Origin: Branchinecta lynchi
Taxonomy: Eukaryota; Arthropoda; Branchiopoda; Anostraca; Branchinectidae
Direction of reading: 5' to 3'
Length of the DNA: 64,000 nucleotides
NCBI GenBank assembly: GCA_023053575.1
Contig: JAKZAP010000003.1
Coordinates: forward strand, 7,354,561 to 7,418,560
Part shown: positions 1 to 64,000 of the stretch, piece by piece
Numbering within the stretch: the first letter of the stretch is position 1
Layout: each line of letters opens with the position of its first letter
Notes under the pieces: model-generated
Seen by the model: the letters and a program-made list of their open reading frames with translations, nothing else
What the model was told of the DNA's origin: nothing
The model's database searches: none
Position numbers and translations under genes: made by a program

Positions 1-1665
1 GGGAGGCCAAAGATATTCCAATCATAAATCGTCTAGAGGTCTGGGATTTTGGAACTCCAGATTCCGAATCCGGAAGAGTGTCATAGAGTTAACCCTTTTG
101 CGGGAATAATAAGTGTTCAAATAGACTTGGTAGCGAATTGGACATGTACAAAATTTAGAAAATAACGAAAACAGCTATCACATTTATCGTCATCGGAAAG
201 GTCGACTCAGCTGTGCGGAAACCCCATAAATTTGTTAATCTTCAAGGTGAAAGCCTTGCCTTAATCCTGCTGCAGATTCCGTCGCAGTGGGTGAAACCAT
301 CGGTTTTACACTGCGTCCCTCTTTAGCAATAACTTGGGAAAAGCATATTCATGAAAATTCGCTTATTCCCAAGTTGCTTATCTCTTCTCTTCAGCCTTTC
401 TCAAAGGATTTAGTTTGGAAGCATTATCGTATTTGCCTCGGTATTTGCTATGTCGAGATCACCCATTTTCAAGTTGCTAGCTCAAACCGGGAAAGTCAGA
501 ACGACCGTCGGGATCTTTGTCGGGATGATATAACTCGTTGTGAAGAACAGAACTCAAAGCTGTCAACGTAGCCCCCCCCCCCCAAAAAAAAAAAATCAAC
601 GGGAAAAAAATGTGAATAAAAAAAAACCTAAGTATTTCGTAGTGTTTGTTTTTTCAGTAATCAGTAACTGGTTTTGAGGTTATTACACCATTTGCTTACA
701 ACTCCGCCATATTTCCAAGACGAAAAGGTGTGTCCGCCAAAGTCAGTGTCTGTATATAACATGTAGTATGAGTTGATTTAAATCAATCTACTGTATAAAC
801 AGTGAGCGGGAAAGAAAGATGGAAGAGTTGCGTTAAGATTTTGCAGAAAAAGGGTACAGTTGCGTCCAAAATGATCATTCCCATCGACAACGTACGGTTT
901 TGCACATTACATATATATTCCTCAGAAGTGGTCCGTCAGAACAGAGTTTTCGTTCAGATTGGATTGCTTCTCTCCCCATTGCTATAACCGCAATGTATCT
1001 TGAACTCAAGCTCACTAAACTTTGTTCACACAAGTTCAAACGTCGGAGATCGGATGCTTAAAACTTTCTGATTACGTCACCGATCCGAGGAATGTGTCGT
1101 TTGTGTTGAAAATCTGTCTACACGTTTATTATGTTTGCCATCATACCTGAAGCTATACGTTTTTATTTTGAACATAGTATGGATTTGAACAAAGAATTTT
1201 AAAATACTCGCTTCTTTAATTTTACCCCCCCCCCCCCCCGAGTAGAGACACATAGCCTCGAATTTGATGGCAGTAGAGAATTACTTCTGTCATCTTGAAT
1301 TATAATATAATAAAACATATATTAAAAACGAATGTACTGGATATCCAAAATATTCCACTCAAAATAGTATAGAGACAAAATACGGCACAAATAGTTTCAA
1401 ATTTAAAACTTTTCCATCGTAATTCTTGACAGCAGGAAGCTATAAGGAGCCATATTAAAATCTTGTCTTCAACAGGTTAGTCCTCGTGGTTCGCTTAAAA
1501 TGTCTCAAAGGAAGAGTTAAAAGGCAATCCTGTCCGGCCGGGGCAGGGGGAAGACTTCTTAATGCGACTGTGTACTAGGGTTGTTCAGACTCTACATTGG
1601 CGACCCTATGTTCTGCTTTACTAACACTCCCTTCATGCTCTATCTTCCTCTTAGCTACGCTTCAG
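1..1665. other. intergenic or intronic DNA, no gene seen
   Basis: I see no coding signal here that resembles a known family. The stretch holds a C-run followed by an A-run near 572-595 and another poly-C run near 1226-1239. Short open frames at 287-571 and 802-987 show no domain, no splice context and no low-complexity bias suggesting a protein. It may be an intron or upstream flank of the plus-strand gene whose exons follow. Confidence 0.5.
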
Positions 1666-1761
1666 CGGAGCAGTGGGGGGCCCCGCGGTCAGATCAGCAG
1701 TATGCGCCGCCCTCTCTCGTCCTAAATGGCCAATCATCAACGCTCCCACTCCCCCCTAAAG
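1666..1761 (+). CDS. candidate coding exon, proline-rich
   Basis: A short stretch reads openly as a proline- and glutamine-rich peptide (it includes QQYAPPSLVLNGQSSTLPLP). It is preceded by a pyrimidine-rich tract ending in TTCAG and followed by a GTAACG donor-like site. The composition resembles the downstream receptor-tail exons on the same strand. However, its 3' phase (one leftover base) does not join directly to the next exon at 4734, which needs two bases. Either an exon in between is unseen or this is a chance open frame. No family is recognised. Confidence 0.3.
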
Positions 1762-2229
1762 GTAACGCTGGCCGATGGCATGAAGACCTGTGTATAAACA
1801 TCGTGCAGCAGTACCCGGGGCTTAAAGCAGGTAGCGCATGATTTCCTGCGTACTAACACTTGCATGACTGTCACTGTTTCTGTGTCTAACGCACTTCGAC
1901 CCAGCCTATGCCGATTTGTCCCACCACTCTGCACTTCGTAAAAAATACATTCCTAAAGATTTTTCAGTCACTGGTTTCTACGTAAACTTGTCATAGTGTA
2001 ATACTAGCTTTCGGCAGACGGGAAATTCGAGATCTCTTAAACCACACCGTGCGTATAAGTGTTTTTAACCCCTCGTTCAAATATGCATATTCAAAGTTTA
2101 ATTGTTGAGTCAGTTTCGCCAAATAACTAATGCTGCTTGCCTTTGCGCGTATAAGTCGTCGCAAGAGTGCTGCCATATAACTGGCCTTAGTGTACTGCAG
2201 AAAACAACTAGAACAAGACCAAAGGTTTC

Positions 2230-2956
2230 GATGGGATCCCAAAAATGTGATATTTACAGACAATCGTGTATGTAGAGGTCCAGTGGTAATCATCCGAGAA
2301 GACGAAGTTCAAATATGGATTCAGCATGTGAGTTTGCCCCTATAGCCTGCGTCATGTCTACTTTGACGAAAGTTCCTGCCCTACTTCTGCCAAACTTCCG
2401 GTAACGATTTCCGGGCGAACTACTTGTCTTTCAAAAAATTGAAGTTCATAAACAGATTCAGCGTATCTCCATACATTTTCATATTCATTATTCAATTTTC
2501 ATATTCAAAATCATTTTCATATCGGACTCAGCATGTCTCCTTAGGCTACCCCTAAATCGGATATCTAATCTACTTCAGATAAAACTTTTACTTTTAACAA
2601 ACTTTCCGACCTTAGCCGGATTCCGGCTGAACTAGTTGTCCGGTGGTTTTGTGGTTGAAATGGTTTTCATATTCGTGTTCAGAATGCCTTCTTACCCCTT
2701 AATCAACTATCTCATGCTTTTAAAAAATATTTTTTTTTCGCCCCTTAATTTGATCCCCCCCCCTCACCTGAATATGCAGCTATCGTGCCCATCTACGAGC
2801 TTGACCTTTCCCTTGACTCGAAGAGTCCTCACACCAAGTTTCATCAAAATATCTCATTCCCTTCGAGAGCTATCGTGCTGACAGACGGAAGGACAGACGG
2901 ACAACTTTTTGCGATGTCATGGGTATCCCTCCACTTACATTTTGGGATCCCAAAAA
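2230..2956 (-). repeat. GGGATCCC-ended interspersed repeat, copy 1 (reverse)
   Basis: The outer end is the palindrome TTTTGGGATCCCAAAA at about 2939-2954. Next to it, in reverse orientation, come a TCCGTCTGTCCGT-type block, the motif GATGAAACTTGGTGTGAGG, a poly-G/C run and degenerate internal units of about 130 bases containing the reverse of GCCCGGAATCCGG. The same order occurs in forward orientation at 26786-27810 and 53629-54540. No coding capacity is evident, so it looks like a non-autonomous or satellite-like mobile repeat of unknown class. Confidence 0.75.
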
Positions 2957-3929
2957 ACAACTAAGCAATCTGGAAACATCAGCACAACCTCTAACCACTA
3001 AGAAATACATCGCTGTATTATTTTGTCAACATATTTGGGAGCCATCTGTCTGAATTAGTTTGATAGACTGATAAGACTCCTTCAGATAAATTTCTGTTAG
3101 AGAGCCATCAAGTAGCAGTTATGTTTTTCTGCAGAATCATTGCTCAAGGCTATAAAGAATTGATATGAAGCATTGTGTTTGTTCTGGCTTTAGTGGCAGG
3201 TCGGCAGGACTTGCCATTAATGGAATAGTCATGAACGTCAGAGTGGTGTAAGAAACTGGCGGCTTTTTTGCCTTAAATCGATACTGCATCGCTCGTATAC
3301 AGACGCCACAAAACATCTCCAGATAATTTGAACGGTTAACGTTTCTTTCAATCAGCGTTAAGAACCGTAACAAGGCCTCGCTTCGCTTGGTTGATTTTTG
3401 CGTATACATATTACATATCTCTAAAACATACTTCTTAAAGAAAAATTGAACAGTCACTGAAGTGATTTGTGGCCCTAAAAAGGGATACGGTGGGTTGGAG
3501 TACAGGCTTCGCCGTCCTCACAAATGTGATCAGTGTTTCCGGTCCGCTTTAATTGTTCTATAGAATAAACGTGGTCGAAATGTCCATAATGGGCAACCAA
3601 AAGTAAGTAAGTCGTCAAAAGTAAGTTATATATGTAGAACTGTGTTTTGTCCATAACCTTTACTTGAAAAAAAAAATTGGTTTTAGTGAAAAATATATTT
3701 TCAAAAATGTCTCATAACTTGCAGTGTTGAAACCCAACAAAAAACTCTCTGTAGACATACACACAAATGTCAATGTGTTAAGGTTAATTGAAAACATTGT
3801 CAATACTAGTTGAAGAACAATAAATAAGAAACACTTAAAGGAACAGAAAACTTGACTCGGGGAGCTAGCTGACATATCAAGAATGTACCCTGAGTCGATA
3901 TTGACAGTATGAAAAATTCTCGTTACGAC

Positions 3930-4085
3930 CATTGCAGTTTCCGGGCAGTTTCCGAGAATTCGACTTTTGAGTTAGTAGAAAAAAAAAGCAAAAGGTTTGT
4001 GTGTCGGGAGTAGGAATCGAACGCACGACCTCTTGACTACTATCCAGATAATATGGCCGAAACACGGCCAAAGGCGAACTTTTAC
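3930..4085 (-). repeat. tRNA-like SINE fragment
   Basis: Read on the minus strand, 4024-4013 matches a pol III B box (GCGTTCGATTCC), followed by a T-arm-like CTACTCCCGACA. Upstream there is an anticodon-arm-like stretch. The A box is degenerate, so this is more likely an old tRNA-derived SINE than a functional tRNA gene. Confidence 0.35.
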
Positions 4086-4733
4086 GTACATAAGTGCATA
4101 ATTACAGTGCATAAGGGGCAAGGGCCTGCCAGCTAGCTTTGTGAACACTAAAGAGGGGGTTCGAGATAACAAAGAAGGGGGGTCCTGTCGACAATAAGTC
4201 CCTGTATCTTTATCTAAGCCCCCCAGGTCCGTTTGATGGCCAAGTTCCGTTGTCCAGTTTTCTGTGCCTTTAAGTCGGTTGCTTTATAATATGATAAAAC
4301 ATGAGAATGGAAAACCGTTAATTTTAGGTCATTTACCATTCTGAGTCATTGTTCTGTTTTGAGTCACTGTACTGCACATCCCTGGATTTGGTCTTTGTTG
4401 CCACTGCCGATAATTTAATTTGAACACGAATTCTGGTCTGCGGGAAATCTAATAAATACGATAACATTTAAGCAGGTTGCTTCATTATAAGATAGCTTAA
4501 AGCCTTTTTTAAGTCTTTTACCATTTTGATAATTGTTCTTTCAAGAGTGGAGTATTTCCCCACCGCTCGATGCTACCAAGAGTTGTCAGCCTAAGGGATT
4601 CGGATCAGAAAACCAGTCGGGTCAAATCACCTTTCGTTTTACGTACTGCACAGCCCTGGCTTTTAGTCTTCGTTTCCTCTGTGTTTGTCACTGTCTTATA
4701 TCCCTTACTAATTCCTAATTTTTGCATGTTCAG

Positions 4734-5083
4734 TCCTGACGGCATTTCCGCTTTGTCCTCGTCCTCGCATGCACAAATATCACACAAATGGCCTGTAAAG
4801 CCGGGAGTGCACGTTCACGTCAATGGTCTCCACACACTGGGCACTGCGAGTTCCGTTTCTGGTTTCACATACGGAGCCGGCTCCTCTTCGGATAGCGGGA
4901 GCGAAAAGGGGGGCAAGAAGCTCCAGCGCCCTGCGGCTTCTAGCTCCCCCCTTATTCTCTCCGCGAAAGATTTGCATGCAGAGCGGATTTCGCGCGCTTC
5001 GACGCGCAAGTCAAAGCGGGATCCGCGCAACTCGCAGGCGCCTTTGGTGCGCAACTTAGACTCGCTTGATGCGGATCTTTCTG
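4734..5083 (+). CDS. receptor-tail gene, exon A
   Basis: This open exon starts after a good acceptor (TTACTAAT branch-like motif and TTTGCATGTTCAG) and ends at the donor G|GTAGGTA. It begins with one base completing a codon, carries 116 codons and ends with one base, which joins in phase to the exon at 7080. The peptide is low-complexity and basic, with runs such as SSSDSGSEKGGKK and KSKRDPRNSQAPLVRN, as expected for a disordered intracellular region. There is no transmembrane segment here, so the ectodomain and membrane span must lie upstream. The family is not recognised. The exon assignment rests on phase continuity with the four exons that follow. Confidence 0.55.
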
Positions 5084-7079
5084 GTAGGTACAGCACGATT
5101 CTTTACTTATTGAAAAGCCCCTCCCCCCTTCCATTCGGTTTCCGAGCTGACGCCTGTGGATTATCTACCGCAGAGCAAAATAAGACTAGCGAGTAGGGAT
5201 GACCTGTGCTTTTCATGCATCAGAACGGGTCTTACTCGCAACGCCGACATCTATGCTCGCGACATTCAAAGCGAGACAAACTTGCGGGTTTAGAAAATTC
5301 TATTAAACCTAGGATGTGGTCTGCACATTCGTTGTTCCCGAGCATTCGAGATGCCTCTCTGCCGGGAAAGAAGTGTAATTTATTTTATAAATTTTTACGA
5401 AAATATATAAACCTGACTGAACACAGCGGCGAAACAGTGGAGGTTGTAGCCTATTTGTTTTTTGGCTGTGTTCGGTATATCGAATTATCGGAGCCAACGC
5501 TTGTGCACAACTAATTGAGTTTAAATACGGACGTTATCTATCGCTAGTGACACTAGTGTCACTGATATTCGACTGTATGTCACTTCTTTCAAGTCCTGGT
5601 ACTCCTAGTGTTATTTTGCGCTGATCTGTAGGCAACTTTTCTCCAATGAATCCTTTATTAACATAAATATGGCCACTCAGAAGCCCTAGAGCTTTGTCCT
5701 TTTTTTATATTCGTCTGACCGTTTATGGAAGCACAAAATAAACAATATATTGATTGACTTTGTAGTCAATCAATATATTGGCCTATTCCTTTCGCTGTAT
5801 TGTGTTGTTATTCCTATAACAGAAAAGGCTCGGTATTCCTTGCATCTGCGTTTGGATGTGAACATGAAATCTGATTCTACCTTGCTGCAGTTACGGGCAC
5901 TGTTCTCATTCTTTACCATGAGTCGTGCATAGATGAGACCGAAATTACTATGTGGTTAACATTATACGAATGTTAAGTGAACAGTCTGTTCACGAAGCTT
6001 ACGTAAAACAAAACTATTTTGTATGAAGAGTAATAGCCTATTCGGTTTTGTGCCTTGGCAACTAGGTTTTACAGTGTTTGTTCATGGGTAGTTCTATCCC
6101 CTTCCCCCCTCTTGAAATGACGCCCCCGGGTCTGAACCAGGGGTAATTCCAGCTTGGCGAGAAGTTCCGACGTTCTGAGATGAGTATTCAGTACTCTTCT
6201 AGTGTTGCATGTCTCAGCATGATTTGTTTTACGTTTATAGCTGAGTCCTTAAATCGAACTGATGATGGTAATAACACGTTGTCCAGGAAAAGAAAGAAGC
6301 CGGGAACACGTAAGTTTGATTATAATTATTTGTATCTGGCACTAATCTGTTTCTGTGGCATGGTGTGACTTAGTAGTATCCTGAATTTCTCATTTAATAG
6401 CGCGGATGTGTCGAGCGTGTATGTTGTTACAAAAGTGGGATACGCCACGGGCGGGGGGGGGGGGGGGTTATTAGGGCGGGTTCTGACCAGTGGTGTCGCT
6501 GGACGCAGAATTCTGCGATTTATCAGTGTTTTCGACTTGTTTGACAAAGCGAGCGAAAATTCTGCGATCGGTAAGACCGTAAGCAAAAACAGCTTATTTG
6601 AAGCTGAAAAAGCAACCGAGTTTCGTAGGCGCCAAAATATTGGAAGTTTGTTCGGCCAAATTTCATAGGATCCGTCAGAAAATAAGATCGAACTAACGCT
6701 GGTTCTGAGGCGTCGTTCTATCGGTGAATCTTAGATGTTGACGGATTTCAGGAATGATTTAATGAGGGTGTGTCGGATGGATGTGTTGAGGGTACGCGAC
6801 CGCGTACCCTCGTGTAGTGTCATGTGGATTTAACTGCGGGTGTGTGATATGTCCGCGCTGCGACGGATCGGCAAGTAGAAGGAAATTCCTGTTTCATTCG
6901 GCTCTTCAAACATTGTACTTGTATTAAAGGATCCCACGAGACCTCCCGTTGGCTGAGATAATCTCTTCGTCTATATACGCTGGTGGCGAAAGTGTTCTTG
7001 TCTTTGCGAGCAAATCAGTACCACACGACTTCCGAGTTCTTTGTTTTCTGTGATTTTTTTAACGTCTTTTCTGTTGCAG

Positions 7080-7183
7080 TTCCTCTTGGCACTGGGAACG
7101 GGAATGCGGAGATTGGTAGTGAAGAGCATAGGAGTTTTTATGAAAATTTACCATTCCATGGGATGGCACAGCCACCTAATAAG
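7080..7183 (+). CDS. receptor-tail gene, exon B (SFYENL motif)
   Basis: The exon is bounded by TTTTCTGTTGCAG and the strong donor AAG|GTAAGC. It starts with two bases that complete the codon left open by the exon at 4734, then has 34 codons ending in phase 0. The peptide includes RSFYENLPFHGM. SFYENL fits the ITIM pattern ([SIVL]xYxx[ILV]) and also the Grb2-type YxN pattern. The motif type is established knowledge; that it is phosphorylated here is inference. An ITIM-bearing invertebrate immunoglobulin-superfamily receptor is one possibility, but no ectodomain is visible in the window to confirm it. Confidence 0.6.
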
Positions 7184-7224
7184 GTAAGCCCCCCCCCCCT
7201 CTAGGCTAGATATCAAGAGTTCAC

Positions 7225-7490
7225 CTCACACCAGAGGTGTCACGTATGGGGGTGGATGCCCCCCCCCCCAACAATGTTGTCGGGCAATCGGTAAAAAAAA
7301 AAAAAAACGAGTCGGCAAGAATTTCCGCGATTTTTCGCAAACAAAATCATATTTTTTCCCAAAAACAGTCGATTTTTTCTTGAAATTGGGCGGTTTTCTG
7401 TAAAACGGTCGGTAAAAATAACCAGTCAGTCGCTAAAAATACCTCCCCCCTCCCTGCTCAATATTTTGGCTTTAGTAACGCCTCTGGCTC
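7225..7490 (+). repeat. AGTCGG-type interspersed repeat, copy 1
   Basis: A poly-C run is followed by short A/T-rich units around GTCGGTTTTT/CAGTCGATTTTTTC and by AATATTTTGGCTTTAGTAACGCCTCTG. The same succession of units and a closely similar tail occur at 58985-59305, defining a small repeat family. No coding capacity is seen. Confidence 0.55.
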
Positions 7491-8314
7491 AGAGGGTAAT
7501 AACAGTTTGACGATGAATTTACTTTGCACAGAGAAGCGAAAAGTAATGTTGCAATAAGGAAAAATAAAAAAAAATACTCTAAGCTTTCGATGACATCGTG
7601 AAATTAGACAAGATATAAAAAATGGAAAATAATCAAGCCTAAAAAGTCTTAGCCTTATTGACAAGTGGAAATATGGTCAAGAGCAGAGACCTGCAGGTCT
7701 TGGGCAATGGATGGGAACACAGAGTAAAGAGTTTATAAACAAAGTAAAGAGTTTAAAGAAACTCGTAAGTTCTTATAAAGTTGAGGAAGAGCATTGCCTT
7801 AAGAGATATCATCCTGTGTTGTGTTAACGCATTGACGCCAAAGCGCTTAGGCTGACGCAGGGCGTAGTTGCCGCACGGCCGTTGCTGCCTGAAGCTTGTC
7901 GTCGAAAAAAATAGAGGTGGCTTTAGGCAGCAAGAACCGGGTAGTTCGTCAGTTTGTAAGAATACAAGCTGATTGGATATACCTTTAGTGAAAGTGGTTC
8001 CTTCTTGAAAAAGGGGAAAAATCGTGCGATATTTGTTGCCTACTTGCTTAACTTATTTTAACTCGGTCAGAAGTGCCAGAATTTGTCTGGTTGTGACATT
8101 AAATAGACGTTACGTTGGAAGCTGGTATATTTCAAGTCCGAAATTCATGAGAGTAGCCAGGTCGACGATGAACCGTTTGGAAATGTAGCCCAAGGACTCT
8201 CTGTGCTCCAGTTTTTTGGCACGAAATGTGTTTGCTTATGTTTTTGTTTTATATTTTGTTTTGTCCGCATTTATGCATGTGCATGTTTTAAGTTCTTTTG
8301 TTTTTGGTTTCCAG

Positions 8315-8653
8315 CCAGATGGCACTGCTGCCAGCCGACCCTCCAGTCAATTAAGCAGTGGCTATGGGTCCTCCCTGTCTACGAATTTCGAAAGCAGAAA
8401 TTTCTGCTCCCTGCGCCATCATCGGAACAAAAAAGAACTATCCAAATTTCGGTCGCTGAGAGTGCCCCGAAATTTGGAGATGGGCGACCAAAGTGGGGAA
8501 GAACCTAAGAGCATGACCGCCTTAAATCAGATTGCGGAAAAGCACGAGACCCCCGTGCCGGCCCCCCGAATAAGCACGCTCAAACGGCAAAAAACGAATG
8601 CCTATATGAACATCCCCCTACCAGTAAAGGTCACTGTGGAGGGGGCACCTGAG
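8315..8653 (+). CDS. receptor-tail gene, exon C
   Basis: This phase-0 exon of 113 codons lies between TTTTTGGTTTCCAG and the donor CCTGAG|GTTAGT. The peptide is serine-rich, then basic (HHRNKKELSKFRSL), and then has PVPAPR, an SH3-ligand-like proline motif. It also carries TNAYMNIPLP, in which YMN fits a Grb2 SH2 site. The start at the acceptor joins the AAG-ending exon at 7080-7183 without breaking the frame. It looks like a disordered signalling tail. No known family is assigned. The reading frame upstream of the acceptor is also open but is intronic in composition (T-rich). Confidence 0.6.
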
Positions 8654-8675
8654 GTTAGTATTGATCAAAATTAAA

Positions 8676-8860
8676 CCGTCAGAAGTTTCATACAGATTAC
8701 ACAAGGATGTGCAGTTTGAACAGATAACACTTAGGACGTTAGGTGTTATGTTTTAATCGTTATGCATACGAAAAGAGCCGAAACACCGCCGAAAAACATC
8801 TGTTGACTTTGTTGTTTGTCATCTGATACCGGGAAAGTCAGCTGATGGCTGGCCCGTCCA
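8676..8860 (+). repeat. MITE-like repeat, copy 1
   Basis: It begins CCGTCAGAAGTTTCATACAG, close to the terminus of the TA-flanked element at 59552-59907. It aligns by eye over about 170 bases with the reverse complement of 46590-46775, including an AGATAACAC block, AGAGCCGAAA and CATCTG(T/C)TGACTTT. It sits immediately downstream of a coding exon. It is non-coding. Confidence 0.5.
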
Positions 8861-10046
8861 GTGTTTGTTATCCATAACGTTTATAAAACATAAAACATTT
8901 GTTGAAACTGCGCTTCCTATAGTTTATCTGTTTTGAAACATCTGACAGTGAAGTGTTAAAAAGGCACTCTAACCCTTTTAAACACATATTTCGCAATTAC
9001 ACTTGCGGAAAACCGTTGAAAAGTTAAAAGTTATCTTCCTCTTTGGTTTCAGTCTAATGATTCAACAACTTAGGAAAAAAAAAGTAAAAAAGAGATTCCT
9101 TCCTCTAATTCAGATTTGCCTTCTTCCCAGCCACATTGTCTAGATAGGAAACGATTTATTTTTTCCTCTTTTTACGGAATACAAACTATAAGAGGCATTA
9201 TCTTTACGAAGTACTTTGTTGCTCGTAGGCAGAGCAAAGTAACAGTAGGGAGTACTGCCAAGACCTGTGCTTTCCGTGCTTCACAAACGGGCCATATAGT
9301 CGTAGTGTCGTCCATTACACTTGCGATATTTAAAGCACGACACAACTGCGGGTTTAGAAATTTCTGGTAAAGTTAATACGCGGTCTGCACACATCGTGGT
9401 AACAGGGGAGGTTGTGTGCTTTTTTGCTGTTTCAGAATATGAATTTATTGGAACCTGCGCTGTTGCACGACAGATTGAGTTTCAGTATGGACGTTCTCTG
9501 TTGCTAGTGTGCTTCTATTTCAGTATGCGACACTTTTTTCAAGTCTTGGCGGTACTGCCTAGTGTTATTTTGCTCTGCTCATTGGGCAGGGCTCTGGCAG
9601 TAGTTAGGCTACCTGTCTAATTCCCTTATTTGTTTTCTTTGTGCATGTCTTCGTTATGTCCCCCCCCTATATGTGATTTTCTTTCTTTCTTGCTACCTTA
9701 GCTGGAATCAGGGATTTACGTTGCTACAGTCCTTGTCTATATACCGTGTAAGTGTTCTAGCTAATGTAGATAGCCTCCCTACACAGTCAAAGTTTGATAA
9801 TTATCCGTATGGAAATAATTCAAGCTGGAAAAAATTGTGTGTTTTTTTCGAGCTTTCTTTCTCAGCTGTATGATTTCCATTTGTATTTGTACAGTTGCAA
9901 TTTTTTGTTACGAATATGAAAGCTATGCGGGATTAAACATTAAGTACGCGATGGGAGGAGAAGTGTTCTCAGTATTCTTGCTCGGTCTGTTGTTTCTTAA
10001 TACCTGCGTCAGTTTGTCCGTGTACACTAACCGCATGCCTTTTCAG

Positions 10047-10304
10047 ATTCAGTACATACCTCAGCAAATGCAACCTCAGGGTAACCTGATCTCGAGTTCC
10101 TCTACCCCCTTCATACCCTATACCCGCGTGTACCAAAACCCTCAGCGTACTGACTCGGTAGTCTATGCCGACCTGGCTGTATCGAGGGGGGCCCAGGTAG
10201 CTACCCTCCCGGCAAACTACTTGTCAAGTCAGCAGAGGATTGACCCCCGATTAGACCCTCATACACAATATGCCGTGATTCGGTTTCCCGGGGTCGCCCA
10301 TGAG
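10047..10304 (+). CDS. receptor-tail gene, exon D (ITIM and ITSM motifs)
   Basis: This phase-0 exon of 86 codons starts after GCCTTTTCAG. It contains DSVVYADLAV, an ITIM fit (VxYxxL), and HTQYAVIRF, an ITSM fit (TxYxx[VI]), in a proline- and serine-rich context. Two donors are possible. GAG|GTTCAA at 10304 keeps the frame into the exon at 12783. The stronger TAG|GTGAGT at 10316 would end the protein four residues later at a TAG, giving the C terminus EVQV. This could switch between short and long tails. Tyrosine motif identities are seen in the sequence; signalling function is inferred. Confidence 0.65.
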
Positions 10305-10436
10305 GTTCAAGTTTAGGTGAGTTGAGAGTAGAGTTGTGTTGTCCTGCTTTGAGGTTTTCTCACTTATTGTATTTGTACCATATCTGATTGGTCGACAAAC
10401 ACTCTTACTGGTCTGCCCCACTGCACCGTGTATGGT

Positions 10437-11010
10437 TAAACTCGGACACCCGAATTTTGTACGGTACATTCGAAACTCCCTAACCACACTGATACTGACC
10501 TTTTCCATGTTTTGCTTTTATCGATACGTATCGTGCTTCCGACGATTGCTTGCGAGGAGCTCAGTCGCCAGGAAAACGATTATGTATTTTTTTTTCTGTT
10601 TTTGCGAGGAGCCAATGGACCTGGAGAAAGGCTTAAGAACGCTAAAGCTTTGGGTAATCTGTTAAAGTTTAACCGAAGAGGGTTGGGATAGGACAATATA
10701 GTTACCCATCACTTATTCATTTAAATTGGCTTAAAGACCCGATGAAAATGCGTAACTTCATTGTTCCACTATTCACGAATAATCGATTTTTAAATAGTGG
10801 ACTTCCCGTGTGATTTGTGGTACCTCTATGCGCTTGCATTTTTGTTGTATGCCTTACAAGAAAGATCTGTGATTTTTTTTTGTTCAGGCACTAAGCAATT
10901 TTCACCAATTCCAACTGAAAAGCCAACTTATTTTTATACGTTTGATTTGAATACACGGAATTATTTTGACTCATATAAGGGATTTTTGTTTTTACGTTGC
11001 GTAGTCTAGT
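10437..11010 (+). repeat. locally duplicated intronic block, copy 1
   Basis: Blocks around AAACTCGGACACCCGA, GTTTAACC...TTACCCA, GATGAAAATG and TGTGGTACCTCTATG recur in the same order at 12065-12430 and in two parts at 13257-13470 and 13560-13760. These are diverged copies of one segment around the last exons of the receptor-tail gene. No protein is supported. Confidence 0.5.
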
Positions 11011-12604
11011 GGTGATGTTTGGAATCTCCGCTGGTTGCAGGACAAATAACTTTACGGCGAGTCGCGGAAAATTTGAATGTCTGCAAAAGCATGTGTTTCA
11101 ATGGCTACCAAAGCGATGATTTTGAAATGTTCGATTCCAGATTGCAGAATCACATCCGAAGATAGCCCTCTGTTCCGTGCTACCCCGTATAGGTTTCCTT
11201 TAAGGAAGGACACAGTCAACAGAGAACCTGGCCAGCATTCCACCAAGTTGATTAGCAAATTCGAGCTTTCAACTGGTCATGTTCGTTTCCCTCATGGCGA
11301 ATGCCAAGTTCTTCCTGGTCCATTTCACTTCCCATGTTACTCTCATCTTCCTGGCTTGAAGAATGCAAATCCGCCATGACTTGTTATTACTGCAATTGGC
11401 TGCCGCTGTAGTTGCTAAACATTTCAAACATAGAGCTACGTCCGTATAGAGGTACAACAGTTACGGAAGAGAAATTACGTCAGCTAGAATTCAAGAATCG
11501 TGGATAACAAAGTAACGAAGTAACGCGTTTTTGTTTGTTCTTCTAGCCTAATTAAGTAAAAATATGATGGTTAATCAGACTGTCGTATCTTAGCCCTATT
11601 CTGTTAACCTTTAACTAAATGACACAAATATAAGATGTTTTTTTAGTTAAACTTTAAAAGCAGGGCCTAGTTTTAAAGTATTCAACTATTGTAAAGTATT
11701 CGATCATAGACTTTTAAAGGTTCCATGAGAAGCGTATCGTCCCAGTTTCCTGCAACAGGCGTACAGACGCTACAATCCAGGATTTATTTATTTATTTATG
11801 ATCACCTTTTTAGTTACAGCGGAGTAAAAGACAAATTAAAAAAACTAAACAAAAACAAAATAAATAAACATGATTAACGAATATGATGACGATTGCAAAT
11901 AAGATTGTGAATCCCGGTTCACACCAAAGATTTTAGAAGACCGTCAATTTTGACCCGATTCTCCTGACATTATTTATACAAAGTTTCTCTCGCCGCTAGT
12001 AACGTTAGCTCAAGTTACATAAACCTAGAATCTTTCATACTTCTTACAATAATCATTAATCCCGACCTCTTAAAGTTTAACCAAACAGGGTGGAGAAAAG
12101 ATAGCACAGTTACCCAATCACTTATTCTCATAAATAGGCTTGAAGACTAGACGAAAGCGTTACTTGCTCCGCTATTCGTATAATCGATGTTTATCGAATG
12201 GACTTTTTTTCGGATTCGTGGTACCTCTATGTGTTTGAACCTCTATGCTTGACATGTTTAGTAACTGCAACGGTAAACGATTGCCGAAACATGTTTTGTC
12301 TTGTCACACGCAATAGCGGGCATTTATTATCCATTGAAATTAAGCTTTTGTTTAAATTCAAATTTCCGCGTCGGGATGAAATTTGTCTTTTCAGGACAGC
12401 AGTGTATATTTTGAACATCAGAGAGTAAAACCTCCTAAGGGGGAAAAATCAAATATACCTTAGCAGAGTCAAAGTAATTCAGTGTTTTGAAATCCAAGAA
12501 ATAAAAAGAAGCTGTCTTTTCAGTTGTAAGGTTCAAAATAGTACCATGACATGCAAAACTTTATGTTAATTGTTAGTAACAAATTAATTTGTGTGTCTTT
12601 ATGT

Positions 12605-12660
12605 TTTCACCAAATGACAGTGACGTAGAATCTGCTGATGTGGATGTATTCATAGCTTGC
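12605..12660 (+). pseudogene. decayed duplicate of the terminal receptor-tail exon
   Basis: CAAATGACAGTGACGTAGAA at 12611 is a near copy of the beginning of the real exon (CAAATGGCAATGACGTAGAA at 12793). The flanking introns also match, for example AATACCATG(A/G)CAT. The offset is 182 bases, so it is a local tandem duplication. In the copy the acceptor is degraded (TTTCAC instead of TTTCAG), and the frame is lost after about 14 codons. It is a dead pseudo-exon. Confidence 0.65.
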
Positions 12661-12782
12661 TTTTAAGTTCGACTTTAAGGTTAAAAACAATACCATGGCA
12701 TTTCTGTAAAATGCGGATACGTCTGCAAAACCGTATGTTTATCATTAAAAATAATTAATTTTGTATCTTAAATTTGTTTCAG

Positions 12783-12941
12783 CCGCTGTTACCAAATGGC
12801 AATGACGTAGAATATGCTGATGTTGACTTCAGCAACTACGGACCAATAGAATACAAGAAAGCTTCAATAATCGCCGCTCAGGAAAGGAGAGACAAGTACA
12901 AGGGCCACCCACCCAGGCCACCCAAGGAGAGCTCCTTCTAA
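12783..12941 (+). CDS. receptor-tail gene, terminal exon E (VEYADV motif)
   Basis: The exon begins after AAATTTGTTTCAG and runs 53 codons to a TAA at 12939-12941, entering in phase 0. The peptide carries NDVEYADVDF, an ITIM fit (VxYxxV), then GPIEYKKASIIAAQ, a basic stretch, and a proline-rich end (GHPPRPPKESSF). With the exons at 7080 and 10047 this gives at least three ITIM-like and one ITSM-like tyrosines in one predicted tail. The 3' UTR should follow, but I see no clear canonical polyadenylation site close by. Confidence 0.65.
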   Translation, partial: PLLPNGNDVEYADVDFSNYGPIEYKKASIIAAQERRDKYKGHPPRPPKESSF

Positions 12942-13256
12942 CGGCAGTTCGCTATTAAGACGCGAGTGTAATGATAATGTGGACAGGGATGAAGCAAAGA
13001 CGATGGGAGTAGCGCGCAGTAGTGACAGATCGAATATTACCAAGTGACAGTACAAGGAGGTTTTCGCGTAAACAGTGATGCATCCACTTGAAAGAAAAAG
13101 CAAAATACGATTGTTGCGTGCACCACAGGGAATTTGCTCTGCACGCTGCGATTCTCTCGCTCTGAAGACCGCTGAGACTTCTTGGAAAAGTGATTTCTTA
13201 AAGTGATTCTTACCTATAATACTAATACAACCTATTTGCATAATAGTTCTATCCTT

Positions 13257-13870
13257 TCTTAAACTCGGAGACCCGATTTTTATATTGGACGTTTTAACCC
13301 ACCTAAAGAGACTACGCTGATTTTTACACTGGTCATCTTTCGCTATTTGCGATGCATATCATGCTATCGACGATTTATTCGCAAGAAGCTTATCGTTAGA
13401 AACCGGTTATATATATCTTTTCTGTGTGACGAGCCAACGGGATAACTTGTTGAAAGCAGAGCGTAGTTATGAAGTTTCGACTATTTTAAAAAATGTTAAA
13501 ACACGAAGATCATAATCTAATGCAAAGGGTCCTTCAAAGGTCCACACAAGAGGCTAACACATGAAAGTCTAGTTAAAAATCGCGTGCTAACTTAAACGGA
13601 ATTGAAAACCTGATGAAAATGTGTCAGTCCATTGCTCCGACTTGTGGTAGCTCTGTGTAACTTGAGATGTTTAGGGTCAACAACTGCACCAAGATGACTT
13701 CTTCAAACTACAAACTTGCTGGGCTATTTTGGTTCTGAGACTCTTCTGAACTTATTTTGCAGCCGGGCTGATAGCATCATCGTTTTTTATTTTCTATCTT
13801 GCTATTGTATAACAGGAAAATCTACATCCTTAATTTAAATCGCGCAGTCTAACTGTGAATTTCGTCTTGT
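13257..13870 (+). repeat. locally duplicated block, copy 3
   Basis: AAACTCGGAGACCCGATTTT starts a diverged copy of the segment at 10437-11010. Similar text on one arm is seen at 12065-12430. It lies downstream of the terminal exon and is non-coding. Confidence 0.45.
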
Positions 13871-16360
13871 CGGGATACCGTCCACATTCTAAATGTCACT
13901 GCGAGCCTTGTGAAAAAAAATACAATCCTTCAGCCAAGTCAAACAATTTGGTATTTCAGAATATTCTGCGGGATTTTTATGTAAATCAACAGGTGGTTTA
14001 ATTATAAAATTCTATTTTATGCCGCTAATCGATAAGGCAGCAGAGAGTTCCAGTGGTCTATTAGCAATATACCTATTATTTCACTGGCAGGTTCTGTTTT
14101 TCTCGGTACTGCCTGAATAGGACCTTGCAAAGAAGGGCCGACATATCGCTGCTGAACAAATCTCAGCTGACTTAGCGGTTTAGCGCCACCTCAAATATCA
14201 TTCGCTGTCATCTTGTGCTGAAGAAAATATCTCTTGAAATTTTTTTTGACAAGAAATTTGGTATGCCTAGTCTCTAATTTCCCAAGTTTTCGTAGCAGAT
14301 TAAATGGAAAGCGATTCCACTCGCCTAGTTTCCCACGGTGTGCAATACTCATTTTGCGTGCTGAAAAGTGGATGGGATGTTCGAGAAAACCTCCTTAGAT
14401 GGCCTGGCGTGTTCGTGATTTGTGAGAATTGATTCAGCGTGATAAAGCATTCATATCAACTGAGCCTGGAAAACTTTGAAAATATAACGGACTAAAGCTT
14501 TCGGCTACTTGTTTCGGTGCTTTAAGTGGAACTAATTCAGTGGTTAAATAAGCTTAGTTCATCATGAATCTCTAGTCATAGTAATATTTGTACTTAAAAG
14601 TGTCTTATTCATGATTGCCTATATGATTTAGTTATACTGCCTCGCCGAAATTTAGGGTACATAATTAGAGAGCCAAATAAGAGATTAGTCTAAGTAAGAA
14701 TAACTAGGGGCCGTGATTTCTGATCATCGCTTTCCAGCTCAAAGGGCATGTCACTTCTTAAGCGTTGGTATCAGACCTTCCCCAGCTCGAGGCTATTTCG
14801 CTTTCTCACCCTTTTTCAGAAATGCGATTTCATTTCGTGCGCCTCACTCGTGTTGACATTGTGGCCGGGTATTCCACAAGCTCTATTGAGTCATCTTCAA
14901 AAACTTTCAGAAATGTACAGAGGTGGAAAAAAATGCTGAGAAAGCGATGCGCTGATGTTACTAAAAATCACGAGGGTGTTCAGAAATCACGGGAGATATT
15001 TAAATATTAAAGAGTAGGTACGCAGATCAACTTGTTTTATGTCGATAGACATATACATTTTTTTATCGAAAACTATTGTAGCTTATGGCACATTTTTTTT
15101 TAAGTCATAAGTATCCAAAAAGAAAGTATAATATATAACAGGTCAAAACTAGATAACTTATGAGAATATGTGTTTCGTTACTCGGATGATTCGTGATTAG
15201 GTCGGGATTGGGAGAGGATTCACAATTTGGCAGTAGCCTGATGGTAGAAATCTAAACTCTTTGTTTGATTTTATCAATCATTTATCCAACGCCGTAGCCA
15301 AACCGGCTAGTCTCAATTCTTTTGTCCAGCCGTTCTTGCGCCACACTGAATCCGCTCAACCGTTGTTGGAGATTCCATAAGCACTGACAGGTGAACGAAT
15401 CAGAAGGTTCCATTATCGCGCGTTATCAGGACTTGGACCCCACAACCAACGCAAGAAACCTCACGAGAAAAGACATCCAAATTTAAGTCAAATGAGACTA
15501 TCTTATGTTATTTGGCCCGACCGTAGTTGAAAAATATTATGTAGATGGAGTTGGCTACTATGAATAATTTTATATACAGCTACTTACAATATTAACCTAT
15601 TAGCTTCCAAACGAGTTTCTTCGGAAAATAGGTTTAAGAGACTTGGGGACGGGGGCGAGGTATATGTGTCAAAAAATCAAAATGTGATTTGTCTTGCACG
15701 TTTAGTGACGTTTATAAATGTTGTATAAGCTGTTCGCGTGATTACTTATAGAGTTCAGTGGTATTACGTTGTTAGATGTGCCAACATTAGCCGATTGTTC
15801 TGAATTTGATTTGGAGAGTAAAATAAATTAATTTGTTAAGACTCTCTGATCATTATGGGATGTGTAAGAAAGCAGATATCGCTCAGAGCTTGGTCACGCT
15901 GGGCTCAAAAAGCCGCCTATACGACAGACAACGGAAAATACCTAGGGGGCGTGAGATTCGATGGCCTCGATGATCAGACTGCAATTAGGGGTCCATTAGG
16001 GTTCCTGTAACATAGTAAACGTGCTGTTTTGCTCGAATTGGTCTCCTGCATTTGAAACCACAACATTCAGAATTAGCTGTATCTTTTTCTTTTTTCTACC
16101 TTTGCAACCCAAAAAGCCAGGAAATGAGCCCAGAGTGACCAAGCTCTCAGACTGGTTCGCAGCAATTCCAGCTTTAAAGCCTCATATGTGCCATCTAACG
16201 AATTTGTTCCTGGCAAGAGATCGGGGTAGCACAATGTGCTCTCCTCTTGCATTATTTAAGGTGAGGAACTTCTTGCCGTGAATCAAGCATGTACTTCAGC
16301 TAAAATCCGGCAGATCAGTTTCTGATTCCATGCTTCACAGCTTCATAGAAGGTCTTGGCC
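13871..16360. other. no gene or recognisable repeat seen
   Basis: Mixed-composition DNA with a few open frames (such as 14748-15010 and 16021-16281) that show no domain. The latter is followed by GTGAGG, so a small exon cannot be excluded, but nothing supports one. Confidence 0.4.
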
Positions 16361-16364
16361 CCCA

Positions 16365-17935
16365 TTTAAGAGGACTTCAGTTGAACTTTAAGGAGGTGTG
16401 CCCTAATGTAAGGGGACAACCCTTCAGTTGAATTTAATTGATAGCGAAAATCTTTTCCGATATCTCGGCACTCTTTGGCCAGACAGTTTTCTGCGGAACG
16501 CGTCGTGGCGAAAATCTTTTGCGATGGCTCAGCATTTTTCGGCCCAAAACTTTTTCTTAGCCGTTATTCTACGGAACACTTTGCTACGTAGCGGAAATCG
16601 AATGTTGTCTCCTTAAAGTTTAATTCAAGAGCACAATTAAAGAACAAGTATGCCTAACTTAATGGTGTAGATCCTTAAAGTTCAATTGAAGGGTTGTACC
16701 CTTGAAGTTTAACCTAAGGGTAAGACCCTGAAAGCTCGAGTGAATGGCATGCCTCCTTTAGCTTTGTTCGATTGGCAGATTCTGCAGACTTGAACTAAAT
16801 AGTTGTGCCCATAACCATTAGCTAAAGAACATCTATCCTTGAAACTCAATGGATCCCCACTCAAAGTTGAACTTAATGACACGGTTAAAGTACAAATGAA
16901 AGGTTGTAGCAGTAAGGCTTCGCCGAGAGGTTTAGCTCCTTAAAGTTAAAGAAAGTTTGGTTTTGAGGTGACAAATTAAACTTCAATCGAAGGGTTGTAC
17001 CCTCGAAGTTTAATTGAAGTACACAACCCTTAGTGTTCTGATGAAGGGTTATCTCGTTAACGATGAAACGAAGGACAAAACTAGAGCACAATTGAAGACC
17101 ATGTCTCGCCCAGAGAATTGGGTTGTCCCTTAAAGCTTAAAGGGCGATTGTGGCGGTCTGAAAAGCTCCGCTGGATTATCCACCGTCTGTTCTTGCGAGT
17201 GTGGGCTAAAGCTCGCTTCGCTTTCCGAGGCTGTTCTGGCGCTCCACTAGTTTGGAAAGTGACGTGGAAAGCTTAATCCACTCTGTACGTGGAAAGCGGA
17301 GTCGGAAAGCCAGCGAGAAGTTATAAAGGCGACGACTTTCCATTTGTTCTGGCGCTCGGCGGATCCTCACTTTGCTTTTTGGAAAGCGAATCCGTGAGGT
17401 CGCCAGAATCACCTTTAACTGAAGGACGTAGCTCCTTAAAGCTCAATTACGGGTTCTATCCTTAAAGCTCAACTGAAGGTTCAACTTAAGGATTGCTCCT
17501 CCAAAACTGAACTTTGGTGAAGGGTGCAGTTTAAGCACAACTGAAAGGTTGTACCCTTAAAGCCTAATTAAATCGTTAGCTTCGGACAGTTCAATAGAAG
17601 GGTTGTACCCTTCAAGCCTTGTAGGGGTTTACTCCTGAAAGTTCGACTGATGGGTTATACCCTTGAAGCTTAGCCGAATGGAAAGACTCCTTGAGTTCAA
17701 GTGAAGGGCATGACTCTTTCAGACTAACCTGGTGGACAAACTTTAAAAGTTTAACGGAAGGGCACAATTCTTAAGGGCTTACATGACGGGTTGTTCCCTT
17801 AAAGTATGACTTTAAGATGTTATATCCGGGACTAAACTAAGAGGGGTAAACCTTCCGTTGAACCTTCAGGAGCTATGCCCTTCACTTCCGCTCTAAAGGC
17901 ACAACCCTTCAGTTGTGTTTAAACTGCGAAGATCA
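16365..17935. repeat. degenerate minisatellite around AGGGTTGTACCCTT
   Basis: Dozens of diverged units of roughly 33-40 bases read AAAGTTTAATTGAAGGGTTGTACCCTTG in variants. Both the unit and its reverse complement occur (for example CACAACCCTTCAGTTG near 17896). The core AGGGTTGTACCCT is itself palindromic. A non-matching insert rich in GGAAAGC motifs occupies about 17145-17410. There is no coding capacity. Confidence 0.75.
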
Positions 17936-18589
17936 GTTCAGCTTTGAGGGGCAGGGGCGTCGCTATCGGGAGCTGTGAGGTGTTGATACCCCCCTCACCC
18001 CTCGAAAAAAGAAAAAGCTAAACTGGGCGCTCGCACAGCGCCCGACCAAACAAAATTAGGTAAACTGGGCGGTCACCGAGGAAAGCTAAATGGGGGGGGG
18101 GCTGGAAGTACGCCCTGAAAAGTCAGTAAGGCTAGTTTAGGGTTATCAAGAAACTGAGTTGACATCGAGCTTGGATATCGGCGGTTCTGGGTTCTCGACC
18201 CGGTTCTCTCAGTCGCCTTTCTAATTTCTAGTTGTTCGGATACGAAGAGATTTTTTAATCACACTTTAATTTCCCAAGATCGACGAAAGACAGTTGTCAA
18301 ATCATGACTTTCACCCCTCAGCGGACAGTTTTAACTCAAGTTTTAATACGATTTGTTGTGTACACATCTATTTAAGTAAATAGCAGGCTGATTTTCCTTA
18401 TGGCATACATTTTCAAGAATTTGTTAGTTTCATGCAAAGATTCTTTGTATAACAGAAAAAATATTCAATGATAAGAGCTTTTCTCCAGTTCGACGTTTAA
18501 CATAAATCTGCTTCTTCGGCAGTGGATGTAATGACGGGCCTGATTATTGCAACACGTCATTTGATTTTCATTTTGTTTTTATGGCACTT

Positions 18590-20945
18590 GTCCTTCCGCC
18601 AAGTGCCATATAGCGATCCCAATTTCTGTCCGTCTGTCGGTCTGGGTTTTGCTAGTTCGGGCACTTCCACATAAGCTAGGACGATGAAACTTGGCAGGCA
18701 TATCAGGGACCCCAAATGATTAAGTTGGAAATAGTCACTTCCCCGATCCGAGCATCGTGGGGTGAGTGGAGGGAGGGGGAATCCGGAATCTTTAGGTATT
18801 TATAACTCTTGAACGGGTGATCGGATCTTAACGAAACTTGGTATTTGGAAAGACCTCGCGTCTGAGACAATCCACGTAAAACCCGGACCGGATCCGGTGA
18901 CTTCGGGGGGAATTGGAGAGGGGAACCGGAAATCTTGAGAAATGCTTAGAGTGGAGGGATCAGGATGAAACTTTGTGGGAAGAGCAAGCGCAAGTCCTAG
19001 ATACATCACTGACATAACCGGACGGGATTCGGAAACTATGGGGGAAGTTGGGGGAGTATCCAGATTTCTGATATAAACGCGAGTTCGGTACTTCCTGATG
19101 CACTGGGACGATGCAAATGGGCTGTATCAAGGACTTGAATAAACCGACTTGACAATAGTCGTTTGCATGATCGGATGATCATGGGGGGAGGGGCCGGAGG
19201 GGGAATCCGGAATCTTCAGGTATTTATAACGTTTGAACGGGTGATTGGATCTTAATGAAACTTGGTATTTGGAAAGACCTCGTGTGTCAGACGATCCACA
19301 TAAAATCCAGACCGGAACCGGTGACTTCGGGGGGAGTTGGAGAGGGGGACCGGAAATCTTGGGAATCGCTTAGAGTGGAGGAATCAGGATGAAACTTGGT
19401 GGGAAGAGCAAGCACAAGTCATAGAGATATCATTGACATAACCGAACCGTATTCGGGCACTACGGGGAGAGCTGGGTGGAGGGGGGGGGGTGTCTGGATT
19501 TCTGATTATCCGTGAGTTCGGTACTTTCTGATGTACTAGGACGATGAAACTGGGCTGGCATATCACTGACTCGAAAAAACTGACTTGACAATAGTCGTTT
19601 GCATGACCCGATCATCGCGGGGGGAGTGGAGGGATGGGGAATCCGGAATCTTGTGGCATTTATAACTGCCGAACGGGCGATCGGATTTGAATGAAACTTG
19701 GCAAGTGGAAAGAGGTGTAGTTTCAGATGTTCCATGTCAAGCCCGGACCAGATCCGATACTTTTTTTTTGGGGGGGGGGTAAAGGGGGACACCGGAATAT
19801 TCGTGAAACGCCTAGCGCCGAGGGATCGGGGTGGAATTTGATGGGAACAATAAGCACAAGCCTTCAATAGATTCTTGACAGACCCACATCACATCGGGGC
19901 TTTTTAGGGAGTCGCAGGGGTTTCCGGGAATTCCGGTGATCGCAAGCTAGGGTACTTCTAGATGTGCTAGGATGAAACTAGGCAGGCATATTAGCGACCC
20001 GACTAAAGATACTTAAAGAACTGACACAATGTCTTAGGGGAAACTAAGAAACTTCGAAATTTTTTGCGAACGCGTGGTCCGATTCGAGCGAAATTTTACG
20101 GGTGATAAGAACTAAAAAGCTAGATATGCAAAAGATGTCTCCGAACCACATGCGGCATTGGCTGGGGTAGCTGGAGGGGAGAGGAGGGGAGGACCGTAAA
20201 CTTTGTGATATGGTCAAAAACCAAACGAATGGGCTGACTGGGATGCAAGTTGGACGGTACCGAGTTTATGGTGCCTAGTTTGTTATTTGGCGTCCGGACC
20301 GGATCCGGCAACGGTAGAGGAGGAGGATCAGGCGGAAACCGGAAATCTGAAATTGGAAGGAAGAGAAGAGAAAATGTCAGGGATGCGAAGTTTATGTGTC
20401 CTAGTCGTGTTTGACCGCAGTGGGAGGATTTGGAGGGGGGGGGGGGGGGGGGCGGAAATTTATTTGCTCGCGTAGAGTCAAACGGATGGAGTGGTTTGAA
20501 TCAAACTTGGAAAGAATAGAAACCATGTGTCCTAGATGACATGTTTTAGGGTCCGGACCGGATTTGAACACGGTGGGAGGGGGGGGGGGTACCGGAGTTT
20601 CCCGAAAAAGGCTTTGACCAGAGTGAAACTTGACAACCGGTACGAGAAGATAACTTAGATAATCTGTAAATGTGGCTGAACCAGATTTGGCCCTGGTACG
20701 GAAGTTTGAGGGCGAGACGTATCGGTAATAGTACGGCAGTCCTAGGAATCAAACTAGTATGGTGTAACATTTGCCCTACTTTATCCGAGACAATGAAATG
20801 CTCAGGCTCTCGTGAAATTAGATACCTTATTTCTAGAACTAATCCTAGGGGGGGGGGGGGGGGGGGGGGATTGAAGGGGGTATTTTGTGACATTCTCATC
20901 TACTTTCTTGTACCACCTACTCGTAAGAAGTGCCATATGAGCTCA
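18590..20945. repeat. ~430-bp tandem satellite with GATGAAACTTGG motif
   Basis: GAATCCGGAATCTT recurs at about 18779, 19203 and 19639, giving a unit of about 424-436 bases. Each unit contains GGACGATGAAACT(T/G)GGC, CTTCGGGGGGA-type G runs and CATCACTGACATAACCGGA. After about 19900 the units become more diverged but keep GGTCCGGACCGGAT and long G runs (20435-20452, 20848-20869). AAGTGCCATAT occurs near both edges (18600 and 20929), which may mark the ends of one mobile unit. Confidence 0.75.
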
Positions 20946-22172
20946 TAGCTCTTGTTTTAACTGTAAATTCAGAACAAGTCAACTCCGTTTCAAGTTTTTT
21001 TTTTCTGGATGATCAGTACTTCTTTTTCCGAAAGGGTCGAATTGATGTCTCACATTATTCTGGATTCGTCGTGGACAAAGATAGGCGGGCAGATCCGTGC
21101 TAAGTGGCCCTTATTTGTATTTGGATCCGAAACTACTTTCTGATCATACAGGATTCCACAAAGTTTGCCAGCAGCGCCTTTCGTAATATAGGCTTTATTT
21201 ATTGGAAGCAGGCTTGGATTACGGGGCTTGGCCACATTAAAGGCTAGGATTGGGAAGTAGTGTTTTGCCCTAAAAAGCCATGGCCTACTTCAAAAGTTTC
21301 GCATGTGCCGCTCATTTTCATTCTGTCTCATATATATAGTCATCAGAAACTGCTTCGGGCCGGACTATTGCGGAAGCAAATTCCTGTTATTACGAATGAC
21401 GTTCCCCTTAACGTGACAAATACTACCTTTAATGTTTCTTCAAATTCGCGCAGTTTCCCGCATGAAATGCTGCTTTTCTTGGCTGTTATTTCTAACTGGT
21501 ATGACTCTTGAGCCTTGCTGGACATCTGCCAGTCGTATTTTGAGATTATCACCTCCCGCGCCCAAGCCCTTCCAACCGCTCCTGAGCTCGGGGATAAGCA
21601 TGGGCACTGTTCTGTTCTGCTCTGTTTTGGGGGTACCTGTTTTCTGTCCTGTTTTTGCAAGAAAACAGAAACAGAACAGGTCTTCTGTTCATTTACATTT
21701 TCTGTTCTGTTTTTTTTTATCCCTGTTTTCACCTGTTTCTGGTTTTTTTTTTTACCTGTTTTCCTTCCTTGTCGTCTTCACTTGTTCTCGATCGTATCGT
21801 ATTGTTTGATAGCACGCGGCATATGCATGGCAAAATTAGACTCTGGGGACTGGGGGCAACCAGCAAACTGTATTTTGGGTTAGATCAAACTAAATGAGTG
21901 TTCAGGCAGGTCATTCAGTTCAAAATCTGTCAGAGTAATGTGAACTTAGATGGATTTTTTTACATCAAGCTTCCCAAGATTACTAGACAAATTTTTAGAA
22001 AAAGGTAGGTCAAAAGTGTCTCTTCTATGTACGTCTAATTTTTTTCTCTTCGGTAATATTAATTAACGTAATTTTTCAGTCGTCCCACACCGAAAAGAAC
22101 AGAGCACTTTTATTTTGCGTGAGTAATGATGGATCCACAGAGGGGGAGGGGGAAGCGGATCCAATATACTTT

Positions 22173-23400
22173 TCAGACCGGAGCTGAGCGTTTTTGTGGG
22201 TCTTGAGAATACGGGGGCCACATTCTCTGTCCTGTTCTTAAAAAAACGGCATTTCTATTTGTAGATTGCGAAGGTACATCGATATGCGTGTCATTACACC
22301 CGAAACACACTCCACTTCGGTACTTGCTACACACATTTACGTGTTCAAATCTGCAGCTACTTCTTTTGTAAGAACCATTTAAAAAGAAACGGCAGATGTG
22401 ACGAAACGGACACTTTGATGTTTTACATCGATTGTTAAGAAAGTCTGCACAAATTCTGTTTTCTCTTTTTTCACAGACCGAAACATGCTGAAAAATACAC
22501 GAATCTCGGTATCTACAAAACCCTTTTGCAAAAAAACGACACTTTCTATTAGTTGCTTCAGTTTGCTGCAGTGACGCCGAATTTCCGGGATGGGATGCAT
22601 CCGGACACGGACTTTCTCGTCTTTCGAGCAGTTTCCACTTTTGATAAACCGACAAGCAACTTTATTATTTTCGCCGATTAAAACACTATCTGGTGTTACA
22701 TCACTGCGACTGCAACCTAACTTCGCTGTATGACAGGTAATCAGTTCTTTTAGCTCTGAGACGATTTCTGCGTTCTCTTTAGATTCTTTCTCAAGAACAG
22801 AAATACTTTCGTTGAGGGTAATCTGAATCTTCTGAAGTACAGCTATTTCATCCTGAAGTGACAGGATCGTAGCTTCCTGGGAATTGTTGGTGTCACTTAG
22901 GGTAAGGGTGTCAGCTTCTAGCTGGGCTTTTTCCGCCATGTGCTTGGATTGTTCATTTTGCACCGAAGTTTTCAAGGCGGAGGATTCCTCTTCCAGTTCC
23001 TTGAGCTTCCTTAAGTTTAGTTCGCAGTCGTGGCAGGGATGGAGATTTGGGGAGGGGATTGTCTTTGGGATGTCTGTGTGCTCAGTTTGGACAGTGGTGT
23101 AAAAGTTCTGTTGAAGTCACTGCTTGTCGTTCTTATGTTTGTAAGTCCACGCGCAATACGAGCGAGGGGTGACTGAGGAACCTCGGTATTTAAGAGAGTT
23201 CCGTTGGTATCGTCTGTTGGCACTGTTTTTGAAAGGTAATCCAGGCATGCCCACTTCTCGGACCACTCATTGTGAGCTATTCGTGCACATTTGTCTTTGC
23301 CAGCATGGAACCACTGGCAGCATGAACCGCACCTCACTGCGTTTGAGCTCACAGGTCGCCGACATTCAGGCAGTAGTGCTTCGTCGTTATGGAATATGGG
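22173..23400 (-). pseudogene. non-LTR retrotransposon ORF1 relic (PHD, coiled coil, CCCH)
   Basis: Read on the minus strand, the 5' part (about 23400-23220) has a PHD-type finger. Its cysteines fall in ECRRPV...VRCGSCCQWFHAG, followed by KCARIAHNEW and WAC. Next comes a Gln/Glu/Leu-rich coiled coil (about 22975-22740). Last are CCCH zinc fingers, for example CRFFAKGFCRYRDSCIFQH (C-x7-C-x5-C-x3-H) and CADFLNNRCKTSKCPFRH; a further copy has lost a cysteine. A frameshift near 22600 separates the coiled-coil frame from the finger frame. PHD-plus-coiled-coil ORF1 proteins are known in CR1/L2-type elements. No endonuclease or RT follows, so this is a truncated remnant. A host RNA-binding gene is an alternative but is less likely given the intronic, decayed context. 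Confidence 0.5.
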
Positions 23401-24101
23401 GATATACCGGTGCTAGAAATTCTGCTAAAAGATGTAATCCACGCTTCACCTTCAAATTGTTCTTGGACTACTTCGTTGGCTTACTCTGCTAGACTACTGC
23501 GTTGGCATTTCGGCGCCATCTTAGTACACTTAAACTGTGACGCCTTTGATTCCCGCCGCTAGATGGCGGTAACTAGCGGGGAAATTTGAAAAGTTTCACC
23601 ACGTGCGCCAGCAGTCACGTAAGCAAAGTCGTTGAAGGTCATCCAAGAAGTCCGGTAGGGCGTTTGAAAAATGTCGTATTTCAGAATCAAATATCTACAA
23701 TGTTAGTAGAAACAGGCGAACGTTATGCAGTTCTAGGGTAACTTGCATTTATTGTGTTCATTTAAAATACTTGCTTAGTTCAATCTGGGCAGTATTTTCA
23801 CTGTTTTCACAATCTCAGATTCAATTTCCAATTTGGTACCATGTCCAGTCTGTTGACAGAAAACCGTACCATGTACAGTCTGTTGACAGAAAACCGAAAG
23901 TTGGGCTAGTCCGTGAATGGTTTGAAAATAAACTGAACTGAATTGAATTGAAATCCGACAAATGACGTAACTGGGCCATAACATCAGGAACTCAAGTACT
24001 ACAGGTAGGTAGGTCAACGCTAGTCTTTGCTCTGATCCGAAATTTTCTATATTAAAATTATAGTAAAGCTGTACGCTTGCATATAAGAAAACAGGAATTG
24101 C

Positions 24102-24239
24102 TTATGCTGTTTGAGATCTCTGTACTATCCGTTTCTGCACTTCTTCACTCTGAAGCTGCTCCAAGGTTAGCAGTGAGACACCAAGTTGGTCTTCTCGGCT
24201 GAACGGCTGCGCCATCTGTCTCAACCAGCGACGGGCGAT
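24102..24239 (-). CDS. ERCC2: ERCC2/XPD helicase, last coding exon
   Basis: The minus strand reads, after a TTTTTCGCTAG acceptor, [20 protein letters not shown] and then a [13 protein letters not shown] end to a TAA at 24104-24102. This matches the conserved C terminus of XPD (the RQMAQPF...EDQLG...SLLxLEQL region), the 5'-3' DNA helicase of TFIIH used in transcription initiation and nucleotide excision repair. The exon enters in phase 0, as required by the end of the exon at 45148-45246. The intron between them, about 20.9 kb, contains the whole Polinton. The reading frame shows no defect. Confidence 0.9.
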
Positions 24240-24339
24240 CTAGCGAAAAAATGGGTACTTGAAACTGAGCTGAAAGCCGATTCTGTCTTTTTCATGATTA
24301 CTCAAACTTCTGGTTTCTCTCTGCAGCACAGCACGTGCC

Positions 24340-25345
24340 CACTGAAGTGTTTACAATAGCAACGTTCGTTTTCGTCGTTCGTCGTTATCGGTACCAAAAG
24401 CGTCGTTTAAATTTCACATTAGTGTTTGTACACGTAGTAGTGCACGTTCTACAAACGTCGTCACGAACTAAGTTGGTACGAAAACGTTAATAGTCGAACT
24501 AACTCAGAACGTGTCCGAAAACTTTTTGGTGCTGTAAATGCTGCATTAATCTTCTTTTGTTTTTTTGTCTGAAAGCTGTTACCTTTCTTTCTTCTCTGAC
24601 ACTTCTAGAATACCAAAATTTAAGTCAGGAAGAAGAAGAAGAAAAAAGAATTAGCTGTATATATAAAGCCGACAAAATGGATGAGCTATTGATATCCAAC
24701 CTTCTTATCTTTCCTTTCTTCGTTGGCCATGATCGCCAGTTGTCTTAAATTTGGTATGTTTGCCGAATTGTCAGTTGTCTTTTTGAATTTGTTGCGTTTG
24801 CCGCCGAAAACACTGAGAGAATCGCCTTACTCCTCAGCTTCTTCATGAAAATTTAGCATTCTTGCTGAATTTGTCGATGAATTTTATGCTGAATTAATGC
24901 TGCATTAATTCAGAGAAAATTTAAGTCCGAAAGCGAAATGCTGCATAAAATGCTGAATTAATTCAGCATTTTCGTTCGTTTCGGAGCTTTCGGACACGTT
25001 CTCAATATTTGCAACAACAGCTATAATAAAGTACAAAAATAGATGTTTTAAACTCAGTTTGCAAGTTCAACTTGTTTTGTCGAGAATTTTTGAAAATTCA
25101 CGCCTAATTGCCGCCGCCGTTCGTCGTTTAAGGAACGACGAATACGGCGTTTCAACCGAACACCTTACTCTCGGCATATCAACGCCGTTCACGATCGACC
25201 GTATAAAGAAAGCACTAATACTAAAACGACGGTTGTAACGGCGAACCAAACGAACGCAGCTAATATTCTTGTCCTGGATCAATCGTAGTAGCAAATAACG
25301 ACGTTCGCTTCAAAAGGCATGCCCAGATAAGACAGCAGTTTGCCC
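24340..25345. repeat. imperfect foldback (inverted-repeat) element
   Basis: GAACGTGTCCGAAAAC with GTAAATGCTGCATTAAT near 24508-24548 is mirrored by TTTCGGACACGTTCTC at about 24985-25003 and GCTGAATTAATTCAGCAT near 24953. Outer arms rich in AACGTTCGTT/GTCGTTCGTCG (24362-24390) are mirrored near 25295-25310. The sequence between is AT-rich with palindromes. No transposase frame is seen, so it is probably a non-autonomous foldback transposon. Confidence 0.5.
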
Positions 25346-26785
25346 ACTGCACTCCAACTCGCAAGCGAAAAGAACAGAAACAGATTTTGGTTTCGGGGGT
25401 TTCAAAGACAATATTAGACATTCGCGTGATCATGCAGACAGTTTTTCAGGCCGTCCAGATAACCTTCGATGTGTTGTTCATGTTCGAATGTTTCCTATTC
25501 CTACATGCTTTATTCAGAAAAACAGGCCTTTTTCACCATTATAAATCATACTGCCCGCCAGTCTTACTCCCCTCTTTGTGTGTTATGGAATTAGAGTATT
25601 CCTTTTGCTATTTTTTTTTTCTTTGTTTACTCGACGTGTTTCCCTATGTGGTATGGAACTATGGGTGAGAAATAAACTATTAAAATAAAATCAAATAGGG
25701 TTGGAGCAAATAGCAATCAGTTTAGAGAAAAGATCACTGAAAACCACTTGGACATCACCATTTGTCTGAGCATCAATATTGTCATCAAAACAGAGCAACG
25801 TCTATGCATTATCCTCTGAGGGCGTCAAGTATAATTGCTGGCCCGAGTCACTCACGAATATCGGAGAATGATCGGAAGTCGGAACGTTCTGGCCCGTTGA
25901 GAGTCGGGTTTTTACTTCCAACTACACTTTCGATGCTGAGCAATCGCGATTCACTCATCGATGTAACGATGCTGTCTATACCACAATGATCTATCGGAAC
26001 CGAAGTAAATCAACTGAGGCAGAATAAGCTTGCGGACATCATAGGCCTTCAGTTGTGGTGTCAGCGTCCGCTGACCAACACCGAGTTTCGAGAACGCTTC
26101 CGAATGTTGTGGTCTGGGCGGTATTGCCTTAAGCAGGACACTTACCCAAATCCCAGTGTGAACCACGCTTTAGCCTGGACTTTCGATACCTAATAAAATG
26201 GTCCGCGCTGACCGTCATGGGTCGTTACTAGAAGCAGTGCTGCCACTTTTCTCTGACGGAACCTGCGACCTCAGGCCGCAAAAATCTTGACATTCTGGCG
26301 CCTACAAAATTCGGTCCTTTTTCTGGTTTCCATTCAATTTTTTGTTACCATAAATGCAATTTCATGTCACAAATTTTTCACAGCGGCGAATCTGGGGAGA
26401 ATCCCTGTCAAGTGACACATCACTGGCAACACTGACTAGAAATCGTTCACTACTGTATAGAGATAGGAATTTCAGTGCCGCGGCGGTGTCGAGAGAGCTC
26501 ATGAGCAGTGTTGCCACGGTTGTGATTTATCACAAAAATTTGTATTTTGTTTGTGTTTGTACTATTAGATTACACATTTTACTGATTGATTTTATTTTAA
26601 ACCATCTAGATGAACCTGGCAAATGGATAAATTTAATTGCAATTGATTTTAAAAAGGCATTTGACTTGTTGACCATAGAATTCTTTTAGAAAAAATGGTG
26701 GAAAAAAATATACCCGATTTTATTGTCAAAATCATCAAGAGTTTTTTGACAAATATAGAGCAAACTGTAAAGTATAAAAACCATT

Positions 26786-27810
26786 TTTGGGATCCCAAAA
26801 CGTAAGTGGAGGGATATCTATGACATCGCAAAAGTTGTCCGTCTGTCCGTCCGTCCGTCTGTAAGCACGATAACTCTCGAAGGGAATGAGATATTTTGAT
26901 GAAACTTGGTGTGAGGATTCGTTGGGTCGTCGGACCAGTCGAGTTCGTAGATGGGCTTTGTAGCCCTACATTTAGGGGTGGGGGAGGGGGTTCAAATTAA
27001 GGGACAAACAAAATATTTTGAAACAGCTAATGTGATAGTCGATTATGGGGTAAGAAGACATGCTAAACATGACGGTGAAAACGATTTTGTCATCAGACAA
27101 GTAGTTCGCCCGGAATCCGGCCAAGACCGGAAAGTTTGTTACCTTAAATCGCACTTCCAGCGAGATAAGGTGGTGTTAGCCTCCTGTAGAGAAGGCTAAC
27201 GTACGTAAAAGTTTTATGTGAAGTTGATTACATGTTCGATTAAGGGGTAAGATGACATGCTAAGACGATGGTGAAAACCATTTTCTGGACGGACAAGTAG
27301 TTTGCCCGGAATCCGGCCCAGACCGGAAAGTTTGTTAAAATTAAAAGTTTTATTTGAAGTTGATTAGATTTTCGATTTAGGGCAAGAAGACATGCTGAAC
27401 ACTTATCTGAAAACGATTTTCTACCCGGACATGTAGTTCGCCCGGAATCCGACCAAAACCGGAAAATTGTTAGAAGTTAAAGTTTTATTTCTAGTTGATT
27501 ATATAACCGATTTAGGGGTAAGAAGAGATGCTGAATCCGTGTGTGACAATCATATTGTACCCGGACATATAGTTCGACTGGAATCAGGCTGGAGTCGGAA
27601 AATTTGTAATAAGTTGTTATAAGAAGTTGATTAGATGATCATTATTGGGGAAAGAAGATACCCGGAGTTCGTTTTTGAGCTTTCTTTTTTCGCTGGACAA
27701 GTAGTAACCGGGAAATTGGCAGAAGTGGCAGGAAGTTTTCGTCAAAATAGATATGATACTTATAGAGGTAAACATACATGCTGAATCCATATCTGAACTT
27801 GGTTTTCTTA
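26786..27810 (+). repeat. GGGATCCC-ended interspersed repeat, copy 2
   Basis: It starts at TTTTTGGGATCCCAAAACGT, followed by AAGTGGAGGGATATCTATGA and GTCCGTCTGTCCGTCCGTCC, then GATGAAACTTGGTGTGAGGA and a G-rich stretch. Four or five internal units of about 130-140 bases follow, each with GATTTAGGGGTAAGAAGACA-like and GCCCGGAATCCGGCC-like parts. It interrupts the LINE RT remnant. The 53629-54540 copy matches it closely. Confidence 0.8.
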
Positions 27811-28698
27811 GATGATTAGCTATTTGGCCTTAATCTGTTTCTGTCCTCATTTTCTCTCCTCATAGTCCTCAATTTCATGATAAATGAAATTGTTGCTGGG
27901 CTGGAGGACGGATGGAAATACGTTGATGATTTGTCCCTAGCGGAAGTCGTATCTGAGGATTTGAAAAGTAACGCTGCCGGTTTCATCGACCAGGTTACCT
28001 CAGAGGCGATTGAAATAAATATAGTCGTGAATAAAGATAAGTGCTTGGTTACGACCTTTTCTTTTCTTAGAAAAACTCGGCCGTCTTTCGAACCTCCCAT
28101 CGACCCTGGGCTCATCAGTGATAAAATAACACTGCTAGGTGTAGTGATCTCTCCTGATCTTTCATGGCATGAAAATACAAAGACAATTGTAAAGAAAGCT
28201 AACAGCGCAATTCAAATGCTAAAAACACTGAACAAGTTTCGGGTTCCTAAGGACAAGCTAAAGCTAATGTTTTGCTCTTTCATTCAACCCTTAGTCGAAT
28301 ATGCTTGTCCGGTTTTGGCACTCAATGTGAAACTGACAAAATAGAGCGAGTTCAGAAGAGATCGCTGCAAATTATCTATGGTGGTTCCCCCCTACCATAC
28401 TCATTTTACCTCAAAGAATTTAAAATGGAATCCCTTTCTTCCCGCCGCGAAAAACTATGCCGCAACCTTGGCTCCTCCCTTCTCCAGCATCCCATATACC
28501 GTTCATTCCTTCCCCCATCCTTTGTTCCTGTAAGATCTCGTCCCCCCCCCCCCCCGAGAAGTGGCTGAAAAGGTTCCCAAACTGACCCCAATCGACTGTA
28601 ACACTATGCGCTACAGTAGACGCTTTGTGCCGAGCTTTGTAACGCAGTACAATGATCTTTAGCATTTATTTGCCTTGTTAATTTTTGTTCTTTTAAAT

Positions 28699-28704
28699 TA
28701 TCTG
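28699..28704 (+). repeat. Polinton target-site duplication, left (TATCTG)
   Basis: TATCTG abuts the left end AGTAGT. The same hexamer follows the right end at 44792-44797. Six-base duplications are the norm for Polintons/Mavericks. Confidence 0.92.
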
Positions 28705-29357
28705 AGTAGTTATATAAACCGGATCCTAGACCACCCTTCCCCCAATTTCAAAACCCCATTTTAACATCAATTTCTTAAATTTTAACATCCTTTTTACCAA
28801 ATTATCCCCCTTTTTCAGAACATTTTTATTTTCTTACTTCCAAAATAAAGGATACAAGAAATGAGAAATATTACCCTTTACTACATATAAAATACTACAA
28901 TATACACTAAAATACCACTACTTCTTTTTTTTTACATTTTTCTATTTTTATTCAAATATAATACCAATTCTACTGAGTAAACAGTTCTAAATCCACATAT
29001 GTTTCTTTGTTCTTGTTTTCGCGTACAATCGGTTGCAAAACTAGATTTTTCTTTAAAAGTAATTCGTTAGCAATAGCATTATATTTCTGTGTTATCAACA
29101 AATCACATGGTTTGTCATTATGATTAATGACGACAACCAACTTATCACCGTATTTTGTCTTAGCAATTCTCATTTTAACAATAGTATATTTCAAACCTAG
29201 AACTAGTTCTTCTTTCCTGATTGTCTCATTGTATTTATTCATTCTGATTGTATTCAAGACTTCCTTTGTGGACTCCATTTATTAGTGGATGATTTTATTA
29301 AATAAAAATCCAGGCTCACAAACTCACATACATATTTTTATTGATAATACCTAATGT
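28705..29357. repeat. Polinton left terminal inverted repeat
   Basis: 653 bases, inverted relative to 44140-44791, with only scattered differences. It contains a whole copy of the 102-aa gene (minus strand) and, at its inner edge, the reversed last 13 codons of the major capsid gene (ending at ACCTAATGT). The repeat boundary therefore cuts into a coding gene at the other end of the element. Confidence 0.93.
28970..29278 (-). CDS. TIR-borne 102-aa protein, left copy
   Basis: An intact frame starting inside ACTAATAAATG, the element's shared start motif. It differs from the right copy (44218-44526) at very few bases; one change turns CDLF in the right copy into CDLL here. Residues about 23-60 (EELVLGLKYTIVKMRIAKTK, then YGDKLVVVINHNDKPCDL) have the alternating hydrophobic pattern of a small beta-barrel, such as an OB-fold single-strand DNA-binding protein; this is a guess from pattern only. 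Having the gene inside the TIR gives two copies, one at each end, both transcribed outward. The function is unknown. Confidence 0.75.
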   Translation of the reverse strand: MESTKEVLNTIRMNKYNETIRKEELVLGLKYTIVKMRIAKTKYGDKLVVVINHNDKPCDLLITQKYNAIANELLLKKNLVLQPIVRENKNKETYVDLELFTQ

Positions 29358-29515
29358 AAAAAAAAAAAAAATCCAAATCGATATTCATCACATCAGCAAA
29401 TTAAAATCTCCTCGACGTACCCACAATTCTACCTCTAGTACTAATAAAGCTCTTAGGGCAACAAAAAACAGGAAATCTCATTTGCGCAAAACATTTCGTT
29501 GCGGAGATTCTGCAG

Positions 29516-29725
29516 GCCCCGTTGGTGTAGTGGTCTAAGATGTTGCAACGTCTTAGATCAACCACTTCATCAATGATGTCGTGAGATCGAATCCCGCCAT
29601 CAACTTGAGGTTAATGGTGAGGATGGCGAACAAAAAACTCAGAGGGTTTCCTCCCCTCACGGGGCACCCCAGACACACCATAGAAAAATAATAAGACGAC
29701 AAATAAAAATCTTCAATCTTCAAAG
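29516..29725 (+). repeat. tRNA-derived SINE inserted in the Polinton
   Basis: GTTGGTGTAGTGG at 29521-29533 fits a pol III A box and GAGATCGAATCCC at 29583-29595 fits a B box, with spacing close to that of a tRNA gene. A body and an A-rich tail (AAATAAAAATCTTC) follow. There is no good tRNA cloverleaf 3' end, so a SINE fits better than a tRNA gene. It lies between the left TIR and the first inner gene, in a stretch with no element gene, and was probably inserted after the Polinton. Confidence 0.5.
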
Positions 29726-29926
29726 TCTGGGGTGGGAGGTTTTGCAAAATTCTTATATTTTTGGTAAATTTTCTTGTGTTTTCATAGATTCATTCTTGCA
29801 ATATTTATAGCCATTCAGACGGACTTGTTTCATATATTTTTCGCGAGGAAAAAATCGAAAGGTTTAACGCATCTCTGTTTCACGCTGAATTACCTCCTCA
29901 ATTGTTAATTGTCCGCATTTTAGCAA

Positions 29927-30175
29927 TTACAACAACTCAGTATAAAAATCATAAATAGTCCTAAATTCTGCTTTTCTATCAGCAATGCTTAACTGCTTTT
30001 CAATAATTTCGATGATAACAGCACCCAAACTTAAAGAAGCTAAAGGTAGCACTAGAAACGCAGACATTCCTGCTGCCGAAAAGAGGAATTTGGATACAAG
30101 TAAGCTATTACTTATACGATTGTAGTACTTGTAACTGCGACGGTAAACATACATTTTCTTTTCTAATTCTTCCAT
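29927..30175 (-). CDS. small hydrophobic (membrane) protein
   Basis: 82 codons, starting in ATAATAAATG like the other element genes. The first 25 residues are basic and aromatic (YVYRRSYKYYNRI). They are followed by a hydrophobic stretch at about residues 30-58 (FLFSAAGMSAFLVLPLASLS) long enough for one or two membrane spans, and then a charged C-terminal helix. Small membrane proteins at this end are common in Polintons and adintoviruses, but I cannot match it to a named family. It is divergent from the polymerase gene across the 86-base repeat block, so both may be controlled from there. Confidence 0.6.
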   Translation of the reverse strand: MEELEKKMYVYRRSYKYYNRISNSLLVSKFLFSAAGMSAFLVLPLASLSLGAVIIEIIEKQLSIADRKAEFRTIYDFYTELL

Positions 30176-30221
30176 TTATTATGTAATAAAATTGTTTCAG
30201 AAATTATTTGATTGAATGAAT

Positions 30222-30495
30222 GCTTCGCGGATCGGAACACATCCGCCACCTGCTAAACTGTACTGAAACTTTCTTGACTGATTGGAGACAATCTAGACAG
30301 CGCTTGCTCCGTGAATCGCAAAACACATCCGCCACCTGCTAAACTGTACGGAATCTTTCTTGACTGATCGGAGAGAATCTAGACAGCGCTTGCTCCGTGA
30401 AACACAAAACACATCTGCTATCTACGGAACTGTACGGAATCTTTCTTGACTGATCGGAGAGAATCTAGACAGCGATGCTCCGTGAAACGCATACT
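30222..30495. repeat. 86-bp tandem repeat, three copies, divergent intergenic region
   Basis: ATCCGCCACC starts at 30241 and 30327 and its variant ATCTGCTATC at 30413, an exact 86-base period. Each unit contains TTTCTTGACTGAT(T/C)GGAGA and TCTAGACAGCG(C)TTGCTCCGTGAA. The block lies between the leftward membrane-protein gene and the rightward polymerase gene. A promoter/enhancer or factor-binding array is a reasonable inference. Confidence 0.88.
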
Positions 30496-30570
30496 GAAAC
30501 CAGTGCTTTTCTTTACGGCTGAGAAAACGCAGACGGGAGAAATTCATAAATAAAAATATTCTCCTAATAA

Positions 30571-32582
30571 ATGATGACAACTGCAGAGGTTATTCAGCTT
30601 TGTAAAAAGGTTATATCGAACAACAAATCGGTTATACAAAGATTACCGCTATACACATATAATGAACTGCGGACTTATGAGAAAATTAATAAAATCAAAA
30701 CAAATGGAGCTAAGAAACATGAAATAACAAATAGTATAATAAACCATCTTAATAAGTATATTTTGATAGCTGAAGATAAAATTAAAATTGAACGCAGAAA
30801 CGAAAGAACTCATAATAAGAACAGACCATCCGACTACAAACCAGAACCGAGATTACGAACCATTCTGGAACATGAGATAGAAGAAAATAATACTACCATT
30901 ACAAAAATAATACAAGAGAAGGAAAAGATAAAAGAAAAAGATACGAGTCAATTAAAAAGATTTCTAAAAAACAAAAACCTATCCACCCGTGGAAACCGAG
31001 ATGAAGTCATACAAAAGGTTGAAGAATACTATAATAATATTATTACCAAATATAAAGATTCCGTACAGAAAAATAGAGATATCATAAGAGATCAAACAGA
31101 AAGACGTGATAACAGTAGACAGAAACCAATTGGTTTATCAACTCTCTTCATAAATAAGAAAAAAATTAAAGAAGAAAAATTAATTCCTGATCATTTATTT
31201 AGAACGGAAGAAGAACAGCAGCCTACTATTTTTAGCGAAAGTGAGAATATCTATATTGTAAACATTTCAGTTCAAGGTAATGGAGTTGACGAGCATACTC
31301 TTATTGCTTTTACTTTCGCAGATTTACAGCGGCGAATGAACGAAATAAATCAATATAGAGTTCAGTTCGTAACGCATGTTATTTTCCATCGACAGGAAAA
31401 CGACTAAGAAGTAGAAGTGTTTTACAACAGTTCTTCTTGGATTTTAAATAAAAATAGCATACTTACTCATAGTCATCTAGATGATACAGACAAAAGACTT
31501 AGTTCTTTAAGTAATACCCCTCGATCAGGACTACAGTTCCGTTGATACGATAAAATTGATTATCGGATGACACGAATAGAATCTTACATGGGAGGAACGT
31601 TTAAAATACTACCAGATTTCGTAATAAATAATAAAGCGTGTATAAATATAAAAAATAACGACCAGAAATGTTTCCTTTGGTCTATCTTAGCAAATCTACA
31701 TCCAGCTAAGGATCATGTTGATAGACTATCAAATTATAAACAATATGAGAACGAATTTGATTTTAAAGGGGTAACCAACTTCCCAATGGATACAAAAGAT
31801 ATACACACATTTGAAAATAAATATAACATTAAGATTTGCTTATTTCAAATTGATAAAGAGAAAATAATCAGAAGTCATATACTAAAAAGTACAATCAATG
31901 GCAAAACAGCTAAATATGTTATTAATTTACTGTATTTCGATAATCATTATGTACTGGTAAAGGATCTGAGCAAACTAGTCGGCACTCAAATCTCTAAAAA
32001 CAAAACAAAGACATACCTCTGCACTTTTTGTGGAAGGCATTTTACAAAAGAAGAACACTTTAAAAAACATGAAGGTAAGAATAATTGCGAAGATCCTGAT
32101 ATAATAATGCCTCCTGAAGGTTCAAGTATACAATATAAAAATATTGCAAAACAAATGAAAGTACCCTATTGCATAATAGCAGACTTTGAGTCTTATAATG
32201 AAGAGTACAATCAAGTCACGGGAAGAAAACAATAAGAGTGGCCAAACAGAAACCATTTGCTTACAGATTTCAGGTATGCTGTTCCTTTGATACAAACCAG
32301 AACAAATACTATGACTATTTCGGTGAAGACACTGCAGAACATTTTGTTAAAACCGTTACAAAAGTATCCACAGAAATTGCAAACAAATATGAAAGCAGAC
32401 AAAGAAACCACAGTTATACAGATGTAGAAATTGCACAAATGTGGAAAAATCTAATGAATAAGACTTGTCATATCTGTAAAACTGAAATTACTGAAAATCC
32501 GCACATTGATCACGACCACATGACAGGAGAAGATAGAGGTTTTGCTCATGCTGAATGTAGATTTACAATCATGTTGAGAGAA
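30571..32582 (+). pseudogene. protein-primed DNA polymerase B, 5' part (SAP-like, exonuclease I); broken
   Basis: The frame starts at an ATAAATG. An in-frame TAA at 31405 and TGA at 31543 interrupt an otherwise continuous frame, and a one-base frameshift lies near 32230. Residues about 115-160 hold a SAP-like segment (TSQLKRFLKNKNLSTRGNRD). Then come the conserved Polinton pPolB N-terminal block (NNKACINIKNNDQKCFLWSI), a C2H2-like finger (CTFCGRHFTKEEHFKKH), the exonuclease I motif (CIIADFESYN), and an HNH/endonuclease VII-like cysteine/histidine cluster (CHICKTEI...HIDHDHMTG). The gene is then cut by a LINE. The family replicates the linear element using a terminal protein as primer. No sign of a separate SAP gene exists, because both parts share one frame. 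Confidence 0.88.
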
Positions 32583-35029
32583 TAAATGTTGAGAGTTCCG
32601 CCCAAGTCAGAATGGATCATTGTTGGGGATTTTAATTGTGACCTTACGGATGATCAAGATATCAGAGCATCTATGTTGTTTTCTGCACTTCCTCAATACG
32701 CTCTAATTCATAAAAATTCAGACGATACTTATATTCATAATTCAGGCGCGTCGTCCAATATTGACCATCTAGTTTCTTCGGATATTAATCTATGTCCAAG
32801 TATAGTTGGTGTTTGTGCTGATATCCCTATTAGTGATCATCTTTACCTGTCGTTTACTCTTGTTATTCCCATCCCCGTATTGTCCATTACGAGTAATATA
32901 GTCCGTTCTAAAAAATGTACATGTATGGATTGGGATAAAAAGAGAATTCAAATTTATCACGTTGAAACGGATAAAATGCTGTTAAAAATTGTCGACAAAA
33001 AAACATGTCTTGATCAAGTTGATATAGATATTTTTTATGCTGAATTGGTCCATTGTATGAAAGAAGGAGCGAAAAATGCTTTTAATAGTAGATCTTTTTA
33101 CCCGGGAACACGAGTGTTTGCATGGAAATTTAATGAGTTATTAAAAGATGCAAACACGAAAGCCTCTTGTGCGTTTCGTCTGTGGCGTTCAGCGGGAAGC
33201 CCAAGGTTTGGTCCTTTTTTTGGTGGTATGAAAGCTTCTAAATCGCTGTTCCGCAAGGAATTAAGATTTCACAATGATTTTATTCGGGATGAAATTGGAT
33301 ATCGTATTTCTGAAGATGAAGATGAGCTGTGGAAATTTGTGAGAAATAAGTCACATAGAAAGCACCCGCATGATAAAAGTTGTCTTGGGGCTGATAATTG
33401 GATTGCTCATTTTAATGGTACTTTTTCTAGAATTGATGAGACGATACATTGTAAACTTGATTCTGAATTTGAAGAAGAATTGTCTAAGCATGTAATATCG
33501 GATATTAAAATTGAAGTAGATGATGTAAAAGAAGCTATAAGAAAACTGAAAAGCAAAAAATCTTTAGATTGTGATGGTTTACATGCTAATCATCTAAAAT
33601 GGGCTTCACACAATACTATTATTATGATTGCATCCCTGTTTACTTTTATACTTAAGTCAGGTTTGGTTCCGTCGAGTTTTTTAAAATCCACAACTACCCC
33701 CCTATTAAAGAAAGGAGGTAACCCAAATGATTGTAAATCTTTCCGTCCAATAACTACTTCTTGTCAAATGAGTAAACTTTTTGAGCTAACACTCCTCCCG
33801 TATTTTGGTAGTTCTAATCAAGGTCTGAATCAAATTGGTTTCAGGAAAGGGTTGAATATTGATGTAGCTCACACTCTTCTGTCTCGTATTTTGAGTTCTT
33901 GTAGTTATAGTAATAGAATATATGTATTAGCCCTAGACATTGCTTCAGCATACGATAGTATCATCCACGCTTGGGCCCTTAGATCTTTGTTGAAGAATGG
34001 CGTACCAGTGAGGATAGTACTCATGTTGCGTCGGTGGTTTGGAGCTTCTCGAATTAGAGTTCTTTGGAAGGGTTCTTTCACTGATTTTTATGTTGTTCTA
34101 AACCGGGGTCTTCGTCAGGGTGGGATTCTTTCTCCAGTGATTTTCAATATAACTATCGCTGCATGTCTTGATGGTGTACAGTCTTCTTTTATTTATGGTA
34201 AAGGTATCCTAGCTTCTCTTATAGCGTATGCTGACGACATACTCCTTATAAGCCGTTCTCTATCGGGCCTTCAGAATAATGTAAATTATCTAGTTAAGTC
34301 TTTTAATGAATATGGCCTGATTTTTCGACCTGAAAAATGCCAGTTTATGGTTTTTGGTCCAAAACCCCTTGAACAAATTTCTCTTTCAGTATCTGTCCGT
34401 ATAAGTAATTCAATCCTAAAACCATGTGAGTCTTTGAGATATCTGGGAATCCCTTATGGCCCGACTTTGACATTAACGAGGGCTCTAATAGTAAAAGATG
34501 TGGAGTCGCGTATTTCTGCTAGTTTCGGGGCGGTGATTTGTCTTAGGGATTTCCTATCTAGACGCAATCTTGCAAAGATTTTTAACACTGTTGCTCTTCC
34601 ACAGGCTTTGCTTGCATCTTCTTTTTTACCCTTTTTAACGTTATCAAATTTATCGCGTATCAAAACTACTTTTTTTAATTTTGGGAAATTTTTATGCCGG
34701 TTTTCTAAATACCAATCCAGTTCTTTTATGATGGATAATTATGGGTTAAAAAACCCCATTGATATTTTGAAAAAGAAACGGGAAACATTTTTTTCAAAAA
34801 TTTATTCCATAAAGCACACTTTGTCCGATGCGTTGCGTTGATTGTATTTTGGTTAAAGTGTTAGGTAGACTTCATTTAGGATAGTGTAGGCTAATTGTTT
34901 TTTAAATGACGTAGAGTTTTTATGAAAGTATATGGTCTAGTTATTAGTTTGTAGACCGATTGTATGAATTTTATTATATTTTTTTCTACTCGCCAGCTTT
35001 GGCGGATACAAATAAATGAATTGAATTGA
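32583..35029 (+). mobile_element. 5'-truncated non-LTR retrotransposon inside pPolB
   Basis: About 2.4 kb. It starts within the apurinic-like endonuclease, carries RT and ends in a 3' UTR with a short GAATT-type tail (ATGAATTGAATTGAAT). It is flanked by polymerase-gene sequence. ATGTTGAGAG occurs at about 32571 and again at 32586, a possible small duplication at the 5' junction. A clean target duplication with the 3' side is not evident. The element is in the same orientation as the polymerase gene. Confidence 0.88.
32586..34841 (+). CDS. LINE ORF2 fragment: endonuclease C-part and reverse transcriptase, 751 codons open
   Basis: The open frame begins with the second half of the EEP endonuclease (EWIIVGDFNCDL at residue 9, SNIDHL about 58, ISDHLYL about 82). 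RT follows: palm/finger entry TPLLKKGGNPND, motif A LALDIASAYDS about residue 453, motif B LRQGGILSP about 512, motif C IAYADDILL about 547, and LRYLGI. It ends shortly after the thumb region. The uninterrupted frame contrasts with the broken host gene and indicates a recent insertion. The 5' part is missing, so the apparent ATG is fortuitous and the copy is dead on arrival. It is related to, but diverged from, the copy at 62,900-64,000. Confidence 0.85.
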   Translation: MLRVPPKSEWIIVGDFNCDLTDDQDIRASMLFSALPQYALIHKNSDDTYIHNSGASSNIDHLVSSDINLCPSIVGVCADIPISDHLYLSFTLVIPIPVLSITSNIVRSKKCTCMDWDKKRIQIYHVETDKMLLKIVDKKTCLDQVDIDIFYAELVHCMKEGAKNAFNSRSFYPGTRVFAWKFNELLKDANTKASCAFRLWRSAGSPRFGPFFGGMKASKSLFRKELRFHNDFIRDEIGYRISEDEDELWKFVRNKSHRKHPHDKSCLGADNWIAHFNGTFSRIDETIHCKLDSEFEEELSKHVISDIKIEVDDVKEAIRKLKSKKSLDCDGLHANHLKWASHNTIIMIASLFTFILKSGLVPSSFLKSTTTPLLKKGGNPNDCKSFRPITTSCQMSKLFELTLLPYFGSSNQGLNQIGFRKGLNIDVAHTLLSRILSSCSYSNRIYVLALDIASAYDSIIHAWALRSLLKNGVPVRIVLMLRRWFGASRIRVLWKGSFTDFYVVLNRGLRQGGILSPVIFNITIAACLDGVQSSFIYGKGILASLIAYADDILLISRSLSGLQNNVNYLVKSFNEYGLIFRPEKCQFMVFGPKPLEQISLSVSVRISNSILKPCESLRYLGIPYGPTLTLTRALIVKDVESRISASFGAVICLRDFLSRRNLAKIFNTVALPQALLASSFLPFLTLSNLSRIKTTFFNFGKFLCRFSKYQSSSFMMDNYGLKNPIDILKKKRETFFSKIYSIKHTLSDALR

Positions 35030-37155
35030 ATGGTAATATGAAATACAGGATTCCCAAGCATATCCCTGTAGTAATGCATAATTTATCAAAATATGATTCT
35101 CATTTATTTGTTAGAGAATTGATACCTGATAACGGAATTTTTGAAAGTGCAGAAAGTTTCATCTCATTCTCGAAATCAATAAGTATTACAAAAGCGGATA
35201 CGAAAATTAAATATGAGATGCGGTTTATAGATTCAATTAGATTTATGGCTTCATCTTTAGACAAACTATCAGCAAATTTAGCAACATGTGATTGCAAAGT
35301 ACCTTGTAATCATCTAAGACAGAATTTCAATTTCACATCTAACATTTTCAAAAATGACGATGAATTCAAAGAAATAAATAAAAAAGGGGTATATCCCTAT
35401 GAATTCGTAGACAGTTTCGATAAAATGAATGGTACAAACTTACCATTCATAGAAAGCTTTTATTCTAGGTTGACAGGGAAAGGTATTGACAAAAGTGATT
35501 ATAAAAGAGCGGTATCTATATGGAAACAATTTAACTGTGAAACATTACTTGATTATACCAAGTTGTACCCAAAAAGTGATGTATTAATTCTATCAGACGT
35601 AGTGGAGAATTTCAGGAACGTTTGTATACGAAATTATGATTTTGATCCACTTCATTACTTCTCAGCTCCTGGGTTGACATGGGATTCTTTCTTAAAGCAT
35701 TCAAAAGTAGAACTACCGCTATTCTCGAAGGAAGACATGTATACATTCATTGAAAAGGGGATAAGAGGTGGTGTATCGCAATGTATAAAGAGATATGCAA
35801 AAGCAAATAATAAATATATGAGTAGTCATGATAAGGATAAACCATCTAATTATTTAATGTATTTGGACGCTAATAATTTATATGGTTGGGCCATGTCACA
35901 ACAATTACCAGCGAATAATTTCCAATTCATTCCAATACCGGATGATTTGAAAGAAAGGAATGAATACGAATCATTCGAGTATTACAACCATCTAAAAACT
36001 CATATCAAGTCGATAATGAAATTTCAGAATGTAGGTGCTATATATGAAGTAGATTTAGAATATCCAAAAGAACTACACGAATTACACAAGGATTTACCAT
36101 TAGCACCCGAACATTTTAATGGTAAGCTATGTACCATTGTAAATAAGCTATGTACCATTGTAATATGTAAACCAACTATGTAGTTCACCATAGGAATCTA
36201 GAATTCTATTTACAAAAAAGTTTGATATTGAAAAGAGTACACAGAATACTAGGATTCACTGAAAGTGCTTACTTAAAAGGATACATAGACCATAACACAG
36301 CCCTTAGAACTAAGGGTACAAATGACTTTGAAAAGGACTTCTTTAAGCTCATGAATAATGCTTGCTTTGCAAAAACTATGGAAAACGTAAGGAAGCGAGC
36401 GGATATGGAAATAATTACGGATGATACAACAAGAGAAAAAATAATAAAGAAACCCAATTTTAAATCTGAAATAATATTCAGTGAAAACTTTTCAGGAGCA
36501 AGAATGTCAAAGGAAAATATAAAATTAGACAAACCAATGTATATCGGCTTTGCTGTATTGGAACTATCCAAGTTATTGATGTATGAATTCCATTATGATT
36601 ATATGAAACCTAAATATGGAGATAAAATTGATTTATGTTATATGGACACTGATTCTTTCATATATGATATTAGAACTGAAGATTTTTATCAAGATATCAA
36701 ACAAGATTTGAATGAGAGGTTCGATACATCTGATTATGCGAAAGATAATCCATATGGGTTTCCTAATGTAAACAAGAAAGTGATAGGAATGATGAAAGAT
36801 GAAGGTGATAGGAATGATGAAAGATGAATTAGGTGGACAGGTTATGACAGAATTTGTTGGATTACGATCAAAAGTTTATGCTTTTGTAAAGGACAACCAA
36901 GACCCTTCAAAAGCTAGCAAAAAACTGAAAGGAATAAAAACCAATATAGTTAAAGATAAAATTACGATTCAAAACTATAAGGATGTACTGTTTGGTAAAA
37001 CTGAAAACCTTTCTGTGACCCAGTACAACTTAAGATCATACAAGCACAATATGTTTCTAGAAGAACAGAATAAAAAAGCATTAGATCCAAAGGATGATAA
37101 AAGGATAGTATCAAGCGATAAATTTACAACTTTGCCTTTAGGTTATGAACATTAA
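35030..37155 (+). pseudogene. protein-primed DNA polymerase B, 3' part (Exo II/III and polymerase motifs); broken
   Basis: It resumes after the LINE with the exonuclease II region (HNLSKYDSHLF). Then come a C-x-C/C-x3-H cluster, exonuclease III (YPKSDVLILSD), polymerase motif A-type YLDANNLYGWAM, motif B-type KLMNNACFAKTMENVRKR, and motif C YMDTDSF. Two short tandem duplications break the frame: about 20 bases around GCTATGTACCATTGTAA (36125-36165) and about 26 bases around GGAATGATGAAAGATGAA (36777-36828). The last part ends at a TAA (37153-37155). All catalytic motif residues are present despite the breaks, so the decay is recent. Confidence 0.92.
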
Positions 37156-37380
37156 ATTCAAGTACCTACTTAAATCAAATCAAGTACCTACTTAAATCAA
37201 ATCAAGTGCCTACTTCAAAAATTCAAGTACCTACTTAAAAACTTCAAGTACCTACTTCAAAACTTCAAGTACCTACTTCAAAAATTCAAGTACCTACTTA
37301 AAAAATTCAAGTACCTACTTAATAACTTCAAGTACCCACTTAAAAAATTCAAGAATATACTTAAAATACTCAAGTAAATC
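37156..37380 (+). repeat. short tandem repeat, TTCAAGTACCTACTTAA units
   Basis: About eleven units of roughly 18-23 bases with the core TTCAAGTACCTACTT start right after the polymerase stop codon and end just before the ATPase gene. The last units (AAGAATATACTT, CAAGTAAATC) are decayed. Position between two genes suggests a 3' processing, termination or regulatory role, or simple slippage expansion. Confidence 0.9.
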
Positions 37381-37407
37381 TTATAATGAAAAATTCTTCC
37401 TAAATAA

Positions 37408-38076
37408 ATGAATGAAAAGGCACCAATCAAAGTGTATGATTTTAGCGAAAAGAATAACTATCAGAACAAACACGAACTTGCACCTCAGTGGCCATTTAGA
37501 TTATTAATTTGTGGAAGTTCTGGAACAGGAAAAACCAGTTTACTCTTGAATTTAATTTATGAATATATCTGTTTCGACCGAATATACTTGTATGCAAAAG
37601 ATCTTGAAGAAGATAAATATAAAGATCTCATAACCAATTTAACCACCTTGGAATCAAAATGTAAAACGAATATTTTAACCGTAAGTAATGACCTTAATGA
37701 TATTATTGATGTTGACGATCTAGACCCTAAATACCAAAACTTGATTATCTTTGATGATTTTGTTACTGAAAAAGACCAGAAGAAAATAGAAGACTTATTC
37801 ATACGAGGAAGAAAGAAAAATGCCTCAATTGTTTATTTATCACAGAGCTATCATAAAACCCCAAAGGTGGTAAGACTTCAATGTAATTACTTCGCATTCT
37901 TTCAGTGCTCTAATCCAAAAGAAATAAAATTAATCAGACAAAATCATGTAGACGATGAGTACTTTATGAAACAATTCGAGGTTGCAACCAAAGGCTACGG
38001 ATTCTTCTTTGTTGAATTAAAAACAAAAGATAAAGATATGATTTATAGGAAAAACTTTGAAAAGTTTACTAGATAA
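37408..38076 (+). CDS. A32-type genome-packaging ATPase
   Basis: 222 codons, start in AATAAATG. The Walker A motif is at residues about 33-41 (ICGSSGTGKTSLL) and the Walker B motif at about 113-118 (LIIFDDF). A sensor/arginine-finger-like region follows (FIRGRKKNASIVYLSQSY). This is the FtsK/HerA-superfamily ATPase of Polintons, virophages and NCLDVs, which packages genome DNA into capsids. The length is typical for the Polinton family, and the frame is intact. It is the first gene after the polymerase and its tandem repeats. Confidence 0.94.
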   Translation: MNEKAPIKVYDFSEKNNYQNKHELAPQWPFRLLICGSSGTGKTSLLLNLIYEYICFDRIYLYAKDLEEDKYKDLITNLTTLESKCKTNILTVSNDLNDIIDVDDLDPKYQNLIIFDDFVTEKDQKKIEDLFIRGRKKNASIVYLSQSYHKTPKVVRLQCNYFAFFQCSNPKEIKLIRQNHVDDEYFMKQFEVATKGYGFFFVELKTKDKDMIYRKNFEKFTR

Positions 38077-38092
38077 TTTCGTTCTGTTATAA

Positions 38093-38710
38093 ATGAATAA
38101 ATTCGGTAGTGTTGGGAAAAAGGTTAGTAACGAATCGAATGAAAAGAGAGTTACTGATGACAACGGTAATATTAACCTACAAGATAACATAATTATTATG
38201 TTAGGGGATGCGAAAGCTGACCAGGACGCTATTAGTTTCAGATCTATGACTATTATTTTGAATCAATTTAAAGAAGAAATTACCGCACAACAAGTGGGGG
38301 CAAATCAGTATTTTAGCGAAGATATCAACAGATTAACTGCAGTACATGATTCTCCTGATAATTTATTGGTAAGGATTAAAGATAAAGGGTTATTTGTAAA
38401 AGAAATAATTCGAGTTAATGATAAAGAGATTAACGCTGAAAACAAGTTGATAACAAATGTTCAAAACCCTAGAAATAAAAATGATGCTGTTAATTTAGCT
38501 ACGTTAACTACGAATCTTTTAGATTATGACAAAAAGCTTCTTGGGCAACACACCCATAACGGTATAATTGAAGGAAAGATTGCTGACCAAAAAACCCGTA
38601 TCGATAATATTGAAAGAGCAGTAGTAAATATTTTAAAAAGGCTTCTAGAGCTAAAACCTGTTGACAAACCATTCGTTACCAGAATAGAAAAAATGATGGC
38701 TGGTAAATAA
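38093..38710 (+). CDS. fibre-like virion protein (putative)
   Basis: 205 codons with start in TTATAAATG, 16 bases after the ATPase stop. Residues about 116-140 (NKLITNVQNPRNKNDAVNLA) closely resemble the ITNVxxPxxxxDAV(N/T) repeat found in trimeric phage and virus tail/fibre proteins. A histidine-containing loop (LLGQHTHNG) and a long C-terminal helical region follow. Location among structural genes supports a virion surface or attachment role. That role is inferred from the motif and context; no catalytic motif is present. Confidence 0.6.
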   Translation: MNKFGSVGKKVSNESNEKRVTDDNGNINLQDNIIIMLGDAKADQDAISFRSMTIILNQFKEEITAQQVGANQYFSEDINRLTAVHDSPDNLLVRIKDKGLFVKEIIRVNDKEINAENKLITNVQNPRNKNDAVNLATLTTNLLDYDKKLLGQHTHNGIIEGKIADQKTRIDNIERAVVNILKRLLELKPVDKPFVTRIEKMMAGK

Positions 38711-38740
38711 ATTTTATAAGATAAATTAATTCCCTAATAA

Positions 38741-38917
38741 ATGGTTGAAACAATGGAGTATACAGTTTATTTGTCAAAGCTTCAGAAAGGAAAGCTGAAG
38801 AAATGTTTTGGTGCTAAACAAAAATGTCAGATACGTGTTAGTCATAGTAGACAAAATGAACGAGAACCAGTAAAGTTACTTTACGACAAATTGATAAAAT
38901 TGAAAAATATAAAATGA
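38741..38917 (+). CDS. 58-aa basic protein, overlaps next gene
   Basis: The frame starts at CTAATAAATG and ends at a TGA that overlaps the next ATG (ATGA), a translationally coupled arrangement. The product is small and lysine-rich (KLQKGKLKKCFGAKQKCQIR), with no known domain. The start motif is the main reason to call this a gene. It could be a DNA- or RNA-binding virion core peptide. Function is unknown. Confidence 0.6.
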   Translation: MVETMEYTVYLSKLQKGKLKKCFGAKQKCQIRVSHSRQNEREPVKLLYDKLIKLKNIK

Positions 38918-39385
38918 ATAATAAAGGTTGTGATACTGATGTATCATACAAACAGATGAAAGAAGCGATTCAAAAGGGTGGATTACTTCCTTTCCTAATA
39001 CCGTTAGCAATTACCCTTGGTAAGGCAGCTTTAACCAGTGGTGCTGCTGCTTTGGGTACATTCGCTGGTAAGAAAATTATGGATAAAATGACCAACACAG
39101 GTGGTGCGCTAAAACTTCCTGGAAAACAAAAAGTTGTGGGTAATGGGGTACGTGGGAAGGAAACCAATGATGTCAACATAGGTGGAGCGCTTAAACTTCC
39201 TGGAACACAAAAAGTTGTGGGTAATGGGGTACGTGGAAGGCCTAGGAAATAAAAAAAACGATGATTTCAACACAGGTGGAGCGCTTACACTCCCTGGAAC
39301 ACAAAAAGTTGTCGGTCATGGGGTACGTGGAAGGCCTAGGAAGTCAAAAAACGGGGATACCAAAAAAGAAGCAAAAGTAAAGTAG
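38914..39385 (+). CDS. pX-like core protein with repeated C-terminal motif (frameshifted)
   Basis: Residues 27-60 are a hydrophobic, glycine/alanine-rich segment (GGLLPFLIPLAITLGKAALT), the signature of adenovirus pX-like/membrane-active minor proteins reported in adintoviruses. After it comes a tandem repeat, GGALKLPGKQKVVGNGVRG, which occurs twice before a TAA at 39250-39252. A third copy, with a longer basic tail (KSKNGDTKKEAKVK), sits in a different frame after a run of A and ends at 39385. The third unit was probably part of the same protein. The basic repeats suggest DNA binding. The start lacks the strict TAAATG but reads TATAAAATG. Confidence 0.65.
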
Positions 39386-39752
39386 GACCTCTAACCAATT
39401 TTGATATTATGGATGCTTTAGGGGATATACCACATTTAGAGGTGTTTTCTCTATAGATACGCTACCCAAACAGATAAATAACCTAGAATGCGGTGTCATT
39501 AATTATGATAAACTCGGAATGCCTGGAACTCACTGGGTTGCCTATTGTAATCTACCTGAATACCCCCATGTAGAATTTTTCGATTCTTTCGGCATTCCCC
39601 CGGGAAAAGAAATAATTAAATATCTAAAAACTTCAAAGAAAAAAACAGCTTATGAAAATCTTGCTGTTCAAAATATAGATGAATTAAACTGTGGACTTCA
39701 ATGTATTTCCTACATTAAGCGCAAAATGAAGTTGGTAGCTTTTCGTTTATAA
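39386..39752 (+). pseudogene. adenain-type cysteine protease, frameshifted
   Basis: The 3' frame (39519-39752) has the catalytic His in GTHWVAYCN, an acidic residue in EFFDSFG, the oxyanion glutamine region QNIDEL and the nucleophile in NCGLQCISY. These are the hallmarks of Ulp1/adenain proteases that mature Polinton capsids. The N-terminal block around TNFDIMDALGDIP and FSIDTLPKQ lies in neighbouring frames with a break near 39440. No TAAATG start is present upstream, so the gene may have been fused to the upstream pX-like protein or initiated internally. The catalytic set appears intact even though the frame is broken. Confidence 0.88.
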
Positions 39753-39769
39753 AAATTGTTTTCTAATAA

Positions 39770-39904
39770 ATGGAGATTTATTGTATGAAATGTAAAAAGA
39801 AAACTGATACTGAATCAATGTTTAATGCAGTGTCACAGAAAAACAATGTTCCAATGCTGAAAGGGAATTGTGTTATTTGCGGATCGAGGAAAAATCTGTT
39901 TTAA
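39770..39904 (+). CDS. Cys4 zinc-ribbon protein (DUF5679-like)
   Basis: 44 codons, start in TTCTAATAAATG. Two CxxC pairs (YCMKCKKKT at residues 5-13 and NCVICGSRK at 33-41) flank a PMLKGN segment, as in the small DUF5679-type zinc ribbons carried by many large DNA viruses and Polintons. It ends at a TAA that lies in TTTTAAAAAAAAAC. The integrase frame is the -1 frame from there. This could be a stand-alone zinc ribbon or the N-terminal zinc domain of an integrase fusion. Confidence 0.8.
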   Translation: MEIYCMKCKKKTDTESMFNAVSQKNNVPMLKGNCVICGSRKNLF

Positions 39905-40854
39905 AAAAAAACCTCGACGCAGAAAAAGATATATTAAAGACGTATTATTCTAATTATTCAGGTGTTGATGATATCCACAGAAAATTAAAAGAAAATGGAG
40001 TGAACGTTTCTAAAGATAAAATAAAAAATGTGTTGCAAAATGAGAATGTGTATACGTTAGACAAACCTTCCTATCAGAATTTTGAAAGGAGACGAGCCTA
40101 TGTTCACTATGTTGATGAGCAATGGCAAGCTGATTTAGTTGACCTCCAGAAATATAAAAAAGCGAATGATAAAGCAAACTACATCTTGACTGTTATTGAT
40201 TGCTTTAGTAAATACGCTTGGTGTGTCCCTTCGAAAGATAAAACGGGTGCTGGAATAATAAACGCATTCAGTCATATATTTAAAGAAAGAATTCCTAGAA
40301 AGTTGCAAACTGATAAAGGTAACGAATTTGTTATGAGAAATGTTCAATCTTTTTTGAAAAATAACGATATGAACTGGTTTGCATCTGAAAGTGAACTGAA
40401 GGCACAAATCGTTGAACGATTCAACAGAACTCTGAAAGAAAAGCTATGGAAATATTTTACTCACAACAACACTAACAGATGGATTGATATTCTACCTGTA
40501 TTCGTAAATAATTATAATAACTCGTATCATCGCTCAATACAAATGAAACCAACTGATGCTAGTAAAAAGGTAAATCAGAAAAAGGTTTACAGTGCTCTGT
40601 TTCCTCCAGTAGATGACTACAAAATCACAGGAAATTCACAGAGTCACAACGTCAAAGTAGGGGATTTAGTCAGAATTAAAAAAGAAAAAAGTGTTTTTGA
40701 TAAAGGATATTTACCGAATTATACGGATGAAGTATTTCAGATAGCAACCATCAGACCTACCATTCCCATTACTTATGAAATATCTGACAAAAGTGGGGAA
40801 TTAATTCAAGGAGGGTTTTATGAAAAAGAACTTTCAAAATTTATTATGAAATAA
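39900..40854 (+). CDS. retrovirus-type integrase (DDE)
   Basis: The N-terminal part has a helix-turn-helix-like block (GVDDIHRKLKENGVNVSKDK). The catalytic core follows: first Asp in WQADLVDLQ, second Asp in KLQTDKGNEF, Glu in AQIVERFNRTLKEK, the rve-fold DDE triad. The C terminus is an SH3-like/chromo-type tail (VKVGDLVRIKKEKSVF). No in-frame ATG exists before the core; the frame simply opens out of the zinc-ribbon gene's A-run, so the real start is unclear. The enzyme inserts the element and produces the 6-base duplication. Its stop is at 40852-40854, followed by the next gene's TATAAATG. Confidence 0.93.
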
Positions 40855-40870
40855 AATTACTTGTATATAA

Positions 40871-41690
40871 ATGGATTCAAGACGCTTGAGTGATATTTTA
40901 TCGGATATAATGAAGAACAGAGAAATTCAGAGAAGAAAGGTTCAACAAAATGAGATGGAGAAGGCAAGATTTCGGGAATATGCTTCAGAATTAAACGCTC
41001 CAGTTATTATAGCACAAAAAGAAAACACTAAAGATACCATCAAAAAAATACAAGAGAACGCTGAAACGATAATTAATAAACTACAGGAAGGTGATAATAA
41101 TTCAAGAAGACGGTTTGTCAGATTAGGTGATACATTTAAAACAGCTTTACAGACCACTACTTCAGAGGAATCGAGTCGAGCGCCCACTCATGCTTTAGAA
41201 CCTTCTCCCGATTTAGGTCCACTATCCATTGAAATGAATAAAGATATTACCCAAGAATTGTTAAATCAGATTAATTCAAAACATGTAGTATCGCGGGGTG
41301 GCAATGATCATTATTTTAAAATGCACATGTATTATATTAGTCATTCTATGGATATAGAGGAGGCTCTTTATCATGTAACAAAAATGAGTCAAAGTTATGG
41401 TGGTAAGGGTTACTCTAGCCATGATCAGATTACTGAATTCATAAAGAAATACAAGGATAGGTTAAGAACCATTCAAAATAATTTGGAATTAGTCAAACAA
41501 CAAGGAACTGGAGTATTTATGAATTGTGATGAAATGATTTCAAAATTATACACTTTGATAGGTAGCAGAGTAAACGGAAATACATTCTGATGAGGTGAGA
41601 AATGAAGCTATTGATATTTTGGATTCTTTAATGCGAAATAAATTTCTTACGAAGAGAGATTACAATTCAATATATAAAAAATATTTCTAA
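40871..41690 (+). CDS. coiled-coil structural-region protein (C terminus frameshifted)
   Basis: The main frame (40871-41590, 239 codons) starts at ATATAAATG and opens with a charged coiled coil at residues 1-75. A middle region is rich in S/T/P, followed by a conserved-looking block (GGNDHYFKMHMYYISHSMD). After the TGA at 41588 a different frame continues with EAIDILDSLMRNKFLTKRDY and ends at a TAA at 41688-41690. That tail resembles the C-terminal motif of Polinton structural proteins, so a small indel near 41585 probably ended the frame early. The function is unknown. It lies between the integrase and the penton gene. Confidence 0.65.
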
Positions 41691-41693
41691 TAA

Positions 41694-42418
41694 ATGGTGT
41701 TGTTAAACATTGAAGGTAATGAAAGTATCATTGATATAACATTTAGTCAAACAATCGAATTGAATCGTAATTGGGATTATGAAATAGGTTTGAATCAGTG
41801 TACTTTGTGGTATTCATGGCATAATATAAGTGATAAATTTGGAAATAATACATTTCAATACAGGAAAGATGAAGAGGGAGGGGGGGGGGGTGGATGAATG
41901 TTACTATTCCTAATGGGATGTATAACGATGATTGTTTGAATTATTTTTTGTGTCAGTATTTTGATACAACAAAAGATAAATGTCCTATTGTAATTTCATC
42001 CAATCCAGCATCTATGAGATTGGTCATACTATTACAAGAAAAATATGTGTTTAGATTTAATAGTGACTTGTGTCAGATTTTAGGATTTGATAAGGATAGT
42101 GAGATATCTAAGAAAATCAATGAAGGTATAAAGCTTCCGAATATAACAAGAAGCGTTGATAAAATTCAAATTCACTGCTCTCTTGTAAACAGTTCTATCG
42201 TAAACAAAAGTAAATCAGATGTCATTTGGACATTTGTTCCGAATACAGAACCGGGTTGTCAAATTGTTGAGAATCCTAGACAATTAATCTACCTTCCTAT
42301 TCATACAAAAGACTTTATATACTCCTTGAGAATGACAATTACTGATCAGTTGGGAAGACCTATCGATTTGAATGATGATAACGTTGGATACGTGCTGCAT
42401 TTAAGAAAAGCTTATTGA
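41694..42418 (+). pseudogene. minor capsid (penton) protein, frame broken at a G11 run
   Basis: It starts at TTCTAATAAATG. The first 58 residues (SQTIELNRNWDYEIGLNQCT) are the N-terminal beta strands of the single jelly-roll penton protein. A run of eleven G at 41880-41890 throws the frame into polyglycine and a stop. The rest lies in another frame from 41894: IPNGMYNDDCLNYFL, NSDLCQILGFDKDSE, FVPNTEPGCQIVENPRQLIY and the final IDLNDDNVGYVLHLRK. This matches the conserved Polinton penton arrangement. The length is normal if the G-run defect is ignored. Confidence 0.88.
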
Positions 42419-42466
42419 AAATGAAAGGATTGATAGGATTAGTGAAATAAAATTATTTACCTATAA

Positions 42467-42823
42467 ATGTTGATTAATAATAAGCGATTACTTTATAAAA
42501 GGCAGTATGGAAGTGGAATCGGTAGTGTATTCAAAAACATTGTTAAGTCCCAGTTATTTCAAACGTCAGCAAAACAAATAAAAGATGGGGCTATGTCAAT
42601 GTATAATAATATTATTAAACCGAGATTTGAGTTGTTGAAAAACAGAGCAATAGAATATGGTAAAGATCTGATCGATGTAAACAAGAAGGAACTCATTGAT
42701 GTAATTGGAAACAAAAAATCGATGAAGGATCTTATCGGTACAAATAAAAGGATTTTAAATCAAAGAAGTCAGGACTTGATCAAAACGTTAATGACTGGAA
42801 GTGGATTAAAGATTCTGAAATAA
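42467..42823 (+). CDS. pVI/pX-like small virion protein
   Basis: 118 codons, start in CTATAAATG. The N-terminal glycine-rich amphipathic stretch (RQYGSGIGSVFKNIVKS) and a C-terminal MTGSGLKILK both contain GSG, in contexts similar to adenain cleavage sites. The middle is basic and helical. Adintovirus/Polinton genomes commonly carry such a pVI-like protein between penton and major capsid genes. Cleavage by the element's protease is inferred, not shown. The frame is intact. Confidence 0.65.
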   Translation: MLINNKRLLYKRQYGSGIGSVFKNIVKSQLFQTSAKQIKDGAMSMYNNIIKPRFELLKNRAIEYGKDLIDVNKKELIDVIGNKKSMKDLIGTNKRILNQRSQDLIKTLMTGSGLKILK

Positions 42824-42853
42824 GTTTTATTTAATAATTTCTTTCTTATATAA

Positions 42854-44180
42854 ATGGCAGTAAATAAAGTTATCAGTCCGCAATGGAACATTTTTGATGA
42901 ACCGCTTGTGGATGATACAGTGGTTAAATATGAATTTAAAGAAATTCGAGAAACAGATGTGAATGTATCTAATAAATCAGAGTTTGAATTCGTAACAAAG
43001 AAATTAGATTCTTGGTTTTATCCAAGTGAAAGTTATCTTGATGTCAGTGTAAGAATAGTAAAAGAAAATGGAGATAATATAGATGCAACCGATATTGCTA
43101 CTTTGACGAATAATGGATTTAATTTATTGAGTACCGCTGAGTATGTAATAAACGATGAATCGGTTGAAAAAATTAATCATGTTGGTATTACAACCACCGT
43201 TACAAAGTTGATTGAATACTCTGATGATTATTCTAGAAGTGCAGCAAGAAATCATTTCTGGTATAAAAATTATAATCAAGGGAAAGAAATTAATCCTGTA
43301 GTTGCTTTGTTTACTGCAGGGGCTGGAACAGTCAGGTTGACCAATAATGATAATTATAATAAAGGATTTGAAAAAAGATATAACAGAACAAAGAGCAGTA
43401 AATTAGTAAATATGTATTTACCATTATCAGAATTGTTTGGATTTTTGAAAGGAAACAAACGATTCTTCAGAGGTGCATCGCATAAACTATTTCTAAGAAG
43501 AAATGATGATAACAACATGATTATAAGAAATGGAAATACTAATTTCAAAGTAGTCATCGAGTATTTATCCTGGAAGATCCCTATTGTAGCTCCTAGTATT
43601 GAAATGATGAGTAACTTAGAAAAGGGATTGGCAAAGGACAGAAAGCATAATCTGATGTGGGAAGCATGTAATAGTTATAAAAGCGATGTTAGACAAAACA
43701 AGGAACACACTTGGAAAGTTATTTCTGAGAGAAACAATCCAACAAAAGTAGTTGTGATGCTACAGAAAAATGAAAAGCATAACAATCAATTAATGAATAA
43801 TATGGTGTTTGATCATATGAATTTAACAGACATAGAACTGGGGATAAATATCCTGAAGAACCACTTAAATGTGATTTGGCGATGATAAATGTAAATACTC
43901 AAATCTTTACAATAGGTTCATACATTTGGGTTATAAACAATTAGCATTTGATACTGGTAGTGTTGTTAGTATAGAAGAATTTAAAGAAGTATATCCACTA
44001 TTCTGTTTCGATGTTTCCAAACACGAGTCAAATATTTATAATGGAACAACTGCTGATATTGAAATAAGTTTAACGTTGAAAGATAATCAACCCGTACCAT
44101 ATAATGTTTACTGTGTTATATATTATGAAAGAAAAGCTACATTAGGTATTATCAATAAAAATATGTATGTGAGTTTGTGA
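42854..44180 (+). pseudogene. major capsid protein (double jelly roll), frameshifted near the 3' end
   Basis: It begins at TATATAAATG. Residues 1-330 keep the Polinton MCP arrangement: the WNIFDEPLVDD start, DSWFYPSESYLDV, a central RSAARNHFWYKN block, the conserved LPLSELFGFLKGNKRFFRGA and HKLFLRRND blocks, and YLSWKIPIVAPS. The first frame stops at 43885 after an indel near 43850. The remaining C-terminal segment (HLGYKQLAFDTGS, EEFKEVYPLFCFDVSKH, YNVYCVIYYERKATLG) lies in other frames up to a TGA at 44178-44180. The last 13 codons are within the right TIR. Capsid assembly is the known role. Confidence 0.92.
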
Positions 44181-44791
44181 GCCTGGATTTTTATTTAATA
44201 AAATCATCCACTAATAAATGGAGTCCACAAAGGAAGTCTTGAATACAATCAGAATGAATAAATACAATGAGACAATCAGGAAAGAAGAACTAGTGTTAGG
44301 TTTGAAATATACCATTGTTAAAATGAGAATTGCTAAGACAAAATACGGTGATAAGTTGGTTGTCGTCATTAATCATAATGACAAACCATGTGATTTGTTT
44401 ATAACTCAGAAATATAATGCTATTGCTAACGAATTACTTTTAAAGAAAAATCTAGTTTTGCAACCGATTGTACGCGAAAACAAGAACAAAGAAACATATG
44501 TGGATTTAGAACTGTTTACTCAGTAGAATTGGTATTATATTTGAATAAAAATAGAAAAATGTAAAAAAAAAGAAGTAGTAGTATTTTAGTGTATATTGTA
44601 GTATTTTATATGTAGTAAAGGGTAATATTTCTCATTTCTTGTATCCTTTATTTTGGAAGTAAGAAAATAAAACTGTTCTTAAAAATGGGGATAATTTGGT
44701 AAAAAGGATGTTAAAATTTAAGAAATTGATGTTAAAATGGGGTTTTGAAATTGGGGGGAGGGTGGTCTAGGATCCGGTTTAAATAACTACT
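44140..44791. repeat. Polinton right terminal inverted repeat
   Basis: 652 bases, the inverted partner of 28705-29357. It starts inside the major capsid gene (ACATTAGGTATTATCAA) and ends GGTTTAAATAACTACT. The TIR holds the second copy of the 102-aa gene. A few substitutions and one length difference distinguish the copies. Confidence 0.93.
44218..44526 (+). CDS. TIR-borne 102-aa protein, right copy
   Basis: Start in CCACTAATAAATG, 38 bases after the capsid stop. It is the same protein as the left-end copy except for CDLF instead of CDLL. The sequence is lysine-rich and begins MESTKEVLNTIRMNKYN. The beta-rich middle could be a small OB-like fold. It ends with DLELFTQ. Because it is downstream of the capsid gene with its own start motif, it was probably part of the ordinary right-end gene set and reached the left end when the TIR expanded. 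Confidence 0.75.
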   Translation: MESTKEVLNTIRMNKYNETIRKEELVLGLKYTIVKMRIAKTKYGDKLVVVINHNDKPCDLFITQKYNAIANELLLKKNLVLQPIVRENKNKETYVDLELFTQ

Positions 44792-44797
44792 TATCTG
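44792..44797 (+). repeat. Polinton target-site duplication, right (TATCTG)
   Basis: Direct repeat of 28699-28704, immediately after ACTACT. Confidence 0.92.
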
Positions 44798-44940
44798 CCT
44801 TGTTCATTTTTATTATTTTAGATTATCTATTGACAACTTATTTTATCTTTATTTATGACTACAAAAACATCGTATATCTGCCAACGAGAGATATGTTTTG
44901 CTTTATTATTGAATAAATTGAAAATTGAAATTGAATTTTC
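44798..44940 (+). repeat. rest of the LINE 3' UTR, split by the Polinton
   Basis: CCTTGTTCATTTTTATTATT right of the element resembles CCTTGTTAATTTTTGTTCTT left of it (about 28673-28692). The old LINE thus had tandem units of about 32 bases, and the Polinton landed at their TATCTG junction. The stretch ends in AAATTGAAAATTGAAATTGA, a LINE-type tail. Confidence 0.55.
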
Positions 44941-45147
44941 ACATAAAAAATAACATACAATCACCAAATTGGCATACAACAATTTCCGCGAGGCAAAACA
45001 CAAAATATGCATTATTTTGGTGACTATTTATTTATAAACAGGTGAATTATTTTTGTCCGGCGTGGCAACTCTTCTCATGCAGCTGTATGAACCATCAAAG
45101 AAGCTGAACAAAAACTCAACTATGCACGCCGGCGTATGCTAGCTTAC

Positions 45148-45246
45148 CTGAACGGCTTCTTCCGTGGACAAGTTGCAGAGGGAATCCTTCAAATATTCCT
45201 GAATCCATTTTGGTAGTTTGCTCCGTTTGTCTGATCTCGAAAATCG
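45148..45246 (-). CDS. ERCC2: ERCC2/XPD helicase, penultimate coding exon
   Basis: Read on the minus strand from the acceptor TTTTACAG, the exon encodes RFSRSDKRSKLPKWIQEYLK and ends ...STEEAVQ before GTAAGC. This matches the RF(A/S)RxDKRxKLPxWIQ segment of XPD that follows helicase motif VI. It is 33 codons in phase 0, joining the exon ending ADK at 49862. The intact splice sites and frame show that the host gene survives next to the large Polinton-containing intron. Confidence 0.92.
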
Positions 45247-45364
45247 CTGTAAAACCAACAAGATTACTAAGCGGGTGGTGGAATGCAGGGGGGAGGGGGT
45301 ACGATGACTCACAACTCAATGCGACAGAGCTTCACGAAAAAACATGTTTTCATGAAGTATTCGT

Positions 45365-45745
45365 GAATCCACAGTATCTGACATCACGGTCGAAAGGCGT
45401 TTTTGTAATTACCGTGGAATCTGACCAGATACCGTAGCATCTGATATTCAGATACTACGGTCGGACCGTGGTAGCTGATCGTGGTATCTGAAAAATGTAT
45501 ATCACTTTCATCATCACTAACACGAGAGTCTATTTTTTTGTCAAATTGGTGGGAAAGAAGTTATGTCCCTCTAGATGTCAGTGGATATCAGTATTTCTTT
45601 TTGATGATTTTTAAAAGCGCAAATCCGGAATTTGCCGTTTTTGCAGAGCAGCCGTATTATCAGATACCACGGCAACTGCAAAAACGTTTGATTGCAGATC
45701 TAATTTCAGCGGTAACAGATACCATGGTATCTGCAAAATCGAAAT
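45365..45745. repeat. cluster of GTATCTG / CAGATACCACGGT inverted motifs
   Basis: Variants of CAGATACCACGG and its reverse complement CCGTGGTATCTG recur at least eight times in both orientations. They include GATATTCAGATACTACGGTC (about 45441-45460) and CAGATACCATGGTATCTG (about 45716-45733), which is a perfect palindrome. The stretch can fold on itself. It lies in an ERCC2 intron region with no coding signal. Confidence 0.55.
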
Positions 45746-46589
45746 TCATGTTGGTAGTTTGCTCAATTTCACTGGTTACTTATCGCTGAAAAACGACGTA
45801 GCTTGCTAAACAGGTATTGAGGCTGGTAGGTTGAAGACGAGTTCAAGCTCAGAGTATAGGGTCAACGGAAATTTCCATAGGTGAACATCTCACTCTTACG
45901 GAAATTTCCCGCCTGATATCGACACAGACAACCTTACCTTAGACCTAAGAGTCTAAGGTATCACGATTATCAAACCAGGAGGTACGCCGTCTTGCTGGTC
46001 AGCCTGTAATAAGGGATGTTACTATAATTATTATTACTAATTATATTATCCATCAAAATGGAGTAGAAAAAATTAGGGAAAACGAAAACAGTACACACCA
46101 CTACTCAACAGAAATTTTGCGAACATATAAAAAAAACACTTACATTAACTTCTGACTACACTTTAACTTTAACTTCTGACTTCAGAACAAGAAGATGCGA
46201 TACCTCGACCGCTTCCCCCGCATGGACGAATCCAGGTTGCCAAACAACATTCGTAATCGGCAACCAAGGAAGACGTCGATGGGGAACACGATCCGTCACA
46301 CCTACCAGAGGGACCTTGCAGACTTCCACGCAAGTCTGTGTCTAAGGTAAGGCTTTCCATCGGCTTAACAGGGATTACGGCCTATGCTCTATCCGAGGGC
46401 GAATTTCTGGTCGAAATCGTCCAACTAAATCGCAGGAGGCTGAACTTCTGGTCAATCCGAGGAACAAACTAACCTGAAATCGGGTCAAAATGTGTTTTAC
46501 TTTGTCTGGGTCGAGGGTCTGGCAGGAAACTTTCACAGATTGCCAGGAAGGGCAGAAAAAGGCCAAAAAAGCATCACCTGGCTTTTTGT

Positions 46590-46775
46590 TTGTCGTCACT
46601 ATCGGAAAAGTCAGCAGATGCTTTTTCGACCATCTTTCGGCTCTACGTGGCAATGCTTGTTACGCATAACATTTAATGCGTAGCGTTTTCAAAATTACAA
46701 CCAATTACATCCCAAATGCTGACTGTTGAAACTGGGCACCCTTGTGTTATCTGTTACGAAACTTCTGACATTGTG
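46590..46775 (-). repeat. MITE-like repeat, copy 2
   Basis: The reverse complement begins near CACAATGTCAGAAGTTTCGT and aligns with 8676-8860 through AGATAACACAAGG, GAGCCGAAA and the CATCTGCTGACTTTTCC region. The terminus is similar to the MITE at 59552-59907. Confidence 0.5.
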
Positions 46776-47639
46776 TCATTCCGGTCAGTCTGAGGAAGAA
46801 ACTAACCCAAAATCGGGTCAAAATCTCCGTGCAGGCATAAGCGGGGCAGCAAAACCCCTCAACTACTGGTCCGTTTCGTCTGATTTCTTCTGCTTACTTT
46901 AGCTGATTACGACAATAGTTCCGGTAACCAGATTCTCTGCAGCCAAAGAGACCTGGGAAGCAGGAAGTTTTTTTGAAAGTCAGTGAGTGGTTTCTATGAG
47001 GTCCGATAGTTCATCGACACCATTGAGTCTGAGAAGAAAATATCTGGGGAAATTAGAAAGAGAGATGGTACTTCGTATGGTCCGACGTTTGGGGGAAACA
47101 AAGTCTTCTCCCCTTGATGTGTGATTGTAAGGAATTAACGAGGGATATTTTGTATTACGGTGGAGTATGAGGAGGATGGAGTAGTTCAAGTGATGGGGAC
47201 ACATGTTTTTAGGCAAAACAAAAGGACTAGGGAGGTTTCTGAAGGTAGCTATGGAACATCGAGATATTTTTTTTGAACCTAGGTGGTATCAACTGTATTA
47301 GTTCTGTGAAGCTGATTATATTTTAAACGGTATTTGTGGAGTAGGTATTTCTTTATTCCGTTATGGCTCAATTGGGGTTTTCCTACATGACTTCACATCC
47401 AGGAATACTTTTGTTTTCTATATTATAACATTCTTTGATCACAAGCTGACTTTGAAACATTTATTCAAACAATGTTTATAACGGATACGTCAGCTACGAT
47501 TCTTCATCAGCGATATTTCGGCCCTTCTTGGAAAGGGTCCTCGTCAGGCTGTCAATCCTCTGGTTCAACTTCGGGGAAGGAAACATGTAATAAATTTTAC
47601 CTCCAGGTCCAGAGAGGCTGATACGAAGCCCTATCAGCC

Positions 47640-49800
47640 TCCGTAGATGTTCATCGAGAACTTTTTCTCAAATACTGAAAAGTAGAAGTTGACCTCCAAA
47701 AAATAAATTAAAAACAATCCTTTCAGTAAAAAAGGCTCACAAAAAACACAAAATTATAGAAAAAAAATTAAAATAAAAAATATTGAAAAAAATTACAGAA
47801 CATCTTACTCTCTTAGACAACCAGCCAATGCCCTAGGACCTAGGTCGTCCCTTGTCACAATCAGATTTCCACTGAAAATACAGCTTGTCAACTGAAACAA
47901 CACCCTACTATCCCTTGCTTTCTAAACGCTAATTATTCAGCATTGATCACTGTCTTTGTTCTCGAGTTTTCTCGTTTTCTTAAGAGCCAACACGTGTTTT
48001 CTTATTGTTTACTTCCACGACCCCTGGAGTAGTTCTTTTGGCAGATCTATAGTAGGTTTTCGAGACCGCTAGATGGCATCTGAATCGGCGAAAAAAGTAA
48101 AATACTGTATTGGCAGAAACTGAAGTGCTAGGGTCCCAACAGTGGTCATTTTAGTAGGTCTACAGTAGGTTTCGATTGCTACTTTACTAAAATAAAATTC
48201 CCTACCCCATTAGCAAAAAATTACAAGAAAAGAAGAATAAGTCCTACCTATAAAAAATATTTTGTTCTAAAAAACTATAATGGTTAAGATACCTCCATCT
48301 CGGTTCATATCAGAATAACAACCTCGACGTCCATTTAAAAATATCAACCTCGCCTTAGGCTCGGTGGATATTTTCATGACCTACCTCACCTTCGTCTCGG
48401 ACAGGTTATTTTTAATGGCCGTCTCGTTGTTATTTTCCGATATCAACCTCGATGGCTGAAGTTATTAACCTTTAATAACTTTTCTCGAACAGATATTCAA
48501 AGCTTATCTTCCTATGTCCCACAGGAAGTTAGTTTATGACAATTACTTTTGTGGAGCATGTTACCGTAACAGCCTCCGCAGAAGTTTGAGCAATTTTTCT
48601 CAAATACTGAAAAAAATAGAAACTGAATTTTCACAAAAATAATAATTAGAAAAAAATACTATCAGTAAAATAAAAACAATACTTGAAAAATTATACAAAA
48701 AATAAAATAAGAAATAGCATAAATGTTGAAAAATGACAGAACATTTACTCTCTTAGACAACCAGTCTGTGCCCTAGGTCATAGCCTATCAGAGCCAGATT
48801 ACCACTAAAAATACAGCTTGTCAACTGAGACAACTTCCTACTATCCCTTGCTTTCCAAAAGCTAGTTATTTAGCACTGAAAAAATTACAGAACATCTTAA
48901 TCTCATAGATAACCAGCCTTTGCCCTGGGTCGTACCATGGCACAATCAGATTTCTACTGAAAATACAGCTTGTCAGCTGAAACAAAATCCTACTATCCCT
49001 TGCTTTCCAAAGGCTAGTTATTCAGCATTAATCACTGTCTTTGTTCTGGAATTATCTTGTTTCTCAGAAGCCTTCAAGTTGGGTTTGTTATTGTTTACTT
49101 CCACGACCGCCAGAGCAGTCACTTTAGTAGATCTGTAGTAGGTTTTGACCGCCAGATGGCGTCGGAATCGCCAAAAAAGTAAAGGACTATATTGATAGAA
49201 ACTGCAAAATGCTTGAGCCCCAACAGTTGTCATTTTATTAGGTCTACAGTAGGCTTGGGTTGCTACTTTACTAAAATAAAATTCCCTACCTCCATTAGCG
49301 AAAAAGTACAACAAAAACAGAATAAGACCTACCTATGCAAATATTCTGTTCGAAAAAGTTATAATAGTTAACATACTTCCGTCTCGGTTCATATCCGTCT
49401 AACAACCTCGATGTCTGAAGTTAACATTTAATAAATTTTCTCGAACTGGTATCTAATGGATATCCTCCTTTGATCCACGGTAAATTATATTACGATGATG
49501 GTCACACAGGAAGTTAGGAGTAGATACGAGAGGACGATATAAAATCATATCAGCCTCCAGAGATGACGCTATGAAGTCATATCAGCCTCCAGGGAGGATT
49601 TCTGTTCGAAAATGTTATAACAGTTAACAGACCTCCATCTCGGTCGGTTGAAGACAACCTCGATGGTCAAATAAAAATATCAACCTCGGCTTCGGCTCGC
49701 CAGATATTTTTCATAGCCTACCTACCTTGGCTTCGGCTTGGATACGTTATTTTCAATGACCGTCTGGGTGTTATTTTCCGATATCAGCCTCGATGTTAAC
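47640..49800. repeat. compound duplicated repeat region in an ERCC2 intron
   Basis: A block with CTCTTAGACAACCAG, CAATCAGATTTCCACTG and CTACTATCCCTTGCTTTC occurs near 47810, 48755 and 48895. A second block with GTAGGTTTTCGAGACCGCTAGATGGC-type text and CTACTTTACTAAAATAAAATTCCCTA occurs near 48060-48210 and 49135-49285. A third, with ATCAACCTCG and CTTCGGCTCG, occurs near 48340 and 49680. The order suggests segmental tandem duplication followed by divergence. No gene was found. Confidence 0.7.
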
Positions 49801-49861
49801 CTTTATTGTGCTCCTCAGTTTTGAATGAAATAAATGAATAAATAAACAAATAGTTACTAAC

Positions 49862-50149
49862 CTTATCTGCAAAAATCATGATACCATAATCCGTCTTTCC
49901 TCTTAGACATCTCCCCACGCACTGCGCCGCGTGTCTGAGCGCATCGAAGGTTAAGAAATCGTTCTCCCGGATTTGGTACTGATCGCGGAGGTATTCCAAC
50001 CGTGCCTTAAGTATCCTCGACTGGGTGTAGACATAAGGTATGCCGAACATCAGTACAGCTCTGCCAAGGTGGTGGTCGAAGTCGATACCCTCGGAAATCT
50101 TGCCTCTCGCCACTGCGAGGAGAAGCCCGCCCCTTCCGCTCTCGCAAGC
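49862..50149 (-). CDS. ERCC2: ERCC2/XPD helicase exon (motifs V and VI)
   Basis: The minus strand encodes [20 protein letters not shown], then [54 protein letters not shown] and [16 protein letters not shown]. The ARGK(I/V)SEGIDF block is helicase motif V and QCVGRxxRGKTDYG is motif VI, with the arginine fingers used in ATP hydrolysis by SF2 helicases. It is 96 codons between a TTTTGCAG acceptor and a GTTAGT donor, in phase 0 with both neighbours. It is very close to animal XPD over its whole length, so the identification is secure. Confidence 0.96.
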
Positions 50150-50851
50150 CTGCAAAAGGATCCAATCAACAGGCGCAATTAAGACCGACTACCCAGCTGG
50201 TTCACCAGATTCTATGGTTTGGGCTGAGGGTTGGGGGTGATGGACACGGTTGGGGAAGGGGGTCGCGTACTTCAATCCGACACTAAACCATAAGGTAAGT
50301 TGGCCATCTTACTCAACAGACCTAGCTCAAGATGTGGCTTAATTCTCGTCTCCAAAGCAGATCAAATAGTATAAAAGCAAAATAATAGACTATGGCTGAT
50401 ATCAAATAATGTGAAAACCCCCTTAACAAGCTTGATAGCCTACACCGCAAACCAAAGCATGTAAGTCATATGTCGTTTTGCGGGGCAGATCTGGTCCGCA
50501 CTGGAACCTGAGGCATGTCCTGGGTCTGGGCAATTCTACCAAGCTCGTCTGACCATCTTTAGGATCTGGGCTATTTACCAAGTATAATCTGAATAGGATA
50601 TCCGCCTGCGCGGTAATTAAGCATCCCAGAAGGTTCCGGGTTCCACCTTCACCTCTACGATCGGATCCGCAAACGGGGTAACATAATCCGGCTCAATTCC
50701 CCAACACCTTCTTCTAAATTCCGTCTCCTCGAATGTGTAAAAGTGTTTTCCTGAATATCACAAGGGTCCGCAACTCAGAAATTGGGTGAGCGGTGTGTAT
50801 GTGGGTACGGAACGACGATTTCAGTGCTATCGCGAGGTAAAACGGATTTAC

Positions 50852-50981
50852 CTTAATATAGTGTAAGAGGGCTAGGCTGGTCTCCGCGGCATCTTGTGTC
50901 TCAATGAACAGCAATTTGTGTTTCTGAAGCTGGTCCATTACGCCCTGATCATACCATGCCGCCACAACGTTTTCCATGTAC
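50852..50981 (-). CDS. ERCC2: ERCC2/XPD helicase exon
   Basis: Between TGTATTTTCACAG and AAG|GTAAAT the minus strand reads [20 protein letters not shown], then [23 protein letters not shown]. This corresponds to the XPD region YMExxVAxWYxQG...[14 protein letters not shown] just before motif V. It begins by completing the Arg codon left by the exon at 54856 and ends in phase 0. The acceptor and donor are both canonical. Confidence 0.94.
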
Positions 50982-51025
50982 CTGTGAAAATACAGAAGAA
51001 ATTGTGAGGATACAATTACAACCAA

Positions 51026-53600
51026 TAAGATATCACTAACTTTTTAACGAACTCTTTTAATTCCAACAACCTTTTCCCTGTTTCCTTCAGACAAGAAAAT
51101 CTCGTTGTCTCTCGGTCTTAGTAGTTAAATGGGTAGAGTTAGAAAGCAATAAACCCAAGAGAGAGGACAAGCTAGACTGGGAAGAAGTCGTTTAACCTAG
51201 CAGACAGGGATATACAATGAGAAATACAAAAAGAATACTAGACGCAATTGTGGCATCCTTTCCTCTATATCCTGACTAACTTATAACCACCCTGGGAAAG
51301 TATCCTTCCTCCAATGGGACAGTAGAAATCCAATGGGATCGTAGAAACGAGTTCGGGCATTCTCCCTACAGCTACTGGAAAAGTGAGTAAAAGAGTCAGC
51401 TTCCCAGTTAGCAAACCAGTTCAAGTTGGGGCATAGTCCCAGTTCAACCAACTTTATAGTGCAGTGTTGTATCGTGAACCAATGTAAGTAATACGTAACC
51501 TGCTTAGTTATTGACCTACGAACTGAGTATCGCCTTCGAAAAGACTCGGTGTATTCGCACCTAACCATGCCATATACATATTCAGAAGACTCGGCGCATA
51601 ACGCTCTATTCCCACCGTAAACCAGTCGCCAATATTACCATGATCGCCCGCTACACATAACCACACTTAACCACACCAAGACACACAACCTTAACGACAC
51701 CCTACACATATAGCACACGCTTTAAACTTTTATCATAAAATAGATATGCACTTTATTTCTTGGATGGAACCCCCCCCACTCTAACTGTTAAAGCACAAGG
51801 CCTATCTGTTCCAATTTTCTAACTTAACCGACTCCTTTGAAACTGTGTTGTGTTTAAAAAATTAGACTGGTCCCGGCTCTTTGCAATTTGCTTTACAAAT
51901 TGCCTACGTTATGGTCAAGGTCTATAACCGGCATATGCAAGGGATATACAGGACCGTCTCACCGACAAAGCTTAATCCCGATAACCGCACTTTCGCCACA
52001 TAATTTCCTTTTGATTTACCCATTTTTATCATTATATTTTACTGTTTCAATAAAAAAGATCACACCAACAACAACTTAAGAAGAGTATACAATATTGAAT
52101 AAGGGAATTCAAAGAAACCTTTCCATTATGATATGATACGGTGTTGACCTGTCAAAGACACATCTTGGAAATATTCCGTTGGTGCGGATCAAGTTTCATT
52201 TTATTATGATCGCTGGTTCGGGCGTTAAATGTGCCACAATTTTAGAGACCCTCCATCCCCTCTGAATGGCCAAATACGAGAAGCAACAACTTCCAGCTGA
52301 ACCTCTTCAGGTCCCTAGTCGACCTGGCATATTTCACCTTCCTAGCCCATCTCGAAGTACTCGAACTTATGATGAACGGACAGACCGACCGATGGAAAAT
52401 TGATCATTAAATGGCTGCTGAGTACTGAGCCGAAGCTTACAGCTATAGGTATAGCCGGCGTCTGTAAGCCCATAAACCGTGGTTTACCCGTAGCTGCAGT
52501 GCACTGTGAAGATTCGCTCTTATATGCTAAACTGTAACAATTCTCTCCTAACTCGGACTTTAGTAACTGTGCATCGATGAATTCGGAGATTTAGTATTCC
52601 GAATTCGGAGATATAAAATCCGATGGAGGATTACACGCTAAAATGAAAAATACTTCGGATTAAGTTATTGAAAGCGAAGAGTTTTTTTGTTTTTTTTACG
52701 GTGATCTGATTTCAGTAATTCTGAAATTCGGACAATTTTACTCCGAGTTGGGAAAGCTAAAACGCGATGGAGGATTCAAACGCTAGAATGTAAAATACTG
52801 CAGATTAAGTTATCTTAAAGTGGAGAATGTTTTTCACCGAGGGCCGAGGTAGCATCAAAGAAGAGAGAACAAAGACGCAGGAGGTAAAGTTACTTGCCGG
52901 CACAGGCCCTGCGCCTATGAGTTCAGCTATAAGCGAACTGCTTGTCAATACATGAACCGAGTAATTGGAAAAGGTTTCCAAATAGTAAGAGTCCATGCAC
53001 TCTTCGCCTTGATTTACGGGTTATTCACTGATAGAAGCGAGCTAAAATCAGATCCGAGGGGTCACTTCCTTCATGGATATGACCTCAAGTCCCTTGATAT
53101 CCTTGACACCAGAAATAAAGATAAAATAACCGAGATACGTGATTTAGCGCCACTGGGCATTTTTCGCCACTGGGTATTTTTCGCCACTGGGTATTTTTTG
53201 CCACTACAGGTAACGCAACAGGTAAAAGAAGGGCACAAACAGATTGCAGATAAGTGGTGAGATTAGTGAAAAAAACTCAGAAGGATTTTGCGCCACTTCT
53301 CGCTACTACTTATTAAGGATTAACTCAGAAAAAGTATAAAAAGAAACACAGCTGATTTGATACTAGATCTTACTCTGTACTTCTGTCTTCTCTTCTAAGC
53401 AATAAGGATGGGACTTAATAAAACTACGACCTGCCAAGAAAATACGACATTAAGATAATTTTTTTTTGGTTGTATTTTGACGTACTCTGTTTTGAAAGCG
53501 CCTTCGAAAGTGAGTATGCCGCACTGAAGTGGGTCAAGGACTGCAGTACCCTTGCTCAGAGCAGTGTCTCTTCTAGTACACTTGGACTCGACACTTTTTT
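51026..53600. other. ERCC2 intron and unclassified DNA, no gene seen
   Basis: I see only intronic-type sequence. There are small local repeats, for example GCCACTGGG(C/T)ATTTTTCGCC three times near 53150-53210, and a repeated CTCCGAGTT/ATTCGGAGAT motif near 52580-52750. No RNA gene or protein could be supported. Confidence 0.4.
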
Positions 53601-53628
53601 TTTAACGATGTTTTGCCAGTTTTGTGTT

Positions 53629-54540
53629 TTTGGGATCCCAAAACGTAAGTGGAGGGATATCTATGACATCGCAAAAGTTGTCCGTCCGTCCGTCTGTAAG
53701 CACGATAACTCTCGAAGGGAATGAGATATTCTGATGAAACTTGGTGTGAGGAGTCTTTAGGTCAAGAGTAAGGTCGAGTTCGTAGATGGGCTCTGTAGCC
53801 CTATATTTAGGGGTGGGGGAGGGGGTTTAAATTAAGGGGCGAGCAAACTATTTTTAAACAGCTAATATGATAGTCGATTATGGGGTACGAAGACGTGGTG
53901 AACACGATGGTGAAAACCATTTTTCGCCGGACAAGTAGTTCGTCCGGAATCTTGCCGAAACCAGTAAATTTGTTAAAAGTAAAAGTTTTATTTGAAGTTG
54001 ATTAGATGTTTGATTTAGAGGTCAAAAGATATGCTGAACACGATTATGAAAACTATTTTCTCGCCGGACAATTGTTCGCCCGGAATCCGACCAGAACCGG
54101 AAAAATTTGTTAAAAGCAAAAGTTTTATTTGAAGTTAATTAGATATTCGATTTAGGGGTAGAAAGACATGATCAACACGATTATTAAAACCATTTTCTCG
54201 CCGGACAAGTTCGACCGGAATCCGGCCAAATCCGGTAAACTCGTTAAAAGCAAAAGTCTTATTTGAAGTTGATTAGATTCTGATTTAGGGGTAAGAAAGA
54301 GATGCTTAATCCGTATACGACAATCGTAATTTTACCCAGACGCATAGTTCAGAGCTTTATTTGAAGTTGGTTAGATGTTCGATTATTCGTTTTTAAGCTT
54401 TGTTATTTTGTCGGATAAGTAGTTCCCGAATTCGGCAGAAACCGAAAAATTAACAGAAGAAAGCTGAGGCAAGAAGTTTCGTCAAAATAAATATGACTTA
54501 TAGGGGAAACACACATGCTGAATCCATATCTGAAACTGTT
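53629..54540 (+). repeat. GGGATCCC-ended interspersed repeat, copy 3
   Basis: It starts at TTTTTGGGATCCCAAAACGT and follows 26786-27810 closely through the TCCGTCCGTCCGTCTG block, GATGAAACTTGGTGTGAGGA, the G-rich block and four internal units of about 130 bases with GCCGGACAA and CGGAATCCGGCC. It lies in the ERCC2 intron between exons 54856-55004 and 50852-50981. Confidence 0.8.
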
Positions 54541-54855
54541 TAAACACGTTTTACTTCTTGAATGGCTAAGCTAGTCGGACTATTAAATGAGTTGTGAGAG
54601 TGGTGAAAAATCCTAGGTTACTAATCCTACTAAGCCTTCAGGTAACTAGGCAAGGCTCAGCGCGTCATTAGGATACGGGTCAACACCTACAGAGGCGAAA
54701 AATCCCGGTGGCGCTAAAGCACTGCTCGGTTTTGAGAGAGGTAAAGTTTATTGTATGTATTCTATACGGCAAGTTGACTATTTATTTATTTATTATTTCC
54801 GAAAAATGGTAGGTGAAATGGTAAATCTTGTCGCCATTAAACTATTCATTCATAC

Positions 54856-55004
54856 CTGTAGGAGGTGAAGAAGCAAACAACACCATCTGGAACGATGCTA
54901 ACGACTTCAACCAGTAGAGAACCATAGTTTCGAATAACTGATGTGTCTTCTCGGTTATCGAATTTGGAAGAAATAGCCACTTGGTCGCTACCTTTAGAGA
55001 CAAT
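54856..55004 (-). CDS. ERCC2: ERCC2/XPD helicase exon
   Basis: After the acceptor TTTTTTTACAG the minus strand reads [20 protein letters not shown], then [20 protein letters not shown] and [10 protein letters not shown], with a donor GTATGA. This matches the XPD stretch (G)[28 protein letters not shown]...VPDGxVxFFTSY upstream of motif V. The rest of the N-terminal half, including Walker A, the iron-sulphur domain and DEAH, is not visible up to the window end. Those exons must be small, diverged or beyond the right edge. Confidence 0.94.
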
Positions 55005-58000
55005 CTGTAAAAAAATAAGATCCAAATAAACTCGAATCTTTAAAGGCCGAGTAGTTTTCAAGCAGTCGCCCACAAATCCGAAATTTGTCGGCAGGTTGCA
55101 CTACAGTTGAGGCACCATACCCCGGAGCAAAGCTCAGTGCCCTCGCATGAGCACCGGTGCCCAGACGTTGGGGCATATCCAAACGTTGGAGCCCTGTGCC
55201 CGATTCTTAAAGTTCAATGGGCAAAGTTCAATGGGCACATCAAACTACCCCAATCCCACTCTGTAACAACCTAGGAACAATGCTTACCCCCTAGATCATC
55301 AGCTTTTTCAACAGTTTCCTCTCTGTGATATTTCAAAGCGTAATTTTTTGGGCCAGTACATGCTCAATTTACTAGGTTGGACAAAGATAAAAGTGATTTT
55401 TCTTATTACTTGATAGATCTTTATTTTATGCATAAATCAGCTTGTGTAATTCAGATTTGAATAGGTTATTTGTTTTCGAATGATTTTTGTAGCTATGTTA
55501 TTTTTTATAAGCTTATTGCATATTCTGGTACATTTTATAAAGCAAGTCAATCAAGCTTCACAACACTATTCCACAAAGAAAAACTTTTAATAGACATGGA
55601 ACTTCGAATGAAACACTAGAACAATCAGGTAAACTGCGTGGATCGCCGAAATGCCAAAGAGGTAAAGACAAGGGATAACAAGAAAACGGTTGATTTTCGT
55701 AGCGCCTTCTAAAGGAAATTGGAAATGTTTATTTGTGAAGCATTTAATACAAAGTAAAGCATTGGAAGTGTCCATTGTGCTTTAAGAACAAACTCAGCAA
55801 AATCGGATGATTATAGTTGCAAAAATTTGTATCTATGCTATCAAAGGTCCACAGAAAGAAGTGTTTCAACAGTTGACTTTATAGGCTAAAAAGTCGGTTA
55901 CCTACATCGGTGCAAAGTGGTGCGGCACAAAAGTTTGTCAGCACAAAAAGTTCGTTCTTCAAACCTTCTGTCCCCCGTTTTCGAAGGATTTCGCGGTCTG
56001 GATCCCGAGCCGGGAATACTGTGGTTAGACTTTCAATATTTGTTTTGCTGACATTTTTTGTGTGTTTTGAGAGGACGGAAGAAACATTGCATTTTTAAAT
56101 AGGAGACAGAATCCGAGAAATTAACTTTCGAAAATCGAAGAAGGCCAGTCCCAGACAACTTTACACCGCTGCTTTTCCGGTTATGTCCGGGTTCCGGTCA
56201 AATTGCAAACTAAAACAATACAAAGCACTAGACACGCTAAACTTCTAAAACAGGTTTCTCCTTTATCATTCTCTAATGTCATGACATAAGACTGAGACAA
56301 ACCGTTCCCGTGTAGTAGCATTTTCAACGACTGTTTTGAGCATGCTAACATGGCTACGCATTACGTACGTCACGTAAACCAACCTCACAAACCCGTTGGC
56401 ATTCGTATGCGTAATACGCTCGAAGTCCGTATACAAGCACGAATTTGGAATCCCAATCTAATCTTCGAGCGTGTTCCACCCTTCTAACAATATTATACTC
56501 TTAATACTCTTTCAAACAAATTTGGAGCTAAGATAACGTGTTGTCCCCAGATGCCCATCTATTCCCCCCTCCCCTCCCGTCTTCCGTGCGTCGGTCCGAG
56601 AGGAATACTGGCAATCAGTTTTCCCCATATCCCGCTAATGCTTCTACCCAATTTTTACGTAGTTTCATCCCATCATTTATTTCTTGTAATTTCTTGTAAG
56701 TGTAAATTTGTATTCCTTTTCTAGCTTTTAGCTATTCGGATTAAGCTTGATTGATTGATTGAATAGTAGCTATTAGTTTCTATTTTTGTTCCAGCCTCGT
56801 AAAAAGCTACTACGCTGACCGTTCCAGCCCTCTCGAAATAGTAACTAACAGTAACTATTTGCTTACCACGCTTTGGCCTGATTGGTCCGATTAGCCCGCG
56901 GCACGATATTTTGCTGGAAGTAGAAAAATGTGTTCCAGCCTCGACGCCAAGAAGCCAGAATTCGTGACGTCATGCGTCGTCACTACAGTAAATAGGGTGG
57001 AGCGCGCTCTTCGTATTTTGCTTCACTTAAATCATCGTCTATTGTGGGTCACCGTCAGGGCGAGAGACAAGATACTAAGTGTTGAAAATCTGGTCGCGAA
57101 CCTTACTTATAAGGATGTTGTATACGCTTGGATGGGTATTATTTTTTGATAAGATTTGTTTGGTTCTGTATATAGGTTAATGTTGTTTTGTTTTGGTTGT
57201 CGTTGTTTTTTTCTCACAAACTCCATCTTTTTCCTCCTTTGTGCTGTTGATGGGTAATAAAATAAATCATTCATTCATTCATTTCATGTCTCAAACATCA
57301 CTGCCCTCAATAGCAAGCCCTTTCGACTGAGATAGAAAACAAAAGAGAAAGGAGACATCCAAAGTTTTAGCAGGCAGACACCAGCAGACTTCGCACGACC
57401 GAAAGTAGACGAGCGGATCAGTATTGCCAATTATACCCCCTAAACACCGCATTTCGCGGTATAATACCTCGATTCTAAGGGAGATACTGCATGTATTATT
57501 GACACATACTGCAATTATAACGCGAAATGGCAAGAACGGAATTCCAGCGTTGGTGAATTCGACTTTATACGAATAATATAGAAAGATGGATTTTAAGAAG
57601 TAAGTAAGTAAGTAATTTATTTATAACCCGCCATCTTGAAATAGCGGAAGACACATAAACACACAGAAAAAGATACTTAATTTTCAATCTTCGGCCAGGA
57701 AGCAGTGGATAACGTCGTGCGCTGGTTGGGCCCTGTTCTCCGTCAATGTATGGTTATGACATAATTTTTACAAGTGGAGCAGGTGCTCTGCATACTTAAA
57801 AAATAACAAGATATCATCTTCTTAATCTCCTTCTTCCGCAGAACATAAGTGGATCACAGTGAAATACAGAGAGGGCCATAACAGATCCGGTTTCACCAGG
57901 ATATAGCAACTCTTCTAAACCGTATTGCTATGTATGTAAAGCTCAGACCCAATAAAGAACCCTGGGTTCCGCAAGCGTACTAGCTATAGCATGTGTGAAT

Positions 58001-59000
58001 CTGAATTTATGGCATTTCGCTTGAATAATTCCACATGTTGTGGCTTCAGAAACAGAATCGGTGGGCGATTCACCTCCCCCTCCCATGCTTCACAGAATCG
58101 TACTCTCAGTGGTAAGTTTTGAGCTTGTATGTAGCTATGGCAGTCTTGTGTTTCGAGCTTGCCAAAATGACATAAAGGCAGTTAACAAACGGGTATTTCT
58201 CCCGCAAATGAGGTTTTCTTGTCGTATGTTTAAGAAGAGATTTTCTGGTCGCATGTTCTGAGTTTGTCAGATTCACAGTTGTGTATTTTCAGATAACACT
58301 AAATCAGTGAATTTCGCCTGCAAATGACCTCTTACCTGTCATACTTTACGAACAGGTTTTTCCTGCTCTCCCCAAAATATAAATAAATCGAGTCATTCCA
58401 AAAGGACGAGCCAACTCATATCCATCGGCCAAGCCCGGGCCTCGAAACTACCTGAGTTTAAAAAAAAATATGATGTAACATGTTTATTGGGTCCTCGATT
58501 CGTTAAGGAATAATTCACAGAACTTTAATTTACAACTTCCTATCTGAAAATCACAAATATGCAATAACTTAATTATTCACAGATCATTTTTACTGCTCGT
58601 GGTGGGAATTTAGGAATCTCGACATTACTTGATCGTTCGAAACAAGGAGCAAGGGGTTAGAGACTCTTCAATATTAACAACTGAAGGATGTGAATGTACT
58701 CGCCATTTTGTCATTTTATTGTGATACTTTGGTGGACGGGAAAGCTACAGGTGTCAAAAATGAAGATTAAAGTTGGTTTAAGCAGAAAGCAGACTTTGAT
58801 ACCTGCAAATTTGCATTGAGGTAAACAGGATTTCTCCTAAAATACGCCTTCATGTGTTTGTTCAGATTTCGAGTCGAATCACTACGGTTCGGTCCAACTG
58901 ATTTGGAAAAAAAATGAAATTCGAAGGCGAAGTTTTCTTGTCAGTATCGAAGTTGAAAAGAATTGGCGAGATGATAAAGTCGAAAGTATTCTTTGGTCAA
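55005..59000. other. intronic or intergenic DNA, no supported gene
   Basis: AT-rich DNA without a recognisable domain. A LINE/SINE-type 3' end with an ATAAATCATTCATTCATTC tail is seen at 57258-57283. A second ATTGA-type tail is near 56745-56765. GTAAGTAAGTAAGTAA occurs at 57599-57614. The N-terminal ERCC2 exons should lie at or beyond this region but I could not identify them. Confidence 0.4.
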
Positions 59001-59305
59001 GAACTGCACTGACAGCTTTCGGCCAGTCGGTAAAAAATAACGCAATTTTTTGTCAAAACAGTTGATATTTTTCATGAAAACATTCGGTTTTCCTGAAAAT
59101 AGGTCTATTTTTCGTCAAAAAAGTCGGTTTTTCCGAAAATCAGTCGGTTTTTCCAAAAATCAGTCGATTTTTTTTCAAAAATGTCGCTTTTTTCTTGAAA
59201 ACAATCGTTTTTCTGCCAAAATAGTCGGTAAAAATTACCAGCCAGTTGGTAAATGCCTTGTCCCCCCCCCACCCCCAACATTTTGGCTAGTAACTCCTCT
59301 GTGTG
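58985..59305 (+). repeat. AGTCGG-type interspersed repeat, copy 2
   Basis: Short units AAAA(T)CAGTCGGTTTTTCC and variants repeat about ten times. The block ends with a poly-C run and CCAACATTTTGGCTAGTAAC, like 7225-7490. Confidence 0.6.
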
Positions 59306-59369
59306 TGGGTAAGGCGAATTATCTGCTCCGAGACACCGTCTTCCTGTATTACCCTCCAAATTATGTATC

Positions 59370-60210
59370 TTGGCTGTGTCGAATACAGAAACGAAGTCGA
59401 AGAACATTTGGATGGTTTCCTGTTGAAGCTTGAACCTGTGGTCAAGTATTTTGCGGAGCGGGAAGAACTGGTCCGTGCGGTCATGACATGTGTGAAACCC
59501 ACTCGGCTCGGTCTTGCGCGGCTATCCCTGATATTTCTGATCTTCGCAGTACACTGTCAGAAGTTTCATAACATATAGCGTATAACATTTCCAAGAACAA
59601 TGCCTTTTTCACTTAGAAATAAAGTGCTATGACCAATTAAGTTTACACTATTTCGTGCCTAGATCTCCAACAACACCTTCAATTAGTAAAAATACTAACG
59701 GGAATGAAAGAAACATAACAACCGCGCATCCTTCTGTCGTCGTAATGTAACTTCTGACAGTGTAGTATTTTTACCTATTGAAGGTGTTGTTGGAGATCTA
59801 GGCACGAAATAGTATAAACTTAATTGGTCATAATACTTTATCTCTAAGTGAGAAGGCGTTATTCTTGAGAGTGTTATGCGCAATCTGTTATGAAACTTCT
59901 GACAGTGTAGGAAGATTTGGAAGGCCTTTGCTGCAGTTACTATTATAGAGATGCCTGCGTAGTTTTAACAGTCTGCTTTGTCACTTTATTGCTAATGGCT
60001 ATGATGGAGCTAAGCCAGTCTTCGGGGAAGTTCCAGATGTCTACGATGATGTTGTGGAGCTATAGCAAGCAAGTTATTCTTACCTATCGTCTGTGGTTGC
60101 CTTACCTGATGCATTATAGGCTGCATTAACTGATGAAGACCAGAAGACAGTTGCAGATTCCCTTAAAGCGAGCGGGCTGATTGAGATGAGCTTACTGAGG
60201 GCTGACCCAG
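59370..60210 (+). other. gene-like fragments around a MITE
   Basis: Before the MITE a frame reads EYRNEVEEHLDGFLLKLEPV and then FAEREELVRAVMTCVKPTRL. After it, other frames read GAKPVFGEVPDVYDDVVEL (about 60004-60065) and LTDEDQKTVADSLKASGLIE (about 60128-60188). These look coding-like in composition, but stops and frame changes separate them and no family is recognised. They could be exons of a weakly conserved gene or a decayed transposon. Confidence 0.25.
59552..59907. mobile_element. TA-flanked foldback MITE (Tc1/mariner-like)
   Basis: Both ends are CACTGTCAGAAGTTTCATAA in inverted orientation, flanked by TA (59550-59551 and 59908-59909). The arms are about 145 bases each with scattered differences, and the centre is about 60 bases. 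There is no transposase. TA duplication is typical of Tc1/mariner-related non-autonomous elements. Confidence 0.85.
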
Positions 60211-60399
60211 ATTTCCCTTCGCACTTCAAATATCTCTTACATCCCATTCACAACTGTCAATCACTTTCCCTTTTCTTCCTACATTTGCATAGGTATTTGT
60301 TGTCTCAAGAACGCGTTGCCTCTATGGCACCTTCCAGACATCCGGAATCTCCGGTATCCAACACCGAGTTTCCAGACGTTTTTTGAATGGCTTCACCAG

Positions 60400-61710
60400 C
60401 CTCAACGAAAACAGCTGTCTGGAATCCAGAAGTCTGGCTTAAACTTTGCTGCCATTTTCCCGCTTAAACAAAGAGTTTTTGGTATGAAACTTGATTGTGG
60501 AATTCCAGACTTGTAGCCTTATTGCTTGGGCTGAAGGAATATCTATCACCAAAGTAAAGAACTTCAAGTCGCCCATACATGCCGCCGACAAGTATCCATC
60601 TTAGCTGGAAAGAAGGTCACTCCAAAACCAAAATGCAGAAGAATCTCTACCCTTTCGACGACCCAATCGAACAGCAAAAAAAGCAGCCGCGTCCACGATG
60701 AAATCAGAGCACCCGCTTTAAACTCCAACCAATTTTCAGAGAAAAGGCTTACAAAGTCAGATATTTAAGGAAGAATCTTTAATTTTTCCCTCAAGTTCAT
60801 TTTCCAGCTTGAGCGGCTTGAGTCTGAAACGTACCCTTGCCAAGAAGGGCTGAAATATAGCTCTAACAAAATGTAGCTGATTTATCCGTTTTGCACCGTC
60901 AGATATGCTAATTAACTATTCACTGATCTCCCGGCGGAGGACAACAGAGTTACTAGAACCTTCGAGAAGATCAAGTGGCATGTAACAGGATTTAAACAAC
61001 AAAGTACATCACCTTCTGGCCGTTTAGATATGTCGGAAGAAGGAATGATCGGCCAGTTTGACATTTTTGGTCTCGGAAGCTGAATATTATTTAGCTCAGT
61101 TTCCGAGTATTCAAGAAATCACTGTAACGAATTTAGTATAATTTACGGCGTTTATTTATTGTGATCTAGTTTACATCCTTTCTTCTTGGGAATTAATAAG
61201 AAACAAGTGCGCAAGCGCTCAGACGTGGAGTGTAAAAGTAAAATGTGTATCATATTTTATAAACAAACAGCTTTAGAACCAAGACATTTCACATCCCCAG
61301 CAACCAAACAAGTACTGAAATAACCTAATTTGTAATTGATATACACTTGATATGTAAAAAAAAAAAACGCAAGTAGAAATCCTAAGAAATGGTGAAGATC
61401 TTGCACGAATACGACTAACTTTCAGGTCAACAACGATGGTCTGACAGCCAGCCCGACCCTTTAAACCTCTTCTCCATTAGCAAGGTAATAACAAGTGCAA
61501 TAAACCAAATCGTAGCAGCCTAATACCCCCTTTGTCACAATTCATTAAGAACATCGGTCATGACAGAAGAGTCCAGTTTCCAAGTGTTCATAAAAGAAGT
61601 ACGTCGCGTCGTCTTATTTGCTGCTGTTAAACCAAAATCCTCATCTATAGATATAACTCCTCAAATTTACAAAAGTTGAACTTGAGACCTGTCACAGACG
61701 AACTTAACTA
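60400..61710. other. no gene or repeat recognised
   Basis: A tiny frame at about 61031-61084 starts with ATG and reads as 17 codons, but nothing supports it as a gene. No other structure was seen. Confidence 0.35.
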
Positions 61711-61714
61711 ATGG

Positions 61715-62410
61715 GAAATCTGGCCCCAGCTGCCCATGAACGGTAGAGGGGGGGGGGGGGGTCGGGACCCATCAAAATGCGTAGTTACACCTCTTCTTCC
61801 TCAAGTATACGAGCTTAGAAACTGATTCCAGTCACGCGTCAAAAACTTTTTTCATGGGCAATTTGGGCCCACTTGCCCATGAACGGGGAGGGTGGGGGTT
61901 GGTTCAACTCCACATATATATCCCCAACCACTATGAACCAAAAGTACAAATGAATTTCATTGCCTTTGCATTAAAAAAAACATTGAAAAATGGGCAGTCT
62001 GGGCCCAATTGCCCCTGAACCAAGTGGGGTGGAGTTTGGGACCCGTAAAAAGTAAAAAGAGACTCAATGCTCACGAACCTAACGAGTTTCAACTTGATAC
62101 CTGTTGATTCCTGTCACGGGTAACGAACTTTACTCCTGGGCAATCTGGGCCCAGTTGCCCATGAATGGGGTGGGGGGGGGGTGCAACTTTAAAAGCAACT
62201 TCCCATTCCTAGGATCTACACGTACAAGGAATTTCATCGTCCTATGTCCAGTTCTGGTCAAGTTATGAAGATTGTTCACTGGGCAATCTGGGCCCATTTG
62301 CCCCTGACCCGGGTTGGGGTGGGACCCCCAAAAGGCACAACTAGAATCCAATACCCACTAGCGATCGGATCGAGTCGTGACTTCATCTTGGGTCTTGGGG
62401 GGGGGGGGGG
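61715..62410. repeat. ~140-bp tandem satellite with palindromic core GGGCAATCTGGGCCCA
   Basis: Five units begin with variants of GGGCAATCTGGGCCCAGTTG CCC (about 61719, 61855, 61990, 62136 and 62280), at a spacing of about 135-146 bases. The core reads GGGCAA-n3-GGGCCC-n2-TTGCCC, an imperfect palindrome. Each unit also contains a G-run near GGGTGGGGTGGGAC. It is non-coding. Confidence 0.8.
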
Positions 62411-62639
62411 TCTAGTCGTTGCAAGTGCTAGAATGCTTATGAAGTTATGACGCAAACTCCCTTTAACCATGGTCTGCAAGGTTTTCTATGACTCGTCATT
62501 ATTGTTTACAGTGGCCTGAACAAACCGGTTCTATCAAGAGAGCAAGCACATTCTCCCGTCTCCGCTTTATCAGTCAAATTACACCAATGAAGACCCGACA
62601 GTTTCCATTTGTCGCTCGTCCAACTTGGACACGAAAAAA

Positions 62640-62722
62640 ATGGAAGATACAGTTGGCATTTTCGAGTACGTAAAGTACGGCCTATTGCTTGCCGTTACTA
62701 TCGGTTTCATTGCGTTTTGGAG
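62640..62722 (+). CDS. candidate first coding exon of a membrane protein
   Basis: The ATG at 62640-62642 opens a frame for MEDTVGIFEYVKYGLLLAVT, which continues as a hydrophobic helix (about residues 11-26) and ends at the strong donor TGGAG|GTAAGC. A short acidic N terminus followed by FxxYxxYGLLLA...IGF is the kind of start seen in SLC5-type sodium/solute symporters, but this is a resemblance only. The next exon was not found before the LINE that begins about 200 bases downstream. The upstream region with ACAG at 62512 may be its 5' UTR exon. Confidence 0.4.
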
Positions 62723-62899
62723 GTAAGCCAAGCTTTCGCCAATGTAATCTATTTTTTTTTAAAGTGGCCTAGTTTTAATTAGAGCTGCAAACCTTAATAA
62801 TCATACAACTTCCTTGAGGGTAGTTGGTGAGTGGAGAGTTTGGAAGACGAGAGAGGACAAACTGATTAATTATTTTTTAGTTTATTTAGTGAAGGTTCG

Positions 62900-64000
62900 A
62901 TTAGAATATGGTAGTAAATGTGTACTGGTTGCGTTTTTCAAGCACGTATGCTTTGTTTGTAACCGGTCGTCAAGCCGGAATGAATTTTTTTTTTTAGTAA
63001 ACTTACTGCTGAATCCTGAAAAAGACTTTTACCATGAACAAGATCTAAGAGCTGTTATGGCACTTGTTACGAGTAGGTGTTACAAGAAAGTAAATGAGAA
63101 CGTCACAAAATACCCCGCCATCAAAAAATATGGTTCGGACCTGAAAACTAGAGGTCGTCCTTCCGGTGGGTTGGCCATTTTTCTTCGAGCCAGCGAGTGT
63201 TCAGCACCACCAAAACTGTTCCAGTCTGGACGTTACGCTCTTGCCGTTCAGCTGGACAATATCGTTCTTGTTAACATTTATTTACCTTGCGACCGGCGGA
63301 ACATTGCATCACATAGTTCATTTGCTAAGGCTTGTCAGAAAATCAGAACACTTCTGTCAGACATTTCACGGAAAGGAATGAAATGGGCTCTTGTTGGGGA
63401 TATCAACACTGATCTTCTGACTTCCTCTGTACGGACTAATTTATTTTTCGATTCTTTACCGGTAGCTCACAGTCTCATTGAGAAATTTCTACCCTTTTCA
63501 TATATATATAATCGTGGAGCTAATGTTTCCAACCTTGATCATTTGATTGTTTCTGCAACATGTCTTATTGACGGTATTGTTGAGGTTGATGAGGAGAAAA
63601 TTGAGGACGACCATCTGCCTCTGTCTTTCTGTTTGGTTGTCCTTGTTTCTCGAATCAGTTGTCCAAATCCCAAGAAGGCCTGGATCCAAAAGCGTAACTG
63701 GAATCGTATAGATGCTGTGCTCTGCATTTCTACGTTAACTAATCTTCTCTCGCTTTTAAAAGTTCCTTTTCACCTTCTTCAGACTGGTATAGCAGCTACT
63801 ACTTCGTCCGTTGATATTAAATATTATTATAGCGAGCATGTCCATTGCTTGAAATTGGCAGCCGATACTGCTGTACCGACTGAGAGAATTCGAGTTGGTA
63901 CAAGGAAACCTATTTGGAAAGTCAGTCCTGAAGTTAAGAAGGCAAAAAACACGTCAAAATTTTGGCTAAAAATTTGGATTGCTTGTGGACGCCCAGGGAA
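62900..64000 (+). mobile_element. non-LTR retrotransposon ORF2 start (endonuclease), runs off the window
   Basis: One frame is open from about 62,916 to the end of the window, more than 350 codons. The EEP endonuclease is recognisable: RGRPSGGLAIFLRASE, YALAVQLDNIVLVNIYLPCD, the catalytic WALVGDINTDL (GD(F/I)N motif), NLDHLIVSATC and the final DDHLPLSF. Then comes a linker (HVHCLKLAADTAVP) that parallels the linker of the LINE inserted in the polymerase gene. RT would follow past the edge. The frame is uninterrupted, so the copy may be young. Upstream, a CFVC-type pair near 62,951 might belong to the same protein. Confidence 0.8.

What the first reader, a model, noticed from the sequence alone, without database searches (positions are those of the whole stretch)
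28705..44791. Complete, precisely bounded Polinton/adintovirus-like element with a near-full virion gene set
Both ends, the 6-base target duplication TATCTG, the ~650-base inverted repeats and all hallmark genes can be read directly. A copy this complete in a host intron is unusual and gives a reference for a lineage. The gene families are established; that the element once formed virions is inference.
Basis: partly seen in the sequence, partly recalled or inferred. Interest (0 to 1): 0.9.

Follow-up and report, generated by a model that had tools for sequence, protein, structure and literature searches.

The report
Decayed copy of an expanding Polinton
A virus-like mobile element (a Polinton) sits precisely in the last intron of a DNA-repair gene of an unnamed animal; this copy is broken, but it belongs to a family of several hundred copies in the same genome, many with an uninterrupted capsid gene that natural selection still protects.

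Summary
The boundaries are right. The element spans 28705-44791, with 654-nt inverted repeats (643/654 identical) and a 6-bp TATCTG duplication. Seven of eight related empty sites fetched elsewhere in the genome show a single TATCTG. It lies, antisense, in the last intron found of the host XPD/ERCC2 gene. 'Complete' is wrong for this copy. A 2.47-kb LINE insertion, two stops and two frame changes break its DNA polymerase; the capsid gene is frame-shifted, and the penton candidate is shortened. The 751-aa ORF in the middle is the LINE's reverse transcriptase, not a Polinton gene.

The larger result lies outside the window. A polymerase tag of this family occurs 539 times in the 576-Mb genome. 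Of 118 scored capsid-gene copies (best matches of 1066 candidates), 103 are uninterrupted. Of 15 other copies examined for ends, 11 have exact 6-bp duplications, one has a mismatch, three were not resolved. PolB, ATPase, integrase, protease candidate, penton candidate and capsid gene all show purifying selection (median dN/dS 0.09-0.29). A 102-aa ORF inside each inverted repeat shows it most strongly (pN/pS 0.08). The family is a Polinton/Maverick, mosaic, recently active, and most likely spread through particles; that last step is inferred. New member of a known kind.

The parts
28699..28704 (.). left target-site duplication TATCTG
   Evidence: single copy in 7 of 8 related empty sites
28705..29358 (+). 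left terminal inverted repeat, begins AGTAGT
   Evidence: 643/654 identical to right arm
28970..29278 (-). 102-aa ORF inside the left TIR, under strong purifying selection in the family (pN/pS 0.08)
   Evidence: no Pfam match above cut-off
30571..32229 (+). PolB piece 1 (PolB residues about 1-553), N-terminal SAP motifs; in-frame stops end at 31407 and 31545
32217..32558 (+). PolB piece 2 (about 550-663), Endonuclease_7-like motif, in another frame
32560..35026 (+). non-LTR retrotransposon (LINE) inserted in PolB, 5'-truncated; RT ORF 32586-34841; 27 nt at 32560-32586 match neither the LINE nor the other Polinton copies; tail ATTGAATTGA; edges approximate by some bases
   Evidence: 40 genomic candidates scored, this one included, of 737; absent from 11 of 11 other Polinton copies examined
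35035..36141 (+). PolB piece 3 (about 664-1032); listed relatives 41-49% identical
36171..36554 (+). PolB piece 4 (about 1036-1163), frame changed; the C-terminal rest beyond was not compared
37408..38076 (+). A32/FtsK-type genome-packaging ATPase, 222 aa, open
   Evidence: Pox_A32 E=3.1e-13; 2540 relatives of 2838 candidates, best 82%
38093..38710 (+). 205-aa ORF, unknown
39405..39752 (+). candidate adenain-type protease (weak)
   Evidence: Peptidase_C5 E=0.062, below cut-off; dN/dS 0.16
39826..40854 (+). rve (retroviral-type) integrase, open (342 aa stop to stop; 323-330 aa in 6 of 6 other copies)
   Evidence: rve E=3.6e-11; foamy-virus integrase E=8e-8
40871..41590 (+). 239-aa ORF, unknown
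41873..42418 (+). penton (minor capsid) candidate, 181 aa stop to stop; 237-241 aa in 8 of 10 other copies
   Evidence: identity from position and a recalled motif only
42467..42823 (+). 118-aa ORF with GSG motif, pVI/pX-like guess
   Evidence: resemblance recalled
42854..44177 (+). double-jelly-roll major capsid protein, broken: homology runs through three frames between 42854 and 44177
   Evidence: DJR-like_dom E=2.1e-13 and 1.2e-5 for the two main pieces; model of relative P0242 matches iridovirus, PBCV-1, Sputnik and mavirus MCPs
44138..44791 (-). right terminal inverted repeat, ends ACTACT
44218..44526 (+). second copy of the TIR-borne 102-aa ORF
44792..44797 (.). right target-site duplication TATCTG
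24111..24239 (-). last recognised coding exon of host XPD/ERCC2
45148..45246 (-). preceding XPD/ERCC2 exon, about 350 nt from the element's right end

Best explanation
This is a decayed germ-line copy of a Polinton/Maverick family. Its linear DNA was inserted, most likely by its rve integrase, into a member of a repeat family (probably the 3' part of a LINE) in the last XPD intron, duplicating TATCTG (insertion shown; enzyme inferred). Stops, frame changes and a LINE insertion then broke the copy. The family as a whole is numerous and has recent members. Source elements replicate by protein-primed PolB, and their DNA is most likely packaged by the ATPase into double-jelly-roll capsids and carried to new germ-line integrations. 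Recombination between divergent lineages makes the copies mosaic. Shown: anatomy, number of tags, TSDs, open frames, selection, uneven identity along the element. Inferred: protein-primed replication, particle formation, recombination as its cause, and present activity.
For: TIR, TSD and related empty sites. Gene homologies. 539 PolB tags with up to 3 mismatches, 0 for the reversed control. MCP: 118 scored of 1066 first-look candidates; 103 open at 438 aa or more without a stop, 8 with stops, 7 short, the window among them. PolB frame open over all 1163 aa held in 6 of 11 copies. TSDs: of 15 other copies looked at, 11 exact, 1 with one mismatch, 3 with one or both ends not found. Arms of six of them 97.8-100% over the 258-413 nt held, two at 100%. 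Median dN/dS: MCP 0.13 (6 copies), ATPase 0.09 (8), PolB 0.17 (6), penton candidate 0.29 (8), integrase 0.14 (6), protease candidate 0.16 (6); wrong-frame medians 0.90 to 2.9 for PolB, ATPase, penton candidate and MCP. TIR ORF pooled pN/pS 0.08 against 1.62 and 2.79 in wrong frames. Mosaic identity: ATPase region 97-99% to 2 of 10 copies and 84-88% to the other 8.
Against: No transcript, protein or particle evidence. The copies used for dN/dS were picked for full-length frames among the best PolB matches, so intact and close relatives are over-represented; pairs are not independent, and ancestry was not modelled. The 118-aa ORF is uninformative (median 0.56, dS near 0, wrong frames not higher). 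No wrong-frame control was run for integrase or protease candidate. Protease and penton identities are weak. Viral contigs gave no relative of the ATPase or the PolB piece. Of the 10 copies compared at the capsid region, 4 have no full MCP frame; of 11 PolBs, 5 are broken or incomplete. Identical arms can also come from gene conversion.
Confidence: 0.86

Rival explanations
1. The family spreads only as a transposon inside the nucleus; capsid genes are passengers.
For: All evidence is from integrated copies; no relative of the ATPase or PolB piece found in viral contigs.
Against: MCP and ATPase are as constrained as PolB and integrase (median dN/dS 0.13 and 0.09 against 0.17 and 0.14), and 103 of 118 scored MCPs are uninterrupted (best matches only).
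Confidence: 0.15
2. The capsid genes are kept for a host benefit, for example defence against another virus, as proposed for polinton-like viruses of protists.
For: Selection on capsid genes and high copy number would fit; the protist idea stands in the abstract of PMC12220804 (seen in the listing only).
Against: Selection is seen across many dispersed, mosaic copies with exact TSDs, not at one fixed locus. No search for another DNA virus of this host was made.
Confidence: 0.07
3. The reverse-transcriptase ORF is a component gene of a composite 'retro-Polinton'.
For: A 751-aa RVT_1 ORF lies in the middle of the element, same strand, open.
Against: Eleven further near-full-span copies at 98-99% (and one at 95%) elsewhere, with many 5'-truncated ones; absent from 11 of 11 other Polinton copies, which are continuous at that place; it splits PolB.
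Confidence: 0.01
4. Assembly artefact or chance inverted repeat.
For: High-copy 98% repeats can be misjoined.
Against: Exact TSD plus 8 fetched related empty sites continuous across the junction; same anatomy in six other copies.
Confidence: 0.01

Closest known systems
Polinton/Maverick elements of animals (PMC4028283 passages; PMC8097293 sections 7, 8 and passages)
   Same: PolB, rve integrase, packaging ATPase, double-jelly-roll MCP, long TIRs, 6-bp TSD, (AGT)2//(ACT)2 termini, size within the 12.7-24.6 kb of intact vertebrate elements (16.09 kb here, about 13.62 kb without the LINE).
   Different: All recognised core ORFs on one strand (the vertebrate modules usually lie on two); PolB frame begins with SAP motifs; a selected 102-aa ORF lies inside each TIR; 539 PolB tags against up to 287 copies and at most 38 intact ones in the vertebrate figures read (different measures); only 14 MCP relatives found by sequence.
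Adintoviruses
   Same: Animal-associated elements with PolB, integrase and DJR capsid genes (recalled; the founding paper is not held).
   Different: No membership test was possible; closeness to adintoviruses rather than other Polintons was not shown.
Virophages / Mavirus
   Same: DJR MCP fold (Sputnik and mavirus among PDB matches); rve integrase and TIRs in mavirus (recalled).
   Different: Animal germ line; PolB relatives with a species name in the list are animal ones; no giant-virus link was looked for or seen.

Membership tests
Polinton/Maverick | terminal inverted repeats with (AGT)2//(ACT)2 type ends | tested here: met
   motif as given in PMC8097293
Polinton/Maverick | 6-bp target-site duplication | tested here: met
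   window exact with related empty sites; of 15 other copies looked at, 11 exact, 1 with one mismatch, 3 with an end not found
[quoted passage not shown]
   7258 relatives of piece 3 among the 7994 candidates scored; the best one has DNA_pol_B_2 E=8.3e-20. Direct Pfam DNA_pol_B_2 match absent. Broken in this copy; protein priming itself not tested
Polinton/Maverick | RVE-family integrase | tested here: met
Polinton/Maverick | FtsK/A32-type packaging ATPase | tested here: met
Polinton/Maverick | double-jelly-roll major capsid protein | tested here: met
   (fold modelled on relative P0242, mean pLDDT 70.9); no sequence match to solved structures; broken in this copy
Polinton/Maverick | single-jelly-roll penton | tested here: inconclusive
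   position upstream of MCP fits; model unusable (pLDDT 34), no convincing match
Polinton/Maverick | adenovirus-type cysteine protease | tested here: inconclusive
   Peptidase_C5 E=0.062, below cut-off
Adintovirus | features and phylogenetic position as defined by its authors | not tested
   definition paper not held; no PolB tree was built

The most novel reading that the evidence does not exclude
This animal carries a living, recombining population of an integrating capsid virus: hundreds of proviral copies, many capsid genes uninterrupted, insertions young enough for identical repeat arms, a polymerase with its own SAP DNA-binding head, and a conserved gene placed in both terminal repeats, which may act on the DNA ends in replication or integration.
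Probability: 0.35. Interest if true: 0.75.

Novelty: new member of a known kind. Interest (0 to 1): 0.52.

Why it matters
Whether animal Polintons make particles is a long-standing open question (the abstract of PMC8097293 says particles have not been observed). A genome with 539 PolB tags and over 100 uninterrupted capsid genes, with constraint measured on six of them, is an unusually good place to look for expression, particles and polymorphic insertions. The TIR-borne ORF is a concrete gene to explain. The window copy itself is an ordinary decayed insertion.

Tried and rejected
Reverse transcriptase as a Polinton gene: rejected. Allelic empty site: not available in the one assembly; replaced by paralogous empty sites. 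Viral-contig relatives of the ATPase and PolB piece: none; phage records: none for the ATPase. Penton structure from a single sequence: unusable. Solved-structure search with the MCP profile by sequence: none; penton candidate: nothing convincing. Host species: not identified; COX1 matches are short pieces, 13 of 15 with in-frame TGA, so probably nuclear copies of an animal mitochondrial gene (inference). Large host ORFs: no Pfam match in 10. Pairwise dN/dS was out of register for pairs with two of the copies (values 0.61-0.88); it was redone on codon alignments and only the latter is used. Integrase and protease were first missed by a start-codon length cut and redone stop to stop. The first TIR-ORF test (pN/pS 0.06) had picked only sequences with an identical start, which favours its result; it was redone without that condition (0.08). 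Left ends of some copies lay further out than assumed, refetched. Of 15 copies looked at for TSDs, one had no recognisable ends and two had one end outside the stretch fetched.
Full report
Boundaries. One inverted repeat of at least 40 nt is reported in 28400-45100: arms 28705-29358 and 44138-44791. The arms align over 654 nt with 11 substitutions and no gap, and similarity drops to chance right inside. The ends read AGTAGT...ACTACT and are flanked by TATCTG on both sides. This is the (AGT)2//(ACT)2 end motif and 6-bp TSD given for vertebrate Mavericks in PMC8097293 (passages, sections 7 and 8).

Target. The two flanks, joined at one TATCTG, match 40 of 40 scored places in the genome as one alignment across the junction at 83-93% identity, out of 719 first-look candidates. 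Eight of these places were fetched: all are continuous there, seven with TATCTG and one with TGTTTG. So the element went into a member of a repeat family, in which an imperfect 32-bp unit is repeated (27/32 identical). Reverse-transcriptase-like ORFs just upstream suggest a LINE 3' part; this is by eye. The host gene is XPD/ERCC2: the ORF at 49799-50188 matches solved XPD at E about 1e-53. With stretches of human XPD recalled from memory, further coding pieces were found at 45142-45246 (60% identity) and 24111-24239 (70%), both on the minus strand. The splice edges facing the intron read GT at 45147-45146 (so the exon is 45148-45246) and AG at 24241-24240.

Genes. Pfam finds a packaging ATPase (Pox_A32, 3.1e-13), an rve integrase (3.6e-11), a double-jelly-roll capsid protein (2.1e-13, plus 1.2e-5 for its tail in another frame), SAP and Endonuclease_7 motifs. 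The PolB piece at 35020-36183 has no direct Pfam match but 7258 relatives among 7994 scored candidates, 41-49% identical in the 120 listed. The listed rows that show a species name are animals (scallop, spiders, beetles, hydrozoan, coral). The best row carries DNA_pol_B_2 at 8.3e-20. In other copies SAP motifs, Endonuclease_7 motif and PolB form one frame. The MCP has 14 relatives by sequence search among 883 candidates. A model of its relative P0242 (85% identical, mean pLDDT 70.9) matches iridovirus, PBCV-1, Sputnik and mavirus capsid proteins in the PDB with E down to 6e-15 and TM-scores near 0.5, and a MELD-virus protein among viral models. Protease and penton assignments are weak.

What is broken here. 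Against an open PolB of another copy, the window's PolB is in four pieces in two frames, with two further in-frame stops. The ORF 32586-34841 is a LINE endonuclease/reverse transcriptase (RVT_1 8e-29; R2 and LINE-1 in the PDB). Twelve other copies span it nearly whole, eleven at 98-99% and one at 95%, and many shorter ones lie elsewhere (40 of 737 candidates scored). All 39 other Polinton copies listed stop matching at 32559. Eleven of eleven examined resume at 35027, directly after it in their own sequence. The MCP runs through three frames. ATPase, integrase, the 118-aa ORF and the TIR ORFs are open.

The family. A 34-nt PolB tag with up to three mismatches occurs 539 times; the reversed control occurs 0 times. 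At about 13.6 kb each this would be near 1.3% of the 576-Mb genome if the copies were full length, which was not tested. The MCP search scored 118 of 1066 first-look candidates: 103 frames of at least 438 aa without a stop, 8 with stops, 7 short. The scored set is the best-matching one, so the share is not that of the family. Of 11 other copies, 6 have PolB open over the whole 1163 aa held. Of 10 copies, 8 have ATPase, 8 penton candidate, 7 the 118-aa ORF and 6 MCP at full length (length cuts). Uninterrupted frames exist for every gene tested; no copy is singled out.

Age. Fifteen other copies were looked at for both ends. Six pairs: five exact 6-bp TSDs, one with a mismatch; two more copies had one end outside the stretch fetched. 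Seven further copies: six exact, one with ends not found. The arms of those six are 97.8, 99.3, 99.7, 99.8, 100 and 100% identical over the 258-413 nt held. The window's arms differ by 1.7%. Without a host mutation rate, and if gene conversion is set aside, this gives order only: the window copy looks older than five of the six.

Selection. Nei-Gojobori dN/dS on codon alignments: MCP median 0.13 (6 copies, 15 pairs), ATPase 0.09 (8, 28), PolB 0.17 (6, 15), penton candidate 0.29 (8, 28); integrase 0.14 and protease candidate 0.16 (6 each). Reading PolB, ATPase, penton candidate and MCP in wrong frames gives medians of 0.90 or more. The 118-aa ORF is uninformative: 0.56, with near-zero dS and wrong frames not higher. 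PMC8097293 reports strong purifying selection on cyprinid Maverick genes and reads it as spread through particles (passages); the same argument is applied here, as inference.

TIR ORF. Both TIRs encode a 102-aa ORF, alike in both arms but for one residue. Among 11 distinct full-length sequences, two of them the window's arms, pooled pN/pS is 0.08 (55 pairs, 1-16 synonymous and 0-8 nonsynonymous differences) against 1.62 and 2.79 in the wrong frames. Of 23 loci with a match, 10 held the 102-aa frame, 7 ran off the end of the stretch held, and 6 were shorter. Synonymous drift with a nearly fixed protein points to a real gene present twice per element. It has no Pfam match above cut-off. Of 8 papers listed of 40 in a search on Polintons and ORFs in inverted repeats, only a fungal Tc1/mariner paper held the phrase 'within the terminal inverted'; that is not proof of absence. 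A search for Polinton with 'SAP domain' and 'DNA polymerase' found no paper in the library.

Mosaicism. Identity to the window jumps along the element: at 37400-38200, 2 of 10 copies are 97-99% identical and 8 are 84-88%, while at 42200-42600 the 9 copies with sequence there are 97-99%. Among eight full-length ATPase genes, one is 85-87% identical to the seven others, which are at least 97.0% identical to each other; dS reaches 0.79. Recombination or gene conversion between lineages is the simplest reading.

Placement. By gene content, ends, TSD and size this is a Polinton/Maverick. It differs from the usual vertebrate scheme in having all recognised core ORFs on one strand (PMC8097293 gives Xenopus tropicalis as a one-strand case). 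Its 539 tags exceed the vertebrate copy numbers read there (up to 287, at most 38 intact), though tags and elements are not the same measure. Adintovirus membership was not tested. The host species is unknown to me. Papers: PMC8097293 sections 7, 8, passages and the start of the abstract; PMC4028283 and PMC7805220 passages; PMC11071308 outline, abstract and passages; PMC12220804 search listing only.

Noticed in passing
28970-29278 (-) and 44218-44526 (+): A 102-aa ORF encoded inside both TIRs, under strong purifying selection across copies (pN/pS 0.08); a gene present twice per element.
   Followed up: partly
28673-28704 and 44798-44829: The target is an imperfect 32-bp tandem unit (27/32) of a repeat family with at least 40 scored members.
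   Followed up: yes
32587-35031 and the places: A young LINE family (many copies 97-99% identical, often 5'-truncated, tail ATTGAATTGA) has been active in the same genome.
   Followed up: partly
37400-38200 against L061, L063 and others: Two divergent ATPase types segregate in the Polinton family (dS up to 0.79), sign of recombination between lineages.
   Followed up: partly
27205-27589 and 53882-54306: Two arrays of a similar 136-137-bp tandem repeat lie on either side of the element.
   Followed up: no
22173-23412 (-): Overlapping ORFs that by eye carry PHD- and CCCH-type zinc-finger motifs and a coiled coil, perhaps a LINE ORF1; Pfam matched neither of the two scanned.
   Followed up: no
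37154-37376, 36776-36828, 36123-36163, 39167-39351, 30236-30491: Several tandem duplications (21, 25, 21, 94 and 86 bp units) within this Polinton copy.
   Followed up: no
30571-31407: SAP motifs form the N-terminus of the PolB frame in the family.
   Followed up: partly
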